A stretch of 64,000 bases of DNA. It comes from Isoetes taiwanensis (Eukaryota; Streptophyta; Lycopodiopsida; Isoetales; Isoetaceae). The stretch's first letter is position 1. The number at the start of each line of letters is the position of its first letter. The notes below the pieces were generated by a model. It searched no databases. It saw nothing but the letters and a program-made list of their open reading frames with translations, and had not been told where the DNA came from. A program made the translations under genes and the position numbers. The DNA lies in the NCBI GenBank assembly GCA_021234155.1, contig JAJEKV010000006.1, positions 186,001 to 250,000 of the forward strand. Direction: 5' to 3'. Below, one piece after another: positions 1 through 64,000 of this stretch.

Positions 1-1028
1 TCGATTGGGGTCTATTTAATATTTTTTTAACCATGGGATTACAAAATTTCATGGGGAACATCCTATATGGGACTTTTGGGCCATGTTTTGACCCCATCAA
101 GTCAATGCACACAAAAAATCTGATTCAATGGTTGTCAACAACGTAAAATTTTTTGCTTTTACTCATAGCCAACAAAAAATGTGATGAGGATCAAAACAGA
201 CCAAGCTCAGAGGAGTCAAACCTTCTTGTTAAGAGTCAACGCATTGGAGCAAAAGAAATATATACACGACAGAAGGGTTGCACATATATTGATTTTCCAA
301 AACATTCTTTTAAATTCTTTGTGCATATGATCCTAGTTCATTCCAACAACGATATTGTGCAGTTTGCTTTGTACTTAATCCTGGAATTAAGAATTTGGAA
401 ATGCATACAAAAAAAGACTTATTTTTCGTGCATCAGCTGAAATAAGATAATTTACCCAATGAACCCAAGCATCGCTAGGGTAGGCACCCGAGAACACGCC
501 AGAGCCTCAGTCAGCTGCACCAATCAAAAACTTAAAGTCGCCGTGGAAACTGCTATGTGTAATCAAGAATACAAAGCAGCAGAGCCTTGGGATCTACCAA
601 CAAATTTCCTACCCTCAAATGCTCAAGCTTCAAGTTTGCTCTCAAAGCTTCAAGCATTCGCGGAAGCAGAGGCAGGGGATTTTGACCAGGCGCGTCTTAG
701 GCCTCAACAGAGGCGGATCTCTGGCTAAACACTAAATCCGCTGGAAAGAAAGAGGGCAAACGAAATTAGAAGGTTTTTCCTAACCTCAAGCAATCCTTAA
801 GCTTAAATTCAAAATATGATATGGCTGATTTAAATTAGGAGTAAAAAATAGAGCTTGTGGATCCACCGAAATAGACTGGGACGAAGCTAAGGCAGAAGAC
901 ATATACCCCTCTTGTTTTGTATAACAGGGATCCACCATCATCATCCTCCTATATAATAAAGAAATAGTGTTCGTGTAACAAGGGTCCACCGTCAGCATCT
1001 TTCTTTATATAATAAAGAAATAGTGTCC
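1..1028. other. No recognisable gene; short tandem repeat near the end
   Basis: Several short open frames occur (for example 153-440 and 459-728), but none shows a family signature or splice structure I can support. At 923-1031 a unit of about 54 bp is present twice; each copy contains the core TATAATAAAGAAATAGTGT. The second copy runs directly into the SINE sequence that starts near 1029. Confidence 0.5.
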
Positions 1029-2660
1029 TTGTGTGAGTGAGTGAGTAAGTAAATCCACCCCCATTGACGGTCGAGGAGGCGCCATGTGACGTTCCAACAT
1101 AATATATGGTATAAATACGTATATTATACTAGCACGTCACTAGTACATGTCGACTACGACGACATGTACATGGCGACTGTAAAGGGTTGTACCATGGGCA
1201 CAACCATTAGAACCCATTATAGTGCACATGTTATGCAACATGTGAATATATTCTATATTGCCACATGGCAATACCCCATATGAGCCATATGGCCCATCAG
1301 ACCTAACCCTAAAATGTGGGCATAAAGAGGCAGTAACCCTAAAAGTGTCCCCTTTTCGGATTCCAAGTCTCCAAGAGCCTGTTTGACCAAGCGCATGTGC
1401 CATTCCACCTTGTCAGATGCCGCGAAGCCTGCATTGCCCAACATATCATGTGCGTTCAATCGTCTCAGGCCAGATCGAGAGCATGGACGCCTTTTGTGGA
1501 GTTGGAGCGAGCCAAGGATCCAGTATGTGGCCAATCTCTTGTGCAAAGTCGGCTTCCCGACCATCTTCTTTTAGCCTTAGAGGATCTATAGATTCTGAGA
1601 TTTCAACCTCTAATGAAAGAACCTAACCATATATGTTTAGGTAGATAGATTAGATGATATTCTATTTTTCAGTTCTATGGATGATTATGGCTGATCTCTG
1701 TGAGCACTCCTGTGTATTGGGAAGGGGGGTAGAGACCCAGAGCCTTTTTAGTTGATGGTTCTAGATTAGCCCATTAATTTCCAATTAATGCGGCCTGTGC
1801 ATAAGAGCTTGCTTGGCTATGGGTGGCGGAGCTAGACCGACTGACAAGGAAGACTTGTCCAGTTACAGTTGATCCCTCTGCTGTGTAAAGCTTATCGGGA
1901 AACTCTGTGGGCTAGGTTTAATAGCTTGTCACTGAGTGTGGTCAAGGTATGGGCTCGACACCTCTTGGGTGACGCATCACCTTCAATAGAGTTAAAGTCG
2001 TAGACGAGCAGCAGCTCTCTAGCCCGCCTGTAACTGGCATGCATCTTCTGGAGGGGAGTGATTTCCTACTGCCTCATCGGGAACTGTGGAGATGTAACCT
2101 AGTAGTAGCCTCTTTGGCTATGCACCCGGCAGGCTACGGTCAGGCTCCAAGACTTATCAGCCTATTTGCAAAGTATGCACAGGAGGGGCGGATGGAATGG
2201 ACTACCCAATGACCATGTTCTATGCCAGCCAAGTCCATTGCTATGAACTCTGTCTGCTTGGACCTCTGAAGACCCGAGCTGTCAGTCAATCCCCTTGAGT
2301 CTGAGCCTTGGGTAGGAGTCCCCTCAATTGATGTTCCCTTCGAGGTGGATATGTATGTTATTTGATGCTATGTGCTCATGTTTGATGTGCTTCCGCAGCT
2401 AGGTAGCTCCCGAGGGAGACGGGATGAATGACACATCCATTCTTTCCCCTCGGGTTCTTGCTCACCATCAAGGGCCCGATGATAGGTGGGCGGCCTCGTG
2501 GCAGTGAGCTTGCACTTTCAAGAGGGATGAACTCTAGTTCTATATGATCGAGGAACCGTATATGAGCAGGGGACGTCACACACCACATGGCGCGATCTCA
2601 ACCCTCCATATCATCCCACCATCTTAATGGGGTCTTTTAAAAATTTTTGGTTGTGGAGGA
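1029..2660 (-). repeat. tRNA-derived SINE copy, split by a solo LTR
   Basis: The segments 1029-1084 and 2586-2660 are the two halves of one SINE copy. They match the intact-looking copy at 2745-2940 (GAGTGAGTAAGTAAATCCACC, then GGCGCCA, then GGCGCGATCTCA...CCACCATCTTAATGGGG). The copy is broken at the GGCGCCA/CATGGCGCG junction by a 1496-bp LTR. The part that would hold the tRNA-like A and B boxes is truncated after about 2645. Sense strand is minus, as judged from the better copy. Confidence 0.7.
1085..2580 (+). mobile_element. Solo LTR (copy 1), inserted in a SINE
   Basis: It begins TGTGACGTTCC and ends GGGGACGTCACA, so the termini are imperfect inverted repeats with TG...CA ends, as for LTRs. 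The flanking 5 bp are CGCCA (1080-1084) and CACCA (2581-2585). They differ by one CpG-to-CpA change and fit a 5-bp target duplication. A second copy of the same LTR lies in the opposite orientation at 62065-63658, sharing long blocks such as GCGAGCCAAGGATC near 1503. No internal retroelement domain or second LTR is adjacent, so this is a solo LTR. Length and 5-bp duplication would suit a Ty3-type element, but that assignment is inference. Confidence 0.85.
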
Positions 2661-2744
2661 GCTTTTAAAACTTTTTGGTTGTGGAATTGATAGTAAGTGT
2701 AAATAAGCTCCCAATGGGTGATATTTTGGAATTGGTAGTGTCCG

Positions 2745-2940
2745 TCTGCGAGTGAGCGAGCAAGTAAATCCACCCGCATCGATGGTCAGGAGGCGCCACG
2801 TGGCGCGATCTCAGCCCTCCATCTCATCCCACCATCTTAATGGGGGTCTTTCAAAAAATTTTAATTGTGGAAGGGATTCGAACCCTCGTTCGTGCCCCTC
2901 CAAACCCCCAATAGTTATCACTAGACCAAGCATTAGTCTA
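2745..2940 (-). repeat. tRNA-derived SINE with A and B boxes
   Basis: On the minus strand the 5' part is tRNA-like. An A box TGGTCTAGTGAT lies at 2918-2929 and a B box GGGTTCGAATCCC at 2873-2885, the internal RNA polymerase III promoter layout. The body then continues through GGGATGAGATGGAGGGCTGA to a tail near 2745. Two pieces of a second copy flank the solo LTR at 1085-2580. It is not a functional tRNA gene: no acceptor stem pairs around the boxes. Confidence 0.75.
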
Positions 2941-2989
2941 TTGAAATAATTGAAAGTTTCCATACTGTTAAGGGTGAGTTTTGATCAAT

Positions 2990-3640
2990 TCAATAATGTT
3001 CTGGATTTTCTAGGATGTTCTAAATAGCTCTAGAATCTTCTAGAATGTTCTGGAATATTCCAAATACTCATGGGTAACCATCTCAATGTTCTAGAATGTT
3101 CCAAATGCTCATTGGTAAGCACCTCAGTCCAAAAATAGCAAGATTTTAAAACTTTCTAAGTGCTTTAGTCTAAAAATAGAAAGTTTTTTGAAACTTTGCG
3201 CACACTCAAAACGGAGTGTTCTAGAATGTTCAATATGCTCTTGGGTAAACACCTCGGTCTAAAAATAGTAGTTTTTTTGAAACTTTGCAAACACTCAAAA
3301 TAGGATATTCTAGAATATTCCAGATGCTCATGGGTAAGCACCTTAGACTAAAAATAGAAAGTTTTTTTAAAAACTTGCAAAAAACTCAAAATATGATGTT
3401 CTAGATAGCTCTGGAGTCTTCTACAATGTCCCGGAATGATTTAGACGGTCATGGATAAGCACCTCAGTCCAAAAATAGAAAGTTTTTTTGGAATTCTATA
3501 AAGAGTCAAAGCAGAGTATTCTAGAATGTTCCTGATGTGATGATCCGAGTAAGCAATGTTCTAAAATGTTTTGCATGCTCATGGTTAGGCCCCCCGATCT
3601 AAAAATAGAAAGTTTTGAAACTTTGCAAGCTCAGTCCAAT
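2990..3640. repeat. Imperfect ~105-bp tandem array rich in heat-shock-element motifs
   Basis: About six diverged units occur. Each combines a TTCTAGAATGTTC-like segment, then GCTCATGGGTAAGCACCTC, then CTAAAAATAGAAAGTTTTTT and ACTTTGCAAACACTCAAAA. The first part contains TTCnnGAAnnTTC, the eukaryotic heat-shock-factor binding pattern. It is perfect at about 3038, 3093, 3219, 3307 and 3519. Near 3030-3057 it extends to five or more alternating TTC/GAA units. No gene starts immediately beside the array, so a promoter role is not shown. Confidence 0.75.
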
Positions 3641-3659
3641 AATACAAAGTTTTCAAAGT

Positions 3660-3850
3660 AGACAATACTTTAGAAATGGTAGTAGGTGGGAGTAATTCCA
3701 CATGGGTGATACTCTAGAATTGGTAGTAGGTGTTGGTGGTAAATATAAGTAACCTCCTCATAGTTGATTCTTTGGAATTGGTACTAAGTGTAATAAGTAA
3801 TGAGACTTTGGAATTTAAATTAAGTGTGAATAAGCTCCCAATGAGTGATC
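3660..3850. repeat. Diverged low-complexity repeat (GAATTGGTAGTAGGTG type)
   Basis: Short related units such as GGAATTGGTAGTAGGTG and GTGTGAATAAGCTCCCAATG recur here. A related stretch lies at 2680-2745, beside the SINE. I see no gene in it. It may be an old tandem duplication that spans the array and the SINE. Confidence 0.4.
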
Positions 3851-4540
3851 TTTCCGGTAACCTGCCTGCCCTATGGCTCTTATCCCAGCGTCATCCGCCC
3901 ATAAGCTTAATTTCTTTTCTATGATTGCTCCAAACAGCTTGCCCATAATGCTACTTATCATGATTGTACAGTAATTCTTCACCAAATCTCGATCTCCAGA
4001 CTTGAAAATGGTGACTATCCTACTTAGGCACCATGATTTAGGTAAACCACTTCTTACTGCCCTGTTAAAGGGGACTGCCAGTTTAGTGTGCACAACATGA
4101 CCATCCCATTTTAATAGTTCCACCATCATTCCCTTCGAGTCACGGGCTTTCCCATTATCCGTCTTCTGCAAAGATCTACATACATCATCCGCTGTGATGA
4201 AGTCTGTTACTGTTGCATCGTTCATTTCCATATTATCAACATTCGAAATTGTATAAAGTCCTGTTGCATAATTCAGCAAGTCTTGCCTAGTGAAATTTCC
4301 TTGAGGCATTGCAGGTGTTTGCATGTAGCTCCAAAATTTCTTTGGTGCATGGTGAAGCTTCTCTGTCAGCTTATCTTGCCATTTGATGCTCCACTCAGTC
4401 TGTTTTTGTTTTGTTATCTTTTTAAACCTTCGCCTTTTGATCGCTTATCAAGTGTGATATAGAACTTTGATCTTTTGATCGCTTATCAAGTGTGAGATAG
4501 AACTGTTTTCTAGCAGCATCCCACCAAGCTTTGTGTTTGT
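3815..4540 (-). pseudogene. LINE reverse-transcriptase fragment (N-terminal RT region)
   Basis: A 169-codon open frame (4324 down to 3815) encodes the linker and first RT blocks of a non-LTR element. It includes GLPKSWCLSRIVTIFKSGDR, then KNYCTIMISSIMGKLFGAII, then GIRAIGQAGYRKDHS, the pattern of RT motifs 0-2. The frame ends before the catalytic YADD block. Upstream on the same strand (4325-4540) it continues through the KAWWD...RKQ segment but is broken by stops and by a 39-bp duplication. It is a 5'- and 3'-truncated dead copy. A second fragment of the same family lies head to head on the plus strand at 4541-5000. Confidence 0.75.
4433..4504. repeat. 39-bp tandem duplication inside the LINE fragment
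   Basis: The unit CTTTTGATCGCTTATCAAGT followed by GTGAtATAGAACT is present at 4433-4465 and 4472-4504. It interrupts the reading frame of the minus-strand LINE copy just upstream of the KAWWD motif. Confidence 0.85.
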
Positions 4541-5000
4541 GTCTAGGATGAACCAGACTTGGATCATGCCACACTCAGATTTAAGATCCAGTGTTCGGCT
4601 CCTACTTCACAAAGATATGAAGGCCTGCAAAAGCTAAATAATAATAGAGCCCAAGAGTACGCATGTCTGGTAGAGGCTATATTTCAGCAGTTAACATGGC
4701 CAGATGATCTGTTATCTTGCAACAAAGCTTTTATGGACACCATTATGAAAGTAGCCATGCATGTATTTGGGAAGACACGTAGTAGTCTGAACAAAGGCCA
4801 TCATCACAAAGCTTGGTGGGATGAGGAATGTGTAGAGGCTAGAAAACAGTGCTATCGATAATAAAACAAAAATAGAGTAAGTGGAGCATCAAATGGCAAG
4901 ATAAGCTGACAGAAGAACTTCACCATGCACCAAAGAGATTTTGGAGCTACATGCAAACACCTGCAATGCCTCAAGGAAATTTCACTAGGCATGATATACA
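4541..5000 (+). pseudogene. LINE fragment, opposite orientation to its neighbour
   Basis: The open frame 4559-4861 reads through DHATLRFKIQCSAP and HHHKAWWDEECVEARKQCYR, the region between the endonuclease and RT domains of the same LINE family as 3815-4540. After two stops the homology continues to about 4985. Positions 4880-4985 are the inverse of 4305-4410, matching the minus copy through GCACCAAAGA and ACACCTGCAATGCCTC. Endonuclease and RT cores are absent. Confidence 0.7.
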
Positions 5001-5422
5001 ACTCAACTGCATTGGTGAGAACCACATAAAGGCCAATTAGATAATCTCACAACAAGCAAAGTAAGTTTTGTGGAAGCACAAAGTACACTATAATTTATGC
5101 AATACAAATAGTAAATGTGCTTAAACCATAATGGAACCATATCTAGCTATATAATCAACTTTAATGCAATGGTGGGTAAAATTTACCATATGTGAGTTCT
5201 TATAAATTGCCTTTGAGAAGCTATGACATTTCACCATGATGTTTTTATAGAAAAAACTAGATAAATGACTATTTCATGACAATTAGAATTGAAAAGCACA
5301 TCTTGTAAGTCATCTATTATTACCTCAAAGCCTTTCAGGTTAAGCTATATTTGCAATTTTCTAATGACTAAACCTATGAATTTAAGTTCTTGAGTTAATG
5401 AGAGTATATGAGAACTAATATG
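5001..5422. other. No feature seen
   Basis: AT-rich sequence without a supported gene, repeat or splice pattern. Confidence 0.5.
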
Positions 5423-6222
5423 TAGCAAAATAACAGGGGGTTCCAGAGGGATTTGATATGGATGTAAAATATAACAATTCCTGAAACCATAGTCCATATA
5501 TCCCTAAAACAATTGAATAGGTTGGTATAAAAAAAAAAAAAACAAGATTCAAGATAAAAAATAATCACATTAGCTCACTGGGAATATTGGTTAAAGTAGT
5601 CTTATTAGGATATTGAGTTATTTTGATAGAGGTTTGAGCCCCCGTATTTCATATTCTAAAATCTTAGGCAAAGCCGTATAGAGGTTCGATATTCTCTCAA
5701 AACCTTAGGCGAAATCGTATTTCATATTTCAAAATCATAGGCGCCTCCAATCATAAATGACTATAAATGAAACGAGAGGTGGTCACAGGCCCAAGCATAC
5801 GATCTGGGTCGTAGGATCGATGAATCCGACAACTGTGGTAGTCCAGGGTGCACCTCGTTTAGAAATATATAGCAAAATAACATGGGGTTCCAGAGGGATT
5901 TGATATGGATGTAAAATATAACAATTCCTGAAACCATAGTCCATATATCCCTAAAACAATTGAATGGGTTGGTATTAAAAAAAAAAACATAGATTCAAGA
6001 TAAAAAATAATCACATTAGCTCACTGGGAATATTGGTTAATTAAGACATTGAGTTATTTTGATAGAGGTTCGAGCCCCCGTATTTCATATTCTAAAATCT
6101 TAGGCAAAGCCGCATAGAGGTTCGATATTCTCTCAAAACCTTAGGCGAAATCGTATTTCATATTTCAAAATCGTAGGCACCTCCAATCATAAATGGCTAT
6201 AAACGAAACGAGAGGTGGTCAC
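5423..6222. repeat. Direct duplication of a ~360-bp tRNA-like repeat
   Basis: Copy 1 (5423-5786) and copy 2 (5870-6222) are nearly identical, with an offset of 447 bp and 83 bp of unrelated sequence between them. Each holds TTAGCTCACTGGG and, about 45 bp on, GGTTTGAGCCCCC (copy 1) or GGTTCGAGCCCCC (copy 2). These resemble A and B boxes of a tRNA-derived SINE. Copy 2 lacks about 10 bp next to the A box. Both end in CGAGAGGTGGTCAC. An oligo-A run (5528-5543 in copy 1) lies inside the unit. Confidence 0.75.
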
Positions 6223-6240
6223 CTTGCCATGATTCTTCAC

Positions 6241-6312
6241 CTGGACATTGTCATCCATTAAATCAGTGTGCAGCCAGACTGGAAGCCTGCCAGTACTCAG
6301 AGCATCCTTAAT
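6241..6312 (-). pseudogene. Isolated 24-codon exon, possible HxDxxxDN kinase-like motif
   Basis: The exon is flanked by a plausible acceptor (TTCCAG at 6313-6318) and donor (GTGAAG below 6241). It keeps phase 0 on both sides and encodes LPVWLHTDLMDDNVQ at its end. The H-x-D-x-x-x-D-N spacing resembles the catalytic loop of aminoglycoside-phosphotransferase/protein-kinase-like folds. I cannot name the gene. No matching neighbouring exons are convincing: the duplicated repeat ends only 19 bp downstream, and upstream (6400-6520) I see only an uncertain continuation. It is probably a gene fragment cut by the repeat. Confidence 0.4.
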
Positions 6313-6399
6313 CTGGAAGAAGATCATGTAGTCAATCGCTAAATACTTAGAAGGTTTTCTCGTTGGTTGCTTATTATGCAAATAACTAGGGTTATGCAA

Positions 6400-8725
6400 A
6401 AGTGTTAAGGCCTAATGTTGCTCTGTTACTTTGGCGTCAAACGGCATATCGCTGGAGCTAATCTGGTCACAGATAAGCCAACCACTATCATCGCTTCTCC
6501 AAGTGTTTTGAAGTTGGAATAAAGTTTTGTATCTACTAGTGGCGGCGAAAAACAAAGGGATCTAAGGTTTCTTCTACTTCTGCTTCTATTGATCTAAGGT
6601 GGAGTGTACAGAAAAATATGCAAAGCCTTTGTATTTTTGGCCCACTGGGACTTTTTGCTGTACTCTGCTCTGCAAGCATGGGCAATATGGAAGGTGCAAT
6701 AAGCATCTATTTGTGTTAGAGTTGTTTGTTAGGCTATAAGAGGTATTTTCGACCAACTTCATAAGGATTTTTTAGCACACCAGCCCTACCGGGCCTACAG
6801 CCTTTCCTCAAATTCTAGCCTATCCACGTGTAATTTCCATGTCATCAAAATCTGATGTGGCTTATTTTGCACCATCGGATCTATGTTTTCGTAAATCTAA
6901 GGCCAGGGAAATTAGAAAATCGGAAAAAAATTGGATACGGAGATGGAAAGGGTCAAAAGGAATAACTTCTTCTTGCATCGGGCTTTTGCTATTCACTTCC
7001 TTCGTTGTGCCCTCCATCGAACTTTGTGAAGGAGACGACACAGGTGCCGTTACACTGGATATTGGATATGGCAGGGGATTCCTCGATTTAAAACCTTAAT
7101 GCAATTTATCCTATATATTCCTCGATTTAAAACCTTAATGCAATTTTTCCTATATATTCCTTTCTCTTTTGAATATGTCGTGAGCTGCAATGGGGACGCC
7201 GGCCTTTCCTGATCTAGGTTGCCATTGCTCTGTTTCTGATTGTCGTCTCATCGATTTTTTGCCATTTTCCTGCGATGGCTACCAAAAGGTATTTTCTCAG
7301 TTGCTCATTACTAGATCTCCCTTCAATCATTTATAAATTGTCTGTCTGCATGCCAAATTGCATATACATATATAATCGCTTAGAACGGTAATAATAGCTT
7401 ATCATCACCGGAAGAAGATGAGCGGATTCAATGAGTTAGATGATGCCGTTTTAGCGAGGGAGTCGTTATGCTGGCTGTTGCTTTCTCCATTCGAGTCTTT
7501 GCCAAAGAGCTCCTAATTTCTTTAGGCTAACAGGTATAAGTTCTTCTTTGCTTCTTTGACAAACATGGCTTCTTTATCTCCTCCTGGCTCTTCAAGTGGT
7601 TCGTTGGAGTCTGTAACTGGCGACCTAACAGAGTGATTTTTTGAGCTCTCAGTCCTTTCATGCCTGATATTAGGTTTTACCTGCTTTGCATTTCGTTGCG
7701 TCCAACAACAGTTCTTTAGACCTTCTGCTACCAGGCCAAGGTTGCCCGCAACAGTGACTGAGACTATGGATATTTCAGGCTTGCCAGCCCCATAGAAATG
7801 TGCAGGCATGTCCATGTTTTTTATCTGCTATTTCTCATCTTAATTTTTGCCGGTAGAACTATTGCTGGCACGGTGTTTGCTGAAGTGTTCCAGAAATACA
7901 ACAAGACCCTGCATTTGTTTTCTTAGCCATGTTCTAGTAGCAACGGTGAAAACGGTATTTTAGTCACTGTTTCTAATTTTTCCTCCTTTCTTGAATTAAT
8001 TGCACTGCTAGCATGGAGGATGCTCTATTTGTTATGAGGTTTAGTTCCTTCAATAACCTACTGCATGTCCTTTCTAGTTGAATAAATTTGCTGGATACCA
8101 AGTGCAGTAAAAGAGAATAAGTGGTTGTGGTTAAGCCTCCTACTCATTGCACTAAACTCATCTAAATAATATAATAGAAGGAGCAAGTCTAGTTAATCGG
8201 GTAATTTTATGCAATGCCATATTGCAACAAATCCGGGACTTTCTGTTCTAAGAAGGTAAGGCCATAGAGCTTGCTTGCACTAATCAAATGCAGTTCTTTT
8301 TCCTTCATTCCCTATGTTTCTTGCGTTTTCCTGAGAGAGGTGTTATTCCCCGGCGCACAAAGTATCGGTAGAATGAGTGACATGGCTGGGAATGGCTGAC
8401 ATGCACATATAAATCCGTTTATTTCAGCATTTATGCATATAAACTACATGCATGCAAACTAGAGTGTTAACAGGGAACGGGTTTGTTGCAGATAATGAGA
8501 TAGCTACCATTGTCCATTCAAGTATTATATGAACTGTAAGTCCATCTGGTGGGAAGTCATTGGAAAATCTGATGATGGATGTCTTGCTAAATGGCCTCTT
8601 GTTGTAATACAGCACGCCACATGTCATACTTTATATCATGCAAATGTTCTTTTCAACATCATATAAATTTTCAAATTTGATGTCTATGTCTGGCCATAAA
8701 TCGAGACCTTATCAGCCATTTAGTT
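6400..8725. other. Intergenic; one tandem repeat, no supported gene
   Basis: A 39-bp unit starting CCTCGATTTAAAACCTTAAT is repeated exactly twice at 7081-7119 and 7120-7158, apart from one base. Open frames at 6839-7099 (plus), 7522-7815 (minus) and 8424-8627 (minus) show no recognised family and no supporting splice sites. I treat them as unproven. Confidence 0.5.
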
Positions 8726-8833
8726 GTTTATCCTATTGTTTAAGTTTGGATTTTCCGGTTTGGAGGAAAACTTTTTGGATTTTTCTTTAGCCAGATTTAC
8801 TAAGATTTTGGGATTTTATTGGGGAATTTAGAT
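8726..8833 (+). repeat. Dispersed ~105-bp repeat, copy 1
   Basis: The sequence from CCTATTGTTTAAGTTTGGAT to GGGATTTTATTGGGGAAT recurs at 13345-13443 with only a few changes. The second copy lies inside the Helitron. A weaker relative, with CCGGAAAAATACC, lies near 9050-9110. Confidence 0.8.
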
Positions 8834-9821
8834 GCCGGGAAAAAATACCGATTTCCAAAAATCGGAGATGCATTTTTTGCTATGATTTCTGAACTTTTCT
8901 TATCTGTCCTGAGGCTTCGGCATTGCAGCTGTCGGAAGCGTGCATGTTAGCCATATGGATTGACATGCTTTAATACTTTTGCATTCGGTTTTCTTCTTCA
9001 GATGGGAGATTCGATTGCACCGCCATGTTTTCAGGTAAGCCGAAAACCTCTTGGATTTTTTCCCTGGGTTGGTTTCCTAAGGTTGCAAGGGCTTTTGTTG
9101 CCGGAAAAATACCCAGGTATTCTAAAAATTGGCTGATTTTACTTTTGTGCATATGAGTTATGGCGAAATGCATGAAAGAAGCCACGTTTTATCAGGCATC
9201 TTGCCCGACCCTTGACAGGAAATAATAGTTTTCCTTCTCCTGTTATTGCACATGCCAGGCTCGATTGGATACAGAACTGCCCTAAAGTTTTTGTTCCAGT
9301 TTTTGCTTTGACTTTTGGGCATTATCATATCGTCAAAGATCATTTGGAGCTTTATTGCAGCTCTGTTTGAGGCTAATACAAAGATTTGCATACATGTTTG
9401 ATCGATTTTGATCTTGAGGTCCGGGCCTGTACGAATCTATGGCGGCCTAGCATTGATATGGCTTGCGAATTTAACCTGTCTCAATTTGGTGGATCATATT
9501 TGGGTGACCGTAACAGCATAGCAACAAGATATTAGGTAAAAATCGTTCTTTTATTTCTTACAGAGGTATGCGACAAAAATTAGGTGCAGGGAATATTTTA
9601 GATTTGTCACTATTGCTTACTTTATATATTGTATTCTTCAGCACAAATTTTGATGTAGATTTATGGACAAAATTTTACTTTTCTTTCCTTTTCTTCTTCA
9701 TGCTCAAATGTTCAGTTGCAAACTATAGGTAAAATTGATTACTTGGACGTGAAAGTGAGTCTTATGTTAGCTTTGTTCTTTCTTCAGAGCCAACATTTCC
9801 AGCTTAGAGTTCTATTCTTTT

Positions 9822-10325
9822 GAGACAGGGAGATGGATTCGGGAGCCGCGTGAGGACAGAGTCTGTCAGTGCTGTCAACAGGGCGCCATTGAGGATGAAA
9901 GTCACGCCCTCCAGGCCTGTCCGGCGTACGAGCATATCCGGGCTCGGTATGCTCGGTTAGTTGTGCCCCATCAGGCCTTGCATGAGCTACTGAGCACGAC
10001 CTCTGTAGGCTTGTTGGGATCGTACCTCCGGGAGGTAATGGATACGCGGACTCAGTTATGCCCCCCTGTCCGACATTAACCTCAGTTGTACTTGTGATTA
10101 TGTATATAACTGTGCAGTCTGTCAGCATCCTTATTGCTACTAAGGTTTTCCCCCCGAAAACCCTTCGGGGCGGGGGTTTTTTAATCCTGGTAGTAATACG
10201 CCTGCTGGCTTGTGCTACGACGTAAAAAATACATCTCTCTCTCTCTCTCTCTTTGTACTTGGGTCCCATAGGCCAGTTGGTCTCCGTGGACGATAAAATC
10301 ATATTCTATTCTATTCTATTCTATT
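9822..10325 (+). pseudogene. 3' end of a LINE: C-terminal zinc knuckle plus tail
   Basis: The frame 9828-10079 encodes the C-terminus of a non-LTR reverse transcriptase. It has a CX2C...H...C knuckle in VCQCCQQGAIEDESHALQAC, followed by a CPAYEHIRARYARL segment, and stops at TAA 10077-10079. The 3'UTR holds a strong stem-loop near 10150-10176 (CCCCGAA, loop, TTCGGGG), a CT microsatellite at 10230-10251, and the tail CCGTGGACGATAAAA followed by (ATTCT)n. It is a heavily 5'-truncated insertion: the endonuclease and RT core are missing. The local GC content is much higher than in the flanks. The last ~60 bp resemble the 3' ends at 44.7 kb and 27.3 kb. Confidence 0.8.
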
Positions 10326-10417
10326 AAATGTTGATGTAGGGTTCCCCAATAGGTATCGGACACCTAGACATCTAATATAGCAGTGTCAATCCTTATCAAA
10401 TGTTGATGCGGATTAAG

Positions 10418-11777
10418 TAGCTAAGCACTGGCATGTGCAGCATGTTCAGTCTTCTACATTATATCATATCATGATCACTTTTCTGCATTATATCATGGTA
10501 TTTCCTGTGCTGGCCTTGCGTTTTTGCATTATATCATGGTACTTTCTGTTCTGGCCTTGCTGGTTACATTTGAAAGATATGACATTTCTGATATACATCA
10601 ATATCTTGGTACTTTCTGTTCTGGCCTTGCTGGTTACATTTGGAAGATATGACATTTCTGATATACATCAATATCTTATGCCTTTCATCCAGGCAACTCA
10701 CTGTATATGTTCATTTCTGATATACATCAATATCTTACGCCATTCATACAGTTATGTTTATGTTTGGCGTAGCTTTCTCCAGTGACTTTGCAGGTCATGC
10801 TAGCTACAAAAAACATCTTAGGTTCCTAAGCATTTGGGACAGGTGAATTTTTAAGATTTTGATCTTCCATAAATTGAAGAACAAAAGAGCATGCATGCCC
10901 CATTGAGCTTGAAGCATGCAAACATGTCCTATTCGGCAGCAATGATGGAAAGGCTTGAGTTCTGATGGAGGCATGCCATCTGTTTCTTGAGTCGTTTCTG
11001 ATGCTAGCTACGAAAAGCATCATGGATTCCGAAGCATTTGGGCAGGTCAAACTTTAAGCTTTTGATTTCCCATAAATCATACCATTTGGTTTAATCATGT
11101 TCCTAGAAATTATTGTTGCTCATTCTTGGTTTTCTCCATGTTTACTCGGTGTTGACTGTGAAGGTGAATATGCATTCATGTCTCGCTATTCTTTTGCAAG
11201 CGCAATTGTATGGTCATCTCTGGTTTATACCTTCTTAATTTAGCTAAGCATCGGCATGCACAGTATGTTCAGTTTTCTGCATTATATCATGGTACGTTTC
11301 TGCATTATATCATGGAACTTCTGGCCTTGCTGGTTACATCTGAAAGATATCCAGGCAACATATACATCATTTCTAATGTACATCAATAACTTAGGCCTTT
11401 CATATAGTTATATTTATGTTTGGCCTAGCTTGCTCCTGTGACATAGTGACTTTGCAGGTCATGCTAGCTAGAAAAAGCATCTCAGGTTCCTAAGCATTTG
11501 AGGCAGGTGAATTACTAAGCTTTTGATCTTCCATAAATCATATGAATTTTCAAAGAGCGAACGAGCATGCATGCCCCATTGAGCTTGCAACATGCAAACA
11601 TGTTCCATTCGGCAGCAACAATGGAAAGAATTGAGTTCTAATGGAGGCATGTCGTCTGTTTCTTGGGTCATTTCTGATGCTAGCTACAAAAAACATAACA
11701 AGCTCTGAAGCATTTGGGCAGGTGAAACTTTAAGCTTTTGATTTCCTATAAAACATACGATTTGTTTTAATCATGTT
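10418..11777. repeat. Tandem duplication, unit about 0.66 kb
   Basis: Unit 1 runs from about 10418 to 11110 and unit 2 from about 11240 to 11777; the best aligned points are 664 bp apart. Shared landmarks are CTAAGCA(C/T)(T/C)GGCATG, TTCTGCATTATATCATGGTA, GCAGGTCATGCTAGCTA, GAGCATGCATGCCCCATTG and GTTTTAATCATGTTCCT. Inside unit 1, the stretch 10545-10680 is itself an internal tandem repeat of about 70 bp (CTGGCCTTGCTGGTTACATT). No coding function is evident. The second unit ends just before the Helitron start. Confidence 0.85.
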
Positions 11778-13344
11778 CCTCAGTAGGAAACATCTACTAT
11801 ACAAGCCGGTTTTTTTTGGTACATAAAGTCTGGAGCTTTGCCTGTGTAATTGTTGGCTTTATCTCATAAAGAGGACCCTGGCTTGCTGAAAGGTACATTT
11901 ATTGAAAGGTACTTATAGGCCATTTGCATTTCCATATCACCATCACTTCATATCTTTGCAACAAATTTCAGCTATATTTTGGCCATTTGTTTTAGCAAAA
12001 GCTTGCAATTTAGTGGACAATTTTAGACAATTCAAAGCTGGTCTGCTTAGATACTTGAAGTAGGTGTTTTTGCACAAAAGATACTACTAAGTCTGATGGG
12101 TCAGTTTTGTAGAATACCTGGATTCATGCTGACAGTTATGTACAATGAGCATATGTGTGTAATTGGCCACTTAAGAGGCATCTGTTACAATGCACTATAA
12201 GCTTTGCATGTGTGATTGCAGATTGAGGGGCTTCTATCAGCATCGGCTGCTTTCCACTATAGGCTTTGCATGTGGGATTGAGACTATTTAAGTCTTTCAG
12301 GCACCCATTCTTATAAGTACAAGAACTTTATTGATTGTTCTGGAATATCTTCGGATTGTTGAAGATGATATTGTAGAAAAAAGTTTTTTTGGCATCTGCT
12401 CCTATTTGTGGAGCATATAAATAATTGAAATTGGTTTTACAATAATAAATGCTTCTAATTTACGACATATCTTAAGTCTTATGTCATGTGATTTTAACTA
12501 GGTTGCTAATTATTGGGCTATTAACAGACTTTGGAATTCATGCTAGACAGCTAAGCTCAGGAACTCTCTGGCTACCTCACCTCACAAAAGCAACTTCAAC
12601 AGATTATTCATAGAGTAATCTTCTTGCTTAGCTAAAGTAAGAGCTTTATCTGAAAAGATAAAGGCTTTATCTGATTATGGCAACGAAATTTGCACTTATA
12701 AGTATTGAAGAATTTACTGATGTTATATTGAAGGCCAGAGTCCCTTTGCATTTCTCCTATTGCTTCTATAGTTTGTGTCGTCTAATTAAGTTGTCATGTG
12801 ACTATCGGTTTTGATTTTTGAATCTCGGACCTATTTGCTCATATGTTTGCAATTGAGAAATTCACTATAAGATTCCAATTGTTCAAATATTGCACGTATT
12901 GCTTATAGTTTGTTGGACAATTTAAATATTATAATCCAGTGCAGTTTTCCCATGGGTGCTTTCCCATGTTGCATTCTTAATTGGTGCAATCTTGCAAAAC
13001 ATTGTGGCCAATACTCCATATTCGTTTTTTTAATCCAATATTCATGGGAAACTTGAGTTATATACGTTTTGTCCAGCATAACATATCCAGGTTCTTCGTT
13101 CACTCCTATATAGATATATGTTGTTGATTTTTCTCAACCAGTCTCTTATGCAAGTGTCGTGATTTAAATCCAATAACTCGATATAATACATCATTGTGAC
13201 CATGTTTACTACATGTGCATCCAAACCCTTCATTTGCCATGTTTCCTCTCTTAGAGTTTGCCTCATTATTTTCTATGCTTCTATAATTTCTTACTTGGGG
13301 ATCATGTATTGGACTTTGAGATAGGGATGCATATGGACCAAATG

Positions 13345-13443
13345 ATCCTATTGTTTAAGTTTGGATTTTCCGGTTTGGAGAAAAACTTTTTGAATTTTTC
13401 TTTAGCCAAATTTACTAAGAGTTTGGGATTTTATTGGGGAATG
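13345..13443 (+). repeat. Dispersed ~105-bp repeat, copy 2 (inside the Helitron)
   Basis: Near-identical to 8726-8833. Its position inside the Helitron, while the other copy lies 3 kb outside, suggests capture or independent insertion of the same repeat. Confidence 0.75.
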
Positions 13444-15177
13444 CAGAAGTTGATTTGGAGCTTGCAAAAGCCATATTTGGAACAGAAGCAGCCTTTATGT
13501 TTGCATTTGCTTTTTTGCTCAATTACTATATAACACTATATCGGAATATAATGCAGACAGGAGTCTAATTTTCCACAAATATTTTCATGGAAACAGCAAG
13601 ACTGGACAAAACAACTTTGTACTTAGTTGTTTCTAGAATGCAGATTCCAAGATGAGGTCAAAGACTCTTCAATACCTAAATTTAAATCTCGATTACTTGC
13701 TATAGAAGGGGGTTCTATGCTAGATTTCTATGCTAATTTTGATTCATTTGCTTCACATCAGCGCAGTCACAAGACATGAGCTTCCTTCTATATCTTTATC
13801 TTGAAGCGGTGGTTCAAGGAAGATCTCAGTTATTCCATTCACAGAATATTCAATACGAGTTCTTAGACAATCTGCTCCTTCATATGTGGCTGCTAGGTAA
13901 AAGGAAACAAAGGAGTGTGAAGTAACAACTTCAAGATAAGTTATAACCATATCTATTTCTATGTCTATGTTATCCACTTGATTAAACTGACCCCTAAGCG
14001 GGTATGTTCTGCAGTTTATTGTTGCATTTTCAAAATTTATGCAGAGTTGGCCATCCTTCAGTTTGGTTGTTACATGTTATGCTAATTGTGCTTGCGTTTT
14101 AAGCATTTGCAGGCAACTATATCTTATGTGCTCCCTGTATATGCTAATTATAAATCTATGCAGGAGTTTATAGCTGTAGCTTGGTACATATAGGCCATTG
14201 ACTATATGGTAGGTCTCCAAGTATTTCATGCACAAGTTTGCATTTTTTCAACTATAGAGCACCTGTGCACAGCCATTGCATTCTTTTGTCTAGATTTTTT
14301 ATCATTGATTTCTAATATCATAATTTGACCATGACATGCTCTATAGCTCTTGAAGCAAGAGAAATGTATGGTAAAAAGCATATGTTCTTATTTGAAGTAA
14401 CGTATGAGTATGTTATTTGTAGTAAAGTCGCTTGGAATACAATGTCCTAAAAAATATAACGATTTGTGAAACTCCTGTTATTTGGAAATCAAGTTGTTTT
14501 GCCATTTTATTAAGCTTATACAACAAAACTAGCACTCTGCTTACCAACAAGAAACAATATTGTCCATCAAGCTTATCTACTTCCGTTCTTACAACATGTT
14601 TGTCATCGACCTTAACATCTACCATCCCTCTCAACACAATTACCAACTATTGCTTCGAACATCTCAAGAATTGGTGCTTTTGTTCTTTCATGGTCACACA
14701 AACAGGTTCTAAAACATATATTGTAAGCAATTATTATGTTCAAACTTCAACTTCTAATTGAATTGCAAATGGCCCAAAACCACTTGATTGATTAAGCCAT
14801 TTTTTATAATACACAGAATACTTATCATAAATTGACAACATCCTACACAATCTCATTTCCAAGGCATACAGATCCAATTTATCTACTTATATGAAAACTA
14901 TCATGACCATATTATAAGCTTTTAATCATTGTTAAAATGTTGTTAAACAATTAAGTAGTTCAATCATTTTAGGATATCTCGAATGAGGTTTCATGTATAG
15001 AAAAGAAGTAGATCCTTGCGAGATTCGAGATTGGAATTGCATCGGCTGCCAAATCTTTGCATACCTATGTTGTGGTGCACCTTCAAGTCTACAAATGCCA
15101 ATTCACTCATGGCATCCTTATGACACTATTCTAAAGCCTACTAATGCAAAACCATTCTACAATCCACATTTGCTAAA

Positions 15178-15205
15178 GCCCGGCAATGCCGGGCACCATA
15201 GCTAG
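15178..15205 (+). other. Helitron 3' terminal hairpin and CTAG end
   Basis: A perfect 7-bp stem GCCCGGC/GCCGGGC around the loop AAT, then ACCATAG and CTAG. In Helitrons this structure marks the 3' terminus. Confidence 0.8.
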
Positions 15206-15800
15206 TATTATAATATAACTCCCATAAAGCTATATGGCGAAGAACATCACTAACAACAATACGTTTTATGTTCTTTTATGTCTTTTTGTGTCAACATAGT
15301 ATATTCTTTACATGTAAAGTTGATGCCTGGTTTTGAAAAATATATGAACTTATGTCAATTGCTACAGGCGCCTTGCCATTTTTGGGGGATCGTCTAAGCT
15401 ATGTGACAAACAAACATGTCGCAAATGGTATTTACTTTTTCCTTATTTTACCTTGTTTCCCTTTGAATATTTGATATTCCGTACTAGTAATGAGCCTGGA
15501 GATTCTCAGTACCTCAAGATCATATACTTGTAAAAAGGATTATGTGTTTGCTTCTCATGCATGAGGAATCCCGGTTGACTCTGCTATAAAGATGTAAGTC
15601 TTTTTCATTAGGGAAGCATGTCCATGCCCATATCCTTACAAGAAGGTGTCTAGAGCATCATCTTGATACAGATGTATAGTGGTTGTGGGGCTGTGGATGA
15701 TGCCTGCATACTATTTGCTCATAGAATATCATTTGCTTGCAATTTATCTTAGAATACAAAAAGTAGGTGATGCCTATCAAATGCCTGAGGGTACAAGCTA
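15206..15800. other. No feature seen
   Basis: Flanking sequence between the Helitron end and the PPR remnant; no supported gene. Confidence 0.4.
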
Positions 15801-15822
15801 TCAAATTATTTTATAAAATGCA

Positions 15823-16190
15823 GTTGGAAGGAATAAAGCCAGCTAGGGTTTTAGTAATAAGCATTTTTCTGGATGTGCAATGATAAAGGAGGGTCAAAAA
15901 GTGCACAAACTTATTGATAATAGTATATCCATGTCAAATGTAGTAATTGAAACTTTACTTAACAATATGTACCATAAACGTGGAAGCTTAGACCATGCAT
16001 GGACAATCTTTAAAGAAATCTTTGAAAAGAATGTAGCAACTTGGAATGTTGTGATTGGCGGCTATGCGCAGCAAAAGTATATTGAGAAAGCCTTCCATCT
16101 TTTTTTCAGCTCATTTAGAAGGTATGATGCCAAGTAGCCCTACCTTTACTAATATTCTCTCCACTTGCATGCCAAATTTTCCAAATTCAG
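15823..16190 (+). pseudogene. PPR-protein fragment (PLS type)
   Basis: The frame from 15880 encodes EGQKVHKLIDNSISMSNVVI, then NMYHKRGSLDHAWTIFKEI and KNVATWNVVIGGYAQQ. These are successive pentatricopeptide repeat helices of the P-L-S kind found in organellar RNA-editing factors. The match starts near 15823 (KMQLEGIKPA, followed by stops). It shifts frame after GYAQQKYIEKAFHLF: EGMMPSSPTFTNILSTC continues in the next frame (about 16100-16170). About three repeats remain of a protein that normally has ten or more. It has an in-frame stop near 15880 and a frameshift near 16100, so it is dead. Confidence 0.75.
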
Positions 16191-16265
16191 GAAGAATGGG
16201 GTCAATGAATTCTCTCTGCCTGCTACCAAATTTTCCAAATTCAGGAGGATTGAAGTCAGTGAATT
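16172..16265. repeat. Short tandem duplication (55 bp)
   Basis: The core CCAAATTTTCCAAATTCAGG occurs twice, about 55 bp apart, directly downstream of the PPR fragment. Confidence 0.75.
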
Positions 16266-16269
16266 TATT

Positions 16270-18660
16270 CTGGAACATAACTAATTTTAGACACGATAAC
16301 TTTGGAAGTATCTTATCAGGCAATCATTGTTGTTTTGCACTAACAATTATGTGTAGTCATGGCAGGGACTCCCATCAGTTGAAGTTGTAATCAAGCACCT
16401 TTTGCGTAGTTTGTTATCTATACACATTTGTGTTTTTTCTTGTGAATTGTGATCATTGACGTTGTAATCAAGCATTTCTATATAGCTTGTTTTCTAGTGC
16501 TCACAGGCCTAGGAAATACTGTTTGGTCTTTAATAAGAAATAAAATACCATTGTTTATTTCATTTATGGTCTTTGCATTGTACACAGGATTAAAAAAAAA
16601 AAAGTGTCAAAACCCATGTATGCATCCATATAATGTGTCCATTTTATGTATATTTTAAGAGCTCTAGCGAGGAGCATCCTATTTGCAATCCATCATATTC
16701 CATCTTATTTGCAACATAGCTGAGCAAAAGCAAGTAATATTTTAATATTGGATCCTCAAACGAAAACAAAAAATCTACACTAGATATGGCATTGTAACAA
16801 CCAAACAATCAGCTCCTAAATAATGATTTTTTTTGCTATTATCATGTCAAGGATTAGGCTTCTGCAACTATTGAGTATGATATGTGAACAATATTTCAAT
16901 TAAAGGAATTTTAATTTTAGATTGTGATAAGTTAATTGTCTTAGTGAGTTATTGTCGTTGATTGATTCATAGGCAAAAGCTCGCTTGCCTTAGAAGCAGA
17001 ATTGAATTTTTAATCTAAAATGGCTTCTTGCCTTTAGGGGCGTTCAAATTTAAAATATCTATTGGTTCTATTTTTAGACATCTTTGTGGAAACTGATCAG
17101 AGATTTATCTGCATAGTTTGAAGATATGCAGTCTTTGTGTACCATCCAGATCAAATGCAAACAAGTGACGTTTTCTAATTTAAGTTGAATATTTGTGATG
17201 AAATTGATCTGCATTTATAAGGTTTATTATGGACAGCGCATTTGTTTCCTTTATGTCCTTAAATTGGTGAGGTAACATTTCTTCTATTGACCTTCAAAAC
17301 GAATCCCAAGGCTCAGGTTTTTAAATGGTAATCTGTGGCTAAACAATTTTAGTTAAATTGTGGTCAACATATGATCTTGGTTTTCGAGGATTGGTTTTTA
17401 AATCATGCTCAACCCCAATCATGAAATATAGAATGTTGTTCTACATATACATAATATATGTTAGCAAATATTTGTTACTGTCATATACTTTATTCTAACA
17501 TGAATATATAACTAGATTGGAAAGTAGTTGGAGGAACTATATCTCCAAAACAGCCCATCTCAAAGCTCCAAATTCAATGTCATCTATCTATGTCTAGGCT
17601 TGGTTTCTAATTTTTGATGAACATATATATGAAAATGGAGTAAGGCACGCCATGCAAAACCAAGAAATATTGCTTCCTTAGATCAAGTACAAAGGAAAAA
17701 ACGCCAAGCACGAAGTTGATCTTCAAGTACGAACTTTGCTATAAAAATAACCTTTTACTCATATTTTCAAATGCAATCCAAAACTAAAGAATATCATATA
17801 GATAAAGAATGCATAGAGAAAGAACAGAAAGAACAAACCATCAATAATAATCTAGAAATAATAACAAGCATATGTTTATTATAATAACGACGATTAGGCA
17901 CGTAACCATATTTTCATATGTATAAAATATAAAATTCATCGCATATTATACTCATAATTGCTAAAGCTCAATGCTTGAAAACATATTTTTATCTTGTTTT
18001 ACATGTGTAGTCTAAAGCTAAAGCCTTCTGGTGTGCCTTTTGCTAGTTTTTTTTTTTTTTTTTTTTGAAGAACTGTGTCATCAATATATTAAAAGAATAG
18101 TAATGTTAGCTTCATAAGGATTTTGGCATGACATTATGGAGTCTAATGATCATCCCACTTTGTTTTAATATTTCCCGTTGCTTTATCGGATTTGATGACA
18201 ACAGAAGGAATTCTGATTGATTACATGACAAATTTGAAAAAATGGTTCTCTGCCTTATATTACAGAGCGATTCAAGTTTATATTAATATATGGACTTTAG
18301 CTAATTATCAAAACATGGCTTTTGCTACTAATAACAGGATCTAGATACTTCTATTCATGCGAGAAAGCAAAGCTATGGAAAAATCGCACCACAAGGTTTC
18401 TTTCAAAGTAAAGTGATATCAACTGATACATGGGTTGTGTCATCCACAACTCTGCCCACCTCAAATTATAGCGCCTTCAATAATTATACTTTAGCTGAAG
18501 TAGATTCTTCTATTCTATTGAGAAAAACGTTTATAGTTAGAGATTTGATTACTACAATACCTTCAATAAACACTAGCACAAAGTCCAATTTTGTAATGCA
18601 TGCAGAAGCAAAGTAATGCTTCCAACACATGCATTAACTACGCTTTCAACACACGCATGC
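16270..18660. other. AT-rich intergenic sequence, nothing supported
   Basis: No gene or element termini recognised. Homopolymers occur near 16590 (A) and at 18045-18068 (T). Confidence 0.5.
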
Positions 18661-18666
18661 TAAAGC

Positions 18667-19090
18667 TTATTCAGTTACAATTTGGTCTAGCTTTTTGTCA
18701 ATCAAAGTATCTACACGGCTGACAAAAAATGAAGCAACACTTGCAACACCTGAAAGATCCTGTTGGCCCATTGCCTCCAACCCATCCAAATAAGCATCAA
18801 CTACAGCTTCATATCTCTTCACAGAAAATATAAGCTGCATTGGAGAATCTATTAAGTACTAACAAATCTCACCAAATATCATTGAAAAAAAAATTGTAGA
18901 ATACTTACAATAACATTAACACTAATACCAAGTGCAACTACATCCCTGATTGCGCTTACAGTTGCAGGAATCTTGATGTGAATATTTGGTCTGTTTACTG
19001 TTTTCCACAATCATTTTGCATCTTCAAAAGTTGACCTTGTTTCATGGGCAAGTGTTGGAGAGACCTCAACAGAAACATACCCATCTTCAC
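18667..19090 (-). pseudogene. Transaldolase C-terminal fragment with in-frame stop
   Basis: Transaldolase moves a dihydroxyacetone unit between sugar phosphates in the pentose phosphate pathway, in plastids or cytosol. Exon A (about 19090-18909) encodes GYVSVEVSPTLAHETRST and RPNIHIKIPATVSAIRDVVA; IHIKIPAT holds the Schiff-base lysine. Exon B (18834-18667) encodes [38 protein letters not shown] and a stop. The intron between them has GTAAGT and GCAG ends. A TGA at 19013-19011 replaces the tryptophan expected after EDAK. Everything upstream of the VSVEVSP block is missing, and the C-terminus stops soon after the RVDT block, so this is a pseudogene. Confidence 0.8.
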
Positions 19091-20130
19091 ACATATGACC
19101 ATATTTGACCCTACTTTGCTATATCCAGGCATGCAAGAAATCACCCAAAGGAGCAACCAAAACAATCTTCTAAACATGGAAAAGCAAAGGACATTGAAGC
19201 TATTCCTTGAGATGGATCTAAAAGCATACATGTACACAGGTTTTCCACACATTGCAAGTTCCACAGTAGATCCTCAGCTAATAAACAACACATTCTCCAA
19301 ACCAAATTTGTCAGCATTATAACTCCCATGCTTCATGGCTAGAACTAGCATAGTTTATGGCGAGCTATTAGCAATAGAGGTTATCGGAACTTGGCGGATC
19401 CCCTTACCATAGAGGATATCATCTAAGAAGAGCTCACAGTTGAGAGGAGGAGCAACTGGAGGAGCCGTCCGCTCGTAAATCTGCATGCATCCATAACCCT
19501 AGAGCTGGCTTAAAAGAAGCATTGAATGTCTACACAATAATAGAAATGCATGAGCCATACTGGCGACAGGATTTAACATCATTGGAGCTATTGCAGATAA
19601 TGCAAACAGGGGATATTGTTGCAGCTGATTGCCTGTTCTCGAAATAATTGCCTAAACTAGGTCCTCTGTTGTATCCAACTCCCCTGTTTGCAGCTCCTCC
19701 GCTCGCCAAGCCGCTGAAGTATCTGCGGAAAAACTGGAATCCTTTGTCGAAATAACTGAAATGAAAGTTTGAGAGATAGCATATTATTTTTATCACCACA
19801 TTTGGATCTTCAGGTACGTGTGAAAGCGGCTTCAACGGTCTCTTTTTTCTTTAGGTATGTTTGAACTGCAATTGAACTTATGCTTAATAGTCTTTCCTTC
19901 TCATATTCTAATTGTAGGTTATGGAGACTATGGATAATCAATCATGAGACACATTCTTTGACCAAGAACTTCATATCCCGCGAGACCTTTCTTGATATTC
20001 AGCTCTCATGCCACTTTGTAGTTTTGCTAGTAAGGTACTTACAATGAAACATGCACAGGTATGGCTGTCCCATTGCATTGTACAGGGTCAGATTGTTGTG
20101 AGAATTTTTTCTCCAAAGTGGGCGGCATGG
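19091..20130. other. No confident gene
   Basis: A minus-strand open segment near 19633-19783 (YFDKGFQFFRRYFSGLASGG) looks exon-like, with an upstream TTTCAG acceptor, but I do not recognise it. The rest shows nothing. Confidence 0.35.
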
Positions 20131-20164
20131 TTAGGCACATATAAAACAAGAGAACATTTGGCAA

Positions 20165-20929
20165 GTGCTGGAAAGAAAGGTAGATAATGCAGGAAATGAA
20201 ATCAGGGCTGATCTATGTGATCTAAGTGAAGTAAGTACCAATGACAAGATTGTGGATGCCTTAAAGGACGGTTTCAAGTATGCTCAAGCATTATGTGCTC
20301 AAGTAGGTATTACATGTGATAAAGAAGGCGCAGAAACATGGTGGGAAACACCATGGAAACATGAAGATTATTTTCATCGTGACTACTTCAAGCAGTTAGA
20401 CACTACACAAATTGAAGATGAATCTGATGTTGTTGAGATTGAAGAAGATAATACAAGTATAAGAGACAATAGTGCAAGTGAATCCCATGACATTGTGGCT
20501 GAGATGGAGCTTAGGCACACGTTTGAAGCCATGCTTGATGAGACTAAAAACTCGCATTCCCAAGTAGATAGAACCGTGAAGGTAGACGGTAAACTAGTAT
20601 GCAAGGCCACTTTAGTGAGCCAGCTTAATGGCAATCCTTGGTTGTCAAAAGATAGATTGACAAAAGTTAAACATCATGCTTTTCTTGATGCAAATTCGAA
20701 GGTAGTAAATGCAGCAACTTCACTTGGAATAGGTTCTGATTGTGCAGTTTATTTTGAGAATGATGAGGAGTTAAGCAAAAGAATGCGTGGTGGTGGAAGA
20801 GAGCAGCAGAAGAGCTTGGTTTGTAGCGGGCTTCACGTAGCGGGCTTCACGGCTATGGCCGGGCTATGGCGGTGGATGCAGAGGCAGCCTCCAAAACGCA
20901 GATGTTTTTCCACGACCCCCTTTTTTTAG
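20165..20929 (+). other. Uncharacterised 254-codon open frame, possible exon of a TE or host gene
   Basis: A long open frame starts after a possible acceptor (GGTTAG near 20132) and reads in frame from AHIKQENIWQVLERK. It has an acidic serine-rich middle (IEDESDVVEIEEDN, about residue 85) and a conserved-looking segment ATLVSQLNGNPWLSKDRLTK near residue 150. There is no ATG at the apparent start, so it may be an internal exon. The last ~40 codons run into a GC-rich duplicated motif (GTAGCGGGCTTCAC twice at 20823-20850) and then a dispersed repeat, so the natural C-terminus is probably lost. I do not recognise the family. Confidence 0.35.
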
Positions 20930-21060
20930 GTTGCCCCTAAGGGGGCAAACCCCTTGTTTATGTGGGTTTGTGGCATATTATAGGTATATGCCAGTATATG
21001 CTTGGAATATGCCTATGACTGCTCAAAACCCTTTATTGGCTGTAAACTCTCGGTCGTTTT
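20920..21060 (+). repeat. Dispersed repeat with CCCC(TA)AGGGG palindrome, copy A
   Basis: The sequence GGTTGCCCCTAAGGGGGCAA is followed by CCTTGTTTATGTGGGTTT and the core ATATGCCAGTATATGCTTGG. It is related to an inverted copy at about 32130-32260. In both copies the palindromic centre is kept although its bases differ (CCCCTAAGGGG here, CCCCTAGAGGGG there). Class unknown. Confidence 0.65.
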
Positions 21061-21310
21061 CGTTGTTGGGCAGCCACTCTTGAAACTGGCTAACCGGAGA
21101 GGCCTGCTCTGGGCAACCAGGCATAAGAGTGTGGGATTTAGTATCTGGCCTTCCCATCTCCCATCTGAAGCCCTGCGCCTCTTCTGGAAATTCGTTAGCT
21201 TGCACACGGCAACATTTGCCCACGGCATTAGTGTTGTCCATGGAGAGCTCCTAGTGTATCACTCCCGGAATTATGATTTTTAATTGTGCCGCGTTACCGA
21301 GATTTTAAGG

Positions 21311-24296
21311 ATGGCTTGTTACAGTAGGAAAACAATCCGTTCTTACTGTTTGGGTTTAGATGAAAAGGTACACAGGCCATCTCTTCTTAGCAACAATGCC
21401 CCGATAATAGTTTCTTGCAGAAGCAAATCTACTACAGCAGATCACATTCGATTTCATACAAGACATAGGACATGCATTGTACACAACTGTACAGAATCGG
21501 GATTAGCTGAAAACCTTGTGGAAGAACCCACAAACCTCTCTAATGATGCAGTCCTCCCTACAAACACAGGAAATCAACTCCTTGAAATTCAGGAACAAAT
21601 GGCTATTGAAAATACTGCACATGCAAAAAAGCCAGACTATAATGATTTATCTGCAAGTAGGAAACAATTTACAGAACCTGCTTCGGCTGGAGATAGACAA
21701 ATATGTTAGAGCAATTGCGTTAAATCTTCATGTTTTCTGCTTTGGGGATCTGGCTATCTGGGCCCATTGTGAGTCTAATTGATACTTCTGTTGTAGGCAC
21801 GAAGAGCTCATTGGAGTTGGCAGCCCTGGGTAATCATTTTCCACTAGCTGTTTCCATTAAGGCAAGATCATTCTTTTTGCTGCAAGAATGCTTTAAAGAG
21901 AAAATTATGCTAGATAAAGATAAGAATAATGCTGTTATTTTTATGGTTGATATAAACTCCTGGTGGTACTAATTTCTATTTTACCCTTATTATTTAGGGC
22001 CAGGGACAGTCTTATGTGATGGTTTGTCATATGTTTTCATGTTCCTATCTGTGGCAACATCGAATTTGATTGCAACTTCTCTTGCCCTCAAGGTCAATAT
22101 TAGATAAACCATAATAATAATAATATGAGCTCCACCTTATCACTGATTTAAACGTTTCCAGGATGAGGAGGAAGCAGGATATCATTTGTCAAGATTGTTG
22201 TTTCTGTCTCTGGTCTGTGGTTCAACAATGCTTATTTTCACTCAGCTTTTCTCTTCGAATCTTCTTCGAGGTATATATGACTTTACTTAATTTTGTTCTA
22301 GTTTTCAGAAGTCATTTATCAAGTATCTCAAATGGTGTTGCAAAAATTTAGCATTTGTGGGAGCAAAGAATGCAACACTGGTTCCCGCAGCTGGAGCTTA
22401 TGTGAAGGTCCTTACTCTTCTAGAAATACAATATTATCCTTTTCCGTTATTACCTTCTGCTTTCTCCCACTTCCTTTATCACGATGTACTAAATTTACAA
22501 AGATAGAGAGTGATTGGGGCATTAAATTTTATCAATTCTGTTTTGGAAACTCCATGTATGCTGCCCCTCCTGCTCTCTGCCCCCCAGATTAGTCATATAA
22601 TTATGCATGCATTGCATGACAGGCATGTAAATGCAATATTAGGTTTAATGACCATATTTGTGTAAGAGTCCGCTGTTCCATTGTTGAGATCTTTAAATAT
22701 TTTTCCCATAAAAACATGGGAATGCCTATCATTGACAAGGCAAAGTATATATGGTATGATGTTTAGTGCATTTATGTGTTATTTGCATGCGCGTTAATGT
22801 GGTAAATATTTCTTCTTCCAGATTAGGGGCCTTGCATGGCCAACTGTGCTTGTCGGACTGGTCGCTCAAAGTGCAAGGTGTGTACAAGGTGCAAATTAGA
22901 AGCATTTGTGTTGGGCATATTCTATTGTAAATAAAAGGTCTATTGTATGCCTCAAACACGCAATATCATTAACTTTACACCTTGAACACAAACGTCATTG
23001 GTTAGAGTTTGTCCCTGGGGTCGGTTCTCACTGGCACATTGAGAATTGGGAAGGTTAATATTCATCTGCGAAATGTTTTGTGTCTGATCTAACATTCCTT
23101 GAATAGATCCCTTATTTTCTCCCAAGTTCAGTGAAAATGGTTGTGAATAATGCTTAACAATAACACATATGACTCGTGAGATGATACAGAAATGCGTAAT
23201 GCTTGAAAGATCAGAATGGTTTTGGAAGTCACCACGATGGCTAAGCATGACCTATGCATTTGTATTGTGGCTAATTGATGAGCTGATATTCTGATTTTCA
23301 TTGTGTGAGACTTTCCTTGAAATAGATACATCTTAAATAATAAAAGAACGGTAAACACAAGTAGTAACTTCTCACTGTCGGTTCAATTTTTAGCTTGAGC
23401 ATGCAGGATTCCTGGGGTCCTCTCAGAGTTCTTGCTGTGGCTGCACTGATAAATGGAGCAGGAGATATTTTATTTTGTACATTTATGGGATACGAGATTG
23501 CAAGTGCTGCATGGGCAACTATGTTCTCTCAGGTATTGCAACATCCCTTGCATTTCTACGCGATACAGAGGACCTTTGAGACAATGCAAATGTCTGGATA
23601 TGCAGTATGTTGGAACTATTTTATTGCTACTCTCACTTGAACGAAGGGGTTACAGGACGACGGCAATATATATATACCTTCAATCAGTGACTTATGGAAG
23701 ATGCTTGAGATTGGTGCACCTGTCCTAATTATGCTTTCAAAGGTACATATGATGGGAAATATGGAAAGGAAATCACCTTGTTATGTTGGTTGACAAGTTT
23801 ACCTTTGTTCAATGTCATTCTATTGGTGCAAGGTAACGTTTTACAGCATGTTTTACAGCATAATTACGTATCTGGCAATGTCTTGCCAAGATAGGAGTCT
23901 AGCAGCTCATCAGGTATGCCTGGATAATATGACTTAAGACTGCCTTTTCACGTTTGTCATGTGTACTTAATCTGGGTTTGCACAGGTTATGATAGGATTA
24001 TTTAGTCTCTTTGCAGTTTGGGGAGAGCCATTATCACAAACAGCACAGTCATTTATACCAAGCTTAATACAGGGAGAAGGAAAAAACTTGGGAAAGGTTC
24101 TATATTCAAGTGATTTAACATGTGGATGAGGTGAAATTCGGAGTTAATTCTAATTGACATGGTGCAGGCACAAGACCTCTTTCACACTCTTCTTTTCATG
24201 GGATCAATACTGGGAATTTTGTTGGGGCTTGCTGCAATTTCAATCCCGTGGTTCATACCGAGGATGTTTACAAAAGACAAAGAAATTATAAGTCAG
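21311..24296 (+). pseudogene. Chloroplast MATE transporter (EDS5/DETOXIFICATION 46-47-like) pseudogene
   Basis: EDS5-type MATE proteins sit in the plastid envelope; EDS5 exports a salicylic-acid precursor. Exons seen: 21311-21829, 21998-22092, 22162-22270, 22352-22407, 22822-22877, 23394-23532, about 23533-23604, 23656-23742, 23833-23913, 23986-24096, 24168-24296. Diagnostic stretches are [95 protein letters not shown] and SIPWFIPRMFTKDKEI. The N-terminus from MACYSRKTIRSY is basic and serine-rich, like a transit peptide. Damage: the first exon changes frame twice (about 21700 and 21727); the segment after 23532 is out of frame; one 'intron' is only 51 bp (23605-23655); a 12-bp duplication (FYSMFYSI) sits at 23837-23860; the last exons (EGTLLAGRDL region) are not found downstream. 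Splice borders elsewhere are good, so the loss looks recent. Confidence 0.85.
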
Positions 24297-24299
24297 GTA

Positions 24300-24880
24300 G
24301 TGGTCACTTCATTATTTGTTATCTAACATGCTGTGAAATTTATACTTAAACGTTCTTAGATACAGTATTTCTTGTTAATAAGCACAGACCAGCAATGATT
24401 CAAGGCATCTGTCTATATCTAAAATCTTGCTAGATTGAGAGTAGCAAATATTTGATAGGACAAGCACAACTTTTAGTGATGGGTTCTTAGCAGACCTTGA
24501 CCATGAAACTTGGCCACAGATTGTTGTTTAATTAGCAACTTCAACTTGTTATTATAGTGGGCGAAGACATTTCAAATGTTTTGTAGTTGACCAGCATAGC
24601 ATAAGTAAGCCAGGATGGCTGCTAGGATACAATGGGTTCAAATCCCATAAGGTCTGCTAATGTTGTTGCTTTATATCCTCAATGTAAACTCTAGATAAGT
24701 ATGTCTTGCTACCTTTATGTTTGCACACATTGCATCTACTCCTTGGAACCAACATGTTTCACACATGCAACATCTACTTACCAATGTTGGCCATCCTCCT
24801 CTATTGTATTGTCTCAATGTTACATATATGTATTTATTGCTATCGGAGTCTATGTGTTGCATTGCTGTCAATGGCTATAT
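24300..24880 (+). other. Downstream of MATE; small tRNA-like SINE remnant
   Basis: At 24606-24660, GCCAGGATGGCTGCTAGG and, after a short gap, GGGTTCAAATCCCAT resemble A and B boxes. This fits a truncated tRNA-derived SINE. Otherwise no feature. Confidence 0.4.
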
Positions 24881-24889
24881 GGAATACCT

Positions 24890-25230
24890 TTTCCAAGCCC
24901 TCAAGGGGCCAAATTTTTTTTCCACAACAAAAATCATTACCCCTCACATTTATAATCAAATTCTTCCTAAATCCTCCCTTTGTTTGGGTGCATATCCATA
25001 CGAGAGGTGGTATAAGGCAGTGAGACCCCCTCTTTTTTTCTCAATTGTACATTACATGTATCAAATTGACAGCATTAAGTATATATAGTTTGAATCTTAT
25101 AGAATATTACTAATCTCACTATACGGTATATCCCAACTTATGGTGCATACCCACAAACGAGGATTTCTATCTACAACCCAAAGCAAGGCACAACTCATCA
25201 ATATGCCCATCCAATAGCTCTCGATGCCCG
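24890..25230. repeat. Dispersed repeat, related to 47890-47990
   Basis: The blocks CTTTGTTTGGGTGCATATCC and GGCAGTGAGA (24976-25025) and, inverted, AATATGCCCATCCAATAGCT (25189 onward) match parts of 47915-47990, where they are joined (TTGGGTGCATATTCACACGG, GGCAGCGAGAGCTGTTGGAT). They are copies of one element of unknown class; here the two halves are separated and face opposite ways. Confidence 0.55.
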
Positions 25231-25239
25231 AAGGCTCTC

Positions 25240-28200
25240 CTCGAGAATATGCAGCATAGTGACAGGGGTTCCATTTGTATTTTTATACGTTCTCGGATAT
25301 TGTGGGTTAGCGGTATATTCGAGTGGATGTACTAATGCAATACATTTAGAATGCGCATATTCCTTTTCTCCTGCTCCTTGACATGCAACGCTCGAGTGGA
25401 TCCAAGATAGGATTTAGTGTTCCGATAGAAGACCTAATCCAGATAGGGTTTGGCATTTCTGAAATGAGAAGTTCTAGACATTTATTCAAAATCTTGCCCA
25501 ATTTGAAGGTAAAAAGAGAGAAAAGAGATGGTATCAAAGCCAATTGCTCCAAAATTTGCATTATCATAAGATTTTTAGACAGATCTTTTGATAGATAGAA
25601 GGGGAGTTGTCCCATAAGAAAATATATGATTATAGTAGCTATTTGGCCATATTTATCTATGGCACATTTGTCATTTCCATCATCTATGCCAGAGTCAAAA
25701 GGGAAATGAACTACCGACTTTCTGATGAACTTTTTTCTCAAAATTGGCATTAGGTTCTTACATCAAATGTATCACGTGAGTAGAATGGACAAATTATGTT
25801 CAAAGCATAATGCATCCAACTTGGATGCATATGTTTAAAGATGCTAAAATATTATTTCTAAGTAAAAAGGCAAGTGTTCTTACTACAATCACGCAAACTG
25901 CAAGTCTAGCCAAAACTTATGGAATAACCATTAAATTTGCAAGGATTTGCAATTCAATATTAAAGGGTCCTTAAATAGTACTATACACAAAATTCTAAGA
26001 CTAGAGCACAACATCATCCAAAAACACATATGAATGCTTTGGTCATGCTTCAATCTATGAATTAGATTGGGGTTCACTATTTGGAGCAAAAACACTCATT
26101 GCCATTTGTATCTTAGGATAACGTGTTAGAAAATTGATGTGCAGAGAATTTGGTAGGGACACTAGATCAATAGTAGGGGTGCAATTATTTGATTATGATG
26201 GCATCTTCAAGTATAAAGTCATGGTATCAAGTATTCTATTTTTGATTGATTGTGAAAACATGACTTTCAACTATGATTTAAGCCACTTCATCCTCCGGCC
26301 ATGGAGGGCAACCCTCCGTGCGCAGCACCTTGTTTTTTTTTGCTTTTTTTTAATCCCTATTTTTTCCTCAGAAAGGTACGTGTCGTCTTCAGAAATAAGC
26401 ATCATAAAAGAATATCCTAAAGGCATATTTGTATGAGAGTTATATATGTTAGATACTAAGGTTTTGCTATTTTGATAATGAGTCGCCTTCAACACATGGA
26501 CATTGTAACGTATTCTTGTACATTAAGTAAACTTTACGTGATAATGCACATGGCCATATCATCCTCCTTATTAAAAACAAATGCACCATCTTTTATTATT
26601 CAAATATAGGAAGATTATAATAATCTTGACGTAAGTGAATTGTCGTGGATTAGAGACTCTGGTTTTTTTGTCTCATGAAAACAAGGCATAGATACCACTC
26701 TAAGGACAATGATTTGATTATAAACCCCATTTTTATAGTTGTTAGGCTTGTCCTTGGTGTTTTCAAACAAATATGAGGGAGATGCTACTTTTAAGGGAAT
26801 GCTAATGAATCATTTCAAACGCATTTGAGGACCATGCTCTGTTCTATGGCTTTTAAATAAGCACATGCTTTCATAAATTGCTGAGGAAGTAACTTACTTT
26901 CATTTTCATTTTTCTGTCTGCATTCTTTCGAAGCTCTTCAAGCAAGGGCCATAACAATGTCAAATTGAAGTCCAACCTCATTAATCTGTTCATGGACACC
27001 TCTATCTTGATGTATGGCACCTAGATTGCATTTTCAAAATGCGAAAGAAAGTAAAATTTTCAGGATGTCGTTGGTGTTCAGTAAGATCAATACCTTATCT
27101 GATCATTCCCTGTTACATTTCTTAAGGTGATAGCATGGCAATTTGCTTAAAACTTACCAATACCCGTTCTAGCCACTCCAGCAGTCCAACTTGCATTATA
27201 CAGGAAGTTCATATTCAATGCATCCACCCAATAGTCAAATGACTTTAAGAAAACTATGTATAAAAAGATTCAAGGAAAGACATAGCTAATATAAGATAAG
27301 ATAAGATGAATTTTTACGTCCACGGGAACCCAACGGGTTATGGGACGGCATCTTTCAGTAACGGAATCCATAAACACAGTGGTGTGGTCCCAGATGCAAA
27401 GACTGCACTAATCAAAATGTCATCTATTGCATGAGAGTTATGCTTGAAATAGAAAAATGATAGGGGCATTGACAGATGCAATCATGCACTCTGCAGACCC
27501 ATCTTAGAGGTTATATAGGATGCCTACAAGCTAGCTCAAAGCTATCCTTCAGTTCATGAATAGATGCATACAAAGATAAGATGCAGCATATTGGTTTCCC
27601 ATGTTAAACTATACAATGACTTTGTTCAGGCTGTATTAAGCACTTCATTCTGTTTCACATAAATTACATATAATATCCTCCAATAATTTGAACCAACCTG
27701 CAACAAACAGTTGATAGCGGCCCTTCCTAAAGAAGTAACATTTTGCAAATGCGATTCCTTCTCGCGATCTTCATGTATGCTCTGCTACATCATATAATCA
27801 TATCAGATTCTGTGAACAACATATCTCATAATGCTTAAATTTACTAGTCCTTCTAATTAGAGCTATATACATTCTTTGTTCCAAATCAAGGACTTGTGAT
27901 AACTATGCCAATTACTGGATAACTATTCCAATTACTGGATAACTATCCTACTGGAGACACCTACATGATGTTCTGCCCCAAGGTTATATATGTACACGAC
28001 TCTTCTCCTATAACAATAAGAACGTGAAATAATTTATTACCTCTGTAGAAAGGTGAGACCACCTAAAAGAGTATTTCCAGGCAAAGCACAATGTCTGGAG
28101 TTCCTGTTATTTGAGTACCTACCATGTTTGCGACAGTTCTTCTATCTGGCAGCCTCAGGGATCTATATAGTTTTGCATTGTAGATGATGCTGAGGGATAG

Positions 28201-28360
28201 ATTTCCATTTTGGAGTTTCATGTGTTCATATAGCAACTATATGTTAAAGAGAGGGATTTGTCCAGAGTGAATCATATGAAGAGGGAAATGCAAAATGTTC
28301 GCATTTCCCATCAAATGCAAACATCAACAGCTTCTAATACTCTGACATCTCCCGGATGCA
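25240..28360. other. Intergenic, one SINE/LINE tail, no supported gene
   Basis: The minus-strand open frame 25346-25750 (134 codons) has no recognised family or splice sites. At 27283-27345, the inverse of CCCGTTGGGTTCCCGTGGAC then GTAAAAATTC and (TCTTA)n is a short copy of the LINE/SINE tail also seen at 10.3 and 44.8 kb. A small palindrome GGAGGGCAACCCTCC lies near 26307. Confidence 0.5.
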
Positions 28361-28366
28361 GACAGG

Positions 28367-28442
28367 GATTCTTTACCATCACAATTTTACCAGTAATACG
28401 GCGTGATTCTTTGCCATCACAACTTTATCAGTAATAAGGCGT
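28367..28442. repeat. 38-bp tandem duplication
   Basis: The unit GATTCTTTACCATCACAATT...GGCGT is present at 28367-28404 and 28405-28442 with a few substitutions. Confidence 0.85.
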
Positions 28443-28839
28443 AGGGGTACATCACTTGTATGGATGTCAGGGTGAGATACCCATATAAAACATTGGCCAT
28501 AAGCAAGAAGTGATGCCTCATCTAAACATCGCAATAAACACCTGCCTGATGGTTAAGTTGGGACTTGCAAATGAATTTGTTGAATTTGTTTTTTGCAAGT
28601 TGCTATAGAATGTATTTTTTGACATGTAGAACGTATTTTTTAAATGCTGCCCATAGGAAGGCTTAACATGTAAGATAAAGTTTGTTTTGGAAAATGCATC
28701 TTTTTGTGAACATGATGTAAATTGGCGAATGCATGCTCAATCAATACCCTATTATAAAACTTACCTTGTTCAATCAATACAGTATTACAAAACTACATTC
28801 CATTGAATAGGAAGTGAAAGTATTGATGGCACTTGTAAG

Positions 28840-28990
28840 TGTTAGAGGCACTTGTGTGTTTAGCAAAGGAGTTAGTGTTCCCTAATCAAAAGCCTCCAAG
28901 CACGCATGTTCGTAGTGTTAGGAGGCACTTGTGTGTTTAGCAAAGGAGTCATTGTCCCCTAATCAAAAGCCTCTGCATTGCTCCCTAATC
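28840..28990. repeat. Tandem duplication around TGTGTGTTTAGCAAAGGAGT
   Basis: GGCACTTGTGTGTTTAGCAA with AGGAGT and CCCTAATCAAAAGCCTC occurs near 28853-28890 and 28925-28972. A third partial unit CTCCCTAATCAAAGGCTCTG follows. Confidence 0.8.
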
Positions 28991-30294
28991 AAAGGCTCTG
29001 CATTATGCCATCAAGCCTTGACAATACTATCTCATTGTCTCTGTGCCAAAATCTAGGCAGGTTATAACCAGGACAACAGAGGACAAATGATGCCATGGTA
29101 TAAAAATGTTTCTTCTCCTAAAACCAAGGGGAAAAATGTAATTCTGAATAAGATTTAAGAAAATGTGATAGTTATACCACATATAAAATCTTGATGTGAT
29201 TTTATATTATAATACAAAAAGAAAAACGATTTTGTAAGCTATCCAGGTAGTTCTGAAACATTCTGGAAGATTTTTAATGTAGTTCTTTGCAGAAATGCAG
29301 CAAATGAGGCACACATTTGGCTACAACTTATCATAGAGTTATAAGTTAGATAGATAGTTTGCACAACAACTGATATGGAGTTCAAGAAATACCTTCTACA
29401 ATGTTAGACTCTTTTGAAAAAAAGACACTTTAATAAAAGGCTATGCAGGTTGAGTTCCAAATAAAAAGAGCTTCGTAAATGCTAGCCGTAATCATCCTAA
29501 GGCTTGGAATAGTTCTGATGCAGCATGATGAGCAATATGCCTTGATTATTATGTATGGAGATGAGATGAAAATGCCACCATGTATTTCCATGCAATAATG
29601 GTGCTTCTGAAGCATTGTAATCTATAAAAATTAAAATGTTGCTTCTACTTGACAAATTTGAAAAACTTTTATATTCAGGATGTAGAAGTATAAAAATTAC
29701 AATGTCACCTCTACTACAAATTTGAAAAACTTCTAAATTCAGGAGGTAAAAGAATTATGCCTGCAAACAAATCTGTTGCACATCCTCAACAAAATAATGG
29801 CCTTCAATATTCATGCGAGGGAACTCTGATGGTTGCATGGAGTATTCATGCAAGGAAAAACTGAAGTGTAAATAAATAGGCAGATTTGATAAATAAATAG
29901 GCTTCGCATGTAATGGCGCTCTTCAAAAGTCGATCAAATGGATCCTAATAATGGATGGAAAAAAACACAACTCTAAATAACGCTTTAACTTCATATGAAA
30001 CACTGGGTGGATTTACAAAAGAAAGCGAGGCATACAAAACTTTGACACATCCACAGGCTTAGAACAGAGATTTGAAGATATACCTGCAACCGAAATTGTA
30101 TCCCTCCTAACTGATGGAGAATCCTTGAACTGAACTCCATAAAAAGTTTCATTGACATAGATGTGCAGAATTTCATCCTTTCCAACATAGCATGTAGACA
30201 AACAACCTCATAGCTTATTGTCAATCAAATTGTCCATCCAAATCTAAAATGGAAATAACAAGTCAATCTCTGAACTTACTGCAAGAAAATTTAC
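28991..30294. other. No confident gene; one tandem duplication
   Basis: At 29620-29755 a unit of about 68 bp (core CAAATTTGAAAAACTT) is present twice. An exon-like minus-strand stretch at 30060-30200 ([20 protein letters not shown]) could belong to the neighbouring gene remnant, but I do not recognise it. Confidence 0.4.
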
Positions 30295-31165
30295 CCTATT
30301 TAAATCCATTCCAATATCTGGTGTTTCTGGCATATTTATTGCATCCAGTACTACACTATGGGTGATATGAAGAGACTGATTCCTGGAGGATGCTCCACCT
30401 GAATCCACTGATTGCGAGGCTGTAAAACAAAAGGTCAAACGGGTGAGATAAAGTATACATGTATCATCAACAAGGCAAACATTGCTTCAAAATTAATGCA
30501 AACATTAAATTTTTCACAAAATAGTAGATGTGATCAATAAATAAAGCATCACTTTAGGGTTGGTTTTATAACATTAGCAGAAATTTCAGGAAGATATTTT
30601 TTAAAATGAACAATTAATCTTCCTAAACTAAGCACAACGTTCTCTATTCCACAAAATGTAACAACAGCTCCAATCTCTCAGTGTCGGTGTAGCAAATGAG
30701 ATAAATAAAAAAGTGCAACATGGTGCTTTTTATAATTAAAACAATATTCTCCAACTTCCTGTATTCCAAAAGCTGCCTTTATGTAAAAAGATAGCCAGCA
30801 CAACATCTTTATCAGATCCATAGACTGCAGCCTTCTAGATGGGACATCCATATCTATAGAATATATAAAAATCTAGCCTGAAGCAGTGGTATGGCATGGA
30901 GGAACAATATTCTCATTCTGACCCTATAGGTCATCAGATCCTTTGAGATTCACTTATAATGAAACAGATGATAAGCTACAGAAGCGGCTTTATTAGATGG
31001 TGTTGCCGTCTTGTGCGATGCATGACAAAAGATGCTAGCATAGGCTAAAATATTATGCTCTAAAATATTACTGCAAATATACATCAAAAGCGTATTTAAC
31101 AGCCATATTTTCTCATGCATACCTTATTGTAGGAATTGGCCTTGCAACCAGGTGCAGCGTGTGTC
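30295..31165 (-). pseudogene. Ubiquitin-like/BAG6-type protein remnant
   Basis: The exon at about 31165-31123 encodes VEDGHTLHLVARPIP. This is the end of a ubiquitin-like domain typical of BAG6/Scythe-like and ubiquilin-like quality-control proteins (VEDGHTLHLV block). The exon at 30419-30295, with TTTACAG acceptor and GTAAAT donor, encodes SLHITHSVVLDAINMPETPD and GMDLNR, similar to the segment that follows in plant BAG6-like proteins. The ubiquitin-like exon is out of frame with the sequence upstream (GFLNEEQ is in another frame), and its phase does not fit the next exon. I therefore treat the locus as decayed. The family call rests on short matches. Confidence 0.4.
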
Positions 31166-31296
31166 CATCCTCAACATCTGTTCTTCATTAAGAAATCCAC
31201 GAATTGGAGTGCTGAGCTTTCCTCAAATAGTGCAATTGCTTAAATAAGTAGGCAGAGCACATATCAAAATAGAATATCAGCTTTAAGAATACAAAC

Positions 31297-31470
31297 CTCG
31301 TGGAATCATGCTCATCACCAAGGAAGCAAAACAAATGGAAAGACAGCAACATTGGTCTCTACACGAAGCCAGTCCGCAGCACTTTCAATAAGATGCTCTG
31401 CCCTGGAAGCAGAGCTTCCATACTTGTGCACGGCAACAACCAGATGGAGAAGGAACAAAGACGAAGTGCA
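31297..31470 (-). pseudogene. ThrE-like (threonine/serine exporter N-terminal domain) fragment
   Basis: The minus-strand frame encodes HKYGSSASRAEHLIESAADW then LRVETNVAVFPFVLL. This resembles the first conserved block of the ThrE/DUF1212 family, a membrane protein family of proposed amino-acid exporters. GDEHDSTR, the expected continuation, is present (31319-31297) but in the next frame, just after PW-stop. A GT donor follows at 31296. A single frame change therefore breaks the exon. The membrane part of the protein is not found here. The call is based on motif resemblance only. Confidence 0.4.
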
Positions 31471-31479
31471 CCACTTGGA

Positions 31480-32130
31480 CAAACAAATAGCACTCCATAA
31501 ATTAAGGGTTGTGTTTACTGGAAATACCACAAAGAGAATTAAAGAGGATCTGAATACCATTTTGCAGAGCTCCAACAAATGCAGAGAGCTTAGCCCACTG
31601 GGACAAACTCAAATCTTCCTAACACCAAAACACATTAATAGCGCCACTGATACGAAATATATCCAAAAGCTTTCAATCAAAAAAACCCTGCCTCGTGGAG
31701 ATAAACCATCTCAGAAAATCCTTTAGGAAATCGTCACCAAATCCATCAACGAATCAATTTCTGGTCTACAAAAAACTCTGATTTGCTATAATGTAGCCGG
31801 ATTGATGTTTCGCCTCCGTGAAGATAAGAGAAAAAGGAGGTTAGGGACTTATTTTTCAAAAAATCCGAGACGATGAGCTTCGAAAATGGTGAATCCAGCA
31901 TGAAAGCTTCTGGTTTCCGCTTGCAATACCCTTCTTTGAAAATCTGCGTACCTGCTCCAATGATTCCTGTGACTTTGTCTGCTGCGATCAATACTTCCCT
32001 GATCCTTCTTTTTGAGAAAACCATGTGCGATTCATCTTCAGCAGCTTGGCGAGCCAGAAACAAAACACTGGCGAAAACACAGAGCCAGTTAGGCGGTTCA
32101 AACATCGCCCCCAGCAAAAGGGGTGACCGC
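31480..32130 (-). other. Open but unassigned sequence upstream of the ThrE-like fragment
   Basis: A 159-codon minus-strand frame (32225-31746) reads through FSKRRIREVLIAADKVTGII and GTQIFKEGYCKRKPEAFML. It has a protein-like composition, but I cannot assign it. Its start lies inside the dispersed repeat at 32130-32260. It may be a further exon of a decayed gene. Confidence 0.3.
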
Positions 32131-32260
32131 CAGTTTGCCAGTAGCAAATTTCTAGCAGTTTTTTTTTCATACTCTAAGAATATACTGGCATATATCAAGA
32201 ATATGCTGAAAACCCATACAAGCAAGGAATTGCCCCTCTAGGGGCAACCCAAAAATTTGA
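32130..32260 (-). repeat. Dispersed repeat with CCCC(TAGA)GGGG palindrome, copy B
   Basis: On the minus strand it reads GGGTTGCCCCTAGAGGGGCA, then CTTGCTTGTATGGGTTTT and ATATGCCAGTATATTCTTAG, matching copy A at 20920-21060. Confidence 0.65.
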
Positions 32261-32864
32261 TTTAACCTTACAAGATATAGGATGCCAAACCCTCAAAAGG
32301 AAGGTTGTGGTCTTCTCCCATCGATGATTATTAGGCACTCCATTCCGACAGAACTGATCATCATTAAGTTTTCCCAATTTGTTTCGTATTGGGGAAGGGA
32401 TTTTTGGCAATGGTTTGTAATATGATTCCTATTTTGTATTGTATGCAACGTTGTATATTTAGCAGTGTTTTTAGCTGCTTGTTTGATTATGTTCAGTTAT
32501 TGCTATTTGTGGCCAGCTTGAGTTCGTGGGTGTGCAATGGTTCGAAGAGGGAAACATTGTTTGACAAATTGGGAAGGAATGGAAGTGGGGACACGATGAT
32601 CCTTGCTGAAGGGCATGCCGCCTGTGTCGGGAAGGCTGTGTGCATCCCCCGGATCGTCAGTGCGGGAGCGTCTAGGTGAGGAAGTTCGCCTCATGTTTGT
32701 CTCTGTTTTTGTATTGCTTTTGCATAGTGTAGGCAACAAACAGGTATAGCGGGCAGAAGGTGAGAGTTCTGGGGCGTGAGGTTGTAATTAGGACATAATG
32801 TTGTTCAAGGGGGATGCAAGACTGAATGTGAAGGTCTAGAAGATGCCTGTGTCCATGAGCAGGC

Positions 32865-34320
32865 GTGAATCGATGCCTGCATACCTTGGATGATCGGGGC
32901 TTGAGGCATGAATCTAACAGGGCAGGAGAAATGAGGCAGCGGAGGGCTAGAGATGGAGGAACGCCTGTGACATGGGCTGATGGTCTTGTGGGAGCTGGGG
33001 AGGGCCAATTTGAGGTGGAGAGGGATGGTGGCCAGATTCCGGGCAGCCAAGTTGATGATGCAGCTCCTGCATGGAGAGGGATCTTGCATGTTGTGTTCGA
33101 GGATAGAATTGGTTCCTTGTTTCCGAGGTCTTCTATTGAGGGGTTTAGTGATTGGAGGAGCAAGAGGGGAAGGGGAGGAAGAAATTGTGGAATAGGGAGC
33201 AAGTTTGGGCCTATGAATTGTATCACAAAGTTTGTGGGGTGTCATCTTGTACTGGATGTGGAAAAACAGTATGTGAATACTATTTCTATCATAGGAAGGA
33301 GTGACAAGCATGGAAGGGGAAGGGGGAGACGAGGACTGAGCATCTTTGAAGAATATGTTGGAGTGGATATTTATGGGAGTGGCGGTGAGGAAGTAGTGGA
33401 AATGCCAATCTTCTTTGATGTGCATGTGACAGTCGTATTTGGTGGTTGTGATGTGCCTGTGGCACTGTATGACAGGATGATCGAGTCCTTGAAACAAAAC
33501 TGTATAGCTGGAGTAGTGGCTTTGGAAAGGGGTTCCTCGTTTGATCACTAACACGTGCAATCTGTCATGCAGTTGGACGCAAAGATGCCTTCTAGCGTAA
33601 ACGTGAGAATCAAGAATTTCTTGGGATGGAACCAGAATAAGCCTGCAGGTGCTATGATTCTTTGTAAGGCACTTCGTGGAAGCAAGTTACATTGCTTTGA
33701 GGGCATTGTGGGGTATTGCATGAAAGATATGGGCAAGCTGCACTTCAAAGTGCACTTGCATAATGTAACAGCAGAGCAGATCAATGTGGGGAAGGAACTA
33801 TATGCTTTGTATGGTGCTGGTGAGATCAAGCACCTTATTATGCTGGATAACAGAAATCTTTTAGCTAGAGCCTTCCACTTTGTGCTTTATCACGCGAACA
33901 AATTTAGAACTGCATCACGCATCCATATCATGAAGTGCATGCTGCAGACATGCAAATTTAGATTGTGCAGCTCATGGGTTCTTCCTAATAATTCTGCTTA
34001 CATTTCCTTGGAGAGAGTGCACAGTGCAGGCAGCTTGGAGAATAATGTTGGGGTCTAAGTGCTACACCAGATGTGAGGATGGCCCTAATTGGCAGCCAGC
34101 GGGTGTTGCTCCCGTGCAGCATGTAGGAAAGAGGAGAGAGCGCTACTGGGATGTAGCAGGCATCTTTGAGGATGGTGAGGAGAGTGGGGAGAGAGGAAAC
34201 AGTGCCGATGAATTTGTGTTTGCAAGTGATGGAGTGCATCCCTCGCCTCCAGAAATCCCTGATCCGAATGCCTCTTTCATTCTGCTAGACATACATGATG
34301 ATGCTTTTGATGCCTTTTGA
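32865..34320 (+). pseudogene. Rep-type HUH endonuclease (Replitron-like or CRESS-Rep-like), nearly intact
   Basis: Rep-type HUH enzymes nick single-stranded DNA with a catalytic tyrosine and start rolling-circle replication or transposition. One frame runs from 32865 (first ATG 32931) to 34058 with a single TAA at 33549-33551. It holds motif 1, FDVHVTVVF (33414-33440); motif 2, HVQSV (33552 onward, directly after the stop and preceded by another His); and motif 3, GYCMKD, with Tyr at 33714 and Lys at 33723. Motif spacing (about 45 and 53 residues) suits a Rep HUH domain. After motif 3 the frame reads SWVLPNNSAYISLERVHS, then shifts by one near 34030 and continues to 34320. The N-terminus is Gly/Arg-rich. 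I see no superfamily-3 or Helitron helicase, and only one catalytic tyrosine. Those traits fit Replitron transposases; a virus-derived Rep cannot be excluded. Confidence 0.6.
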
Positions 34321-34377
34321 TGTAGTTGCCTGACCTGTTTGTATTCTATTTGCATGTTTGATGTTGCTATAGGAGAA

Positions 34378-34764
34378 ATTGATGGTGGAGGGCAAGAGAG
34401 GAGGGAGCGGAAGATCATAGTTATTAGTGATAGCTCTCAGGAGTTCCGAGTCCAGAGAGCATTTTGCTGTGGAATGTGAGGAGATAGAAGGGAAGGTTGA
34501 TTTCATGTTGGCTTTGGGAGAGGAAGAGAAGACGTTTGTATGACCATTCAAGAACTGCGTGAAGCGCTGACCCACACACTGGACCGCATAGAGAATGGCT
34601 TCGACACCTTGCAGCTTCATGGAATGGTTGAGGAGGGTGCTCTTCGTTCTCACCTCAATTTGTGTAGAGCGCTCCTCCTGAATGAGCTCCGAGAACTAGA
34701 GGCCACACGTCGCCGTCACGATCCCACCATGGCTTCTTCCAGCAAGAGAAAGGCGCGGGAGTAG
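34378..34764 (+). other. Possible C-terminal part of the HUH-Rep gene, basic tail
   Basis: The frame 34540-34764 encodes a predicted helical segment (TIQELREALTHTLDRIENGF) and ends in SSSKRKARE, a nuclear-localisation-like tail. Upstream, 34378-34440 (ERKIIVISDSSQEF) follows a possible acceptor (GCTATAG) after an intron-like stretch starting GTAGTT at 34321. These may be later exons of the Rep gene or a second small protein of the same element. No homology recognised. Confidence 0.35.
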
Positions 34765-34769
34765 GTAGC

Positions 34770-35590
34770 ATTTTGTGCATGTCTTTTGTGTGTGAATGGA
34801 TGTACAAACTTGTATGTGAATGGATGTACAGACCTGTGTATGTGGTCTCATAGTAAAATTTCAGCTAGGTATGTTTTGAATGTGTATTTGCAGTGACATA
34901 ATCTAATATAAATGTTGATTTGAGGAATGTGTGGCCAATGGTTGTTTGTGGCCGATCTGCACCATTGTGATTTGCAAGGGTTCATGAGGAAAAAAATCAG
35001 AGACCTTTGATTTGGCATAATGCCGAGAATATTCTTCCTATCTACGGCTGAAACAAAACTTCAAAACATCCCATAAAGAATCAAACATACACAAATTCCG
35101 AATCAAACATACGCAAATTCCTGCCTTTTACACTTTAACAATGTCTGTTTATTCAAAATTCTAGTTGTGCCCCCTTCGTGGTTTCTACACCCACAATGCA
35201 AAGTGATTCTTATAGACATTCCCTACTCCGAACTTTTAAAGCCCAGCAAACTTTTGAAACTATCCAAATTCGACCTTCTCAAGTTGAAAATCTAATTTCT
35301 AAGAATCCTCTTTTACATATTTCTTGGAACAGAATAGCTTGATCAATTAAGAACAATTTATTGTCCATAAGTCTTCACAAAAACTCTATGATGTACATTT
35401 CATGGTGCAAACATGTAAAATAATTCACAAACGATACAAAAAAACTAATCCCACCTGGGATTCATGCAGGACAATGCCCGAAAGAATATGTGCATAAGAC
35501 AGACAGCTACACAGACCTAAATAGGAGCACAAGTGTCCTCTGGCAATTACATCTCGATAATTCTTTCTCTAGAGAAAGATAGGCAGCTGC
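34770..35590. other. Spacer between the HUH locus and the SH3P gene
   Basis: A 24-bp unit with GTGAATGGATGTACA is repeated at about 34792 and 34817. The minus-strand AATAAA at 35362-35357 is a candidate poly(A) signal for the SH3P gene. Nothing else. Confidence 0.5.
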
Positions 35591-35597
35591 AGCTAGC

Positions 35598-37954
35598 CTA
35601 GATAGCAGCACCTGCGTCTGCAACTTTACTTGCAAGTACACGTTGACGGCGTTCCACGTAAGAGGAAGGAAACCAACCAGCTTTACCCTTGCATTCCCCT
35701 TCTGACCAACCAGTTTCAGAAACCTACCAGTTATAAGAACACTGTAAGATATAACAGAAATAGCAGTATAACGTTGCAACATATCATGTTCATAAAATCA
35801 CTTGATAAACCACCTGGCGGACGACAACATAATCGCCAATTGCCAAACTAAGTTCTCCTTCAGTTTCAGCATCAAATGCATGGATAACCTGCCAAGATAC
35901 ACAAATTCACCTGTCACCACTAGACCCAATGCCAATTGACATGGAACATTACCCTAATTACCTCAGCCAGAAAATACATGGATTTCTGTAGGGCATTTGG
36001 ACCAGGTGCATGTGTTCCATTTGTAATTCCAGATTCCTCATAGGATGGTGGAGACATAAAATGGTCACCATTTCCAGAGATTGGCAAGGTCTCACTCCGC
36101 TGACGTTCCAAAACCATCTGATACAAACCAATTTGTAATTTTTGTTCCAGGGTATGACTCCATTAATGATCTGGAAGCCTTACCTGTGCATGCACCTGGT
36201 CAAAAACCTCTGCCACTCGTTGATGGAAAGCCCTTTCAGCTTCGACCTAAAAGAATGTAGGCAATTGAAATATTCAATGCAGGTCAGGAAAGCAGTTGCT
36301 TAATATTTTGGTGCATTCATCAATGCCTAATGTCTAGATAGTTGTGTTTGTCCACATTAAGATTCAATGTATGTATAGGCAGCAGCATCCTACATATGCA
36401 AAAGGTGCATGTAATATATTGCCCATGAGAGAGAAAGGACAGGCACCATTGAAATAATCCTTTGTAAAGTAAGTCTTTGCTGCTGTGCTTCGACTGCAGA
36501 CATTGCGGCCGCTGCTTCCTTTCCTAAAACTGCCATAGATGATGTTAACTCGTTGAGTTTTGCCTCGGCTACTTGCATCTTTACAGTATTCTCTGCACTT
36601 CCACCAGCTTCCCTTGATCTTGCCTGCCTTCTTCCAACCTCTTGAGCCTAACTTTTGCAATGTAAGTCAATATGAAAATTAGAGTTCTAAATATAAGTAA
36701 TAACATAAAAAGAACATCCTTAATAGACTTCCTGTTTAGGTAATACCATGAAGCTTTCCACATTTCATGGGAATCTAAAGTAAAGTTTTTGCATCCTTGA
36801 ATTAAAAACATAATAGCCAATGACATACGACCAACAATCAGAGCTTCAGTCACCTGAGCTTCGGCTTCTTGGCGTAAACGATCATAGCGTTGGGTCAAAT
36901 GTCTAGCATCTTCTAATGGCGCCCCCATGACCATAGCACGTAAAGGTTCCGCAACCTGATTAAGAGAAGGTATTCCAGTGTTACAAACTTGCTAGAGAAA
37001 AATAAATTCCAATGCTTTGAACATCATGAAACACACAAGCAGACATAAAACCATGTCACTAAACCATGTTATGCATTTTGCATGAGACAATCTAGCCATT
37101 GCACACGATGCGATTCCTTTTGAGCCTGGGTATTCATAAGCTTCACCTGGATTTGTAACCATTGAATTCTCTTGTCCATAATATAATAAAATGTGAATAA
37201 CAAACAGAAAGCTCTGTTGTTCCACTAATGGGGGCTGCATCTTAACTATGGTATGCTCATTTATCAATACCGAGCTACTTGCTTTAGACTTGCCTGTGTG
37301 CCCATAGCTCGATGCAAGTTCTCTCTTTCTTTTTCCACTTGGCCCCGTGCATTGCCATAACATATTGCAGCTTTGGCAAGAGCACCGTTGGCACCAGGAC
37401 TTTCGGTTGCATATTTTCGGCAGTCCTCAGCAAGCTTTGTTCCTGACATCAGTTTATACACTTTCGTTCAGAACACATAACATGTGCGGAGATTATAGCA
37501 AAAATACCAACCAACTTCAAGTTGTTTTGAGCCTGTTGTTATAAGACCTTCAACTCCTTTGACAATCTCCCTCTGAAAGTGCTGCAAAAACCAAGACAAA
37601 TAATTTATTTTTCCAACATTTTGGTCATTATCTTAGAGAATCAAATTAACACTTTATAAAACATTAAGCATTCCTGTATGTCAGACCTTGCCTGACCGGG
37701 TAGAGTTAAATAATCTTTCAAGTTGTTGATGCCTTTGAAGCTCTGCCTCGTCAGTGACTATAACATCATTCCCTTGAGGCCCTCCATGTCCTCTGAACTT
37801 CAGAACAGCCTATCATCCTCTACTTTCTTTAGGAACAGCATGGAACAATAAAACAAAGCACCAGAAGAGGAACATGGCAAACTAAATATACCTGCTGTTG
37901 TTGCTTAGCAACTTGTTCACGGAGTTTATTGGCTTGTTTCCTGAATGTCTCCAT
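35598..37954 (-). CDS. SH3 domain-containing BAR protein, SH3P1/SH3P2-like
   Basis: A plant BAR-SH3 adaptor that binds and bends membranes. Arabidopsis SH3P proteins act in clathrin-mediated trafficking, cell-plate formation and autophagosome formation. Coding exons (minus): 37954-37892, 37809-37687, 37581-37512, 37442-37294, 36955-36854, 36647-36447, 36246-36184, 36117-35962, 35888-35814, 35723-35598. All phases join without a stop, giving 1128 nt and 375 residues (Arabidopsis SH3P2 is about 368). The protein begins METFRKQANKLREQVAKQQQ. The BAR-like coiled region covers about residues 1-255 (EIVKGVEGLITTGSKQLEVG; VMGAPLEDARHLTQRYDRLR; AQQQRLTLQRIISM). A proline-containing linker has SPPSYEE. 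The SH3 domain lies at about 310-365 (AFDAETEGELSLAIGDYVVV, GWSEGECKGKAGWFP, SSYVERR). ATG 37954 is the first in the transcript after the 5'UTR intron. Intron 5 uses a GC donor. This is the only intact host gene here. Confidence 0.95.
36956..37293 (-). other. GC-AG intron of the SH3P gene
   Basis: Intron after residue 135 (GTQ|VAE). The donor is CAG|GCAAGT, a GC donor with otherwise perfect U1 complementarity; the acceptor is TTAATCAG. Both flanking exons are phase 0 and join in frame as AMGTQ-VAEPLRAM. No in-frame GT donor fits nearby. Confidence 0.85.
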
Positions 37955-37960
37955 ATTAAG

Positions 37961-38302
37961 CTAATGGATAAAGAAACATCAGTTTACGCAGATTTAAAGA
38001 ATCAGGCAATTGCTGGTATATTACATGAGGATTTCAAAATCGCAGAGAAAAGAAAAATGCAGCAAGCAAAAACTTAACAATGCTCTATAATATTTCTGTA
38101 TATTATCCATCGTGTTACAACTTACAATTGTTGGCATCAAGATCCATAAATCGGGAAAACTACTTGTAAGACAGAATGGAAACGACATGTAGTATCATTT
38201 GATCGGTACTTAAAAAAGAAGCAGAAGAAACTCTACCTGATAGTCTTTATGCTACTCCAACATTTCGAAAGTAAGAAGAGAGCGAATGGATCAGATCAAC
38301 AC
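37961..38302 (-). other. 5'UTR intron of the SH3P gene (inferred)
   Basis: On the minus strand the donor CTCAAG|GTGTTG (38302) and acceptor CCATTAG (37961-37967) bracket 342 bp, six bases upstream of the ATG. The leader exon would be about 38303-38400. This is inferred from splice consensus and from the lack of an in-frame upstream coding exon. Confidence 0.5.
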
Positions 38303-38394
38303 CTTGAGACGCAGAGCCAAACCTAAAGATTTATAGATCTGGCTATTCGAACTGCATTGGAGAGTCTAAATGTGAGGACAGAAGAGTCCACTTC

Positions 38395-38450
38395 TCTGTG
38401 GAAGGCGAAGAAATGAAGAAAGAGGGGGGAGAGAATGAGCCGTCTTGCGC
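38395..38450 (-). promoter_or_regulatory. Pyrimidine-patch core promoter region of SH3P (inferred)
   Basis: The minus strand reads CATTCTCTCCCCCCTCTTTC and TTCATTTCTTCGCC, a Y-patch typical of TATA-less plant core promoters, just upstream of the likely leader exon. No clear TATA box. Confidence 0.35.
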
Positions 38451-38459
38451 GTGGGTCCA

Positions 38460-39476
38460 ACGGTGGAGATGTGTTCAAGCATTCGCGATGATCTAGCCGT
38501 TGAAGGCGCGAGTTACCTTGTCGGAAGAGCCAAGAAATTTACAAAAGCCGACAATTTAGGTTAATGCTGGGTTCACAATTCCCATGGTTAATGCTGAACT
38601 TGGGCTGAGCCAAAAAAAATTCAGCCCCGTTATAAGAGTTCAGCTGTCGCATGATGCAACCCGCAATGTTGAGTCGGGCTGAAATATTATGCAGCATTGA
38701 GTAAGCTAGTTCTCAGCGCTGAAGGAAAAAAAACACCATGTGAATCGCCCATAAGCAACTTGGCCTAGCACCAAAACAAAAATAGAACTTTCAAATTCGA
38801 AATTGTAAACTTGTTATGAGGATCAACAAATCTAGATGCCATCTTTTAAAACCTCAACGCTCATTACTTATATAACACGCGAGAATTTTGGGAGTTTTGT
38901 AGTGGTTACCTTAATTCCTTATGTTCTTTGTCATCATCCCTTCTCCAAATCAGCACATACAATGAGGTGGATGCAGATGACCTCATATCTAGCCATTAAG
39001 GTCTGCAATTTGCTTTAGACTCAAATTGATCCATCAAACATTTGCAATCTGCTTTGGACCCAAATCGATCAATCAAACATAGCTAGATATACACCAATAG
39101 CTTAATACACATGCAACAAGCTGATGAGCAATTGTACTAAGGTTCTCTAGTGCAATTACAGATTTTTGTAAAAAATCGAACTTTATGCTACTTGGGGGCA
39201 TCTGATTCTAAAAAGTCATTACAAAATTGCAGACACCACTTGATCTTTCGTAAAGCGGCTTCAAAATCCAGTAAGAAAATATTAGAATAGCATATTTTGA
39301 CGGGAGATTACATAACTAAGAGTACTTAAGTTATTTAGTCATAAAATACAATAATATTATAACATTACATTTCAATTATATTGCAGATTTTTTTCAATTA
39401 TCAAAGGGGCGTCCTTCGGGCAAGGACTTCTTCATCCTCGAGTTCATTATCTGCATTATCCAGAGGAATTATGAGA
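38460..39476. other. No gene seen
   Basis: AT-rich spacer upstream of the SH3P promoter. A short duplicated piece (CAATTTGCTTTAGAC/CAATCTGCTTTGGAC with AAATTGATC/AAATCGATC) lies at about 39004-39070. Confidence 0.45.
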
Positions 39477-39478
39477 GG

Positions 39479-39632
39479 GATAACACCCTGGAACGAGGGT
39501 GTTATGCCCTACTATAACAAACAAGGGTGACCCTCGTTTATTATAGTAGGGAATAAGACCCTCCTTCCAGGGTGTTATCCGCCTTCGTTTATTATCGTAG
39601 GGCATAACACCCTCCTTCCAGGGTGTTATCCG
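39479..39632. repeat. Inverted repeat plus tandem copy (long hairpin)
   Basis: Arm 1 (39479-39518, GATAACACCCTGGAACGAGG then GTGTTATGCCCTACTATAA) is the inverse of arm 2 (39541-39580) with a few mismatches, across a 22-bp spacer. A further copy of arm 2 follows in tandem at 39591-39630, 50 bp on. Within each arm, AACACCCT...AGGGTGTT is itself palindromic. The motifs GTGTTAT and TAACACC recur to about 39778. Confidence 0.85.
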
Positions 39633-39639
39633 CCTTAAG

Positions 39640-40339
39640 AAACTGGGCTCGAGAGCTTTATGGTGGTTTTGTAGGGGTTTTATGATGGTTTCCATAACAC
39701 GCTAGGTGTTTATGGCCATTTGGCATAACAAACTAGGTGTTTATGGGCTTTTCAATGTGTTATTGGCGGGTAACACCATTGCAACCAACGGCTAAGATTT
39801 GATCTCAACTCTAAAACTTGAGGGTCAGGTTGTGAAGGAAGTATCATCTTCCACTGTGGGTTCTACCAACTTTTGGAGATCCTCAAGTAGAACAAGTTAG
39901 TAAGTAGGGTCCTTTGTATTCCATGTTAAAGGAGGTTGAACTTTGAAGCTTGTTGTCTTTGGAATGCCATCTGCCTCCTGTAAAAGCAAGTTCTTGATCT
40001 TCATCATGAAGACTTTGAAGAGGACACACTCTAGTCTTAATAAAAGCTACGTAATCCTTATCTAAGCCTATAGCAATGACGTTTCGGCCCTCTAAAATCG
40101 CATGTCAGGGTCATTCATGAACCAGATAACGCATCTACAATCCAATCTCCAGGTTGAGAGAACATTTCAATTAGTGTGTTGATTAGAGCTAAGCTAACAA
40201 TCCTCTTTCCATGAACGGGGTCATTTAGCTTCTGACATAGCTGGATACTGAAATGTGTTTCTCAAATTCATTGCAAATGTGTTGTAGTGCATAATGTTGC
40301 TTCTTCCTTCTAAGCTATAAATATCTAGCATAATTGCGA
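39640..40339. other. No gene seen
   Basis: Spacer with GTGTT/AACAC-rich short repeats to about 39780, then ordinary sequence up to the LINE start. Confidence 0.4.
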
Positions 40340-42562
40340 GCAGCAACATTTGAGTTGGCTTCAGATAAAGGATTGAGAATAGATGCGGCTCAGTCAGGCT
40401 TTCTTCCAGGTCGGCAAATTTTTCATAATATAGTGGCAGCATATGAAGGAGTTCATTGGGCCCAATGTTCAGGTCAAAATCTTCTATATTTAAAATTGGA
40501 TTTTGCTAAAGCTTGTGATAGTGTGAAGTGGACTTTCTTGGATGCTATGCTTTTGAAATTGGGATTTGGGTCTGGTTTCCGATCTATGATGCATAAAATG
40601 TTGATTTCTGCTAAGGGGGTAGTAATGTATCATGGAGAACCATTGGTGCTTTTTCCAATTGAACGTGGAATAAGGCAAGGTTGCCCTTTAGCTCCTTTTT
40701 TGTTTATTATAGTGGCAGAAGGACTTTCGCAACTATTGCATGAGGCTGAAAAGGATGGTTTGGTAAAGGGATTATTACTGGTGGAAGGTGAACAGGTTTT
40801 GGTTAATCAGTTTGCAGACGATACCTTCTTGCTAGTGGATGGTGAAGAGAATAATGTGCAGATAATCAAAAAGATTTTGGATATATTTTCAATTGCATCT
40901 GGTTGTCTCCTTAATTGGGCTAAGTGTAGTGCTTTATGGGTGGGGAAGGAAGCAGTTCCGCATTTTTTATATGAGTATGCCTGGAAGGTTGTTGTACCAT
41001 CTGCAAAGACAAAGCTTCTAGGAGTCCCCTTTGGTCTAGATATTGACATGAATGAAGCATGGGATGAAATTATCTTAAATTTACAAAGGCAACTGATTTG
41101 GTGGAGAGGTTCAAAGTTATCCTTGGCAGGTAGAATTCAAGTAGCTAAGTCAGTATTGAACAATACGCATATTTATTTGGTTTCGGTTCTATTGGCTCCA
41201 GCTTCTAAGTTTGCAGAGATAAAAAAGAGTGTAAGAGATTTTGTCTGGTGTACCGATCAAGGAGGCACTGTGAAGGTGGCGTGGAAGAAATGTAGGACTT
41301 GGTATGTTGGATCTTTCTTTACAGGGTAAGGTCTTAGCTTCTAAGCTATTGTTTAGTTTGTTGAAAGATGATTGTGCATCACCAGGTATGAAGTTACTTA
41401 AACAATCAGTAAAGAAGTGTATGGTTTTTCATAAGCGAGGTGTGAGAATTGAGCTCCCTTGGGCATTGTTATATCCATTGAAAGCTTATTCACATGCCTC
41501 TCCAGTACTGAAAGGCTTGCTTCGGGCCTGGAAGGTAGTCCAGCAGGTGATTACATTTGATTGGGAAGCTTGTCTCCAGGCATCTTCCCCCTTTCTGTGG
41601 TTGCCTTTGTATACCCATGGACAACTACACCCAGTTGTAGAATTTATGCATGCGCATTCCCAAGCGAGGTGGAGGAGAGCAAGTATTATTTCTATTGAAC
41701 AACGGTATTTTGGTATTGACATTGCTCCTTGGCAATGGTTTCAGGAGACATATGGGTTGTTGAATAAAGATATCAGTATATGGGCTTATGTAGCAAGTGC
41801 TCTTCCTCTAATTAAAAAGGTGGGTAACAAGAGATGCTGGAACTTTGTTCAAGGTATTAAAGAAGGCAAGAAGCTAGTAAGTTCATGCTACAGATTGCTT
41901 ACCTCCTCAAGTACTTTATCACCTTCTCGAAAATGGCACTTACAGACTTTGCCTTCTCAATGGCAATCTATCTGGAACCTTGTTTGGTCTAAATATAATC
42001 CTCCAAAGGTAAATGTTCTACTTTGGCAGGTGATTCATCGCTCATTGAGAGTTAATGAGATGGTTCATCGCTTTAAGCCGGGAGTAAGCCCACTTTGCCC
42101 AATGTGTGAGCGGTGCATTGAAATATTGGAGCACTGTTTATATTTGTGTGCAGAGCTGAGTAGTCTTAGGTCCTGGCTGCATTCTCTTTTTGGAGTATCT
42201 TTGGATAGTAAGCACTTTCTTTTGGGTATTTATCCAAATCAGTGGACTGCTTCTAAAAGGATTGCATTTCACATGGCAAAGTCTCGGCTAATATGGAGTG
42301 TATGGAAGCGAAGGCGAAGAAAGGTCTTTTATGATAAGCGTATTTCTTCTCAGGTGGTGCTTCAAGAAATTCGTAAGAAGTTGTATAATTGCTTTCAGAT
42401 CTCCAATTGGCCTGATCGTATTAAAATTCCAATATGGAGTGATCATGTAAAAGTGATTGATGCTTCAGGGACATTTCTTACTTCTGGAAGTACTTTGTAA
42501 TATTTTGAGTGTATAATATGAAGTAAAACACGTTCTTAAAAAAAAAAAAAAAAAAAAAAAGG
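40340..42562 (+). pseudogene. 5'-truncated L1-type LINE (RT and C-terminal part of ORF2) with poly(A)
   Basis: The frame 40334-41329 encodes the RT core: QSGFLPGRQIFHNIVAAYEG, LDFAKACDSVKW, GIRQGCPLAPFLF and the catalytic QFADDTF block. A one-base frame change near 41300 leads into 41304-42500. That frame has GMLDLSLQGKVLASKLL and the zf-RVT zinc-binding region (SPLCPMCERCIEILEHCLYL), ending in a TAA. A poly(A) of about 20 follows at 42539-42560. Endonuclease and ORF1 are absent, so the insertion is truncated at the start of RT block 2, as expected from incomplete target-primed reverse transcription. It is related to, but clearly diverged from, the fuller copy at 49.4-56.2 kb. Confidence 0.85.
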
Positions 42563-42700
42563 GGGTTTGTTTTTTGTGCGGCTTTTTAATATGGTTTTGC
42601 TATGATTTGGACAACGTATTCATTGCATGTACTAAATAGTATTTCTAGAGTGCACCATTTCTTAGCCATTGATCTTAGAGAAAAGGGAAAATCGTGTGGC

Positions 42701-42961
42701 AGAGCCTTTTTTTATTTTTATTTTTATTTTTATCTTAGATAGATAGATAGTAGTTTTAACGTCACGCCACTAGGCAGCATCCAACTGGACATGTGACCAC
42801 ACACCACACTACATTGCTCGGTTGGGCCCTGCCCCCAACCACCTTACATTGCGTCTGTTGGGATTTGACCCCCAACAGTACCGAGTGCGATTCTGGGCGG
42901 TCTCGAACTCGAGACCACATTGCTAAAGAACTAGTGTGTTACCACTAGACCAAACGCCCAG
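42701..42961 (-). mobile_element. tRNA-derived SINE with target-site duplication
   Basis: The minus strand starts CTGGGCGTTTGGTCTAGTGG with A box TGGTCTAGTGGT (42952-42941). The B box region CTCGAGTTCGAGACC lies at 42913-42899. The body ends with GTGACGTTAAAAC, (CTAT)n and an A/T-rich tail. The 18-bp direct repeat AAGGGAAAATCGTGTGGC flanks it at 42683-42700 and 42962-42979. The GACGTTAAAA tail resembles the LINE tails at 10.3 and 44.8 kb. An intact, fairly young-looking copy. Confidence 0.9.
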
Positions 42962-43245
42962 AAGGGAAAATCGTGTGGCAAGCCTTTTTTCTTTAATTTT
43001 TTGTTTGGCATTCAAAGTTTCGATATATTAGGGTTTTTTTTTGTTGCTTGAACTTTGGCAGCGACCATACCTTATGAAGAGAGAGCAGATCTATCCCAAG
43101 CCATCTCTTCTAGAATTCGAAGAGCAGCACAGTTCAAGGGCAGTGTGTTTGCGAGCAAAGCTCATGGCTATGGCAGAAACGACCTCTCAGAACTGGTTCT
43201 ACTCCCCTACTCGGGCTAGAGCTCATATAATCTAGGGTTTTTATT

Positions 43246-43701
43246 GGACCGCCGTATTTAGAGTCTGGGATGTGGTATTTTCGGACTTTTTTTGTGGTGT
43301 TTCCGGCCACCCGTTATCAGCCACTGTGCACTTCACAGTTTTAAGCCCAGAATCAACTGTTTTGGGTCATTTTTTGCTTGATCTGGCCCTATCTGAGCTC
43401 AAATCACTTCCTCTCTTCATCAAATATTAAAGAGGAAGACAAAGCAATTGCAAGTGCTTTTGAAGCATTTCAAGTCGTCCGGGAGCTGCAAGAAGGATCC
43501 GACCAAAGATTTTGGCTCCGCCGCGCAGTTTCCGCTTGGTTTTTGGCCAGAATTACCACTTTTTGGCCAGAAACACCACCTTTTTTGGCCAGAAACACCA
43601 GTTTTTTGGCCGGAAATACCACTTGGCTGATATCGGATTGCCGGAAATACCACAAAAAAGGGCCGGAAATACCACATCCCGGACTCTATATACGGGCGTC
43701 C
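43246..43701. mobile_element. Mutator-like MITE (long TIRs, 9-bp target duplication)
   Basis: The terminal inverted repeats are about 62 bp. The left end begins GGACCGCCGTATTTAGAGTC and the right end, inverted, GGACGCCCGTATATAGAGTC; both continue through GGGATGTGGTATTT. The direct repeat GTTTTTATT flanks both sides (43237-43245, 43702-43710). Nine-base duplications with long TIRs are typical of Mutator-like elements. The 456-bp element has no transposase. Next to the right TIR, a 20-22-bp motif TTTTTGGCCAGAAACACCA is repeated about five times (43545-43620), which looks like expansion of TIR-derived sequence. Open frames here are products of that repeat, not genes. Confidence 0.9.
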
Positions 43702-44243
43702 GTTTTTATTCTTCTATTTTTTGAGTTCTGCCTGATTCCTTGCACTTTGACCAACAAAGCAAGAACTACAGTACATTTGTATGCATGGCAAAGCAAATCA
43801 ATGAGGATTTTATGCCGTCAGAATTCTCAAAAAACTGTCCATGGAGAATTGTTGTGCAAGGCATAAAATGATAAGAAAAAGTTGCCGTCAAATGAGTCCC
43901 AAAATTCCATCAGTATTCAAGTTAAATCAGGTATCATCCGAGATGAGCATATCGAAGATTAGGGTTTAAAGTCAGAGGTGTCATTGAAAAATTGAAGCAG
44001 TAAGAATGGTTATCCCAATCACTTGGCATCCTGGATGTTTAGCAGCATCAACTGGAGGATACTGTTCTCTCTAACAGTCATGCTCTGGGCTTCTTGAACG
44101 AATGCAAAAAGCTTCAAGGCCCCTTTTTTGATGGGCGCTTGTATTCTCTGTATGTTCAAAAGGTAATTGAATCTGTTACTATATTATTGGTTATGTGTAC
44201 TACAAGATGCCCAGATTCTCATTTTGCTATCCTACCGAGCCAT

Positions 44244-44545
44244 TTTTCCCTCCCGCCTTGGCGCCTGCCTGAGCGCCTGCCCGTCTGCCTGCCTGAGCGC
44301 CTGGGCGCCTTCAGGGTTGCCTGGGCGCAGTGACGGATGGCGCCTGGGAGGCGCAGTGATGGATGGCGCCGGTGAGCCTGCGAGAGCGTGCCTAAGCGTA
44401 TGTGCCTGAGAGCATGCCTGGATCGGTGGAGCGTTTCGGTGAGGAGGCACCTTCACTGGGCGATTTCCCTGAGCGGTTTCTCTGAGCGCCGCCTTCCCTG
44501 AGCGTCTGGGCGATTGGCGTTGGGGGCGTCTGTTTTCCAGCACAC
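44244..44545. repeat. GC-rich degenerate minisatellite
   Basis: A block of GCCTGAGCGCCTG-type units, far richer in GC than its surroundings. It lies directly upstream of the LINE/SINE-like tail at 44690-44820 and may be the 5' part of the same insertion. Open frames across it are repeat artefacts. Confidence 0.6.
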
Positions 44546-44689
44546 AGCGGTGAAGAGGTTACAGTTCGGAGGCGTTTGGTGAAGTCTTGTCTGTTGGAGG
44601 TATGCTTATTGCTTTTTGCAATAGCATGGATTTTTGGATGTGTAGTCATCCTGGCAACAGTTTTTTCCCAGGTGGTTTTTAATCTGGCC

Positions 44690-44822
44690 CATGGTGATTA
44701 TGTTTTGTTCTGTGGGCTTCGGCCCTTGTTCTGGTTAGGGACTTCGGTCCCGTCTTGTACTTGTGGTCCCATAACCCGATTGGGTTCCGTGGACATTAAA
44801 AGTTTCTTCCTTCCTTCCTTCC
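44690..44822 (+). repeat. LINE/SINE 3' end with (TTCC)n tail
   Basis: TGTGGGCTTCGGCCC, TTAGGGACTTCGGTCCCG (small hairpins), then GTCCCATAACCCGATTGGGT, CCGTGGACATTAAAAG and (TTCC)n. The last part matches the LINE 3' end at 10.3 kb and the inverted tail at 27.3 kb. Confidence 0.75.
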
Positions 44823-44829
44823 TTTGGAT

Positions 44830-45662
44830 ATCACGCATTTTCTCTCAAATTTGCATTTTGATCCTAAAAAGGAAACATACTCCATCAAGTCATTCCTTAT
44901 TCTTGAATTGTTCACCTTCTCATTTGGATGGCCAAATTTATTACTAGTTTTATTAAATGCAGATGCATTATTTAGACGTTTTGTTAAGTGCTGATAGTCC
45001 TTGTTCCATGTGTACAAGGGCTCAGCTCCGTGACTTGTTGATGACAGATGACAGGATTGCTCCAGAAGCCCAACTTAAGGAATACGAGAAGCAAGAGCTG
45101 CTCTTACTAGTTTAGCTTCCCGAATGATGGGAGATGGTATGCAATAGATGATTATTATAAATGGCGCCACACTTCACCATTCTGATGGCAGTATGGAGAA
45201 ACAACCATCTGCAGACACATACGACAATAGTTTCCCATTCCACAGTTGTCAACACGAATCATGTGCCTGGTCATTCGAATAGGTAATGCATTTGCCGATA
45301 CACATTTAGGTTTATCATTTAGGCATGGGCTTCTTTCATGAGAATAAGATAAGATAATCTATTCACATTCTCATACAGACCATATGGGATCGGAGATCCA
45401 TTATGCTTTTAAGATTTTAAAATAGCCTCTTGTACTTGCAGTCATCTCGAAGGCAATTGCAAAAGTTGTGTATAAATAAGTATTATGTAAAGTTGGCCGA
45501 TTAAATATTTACAAAAGACCAGAATGGCACACAATTGAATTGTATTGCTACAAGGCCTTTATGCATGTCTCTCTTTTCTAAAATTAGCATAACATCATGA
45601 TGTTATAGATCTTGTTTGATTGGTTGGTTTTTCATGCCTTTGTAGATGCTTTTCTAACCATA
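44830..45662. other. No gene seen
   Basis: Unassigned sequence between the retroelement tail and the Harbinger-like element. Confidence 0.45.
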
Positions 45663-45665
45663 TAA

Positions 45666-47780
45666 GGGTATCTTCGCACTTGTCGTTAAGTTAGGATTGC
45701 GTTAAGCTTTTGACGATTTTTAGATTCACACCACAAGTTAGGTTAGTGTTCCGTTAAGTTAAGTAATTAGTATTGCGTTAAATTTTTTAACCTAAAATTC
45801 CTATTTCAGACCAGTTTATGCTAGATTAACAAATTTAACAGAAAGTAAACCAAAAAATAAAAATGATCTAAAAATTAAAGTGACCTACAGAGGTCACTTT
45901 AATCTTGGCTATTCTGGAGCTCTCAGCTCGAGCTCGACGGCGACGCCGATGGCTTCAGAGAAAGCAGGAGCAGCTGAACGATGGCCATGGCAATGTCCTT
46001 GCCTATGCATTCTCTCATCAGGTGATTTCTATATATATTTATTTTTTTTCCCTTTCTTCCGATTTTCTAGTTTTGGTTAGCTTTGGAGACCAACCATGGA
46101 CACTGAACTTGATAATTCGCACTGGGGATGGAGCTCGCTAGACCATCCAGCCATGGGAAGGGCGTGGGTTTTAAAGGGATGCCCCTGAATGCATGTCCAT
46201 GCTGTTGATGATGAGCTTATATCGACTACAAATCTCGATTTTGGAGCAACGATTTTGATACGAAATGTATGTGTCATGTGTGCAGCATAAGGCTGCAGCA
46301 TGAAAGTCTTATGAAGGTATCTCGCAGCAAACAATCATGGGTTGATCCTTAAGAATCCCATTATAGAGCCAAGCTTGCACCTGCAAAGCTTTGAGATCCC
46401 ATGCTTGTAGCTTCTATTGGCTATTGTAGCTTTTATTGCATATAATTAACTTCCTCAGACTGCTAAGCTATTAAACCGAATGGGCTTCTCAACAGATTGC
46501 CTTCCACTATTTAGTGTCATATTTCAGCTCTCAAACTTGGCAAAAGCAATCTTTTACCAAATGGAACTCAATGTTTTACATCTCGTATTAACAGTAATAG
46601 AAGTATGCAAGCTCTGTGTAAAATGTGGGTAAAAACCTTGATTACTTTGAGGCACATCAGGTTAGAATGTTGTGGTTCATTATGTACAGTTGATGTAGAC
46701 TCTTGCAGTTTTCTAGAGCTAACTCAGATTAACCATCATATTTTAGCTCTGATGCTGTTTCATGGTCCCTGTTGGCCAGCTGTATTTTATGAAGCCAAAT
46801 ATAGTGAAGTCCCATACGTTCAATGCCCTGTTAACAATTTAAGCATGTGAAGTCAAATATAAGTGTTCCAATATTGTATTTCTCAACAGCATCACTCCAC
46901 CATTGTCTGAAGGATATGGCATCTAAAAAATAGAAGGGTCGGGTTAGAAGGTAAGCCAGTAAAGAAGTCTTGTTTATAGGGTGCCAGAGTCTTGTGATCT
47001 GCAAGTGTAGAATTGCTAACACATTAGTTATTCCATAAAGTTTTCCACTAGAGCTTTCCTAGACATTGCCTTTGCATCTTGGAGACAATAAATGCCAGTA
47101 TGGTTGATGGCACAAATCCAAGAACGAATTGTTTCAATTGAGGAGTCATTTACATATGTCTCTGTTTTCGCACCTCGCAATTTTGTGAATTTCTTATTAC
47201 TCTGGCAGCAGGTGACTTGCTTCTCAATCGAGCCCAAAGCCCCCCATTTCATATAAGTAAGATTTCATATCATAATCAAGTGGCATAAGCTGAAAAGTGT
47301 GTGACATTCAAAATGGATGCACTATAATAGTTACTAAAGGCTTAGCTTAACCAAAAGTGAAAGCATATGTATTCGAGAAGATAAAAACATAAAAGTTAAC
47401 GGAGGTATATGTGAAGGTATTGTCGTTAGCATTAGGTTAAAAAAAAAAAAACAAAAAAACTAATGGACAAATGTGCGAAGCCATTGCCGTTATCATTTAG
47501 ACTAACTTAATAGGCACCTATGCGAAGAAATTGTCATTAGCATTAAGTTACCACTAACTTAACCAAGGCATGTGCGAACACATTTTTATTTTGTCGTTAA
47601 GTTAAAAAAATAATAACCTAACTTGTTCTAGTCTGAAAGGATTTAACTAGTTTTCGTTAGGTTAAAGTCTTAACGGAAAGATAACTTAGTCGGTGCGAAC
47701 ATAAGGGTCTCTTATAAGTTTAACTGGGCAGTTAAAAAAATTAACTTAGTCCTAACTTAACGGCGGGTGCGAAGGTACCC
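45666..47780. mobile_element. Harbinger-like TIR element (TAA target duplication), non-autonomous
   Basis: The left end is GGGTATCTTCGCACTTGTCG and the inverted right end GGGTACCTTCGCACCCGCCG; both continue GTTAAGTTAGGA (about 33 bp of TIR). TAA flanks both sides (45663-45665, 47781-47783). TIRs starting GGG with a 3-bp TAA/TTA duplication are the PIF/Harbinger hallmark. Subterminal copies of GTGCGAA and GTTAAGTTA are frequent at 47450-47700. A perfect palindrome lies at 45877-45900 (AAAGTGACCT/AGGTCACTTT). No DDE transposase is visible. An exon-like piece at 45905-46021 (QRKQEQLNDGHGNVLAYAFS, followed by a GTGATT donor) could be captured sequence. Confidence 0.8.
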
Positions 47781-47783
47781 TAA

Positions 47784-48620
47784 ACCTTCTATAAACATGA
47801 TTCACGCAAGTTTGAAGTTGAAGAACTAAAGATTGTTTATTATTAATAAATTCAATTATACCTTCGTTAATGAAACCCTACACCATCTCCAAGGCCCCGA
47901 AAGTTCCCCCGGAAATCCCCTTTGACTTGGGTGCATATTCACACGGGGGGTGACGTAGGGCAGCGAGAGCTGTTGGATGGGCATATTTGCAAGTTATTTT
48001 GCGGATAATTCTGGAGTTTGTGAAAATAGCTTATTCAATGAAACGGACCATGTGAAAATCGATAATTTATAATACCTAGAAAGTGGTCTTCAAAGGAGTC
48101 TAGGCTCATGTATTGAATTTGCTTTGAATGATTTAACAACTTAGAGCTATATTGGGTACACAAATTTGAGGAAAAAAAATCTTAGGGGGCTTGAAAATCG
48201 GCAAGGAGACTTTCGGGAGCGCCATGCGACCTCTTCTTTCTCCAAAACATCCGCTATCCTTTTCCAAACTTAGGATCGAGATGTGGCAATTCGGGTGTGG
48301 CTGTTGAATCCGCCCGTCCTCTCCTTGGTTCTCCCCCTTGTAGAGGGGGGACATTCCCTGATTCATGCCTGGATTCGGTGGCTCTGTTTGACTCTCTGAC
48401 CAAGACCAAACAATCATGTTTGGGCTCGATTCTGCAGGATGCGAACTGATGGCTTCTGACAGGAAAAGCGGCTGTCTGCCCTCTTATAATCATGCCCAAC
48501 TTTCCTGTGATCATTGACCTCTGTTTATCCCTCTTTCTCAATCGTTCTATCCATTCACAAGCAAGTTATGGCTGTATTCTCGGGATCATATTAGTTGCTT
48601 CTCAGGCATAGTCTCTGTAA
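47784..48620. other. Spacer with one dispersed-repeat copy
   Basis: 47890-47990 is related to the repeat at 24890-25230. Minus-strand open frames at 48133-48541 are unassigned and probably noise or LINE 5' flank. Confidence 0.45.
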
Positions 48621-49452
48621 TTTTCTATCAATGTCTGATTTGAATGGGGCTGCCTATCAATGTCTGATTTGAATGGGGCTACCTCTCCCCCTTGCGATTG
48701 CCTGCTCCTGCTCGAACTCTGCCACTTTCCAGAACTCTGGATCATCTAGCTCTTCAGTGGAGCTTTCAAAATATTTTGTTGTCTTCTATAGCACCTCTCA
48801 GATTTGCTGTGGGTGGCTTGAAGGAACCCCTGCTGATATCTGGGCCTTCTTGGTGGATGAAACGGTTTTCCCTGAGATCTTCTTTGTAGGAGAACACTCC
48901 CATCCCTCCATCTGCTGATACGGTGGAATTTCGAATCGCTTATCTTGGTGCAGATAGACCACCTATTGCTAAGTTCTTCCTATTCTCTGAAGCCTTCTCT
49001 GATCACATCACTTTGGAGCTCTACAAGTCTCCCTGATGCGGTCTAAGTATGGAGTTCCTTGTCTTCTCTTCTGAATCAAGCCCTCCAGCCTCTCAAGCTT
49101 CAGCTACTTCTTCTATTTTTTCCATTCCATCGTCTTTCTCGCTTGATATTTCAACCATCACCTGGTCTATCATTCTCGTGAACACAGATTATATTTGGTG
49201 GGGATACATTGAGGGCCCAATATTGCAGCTTTGGGGTTCTATAATCGATCGAAGGTTGTTGCAGCAGGAGTTTTTCTCTTGTGTGGGTGGCTTTGCAATA
49301 CGTGGAGCTGATCCAGCATTTGTGCGAAGACTAGTCCGACTTTTGATCTTCAGTAACGTGGAAACAGAGCCTACTCAATCTTTTCTGGTGCATTGCCCCT
49401 GGCTTAACAATTCCTACTACTGGTTGGAGACATATTTTTGAGCAGGACCTCT

Positions 49453-51039
49453 ATGGAGCCTGCATTGTCTGCTGGGAATGTGGAAGCCAATATATGCCTG
49501 GATATGGATGAGCAGACTTATATTTCCCTGCATATTCCCGAGGTGGCGAACCGGATTCGTCACCTTGATAATCAGGCTCTTATTGCCAAAATTATAAGGG
49601 GTAACCCGTCTTTAGCTGAGATTAAGAAGACCTTTGAGCGTGTATGTCGTGGCAGATTCCTACCTCGGATCCAGCCGTTGGGAAACTTATACTTTCTCAT
49701 CATCCTGCAAACTGAAAAGGAAGCCCAGCTTCTTTTCAAGAAGGGGATAATCACTTGTCTTAATGGCCAAGTTTTGCTGCAAAAGTGGAGACCGGACTTC
49801 AATTCCAAAAAGCCTGATGCTTTGTTCTACCCAATATGGCTGTCACTCTCTAATCTTAGTGCAGAATACTGGACAGAGAAAGCTTTCAAAGCCATTGCTT
49901 CCTATCTTGGGGAGTACGTGTGCATGGGTGGGAACACCTCAGAGGCCCCAAAGATTTGCATCACTGTTGATATTCTAAAACTACTTCCACGTTCTGTCTT
50001 CTTCAAGGGATTTAACAATACTTTAATAGAGTTTATTCTCTCTATCTCTGGTCTTCCCTTCCCCTGTTCTGGTTGTGGAGCCAGGGTGCATGCTGGGGAC
50101 ATATGTTCAGACCTCTCTCCAGTGAGTCCAGTCCTTGAGCACAACGAATCTCGCACTCAGGGCGAGAATAGTCTGGCCCCTAGTATTGATTCTGAAGGGT
50201 TCACTGTAATTAACCCCAAAAAGTCTGCCAGGAAGCAGACCGTTGCTGCTGTTGCCCCAGACTATGGGGGAGAGTGCTCCTTGAAGGCCTGCCCAACGCC
50301 TTCCCCTGTTCCAGTGAAAAAGCTTCTTGACTCAGCTTTGGAACCTCCTTTGCCTCCAGAGGCCCTCTGGTGTAATAACAGGTTTAGCCCTCTTGTCCTT
50401 GCTGATAGTGAACCCATTGAAGAAGGCTGGCTGCCTGGTTTGGCAGCTCCTCCAGATTCTGCAGCAGAGAACCCAAAAGAGCATGTTGGCTCCGTTAGTT
50501 GACCCCAACTCAATGAGGAAGCCTGTCTCACATCGCCCAAGGCTAAGCAACTCAACAATGCTCGTTTGATCCAAGATCTTTTCTTCAATACCTCCAAGCT
50601 CCATTGTGATGGTCCTAGCCTGGTCTACGATGATTCTGAAGCTCCGGAGACTCTGATCAATCATGTTCCCATTCCTGCAGTACACACAAACCCCTTGGTT
50701 GCAGATCCTATGGATCAAGTTAATATTGCTGCTTCTGGCAGCCCCGAAGAAGCTCTGTCTGCTCTTAAGACTAAGATCAATCATGATCTTATTCCAGCAC
50801 CCATTCCAGCAGGGTACACAAATCTCTTGGTTGCAGATCATTCTGATCAAGCAAATGTCGTTGGCAACAATATTTCTGTGGTTAAGAAACTGAATGGGAA
50901 AAAGAAAGGGAAAGATAATGGGATTAAATCGGGCAAGTACACTTTTGAAGCAGCAGTAGCAAAAGTATGCTTGGAGCATTCTATGGAGCAAGGATGCATG
51001 GTTCTCCCGGCAAACAAGGATGGAAATACTCCTCTCTAA
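49453..51039 (+). pseudogene. L1 ORF1 (DUF4283 plus CCHC zinc knuckle), one internal stop
   Basis: Plant L1 ORF1 proteins bind the element RNA. The DUF4283-like region (about residues 20-180) includes RFLPRIQPLGNLYFLIILQT, GQVLLQKWRPDF and PIWLSLSNLSAEYWTEKA. A perfect CX2CX4HX4C knuckle follows, CSGCGARVHAGDIC, with C205, C208, H213 and C218 counted from the ATG at 49453. The tail has a Lys-rich patch (LNGKKKGKDNGIKSGK). The frame is closed by a single TGA at 50500-50502 but continues open in the same frame to 51039. Start choice: the first ATG in the frame; upstream in-frame codons lack Met. Confidence 0.85.
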
Positions 51040-51206
51040 AGATGTTGATGGAAGCTTCTTTCAAGTTTTTTGTTGTTCTTCCTAGTCTTATGGTTATTCT
51101 GTTTCTCTACCACAGGCTCATGCCTGTTTTGTATCAAGACTATTTTGTAAGGCAGTTTGTATAAGGCAGGCTTTTATATCAAATGGTTTACAGTTGACTC
51201 TATTAA

Positions 51207-52337
51207 ATGCTCAATATGTTCCAACTCTTTGTGAAGATTTTTGACTGTAAGGCTCTCTTTATTATGGTCATGACAGATATATGGTTGATGCAAAGATTGC
51301 TATTTCCTGCTAGTTGTATGTGGTCTGGAGCATCCTGGTTCCCATTCTATCTGCAAAACATAGCATTCAGCTTTGTAGACTTCTATGGAAAACCCTCGGT
51401 GTGGTGGTGGAGGTCTCAATGTAATGCATTCCGGTTGCATGCAAACAGGTTAAAAGCTCTCCTCTCAGGTCGTAACATCATGGGTGGTTTTGCCGTCCCA
51501 TGCTCAACCAATTTGCCTTATGGTTGCCCTTGGGATGATCAAAGCAAATATTTCTATCTCTCCTTCTATTCTAACAATATCATTATGTGGCTGAGTCCTA
51601 TCTCTTTGGTGGGAGATATGCTGTCCCCTAGTAATAATATCACTGAGATATTTCATGCTCGGCTCAATGTTATGTGGATGGGTCCTATCTTTTTGATGGG
51701 GGGTAATATCACTGACATATCTCATGCTCGTCTCAAAGTTATATGGTTGGGTTATATCTTTCTGTTGGGGGGAAAGGATGACAACTCAATGCCTTACGGT
51801 GGAGTTTTACATTCCACGTGTCTTCTCACTTTGAATATCAGGCTGGTTCTGTCACCCATATGGAGGCTCCTAAGATATTCCAACAACAGCGACATATGGA
51901 AGGTGTCGCCCCTATGGGATACCTTGGCATTTCTTTGCACTTTGGAATTTCCTCATAAAAGGTCAAAGAAGTGCCCATTATCATACTCCTCCTCTCTATA
52001 TACGATGGAAGCTATCAAGGGGGGGTTCCATATAGTTTTCCGTATTTCCAGAAGGGTTCCCCCCTTTTGGAGTAAAATGGCACTCTTTCCATTATGGGCC
52101 TATTGGGATACCTCGAGTTGCCCCTTTTCAGCTTATCTAAAGGGGCTCATATGCAAAGGAACACCCCATAAACATTTACCCTCCTTTGTTTCCAAAGTCT
52201 TACCTCCCCCAATGAGGGTATCTCCTAGGTGTTGTCCCACTTGGTACCTGGTGAAAAGGGGTGCAGAGGGGGAACATAATTACATCTCTGTACTTAAGGT
52301 CGGAAGATTACCTATAGTCATAACCACTTCGAGATGA
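51207..52337 (+). CDS. Middle ORF of the L1 element, unknown function
   Basis: A 376-codon open frame lies between ORF1 and ORF2 and ends in TGA at 52335-52337. ORF2 starts with the overlapping ATG at 52334 (ATGA), a layout that suits termination-reinitiation. The product is rich in Trp, Phe and Leu (NAFRLHANRLKALLSGRN; LCTLEFPHKRSKKCPLSYSS). Residues about 127-192 contain three diverged tandem units (NITEIFHARLNVMWMGPIFL, NITDISHARLKVIWLGYIFL). Such a length without a stop is unlikely by chance in this base composition. I know no family for it. Plant L1s usually have only two ORFs, so it may be a clade-specific protein, a captured sequence, or a repeat-driven open frame. Confidence 0.5.
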   Translation: MLNMFQLFVKIFDCKALFIMVMTDIWLMQRLLFPASCMWSGASWFPFYLQNIAFSFVDFYGKPSVWWWRSQCNAFRLHANRLKALLSGRNIMGGFAVPCSTNLPYGCPWDDQSKYFYLSFYSNNIIMWLSPISLVGDMLSPSNNITEIFHARLNVMWMGPIFLMGGNITDISHARLKVIWLGYIFLLGGKDDNSMPYGGVLHSTCLLTLNIRLVLSPIWRLLRYSNNSDIWKVSPLWDTLAFLCTLEFPHKRSKKCPLSYSSSLYTMEAIKGGFHIVFRISRRVPPFWSKMALFPLWAYWDTSSCPFSAYLKGLICKGTPHKHLPSFVSKVLPPPMRVSPRCCPTWYLVKRGAEGEHNYISVLKVGRLPIVITTSR

Positions 52338-55300
52338 TCATTGTTTCTTGGAATTTGCGTGGCATCAAAGGAGCACTCAAACGTGCTAGGGTATTAGCGG
52401 CAATTAGATCAATGAAGGCAGACATTGTCATGCTGCAGGAACATAGGCCACCTGACTTCGAGGCCAGCTCTCTCGGCAGTTGGGTGGGTAATGGCTATTC
52501 CTCCTTTAGCTGTGCTGCTCAGGGAACTAAGGGAGGTACTTGTATTTTTTGGAAAGATCAGGCTCCGAAAAACCAGTTCTCAGGACTGGGGGGCAGATGG
52601 CAGTCAGTTATATTTGAAAACAATAACTGTCAGTGGGGGCTTATTAATGTTTACGCCTCCAATAAACCTGTTGAGAGGGCAACTATGTGGAATAATATTG
52701 AGAGTTGGATTTCCCAGCACGAGAACGTGGTTGATAACTGGATACTTGGGGGTGACCTAAATATGACTGACACATGGGATCAAAAAGTGGGTTTGCATAG
52801 GAATCTGCAGGAGGAGGAAGAACGTGCCTGGCTTTCTCTAATCAACGGTGCAGGCTTCTCTCTGGTTCCTCCCTCCAATACTACATTTTCCTGGTCTAAC
52901 AAACAGAAGGGTCAGGATAGAGTGTATTGCTTGCTTGATAGATTTTATCTGGCCAACAAATCTGCAGAATTTATGGACAAGGCTTATGTTGAAGGAGATA
53001 TTGCATTCACTCATTCGGATCATGTTCCGCAGAGGCTTACTCTTGAGGATATCCTCTCTGCCAGGAAATCAGGTAATATTCCTTTCAAGTTCAACGTCTC
53101 ATGGCTAACTAAAGACGAGTTCTGCAACCCTTTTAAGGTTTTTCTCGGCTCACTAGCAAATGGGGACAACTCCCCCTCCATGAAGGCTTGGGCCCATAAG
53201 CTCAACCTCATGAAAGCTTGGATCAAGAAATGGGGCAGAAATAGGGCTCTGAGCTTCAAAAAGGAAAAGGATCTTGTTTACAATAGTCTCCGGATTATTA
53301 AGCAAGAACTTTTTAGTGACCCCTACAACCGAGATAAACACGCCTTGGAGGAGGAGCTCGAAAACAAAGCTAAAGCTATAGAAGAGGAAGAAGCAAAGGG
53401 TGCTGCTATACGCTCCAAAACTAAATGGTATGCTGATCTTGACCATGAGAATTCTAAATGTTTTTTTAGACTGGCTGGGGCTAGATTAGCAGAAAATAGC
53501 ATTACCTCTATCAAAGATCAAAATCAGGTCCTCCTAACAGATCAGGATGAAATCAAACGCTTCATTAGAGGAAGCTTCCAGGACCAATTTAAAGAGGAAC
53601 CGCTTCCATCCACTTACGGATTTGAAATTGCTAGATGGCTGCCAAAGGTTGACTGGGGGCACTTGGTTTCGGAGGCTGACAATCAATCCTTACTTCAACA
53701 GTTAGGGGATGAAGAAGTTTATAGAACTCTTTGCTCCTTGGCAGCTGGTAAATCCCCTGGTCCAGATGGATTCCCCCCGGAGTTTTTCAGGGAGTTTTGG
53801 GAATTTCTGGGGCAGGACTTCCTCAGGGCTATTAGGGGTGCATGGAACTCTCAGCTTTTACATCCTTCCTTGGCAGCTGGATTCATCACTCTCGTCCCTA
53901 AAGTGTCGAGACCTCAGGCTATTAGTGAATAGAGACCCATTGCTTTGACCAATGTCCTATATAAGGTCATCATGAAAGTTTTGGCTAACCGTCTGAAACC
54001 TATCCTAAATAGGATTATCGGCAGAGAACAATCAGCTTTTCTCCCTGGAAGAAACATTCTGGATAATTACTTGGCAGCAAGGGAAGGGTTACATTGGTGT
54101 AGGGTATCAGGACAGAACTGTGTGCTGGTAAAGATGGATTTTAGGAAGGCTTATGACTCTCTTAGGTGGGAGGCTCTGCAAGAGGTAATGGCTCATATGG
54201 GTTTCCATAGACAGTTTGTTGATATCGCTATGGGCATGAACAAATTAGCGTCAGCATCGGTGCTTGTTAATGGGGAACCATCCGGCCTCTTCGATCTCCG
54301 AAAAGGTATCAGGCAAGGGTGCCCTTTGGCTCCTTACCTGTTTCTTATTATGGCAAATCTACTGATGAAACTCAAAATTTCAGAAGGATCTCTGAGTGGT
54401 CTCTCTCTACCAGGTGGTGCTGACGAGCTCACAATTATGCAATATGCTGACGACACCTTCATGTTCCTCAGATTTGATGATGGTAGCTTTCAGGCTTTTC
54501 GGGACGTTCTCCTGGCTTTTGAGATCGTATCCGGGATTGGTCTTAACCCTAACAAATGTTCCACTCTATGGGCACTAGAGACTGCGCCTGATCCTCGAGC
54601 TAGTATGCTAGGATTTCCGGTGGTGAAAGCAGGTGAATCAATTACTCTTCTAGGACTTCCACTTTCCTTATCTGATAACATCAAAGGACTCTGGTTGCCC
54701 CTGTTGGATCGTCTTCGAAAGAAGGTTGCCCTATGGTCAGCCAAAGGTCTTGCAGTGTCTGGGCGTGTAACTGTGGCCAATGCTGTCCTTGCTGCCTCTC
54801 ACATTTTCTTCTCGTCTGTGATAGTGGCGCAGAAATTTGTGTACAATCAGATCCAGGTCATAATCAGGAAATTTATATGGGGAGGTATGGCTAAGGTTGG
54901 CTGGTCAGAATTATGTAGAGATAAGAAAGAAGGCGATCTTGGTTGCAAAGACCCCTTCTCTCAGGCTCAGGCATTAGCAGCCAGGTACTTATGGAGATCA
55001 CTGCAAGGTGACACCTCCCCTGCCCTAGTATTTGTCAGATATTGGTTTCAACGTTGTAAACTCAAAAGGAAGCCTTCCCTCCCTAGGGACGATTTCGGAG
55101 CTGCCTTTAGAGACTTCAAGATAGCCCCAGGTACCTCGCCTGTTATGAGAAGAATGCTCCAAGCATGGGCGAAGGTGCTACCATTATGCTCTCCTGCTAA
55201 GCTGCCCCCACATGCTGGTAAGATCAATCCTTTCTGGAATATTAGGGTTTGGGGATCAAGGAATCTTCCTCTTGCACTTGTACACCCCCGAATCTATAGT

Positions 55301-55944
55301 ACGTGGAAAGGTCATGGCATCTCCAGGCTATCTCACCTGTGGGAGAATGGCAGATGGATATCTTGGTCCAAACTAAAAAGGCTGGTCAATAGACCAACTA
55401 CTATTCAACTCCTTGCCAACTCCTGGAAGTCCATGTGTTCTCAAAGAATCCAGATTTTGCAATGGACAGCCCTTCAAGGTGGTATCTCCTCCAATGCTAA
55501 ACTCTTCCTAAGAGGTATCTCAGCGACTGAACTGTGCCCTCTAGGCTGTCAAGCCAGTGAATCCACTGCACATGTGTTCTTTTGCCCTAGGATTTTTGAT
55601 TTTTGGAGGTGGGTTACTCCTATTCTAGGACTTGACTTACACCAACTCAACTGGCCAGGTATTATTATTTCATCTGGGAGCTGCAAAATTACTACTTCTC
55701 TGGTAGCAATTGCCCTTTGGGTGGTCTGGAAGCATCGGTGCCAGGTTGCTTATGGGGGCAAGAAGTTTGCATTGACAAAATTAAAAGTCTCTTCAATATG
55801 GAGGTGGCCTTAATGGCGCTAGCCCATCATAGGAAGATGGGTAGGAACTATAACAAGGAACTTGATAGAATTGGCAAGCTTGAAGGCTTTTACACGTTCT
55901 TCAAGTGTAACTGGGTTGACAGGGATGAAGGCAATCATCAATAA
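52334..55944 (+). pseudogene. L1 ORF2: APE endonuclease, reverse transcriptase, zf-RVT
   Basis: Endonuclease (about residues 1-235) with catalytic-site motifs SWNLRG (N7), LQEHR (E36), NVYAS (Y107), GGDLNM (D141, N143) and THSDH (D229, H230). RT motifs: KSPGPDGFPPEFF, REQSAFLPGRNILDN, MDFRKAYDSLRW, GIRQGCPLAPYLF and QYADDTF at about 704-707. The C-terminal zinc-binding region has HVFFCPRIFDFWRW. A single TAG at 53930-53932 (codon 533, where a residue precedes RPIALTN) interrupts the frame. A frame change at about 55775-55800 moves the last ~50 residues (FNMEVALMALAHHRKMGR) into another frame ending at 55944. Target-primed retrotransposition enzyme, now defective. Confidence 0.9.
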
Positions 55945-56210
55945 AGAAGGTAAATTCTTGTCTAGATCTTAAAGTGAACAACCCCAAACGGCAAATGATG
56001 GTGGAAGTGCACAGCCCTATCTATGATAGTCGCTCTTGTGGTGAAGAAGGTGCTTTGCCTATAGTACCTACATTAGTGGGGAAGAAGAACTGGCTGGGCC
56101 ACTAGTACACCTTCAATTGTCTTGGGTCTCCGGATTTTAATTCTCTATCTGTCCCGATGAGGGGACCCAATGTACTCTATTCTAAACTAATAAATTGTAC
56201 TCTTACCCTC

Positions 56211-56231
56211 AAAAAAAAAAAAAAAAAAAAT
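56211..56231 (+). other. Poly(A) tail of the L1 element
   Basis: A run of about 20 A follows TTGTACTCTTACCCTC, 270 bp after the end of ORF2. Confidence 0.8.
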
Positions 56232-56731
56232 CTTAAAGACTAGAGTGCTTGTGGTAGAACTCTTTTTCATAGAAACTTCCTTCACCACCAACTTTCAAAA
56301 GCTAAGTTGTAAAATGTCATAAGAGGGTAGCATCTTGGACAATGTTCTGTATTTCCAAGCTTCCAGGATGCTATTTCAGAGAATTACGATTATATAGTGC
56401 TCTATTTTTATTGCACCAGATTGATGTATCTACATTACATACATCTGAAACATTCGCATAAGAATGTAGATATGTGGACCAGTGCCAGCATATGCACTCC
56501 AACTCCATGGTCTGCTCCACATTGCCCTCTATTGCTTGCAGGCATCGATTGTGCAGGTTTAGAATGTGCACCTAGTTGGAATGAGTTATTGCTAACATGG
56601 AGGGTAAAACTATTATTTCGTTTCTCTTTACAAAAGTTACATTTGAAGCTACATTAGTTGTTTCTGTCACTGGCACTAATCACCCAAGACCAGAGATAAC
56701 CAGCGCATTTATTGTGGTTTAGCTTTCTGAG

Positions 56732-56935
56732 TTATTCCACAAGTCGAATACCAATATTCGACCTATTCAAAGGACATATTATACAAGTTGAATATCTACA
56801 AAAACTGAAAAACTCCTTCATTGGATTGCATAAGTCGAATAATTATGAAGGTGTTAGATTCACTTAAATTGACTCCGTGTATTCTACAAGTTGAATACCT
56901 CATGGACTATTACATAAGTCGAATACACCCACCAC
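56732..56935. repeat. Dispersed AAGTCGAATA motif cluster
   Basis: Six copies of AAG(T)(C/T)GAATA occur at irregular spacing of about 17-50 bp (CAAGTCGAATACC, CAAGTTGAATATC, ATAAGTCGAATAATT, CAAGTTGAATACC, ATAAGTCGAATACACC and relatives). No gene adjoins. Confidence 0.6.
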
Positions 56936-56939
56936 CAAC

Positions 56940-59280
56940 ACACACCCCCGGGGTAAATTGTGTGTTTGGATTTTTTTTCCAGGCTATTTATAACTTTAAA
57001 ATTAGTTTATCAAGACCAAATGATTTATGAATTTAATCAAACCATTCATCTCGGTAGCCTTTCCATGAAGTTTAAGCAAGTGACTCTATTCAACATCCAA
57101 AAAAAAAAAAAAAACTAGCGGTAATGCAGGCTTGGGAATGGGGTGGGTTGGGTAGATTATGGAATCCATTATCTGTTCTAAGGTGAATCATGGGGGATAG
57201 GATGACATCTTGCGGTTAAGAATGTTGGGATTTGCATAACGAAAATATCTACACCCATAGTAGTGTAGAAATATTAGACATTGGGTTAGCTTGGATAACA
57301 CAACAAAACAACTTCTGCAGTGAAGGCATGTCCTCATCTCCTAGCGCAATCTGAAATGCATAATTCTTTATATTTCTGCCTAGGTTATTGTTTAAGTTCT
57401 CTGTGTGTCTATTGGTGCTAAGCAACTTTCATGACCATAATGAAAACAAATTGTCTACAATTGAGTTTCTATAGACAAAATTAACATGGGAACAAGGGCA
57501 TCTTCTTTCCCACTATGAAGAGCGCCTTAAATCCTTAGAAATGAGGAACTATTTGCATCTCCAAATTGCTCAAGACGAAACACAACCTACTCTTCGTCCT
57601 GCTAAAGCTACAATACTTTTGCTTGTCATTTGGATGGTATTAGTGTTATGTCATTCAATACTTTACATATTAGAATTTTACTAGCTTGGTGTTGACACTG
57701 GTTCTCATTTCCCGTAGAGCATGTTGTAAATTTATTTCCTGGTGTGTAAATATCTTCTAGCAATGATGATAAAGTAAGAAACAATTAACAATGAAACTAT
57801 TGCGTGCTTTCCCTGCACATAAAAGAGGTGGAATTATGTCACTTTGCAGCCGATCATGCAGCAAACCCCAATATGGAAAACATCTTGTTAACTAGATAGG
57901 TATAGTTCATGTCTATAATATTAGCTTCATGAGGAAAAAAGCATGGGTAATAATTTACCTTTACAAGCCTCATAACCGCAGTGGTTGCACATCTAATTGA
58001 TAAAACTAGGACGTCTTTTATAGTATGACATATATCATTCATAGCATGTACATCATGTAGCAGCTACTTAGGGTTTGGATTGTGGTCCTACATAATGTAA
58101 TACACCTAACTTCTGGTTGTTCACAAATTCTGTCAGTGCAATAATGCATTGGTAATTATCATCTTTCGAGAAGTTATGTGAAACAACATGTTTTTGTTCT
58201 CTCTCATACATGGCAATTAAGTAGATGTTATCATCAATATATTGGCTATAATTAAGTTTTAATAAGGTACAGGAAATGATAGTAGTGTTCTTGATCCATG
58301 TACTTCACATAAATGTGTATAAACATTAACTCAAAATCATGAAGGATATAAGACAGCACGTGGTGCCACAAGCACTCCGGAAGGGAATGCATTTACCTAG
58401 AATTACTCGAGTGCTATATACCAATAAAGACACATTTTTCCACAATAAAGCAAATCACATCTAATAACAACAAAGAAAAGCACGGAGACCAGGGAAACTG
58501 AATTGCCATTTATTATGGCTTGATTCGAAACACAAGAATTATGTGATCGATTCAAGAAATGGAACAATACATTTGAAATGATACAAAATCACATGCCATT
58601 CCATAGAATAGCTCCAAAACCATAGAATGTTCCTATCCCGTAATAGCATCAGGTAAAAATTATTGTCGGATCTTTTATGTCTTTTTCCGTTGTATCTAGA
58701 GATAGTTGTGCTTTGTGGCCTTCATTCTCGTTGAAAGTGTCATAGTAATATGGAGTGAACCAAACAAGCTGGAGATATGTTACCCCCTAAAATCATCATG
58801 GGAAAAGGGACTAGGAGACCAAATTAAGCCAATGATGACATTGTCCAAAAACGGCAATAGGCTATGTAGAAACTAAGAACTTAACATCACAAAATTCAAA
58901 AGATGATCATCATGGATAAAGGACCATCAAACAAGATCAATGACAAGCCTCTCTTCTACATATGTGATTGTGACCAGCAATGTCGAAACCTATTGGCTTG
59001 TTATCAGAAAAGCTTTTCTCAATGCCAAATACTTAGGAAATATTAAAATTTATGATGTGCGTAAGTATGAAATAAATATGCAGTAAGTGAAGATGTTAGG
59101 CCACAGTGGCAGGTTAACCATGCAAGGGGCAAACGGTAAGTGCAGGAATTGGAATAGCTACTTTTCTTGCTCTAGCAGATAGACACGCCTTTTCAATATC
59201 AAGATAATGGCTAATTTATGCCGCCTTCATTGCATTGGTAAGGCAAAAGAGACGCATAAAAAGCTGAGACATTTACTTAA
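56940..59280. other. No gene seen
   Basis: AT-rich spacer with a poly(A) run near 57100. Open frames are short and unassigned. Confidence 0.5.
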
Positions 59281-59290
59281 TCATGTCAAA

Positions 59291-59432
59291 TCATCCACTC
59301 ATAATGTTACAGTATTGTTTCTGTAATTCCAGTATATCATCAAGTTTACCATGCGAGATGTCCTCCTTGACAAAGCAAGCACCAGCTTCCATAAGGTGTT
59401 CTTCAGGTAGTGTAGTCGCAACTGCAATGCAC
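59291..59432 (-). pseudogene. Terminal exon of a HAD-superfamily hydrolase (fragment)
   Basis: After a good acceptor (GGAAACAG at 59433-59440) the minus strand encodes CIAVATTLPEEHLMEAGACF then VKEDISHGKLDDILELQKQY and a TGA at 59293-59291. The CIAVATTLPEE...AGA..V..DI..L..IL pattern is the last strand-helix unit of subfamily-I HAD phosphatases, as in plant CbbY-like proteins and the HAD domain of SOQ1. The catalytic DxD, Ser/Thr and Lys motifs lie in upstream exons, and I find none within 2 kb. It is either a gene with a very long intron or a fragment. Confidence 0.5.
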
Positions 59433-59630
59433 CTGTTTCCAAGCAAATTTAGCCAGTTGGAGCAAAAACCATGCGAGATTAAATGCCACAAGAACACAAG
59501 ATCCAAAAGTAACATTTAATCCATAAAATCTTAACTGGCTTTACAAACAAGCAAAGTGATCTTCCATGTATTTGAAGTCCTGAGATCAAATGTCAACAAG
59601 AGGACGATTAAACACGAAGCTCTCATCTCA

Positions 59631-59660
59631 GACCCGGCTCTAATACCATGAAAAACAATG
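59631..59660 (-). mobile_element. LTR-retroelement primer-binding-site relic
   Basis: The minus strand reads TTTTTCA followed by TGGTATTAGAGCCGGGTC. An LTR ending in CA is followed by a sequence complementary to initiator tRNA-Met (TGGTATCAGAGC, one mismatch). The LTR would extend to higher coordinates, but I cannot find its other end, and no gag-pol is present. Confidence 0.45.
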
Positions 59661-61640
59661 GTATTTAATAAGTACAGATAGGAGATGATATATCAGTGCA
59701 TAGAAGCGCAAGTTTTGGTTCAAGGATAGGAAATGAAGAGAGCAAAAGATACCTCGGATTTGTGCAAAGGATAGCTCAAACTTTATAAAATTTTATATTC
59801 AGAAACAAATATTACCGTCACGTATTTAAATATTTAAGTATTTAAGTATCTGCAGGCCATCATATGATCTATAGAAATAAGCAAGGCCGAATGCATAGTG
59901 ATAAAATTATTTGAACAAGAAGCTATCCTGTAAGATGATAGATCTTCAAATGCACAATGTCTCTCTGGTATTGTTGGAAATAACAAATCTACTTCTGTGT
60001 AGGTTTTGATAAGTTGCAATAGCATAGAGCAGAATATAGCAATTGTAGGTTGTCAATCTAGGCCACTTCATCAGTCTCATCACAGCTTAGAAAAATTGTT
60101 TCTTGTTGTAAAATAATTGACCACTAGAGGAGATTGTTTCTTCTTTCAAAATAATTGACCACTAGAGGAGCACAAGATTTAGAAGTTATTTTTAGATGAG
60201 ACCTTGGATTTTGCAGCTATTTTCTGATTTGATACCTTCTTGGAAACTAAAGAGCTTCAGAAAAAACCTTTTAATTGGAAAACACTTGTGCATTTTACTA
60301 GTGCCCTCTTGGCTGAAGAAGTCAAGAAAATGGATGCCCTTTTGCAGAAATATGCCAAGATATGGTGAAGGCAAAGGGGCAAATAAGTAGTTACCTATGC
60401 TTGATTATGGAATGGCAAACATCACTAATTGGGCTGAAATGGACCTATTTATGTCTGATCGTAACCATTACAAGCTCTGTAGTTTGGCATGCTATCCATG
60501 TGGACTGATCAACGTACAACATTAGGCCCAATTGGTTAGAAAGAAAACAAATAGAAGTATGGTGCTTACTGGTCAATAAGGGTAATAGTATCTTCAGCCC
60601 CGCAAGCAATTTTCTTAGGTTAAGACTAGCCTTTCCATGCCTCTGGCTTTCTGTCAAATACCCTTCTGCTTGTAAAGTTCTGCCAAAGCTTTCATAATAA
60701 AGTTGTGGCAAGGAAGGTTGATTCTCATATTTCTAATGATCTTATTTTCATGTCGTCTTCTCCAGCTAGCTCCCACTGTGAAACTGTTTGGAAAAGATGG
60801 AGCAGAACTATCATCCTTCAATGATGTATGCAAGAACCTACAATTGCTTTCATGCTTGCAAGAGCAAAGTACACACAAGGTTTCCACGCAGGCAACGATC
60901 TCATCTCATAAATACCATGACCAAAGTGTCGACAAACCACTTGGAAATAAATTTCATAGTTGCACCTTGTGCATGGAAGATGCAGAGATTATGATCTTTC
61001 AATATGCATATGCATGCAAAGCACAACTAAAAGAAATTAGAAAGGAAAACTGAAAACCTGGCAAGGATGAAATCCTCAGTACAATATTGGTGCAAGGGGC
61101 TCTGTTGTGCCTCCGGTACTCTCAGCATCAGTCTCTGATATGCCTGCCATTATATGTGTATCTAGGTGTAAGAAAATAAGAAGGGCGATGGTATAGGCAA
61201 TCTGTAGTGAGAGGCAGAATTGTAACTACCAACGGACATAAGAAGGCCACCATATTTAAGCTCAAGCTGGTCTGGAGATAAGGGGGCCCTTGATCCATTT
61301 TGGTATGATGTAATGGTAACACATGTCAGGAATGGGTCCTACAAACCCTAAACCTCAATACCGAAGATCATGCAAGCAACAGATTGTATTGAGACATGTC
61401 CAGAGGAAAATCCGAAAGATAAAAAAACCACCATTCAAGTAAATTGGGATTATTTCTTAATTTTGGGATACATTTTTAATTGTAAGTTTTTAGTAACTTG
61501 ATTAAATTCACACACCTTAACTTAAAATCACACACCTTAACTTAAAATTACAAAATCGTATATCACACTGCTCAAGTAGTACACAACTTTTCATAACTGT
61601 GACCGATACATATTAATGAAGAAAGCATATTTACATAGTT
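59661..61640. other. No confident gene
   Basis: Possible exon-like stretches are LQLAPTVKLFGKDGAELSSF (plus, about 60757) and ISETDAESTGGTTEPLAPIL (minus, about 61122). Neither is recognised. A 22-bp tandem duplication CACACACCTTAACTTAAAAT occurs at about 61508-61550. At 60105-60175, AAAATAATTGACCACTAGAG is present twice. Confidence 0.4.
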
Positions 61641-61642
61641 TT

Positions 61643-63979
61643 TCATTTTTTCTCCAGCATTTCCAATGATATAATAGCCTTATTCCTTACATCCTGAGGT
61701 ATTGTAACTCTCACATTTCTACCTGGAATAGCTTTTGGAGTCCACGAGTACAATACAGTTTCAATGTCTAGCCAAAGATCAGGATCACAAGGATTTCTCC
61801 TCCGCTTCTTTGTCCAACAATCTGAATATCTTTCTTTATCAGTGACATTACTCAACTGATGCACTAGACACCACCATTCCACACGCACCTTATTGAAATT
61901 AGCATTACCTTCTTCTTTGCAAATATGCGAGATGGTGTATCCCAACCACACTAGATAGGTCTCTAGATGTGCTAGTTTTACTACTACAAATTGGTGGCAC
62001 TCCACGTCAGTAGAAGTTTCATAACAATCCATGCCTAGATATTTTTGCCTATCCTTCTTAGGGCTGTGACGTCCCCTACTCGTATACGGTGCGCTCACTG
62101 TATACAAACAGGAGTTCATCCCCCATACCAGCTCCATACTGATACAGGGCTCTCCACATGTCACTGTGACCGTACTGGGTCCCCAGTGGGAAGAGTGAAG
62201 GGGTCATTTTACCCCGTCTCCCTCAGGGCCTACCTAGCTGCGGAAGCGTAAACATACATGTCAGTAAACAATATCATCACATACCCACCTCGAAGGGTGG
62301 TGCATCAACATCTGCATAGACAAAGATCAGCGCAATACATATGGGAAAACCTACCCAAGGCTCAGACTCAAGGGATGACTGACGGCTTGGGTCTCCAGAG
62401 TTCATTGCAGACAGAATTCATGGCAATGGAATTGGCTGGCATAAGAACATGGCTTAGGGTTGTCCACTCCATCCGCCCCTTCTGTGCACACTTTGCAGAG
62501 TAGGCTGAAAAGTGTTGGGACCTGACTGTAGCCCGCCGGATGCATAGCCAAAGGGGCTATTCCTGGGTTGCATCTCCCCAGTTCCGATGGGGCAGGTAGG
62601 GATCGCTCCCTCCAGAGATCTACGTGCTGACTCAAGGTGACTAGAGGGCCACCGCCCTTATTCGACTTGGACCCACTGGAGAGTGACGCATCACTCCACG
62701 AGTGTCGAGTCCATGCCTTGCCCACACGCAGTGGCAAGCCATTAGACCTAGTCTACAATGATCCCCGGTAGGCCTTACACACCAGAGGGATCGTTCAAGA
62801 GTCAGAACACGAACCTCCTTCTAAGCCAGTCTGGCCCCTTCACCCACAACCAGGTGTGGCTCTTGTACACAGGCCGAATCTACAGTGTGCTAGAGAGGCT
62901 ACTCTAGGAGCATCAACTACTAAGCTTTAGGGTCTCTACCCCCCCCAATACAAGGAGTTCATAGGGATACATCATCCATATACATCACAGAAGAACTAAA
63001 GAACTAGATCTATTCTATATCATAGAGTTAGGTTCTTTAGTTAGAGTCTGGTAACTGGGGATCTAAATGGCTGCTATTGGGCAATTTAATAGGCTAAACC
63101 TACTGATACAATGACTGAAAGACGGTTTAGGCTATTAAATTGACTAAATACCTGATCCTTGGCTCGCTCCCTCCCGCTCTCGAAGTTCACCATCCCCGTT
63201 GACCTGCTTGAATCAAGGAAAACTAATGTGCAATTCGCTCTGACAGAGTCTGGGAGGCGGTTTTGACTCCTGGGGCAGCCAAAACATAGCTCTAGAATCC
63301 TATGGACGAAAATGGCAAGTTAGGGTTTCTTCCTACCTAAATAGACAAGGGGTTAGGGCTAGGGTTTCCAATTATCCCTTTAGGCATGTGGGATAATTGG
63401 GAATGGCCCACTTGCCTTTAATGGCTAGGTGGCATAAATGTATCCACATGGAAAGGTGTGCACCTTAATAAATGTGCACATTGGTAAATGTGCACCTTAA
63501 TAAATGCACATACACATACCTTGCAAGTTGCCCCCTAGGGCTACCCGCCTGGCTACACGCCGGGCGTACCGCCGGGTCGGGGAGTGGCGTGTACGCGGCG
63601 TTTTAGGCAAGATAAAGATACGTCCCCCGGGACCGTATCTTCGTCTTTGAACGTCACAAGGGCCAACATAGTATTTGTCAGATTGAGGAGGAGCATATGC
63701 CTTAACAATGCTACTAATAGTGCCATCATCTTCGTTAGCATCTGCTAATATTTTCCACCTACTTTTAGGAAACCACCCTTCTTTCAGCTCTTATGAGGAT
63801 GTGTCTACCTCATCCAACAAGTTAATCACCTTCTTCCAGTAATCTATCAATGCATGATTAGTCTCATCCGAATTAGTTTGCCAATGCTTGATGTAGTTAT
63901 TGATGCCATCCTTAGTTAATCCCAATTGCTTCACTTCTTCAGTTAGTTCTAGAGCTTTTGGTTGACCTGGAGGTATCAT
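61643..63979 (-). pseudogene. Uncharacterised protein-coding remnant split by a solo LTR
   Basis: The minus strand is open from beyond the window: residues such as PPGQPKALELTEEVKQLGL, then a TAA near 63793, then LKEGWFPKSRWKILADANED and AYAPPQSDKYYVG up to 63659. The LTR at 62065-63658 interrupts it. Beyond the LTR the same frame continues as KKDRQKYLGMDCYETSTDVE, LAHLETYLVWLGYTISHICK and PGRNVRVTIPQDVRNKAIIS, ending in a stop at 61643-61645. Removing the LTR and one 5-bp duplication restores the frame exactly (GPKKDRQKYL). I do not recognise the family. A large transposon protein is possible, as for the open frame at 20165-20929. Confidence 0.5.
62065..63658 (-). mobile_element. Solo LTR (copy 2), with perfect 5-bp target duplication
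   Basis: On the minus strand it starts TGTGACGTTCAAAGACG and ends AGTAGGGGACGTCACA. AGGGC flanks it on both sides (62060-62064 and 63659-63663). It shares the termini and long internal blocks with copy 1, for example CTTTGGCTATGCA(C/T)CCGGC, GTCTGAGCCTTGGGTAGG and TTCCGCAGCTAGGTAG. It is 1594 bp, with a GC-rich stretch near its 5' end (about 63540-63600). No internal domain or partner LTR is present. Confidence 0.9.
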
Positions 63980-64000
63980 AGGCTTGCCATTTACATCCCT

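Follow-up and report, generated by a model that had tools for sequence, protein, structure and literature searches.

The window analyzed here is the whole 64,000-nucleotide stretch of the Isoetes taiwanensis contig given above, and all unprefixed coordinates refer to it; L numbers denote Replitron loci retrieved from the same genome. The plus strand carries a broken transposase gene enclosed by short terminal motifs, with the following features:

32364–35078, plus strand: whole Replitron copy, about 2.7 kb (from homology limits in other copies).
32364–32368, plus strand: 5′ terminal motif TTAAG (from the aligned 5′ ends of the window copy, L050, L042 and the extended L041).
32798–34314, plus strand: first exon of the transposase gene, broken, with the N-terminal region, HUH domain and C-terminal region (tblastn with the frames of relatives).
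33414–33440, plus strand: motif 1, FDVHVTVVF.
33426–33803, plus strand: Replitron_HUH domain with a Rep-type fold (positions 2–127 of the 128 in PF21859; Pfam E 6.9e-18).
33546–33554, plus strand: motif 2, the H-x-H metal-binding motif, with a stop codon as its middle position.
33714–33728, plus strand: motif 3, YCMKD, with the putative single catalytic tyrosine.
34373–34764, plus strand: conserved second exon or ORF, frame-broken in its first half, with an IIVISDSS stretch, a further conserved region and a basic tail.
35074–35078, plus strand: 3′ terminal motif TAAAG, following ACATCCCA (from the aligned 3′ ends).

As the first-pass annotation had noticed, the three motifs lie in one long frame (32859–34058, plus strand), in which the window ORF analysis finds a single in-frame stop (33549–33551) and which is followed by a +1 frame ending at 34320. 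The tyrosine of motif 3 (33714–33716) is invariant, together with the C, K and D of the motif, in the window copy and the database proteins P0002 and P0003. Read through with an X at the stop (P0001), the frame scored 65.7 bits with PF21859, the cut-off of which is 28.5. The part downstream of the stop matched Replitron_HUH by itself (E 4e-10), and the part upstream of it gave no Pfam match; the two E-values put the likeness well beyond chance. Replitron_HUH was the only Pfam family in the HUH frame, which bears out the earlier description of a Replitron-like HUH Rep protein, and no helicase family was detected by Pfam in the scanned window frames or in the proteins of L031, L039 and L040, again in agreement with that description. 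The second Replitron family, Replitron_C, was not recognized in the Pfam scans of the window copy, L031 and L039, and reached only E 0.16 in L040, under the cut-off. It is present together with Replitron_HUH in P0002, to which the window copy is 35% identical across 195 aligned positions. P0002 and P0003 were the only relatives found in the protein searches, one of which scored 7992 candidates, those sharing most words with the query. A sequence search of solved structures gave one insignificant match (E 1.4), and Rfam at gathering thresholds gave none.

Elsewhere in the window, remains of L1-like LINEs with reverse transcriptase, endonuclease and DUF4283 domains (Pfam) occupy 40334–41329 and 49408–55813, a 264-codon open frame at 20135–20929 (plus strand) has no Pfam match at E 1, and a 103-base palindrome (39478–39580) overlaps a 51-base unit repeated twice (39534–39636).

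The extent of the gene was delineated by tblastn with the frames of relatives, which align at 32798–32869 and 32871–34028 (two frames), at 34024–34314 (a third) and at 34363–34755, with 51–79% identity to the window first exon over the main segments. The coding region begins at about 32798, upstream of the start given previously. A splice-acceptor-like AG end lies upstream of the second exon in all five sequences compared (window, L043, L041, L040 and L031), and an intron between the two exons is therefore likely. Neither the second exon or ORF nor its relatives passed any Pfam cut-off; we take its IIVISDSS stretch to resemble a SUMO-interaction pattern. In the first exon of the window copy, the reading frame is interrupted by a stop in the N-terminal region and by the one within the HUH motif, and it shifts near 32870 and again near 34024; in exon 2, the frame is scrambled over the first half. 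The locus had been described as nearly intact, with one stop and one frame change, a count that does not survive comparison with the frames of relatives. Because exon 1 is interrupted by two stops and changes frame twice, and exon 2 has a scrambled stretch, the window copy is a pseudogene, which presumably can no longer make protein.

The limits of homology with other copies placed the ends, which the first-pass annotation had not found, at about 32364 and 35078, giving an element of about 2715 bases. The 5′ homology limit falls at 32363/32364 in three copies (L042, L050 and the extended L041), and L051 and L052 are without the 5′ part, their homology beginning only near 32791–32798. The 3′ limit falls at 35072–35084 in several rows of the DNA search and in L050, L051, L052 and L043. 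The aligned ends read TTAAGTTT at the 5′ side and CCCATAAAG or CCCATTAAG at the 3′ side (window, L050, L043, L046 and L051). The terminal motifs of the window copy, TTAAG and TAAAG, are in direct orientation and differ by one base; the 3′ motif is TTAAG in L050, which has this motif at both ends, and in L043, and is absent from L040 and L052. In the window copy, the two ends are not linked by an inverted repeat, and a target-site duplication could be discerned neither there nor at L050.

Two observations concern sequences at element ends. A 22-base tandem duplication (35078–35121) begins right at the 3′ end of the window copy, and L043 and L044 have similar small tandem duplications next to an end of an element. 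In L043, an element of ~960 bases with Replitron-like ends (about 249–1213) lies inside another Replitron copy; the corresponding empty site is found in the right copy of L042, and TACGA stands on both sides of the insertion, with extra bases 3′. Likeness to the window is confined to the two termini of this element, which is thus apparently without a transposase gene.

We searched the genome (1,658,258,908 bases in 1110 contigs) for further members of the family. All 150 matches scored, of 2165 candidates, passed the Replitron_HUH cut-off, and 141 of them have no stop inside the match, the other nine having one. Judged by these profile matches, Replitrons are abundant in the I. taiwanensis genome. 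The 30 loci fetched represent several distinct lineages; the nearest to the window among them is L023 (69% across 962 bases), whose extended form, L031, includes a 568-codon frame from stop to stop. The DNA search revealed copies nearer than L023, up to 75–82% alike over 0.5–2 kb. In other lineages, palindromes of ~280–300 bases lie downstream of the Replitron genes (L024:2809–3109, L037:2860–3142 and L038:3809–4090), and that of L037 and L038 seems inherited because it lies inside a stretch common to both copies. A palindrome in L016 was rejected as a 3′ feature, since the gene there reads in the opposite direction and the palindrome is on its 5′ side.

Substitutions between the window copy and the frames of three relatives, for which dS was saturated in several comparisons, are concentrated at third codon positions: the counts at positions 1/2/3 are 28/14/91 over 172 codons of the HUH frame against L040, 55/35/131 over 233 codons of the HUH frame against L031, and 20/8/38 over 76 codons of ORF2 against L041. 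This bias in both frames is a mark of purifying selection between lineages, and might be read as the trace of a host gene domesticated from a Replitron. The window copy, however, has several frame breaks, and the selection is common to dispersed copies, as expected if the elements decayed only after a period of activity; we consider domestication very improbable.

The fold was modeled from a 238-residue piece (P0004), read under NCBI table 6 and aligned with the two database relatives. The prediction is built on three sequences and one of its five models stands out, with a mean pLDDT of 59.3 and a pTM of 0.56, the other four having a mean pLDDT of 43.4–47.2. Its blocks within residues 41–170 average 65–91, and residues 1–36 and 174–238 are below 50. 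The predicted structure has the strand and helix order of Rep HUH domains, including the five-stranded sheet whose absence would have told against the first-pass reading, with the tyrosine (Y139) inside a helix, so that by this model the window protein is of the Rep-type HUH fold. Among solved structures, the model came closest to a circovirus Rep domain (7kij; TM-score by target 0.64, E 1.5e-4); next in the PDB ranking was the DNA-binding domain of papillomavirus E1. Many of the 50 matches listed in BFVD are nameless, and the named ones are mostly CRESS-type Reps or parvovirus nonstructural proteins.

The closeness of the model to the Rep domains of circoviruses and other CRESS viruses, along with the shared motif order, is what would be seen if a CRESS-type viral Rep gene had been endogenized and fixed in the plant genome, an alternative that the first-pass annotation had left standing. 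Replitrons are themselves structurally near CRESS Reps, and the PDB and BFVD likenesses agree with this relationship. In CRESS Reps, a superfamily 3 helicase follows the HUH domain; the window copy, in contrast, has no helicase family, and its sole HUH-frame family is Replitron_HUH. Viral contigs scanned with a two-sequence profile yielded 22 pattern matches, none of which was confirmed, and the part downstream of the stop, used as a tblastn query, found no match in phage records. The transposon-like ends and the many relatives in the genome likewise argue against a viral gene, and we give this origin hardly any credence.

Because Replitron_HUH is the only family found, no helicase accompanies it, the terminal motifs are direct, the length fits and the element is multicopy, the feature is a Replitron and not a CRESS Rep. 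The profile match, the model, the aligned ends and the genome search establish the family, fold, ends and copy number of the window Replitron. Replitrons are eukaryotic DNA transposons with a single-tyrosine HUH endonuclease as their one recognized enzyme, and we are highly confident that the window copy is a degenerate descendant of an autonomous element of this kind, located on a nuclear contig of I. taiwanensis. By analogy with the HUH superfamily and with earlier Replitron work, the HUH enzyme of intact copies would introduce a nick in one strand at the TTAAG-like short direct terminal motif, forming a 5′-phosphotyrosine link to the DNA, and the replicated single strand would be moved to a new site in a copy-and-paste manner.

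Replitrons are expected to carry the Replitron_C domain as well. Helitrons, the other eukaryotic transposons with an HUH endonuclease considered here, combine the Rep domain with a helicase and usually have two tyrosines, whereas neither a helicase nor a second tyrosine is seen in the window copy. With Replitrons, the founding paper on which is reportedly that of Craig (2023, PNAS e2301424120), the window copy shares the Replitron_HUH domain, the one tyrosine, the 5-bp direct terminal motif, its 2.7 kb length and its multicopy presence in a non-seed plant. The lineage of the window copy differs in that its scanned members lack Replitron_C at the Pfam cut-off, in its conserved second exon or ORF with the IIVISDSS-like stretch and basic tail, and in the tail-to-tail inverted pairs formed by some relatives. 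A review (PMC10741241) lists Replitrons in lycophytes and gives them direct terminal repeats of 5–11 bp without terminal inverted repeats, a length of 0.9–4 kb and target-site duplications of 2–8 bp. The window copy is an ordinary member of a group already reported in lycophytes, and the ends and the conserved second exon are now given for one of its lineages.

The arrangement of the relatives was analyzed with a DNA search using window 32400–35200 as the query, which returned 67 rows (40 scored of 521 candidates) that were chained into 47 copies, and neighboring pairs within 5 kb were counted. Ten of the 13 pairs were convergent (tail-to-tail), two divergent and one same-strand, a convergent excess with a binomial p of 1.3e-4 against an expectation of one-quarter; the same-strand row comes from a single copy that is broken (L042), the two divergent rows involve small pieces at alike-built places on contigs C1026 and C112 that are possibly duplicates of each other, and two of the convergent rows are small pieces on the same two contigs and one a 97-base fragment, leaving seven substantial pairs. 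The seven loci that carry such long inverted arms are as follows:

L039, L040, L041 and L044–L047 (genome G000, contigs C1078, C1028, C907, C996, C1031, C1045 and C952): inverted arms of about 1.4–2.7 kb.

In six of the seven substantial pairs (L040, L041 and L044–L047), the arms are 84–95% alike and the centers differ; the seventh, L042, is patchier. In L039, which belongs to another lineage, the 1.68-kb arms are 97% alike. The centers of the inverted pairs lie at or short of the 3′ end and vary by locus, and the outer 5′ ends are often unequal. L039 is the only one of the nine loci with longer flanks (L031–L039) to contain an inverted gene copy, the other eight having none. The 30 short loci show none either, yet they include L028, the short form of L039, and are therefore too short to tell. 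For the window copy, no inverted partner lies within 28000–42000.

The two arms of a pair could arise together, if rolling-circle synthesis reached the 3′ end and continued by snap-back copying to give an inverted dimer, or by separate tail-to-tail insertions. In a first tree (~1 kb), the arms of L041, L044, L046 and L047 fall apart. In the tree of a longer alignment, the arms are joined in L040 (99/97) and L045 (100/100) and weakly in L047 (78/73), and joining them is not rejected for L041 (p 0.159), L044 (p 0.154) and L046 (p 0.0907). Only two of the ten branches of this tree are starred, each uniting both arms of one locus (L040 and L045). Separate insertion may account for some of the pairs: in L042, the right arm resembles L043 at 94.3% but the left arm of the same locus at 86.5%, and in L043 the small mirror piece reaches only 70% likeness to the opposite side, so that snap-back copying as the source of all inverted pairs was rejected. 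Because the arms are firmly sisters in two of the six pairs tested (L040 and L045), snap-back copying near the 3′ end is suggested as the favored reading for part of the inverted pairs. That the Replitrons of I. taiwanensis repeatedly yield inverted dimers in this way, with the junction at or close to the 3′ ends, is a tentative proposal, which we hold to be somewhat doubtful. If it is true, a single-tyrosine HUH transposon can give rise to long palindromic insertions carrying a convergent pair of transposase genes, and the mirror-image pairs, if they are products of transposition, would provide a handle on how Replitron replication ends.
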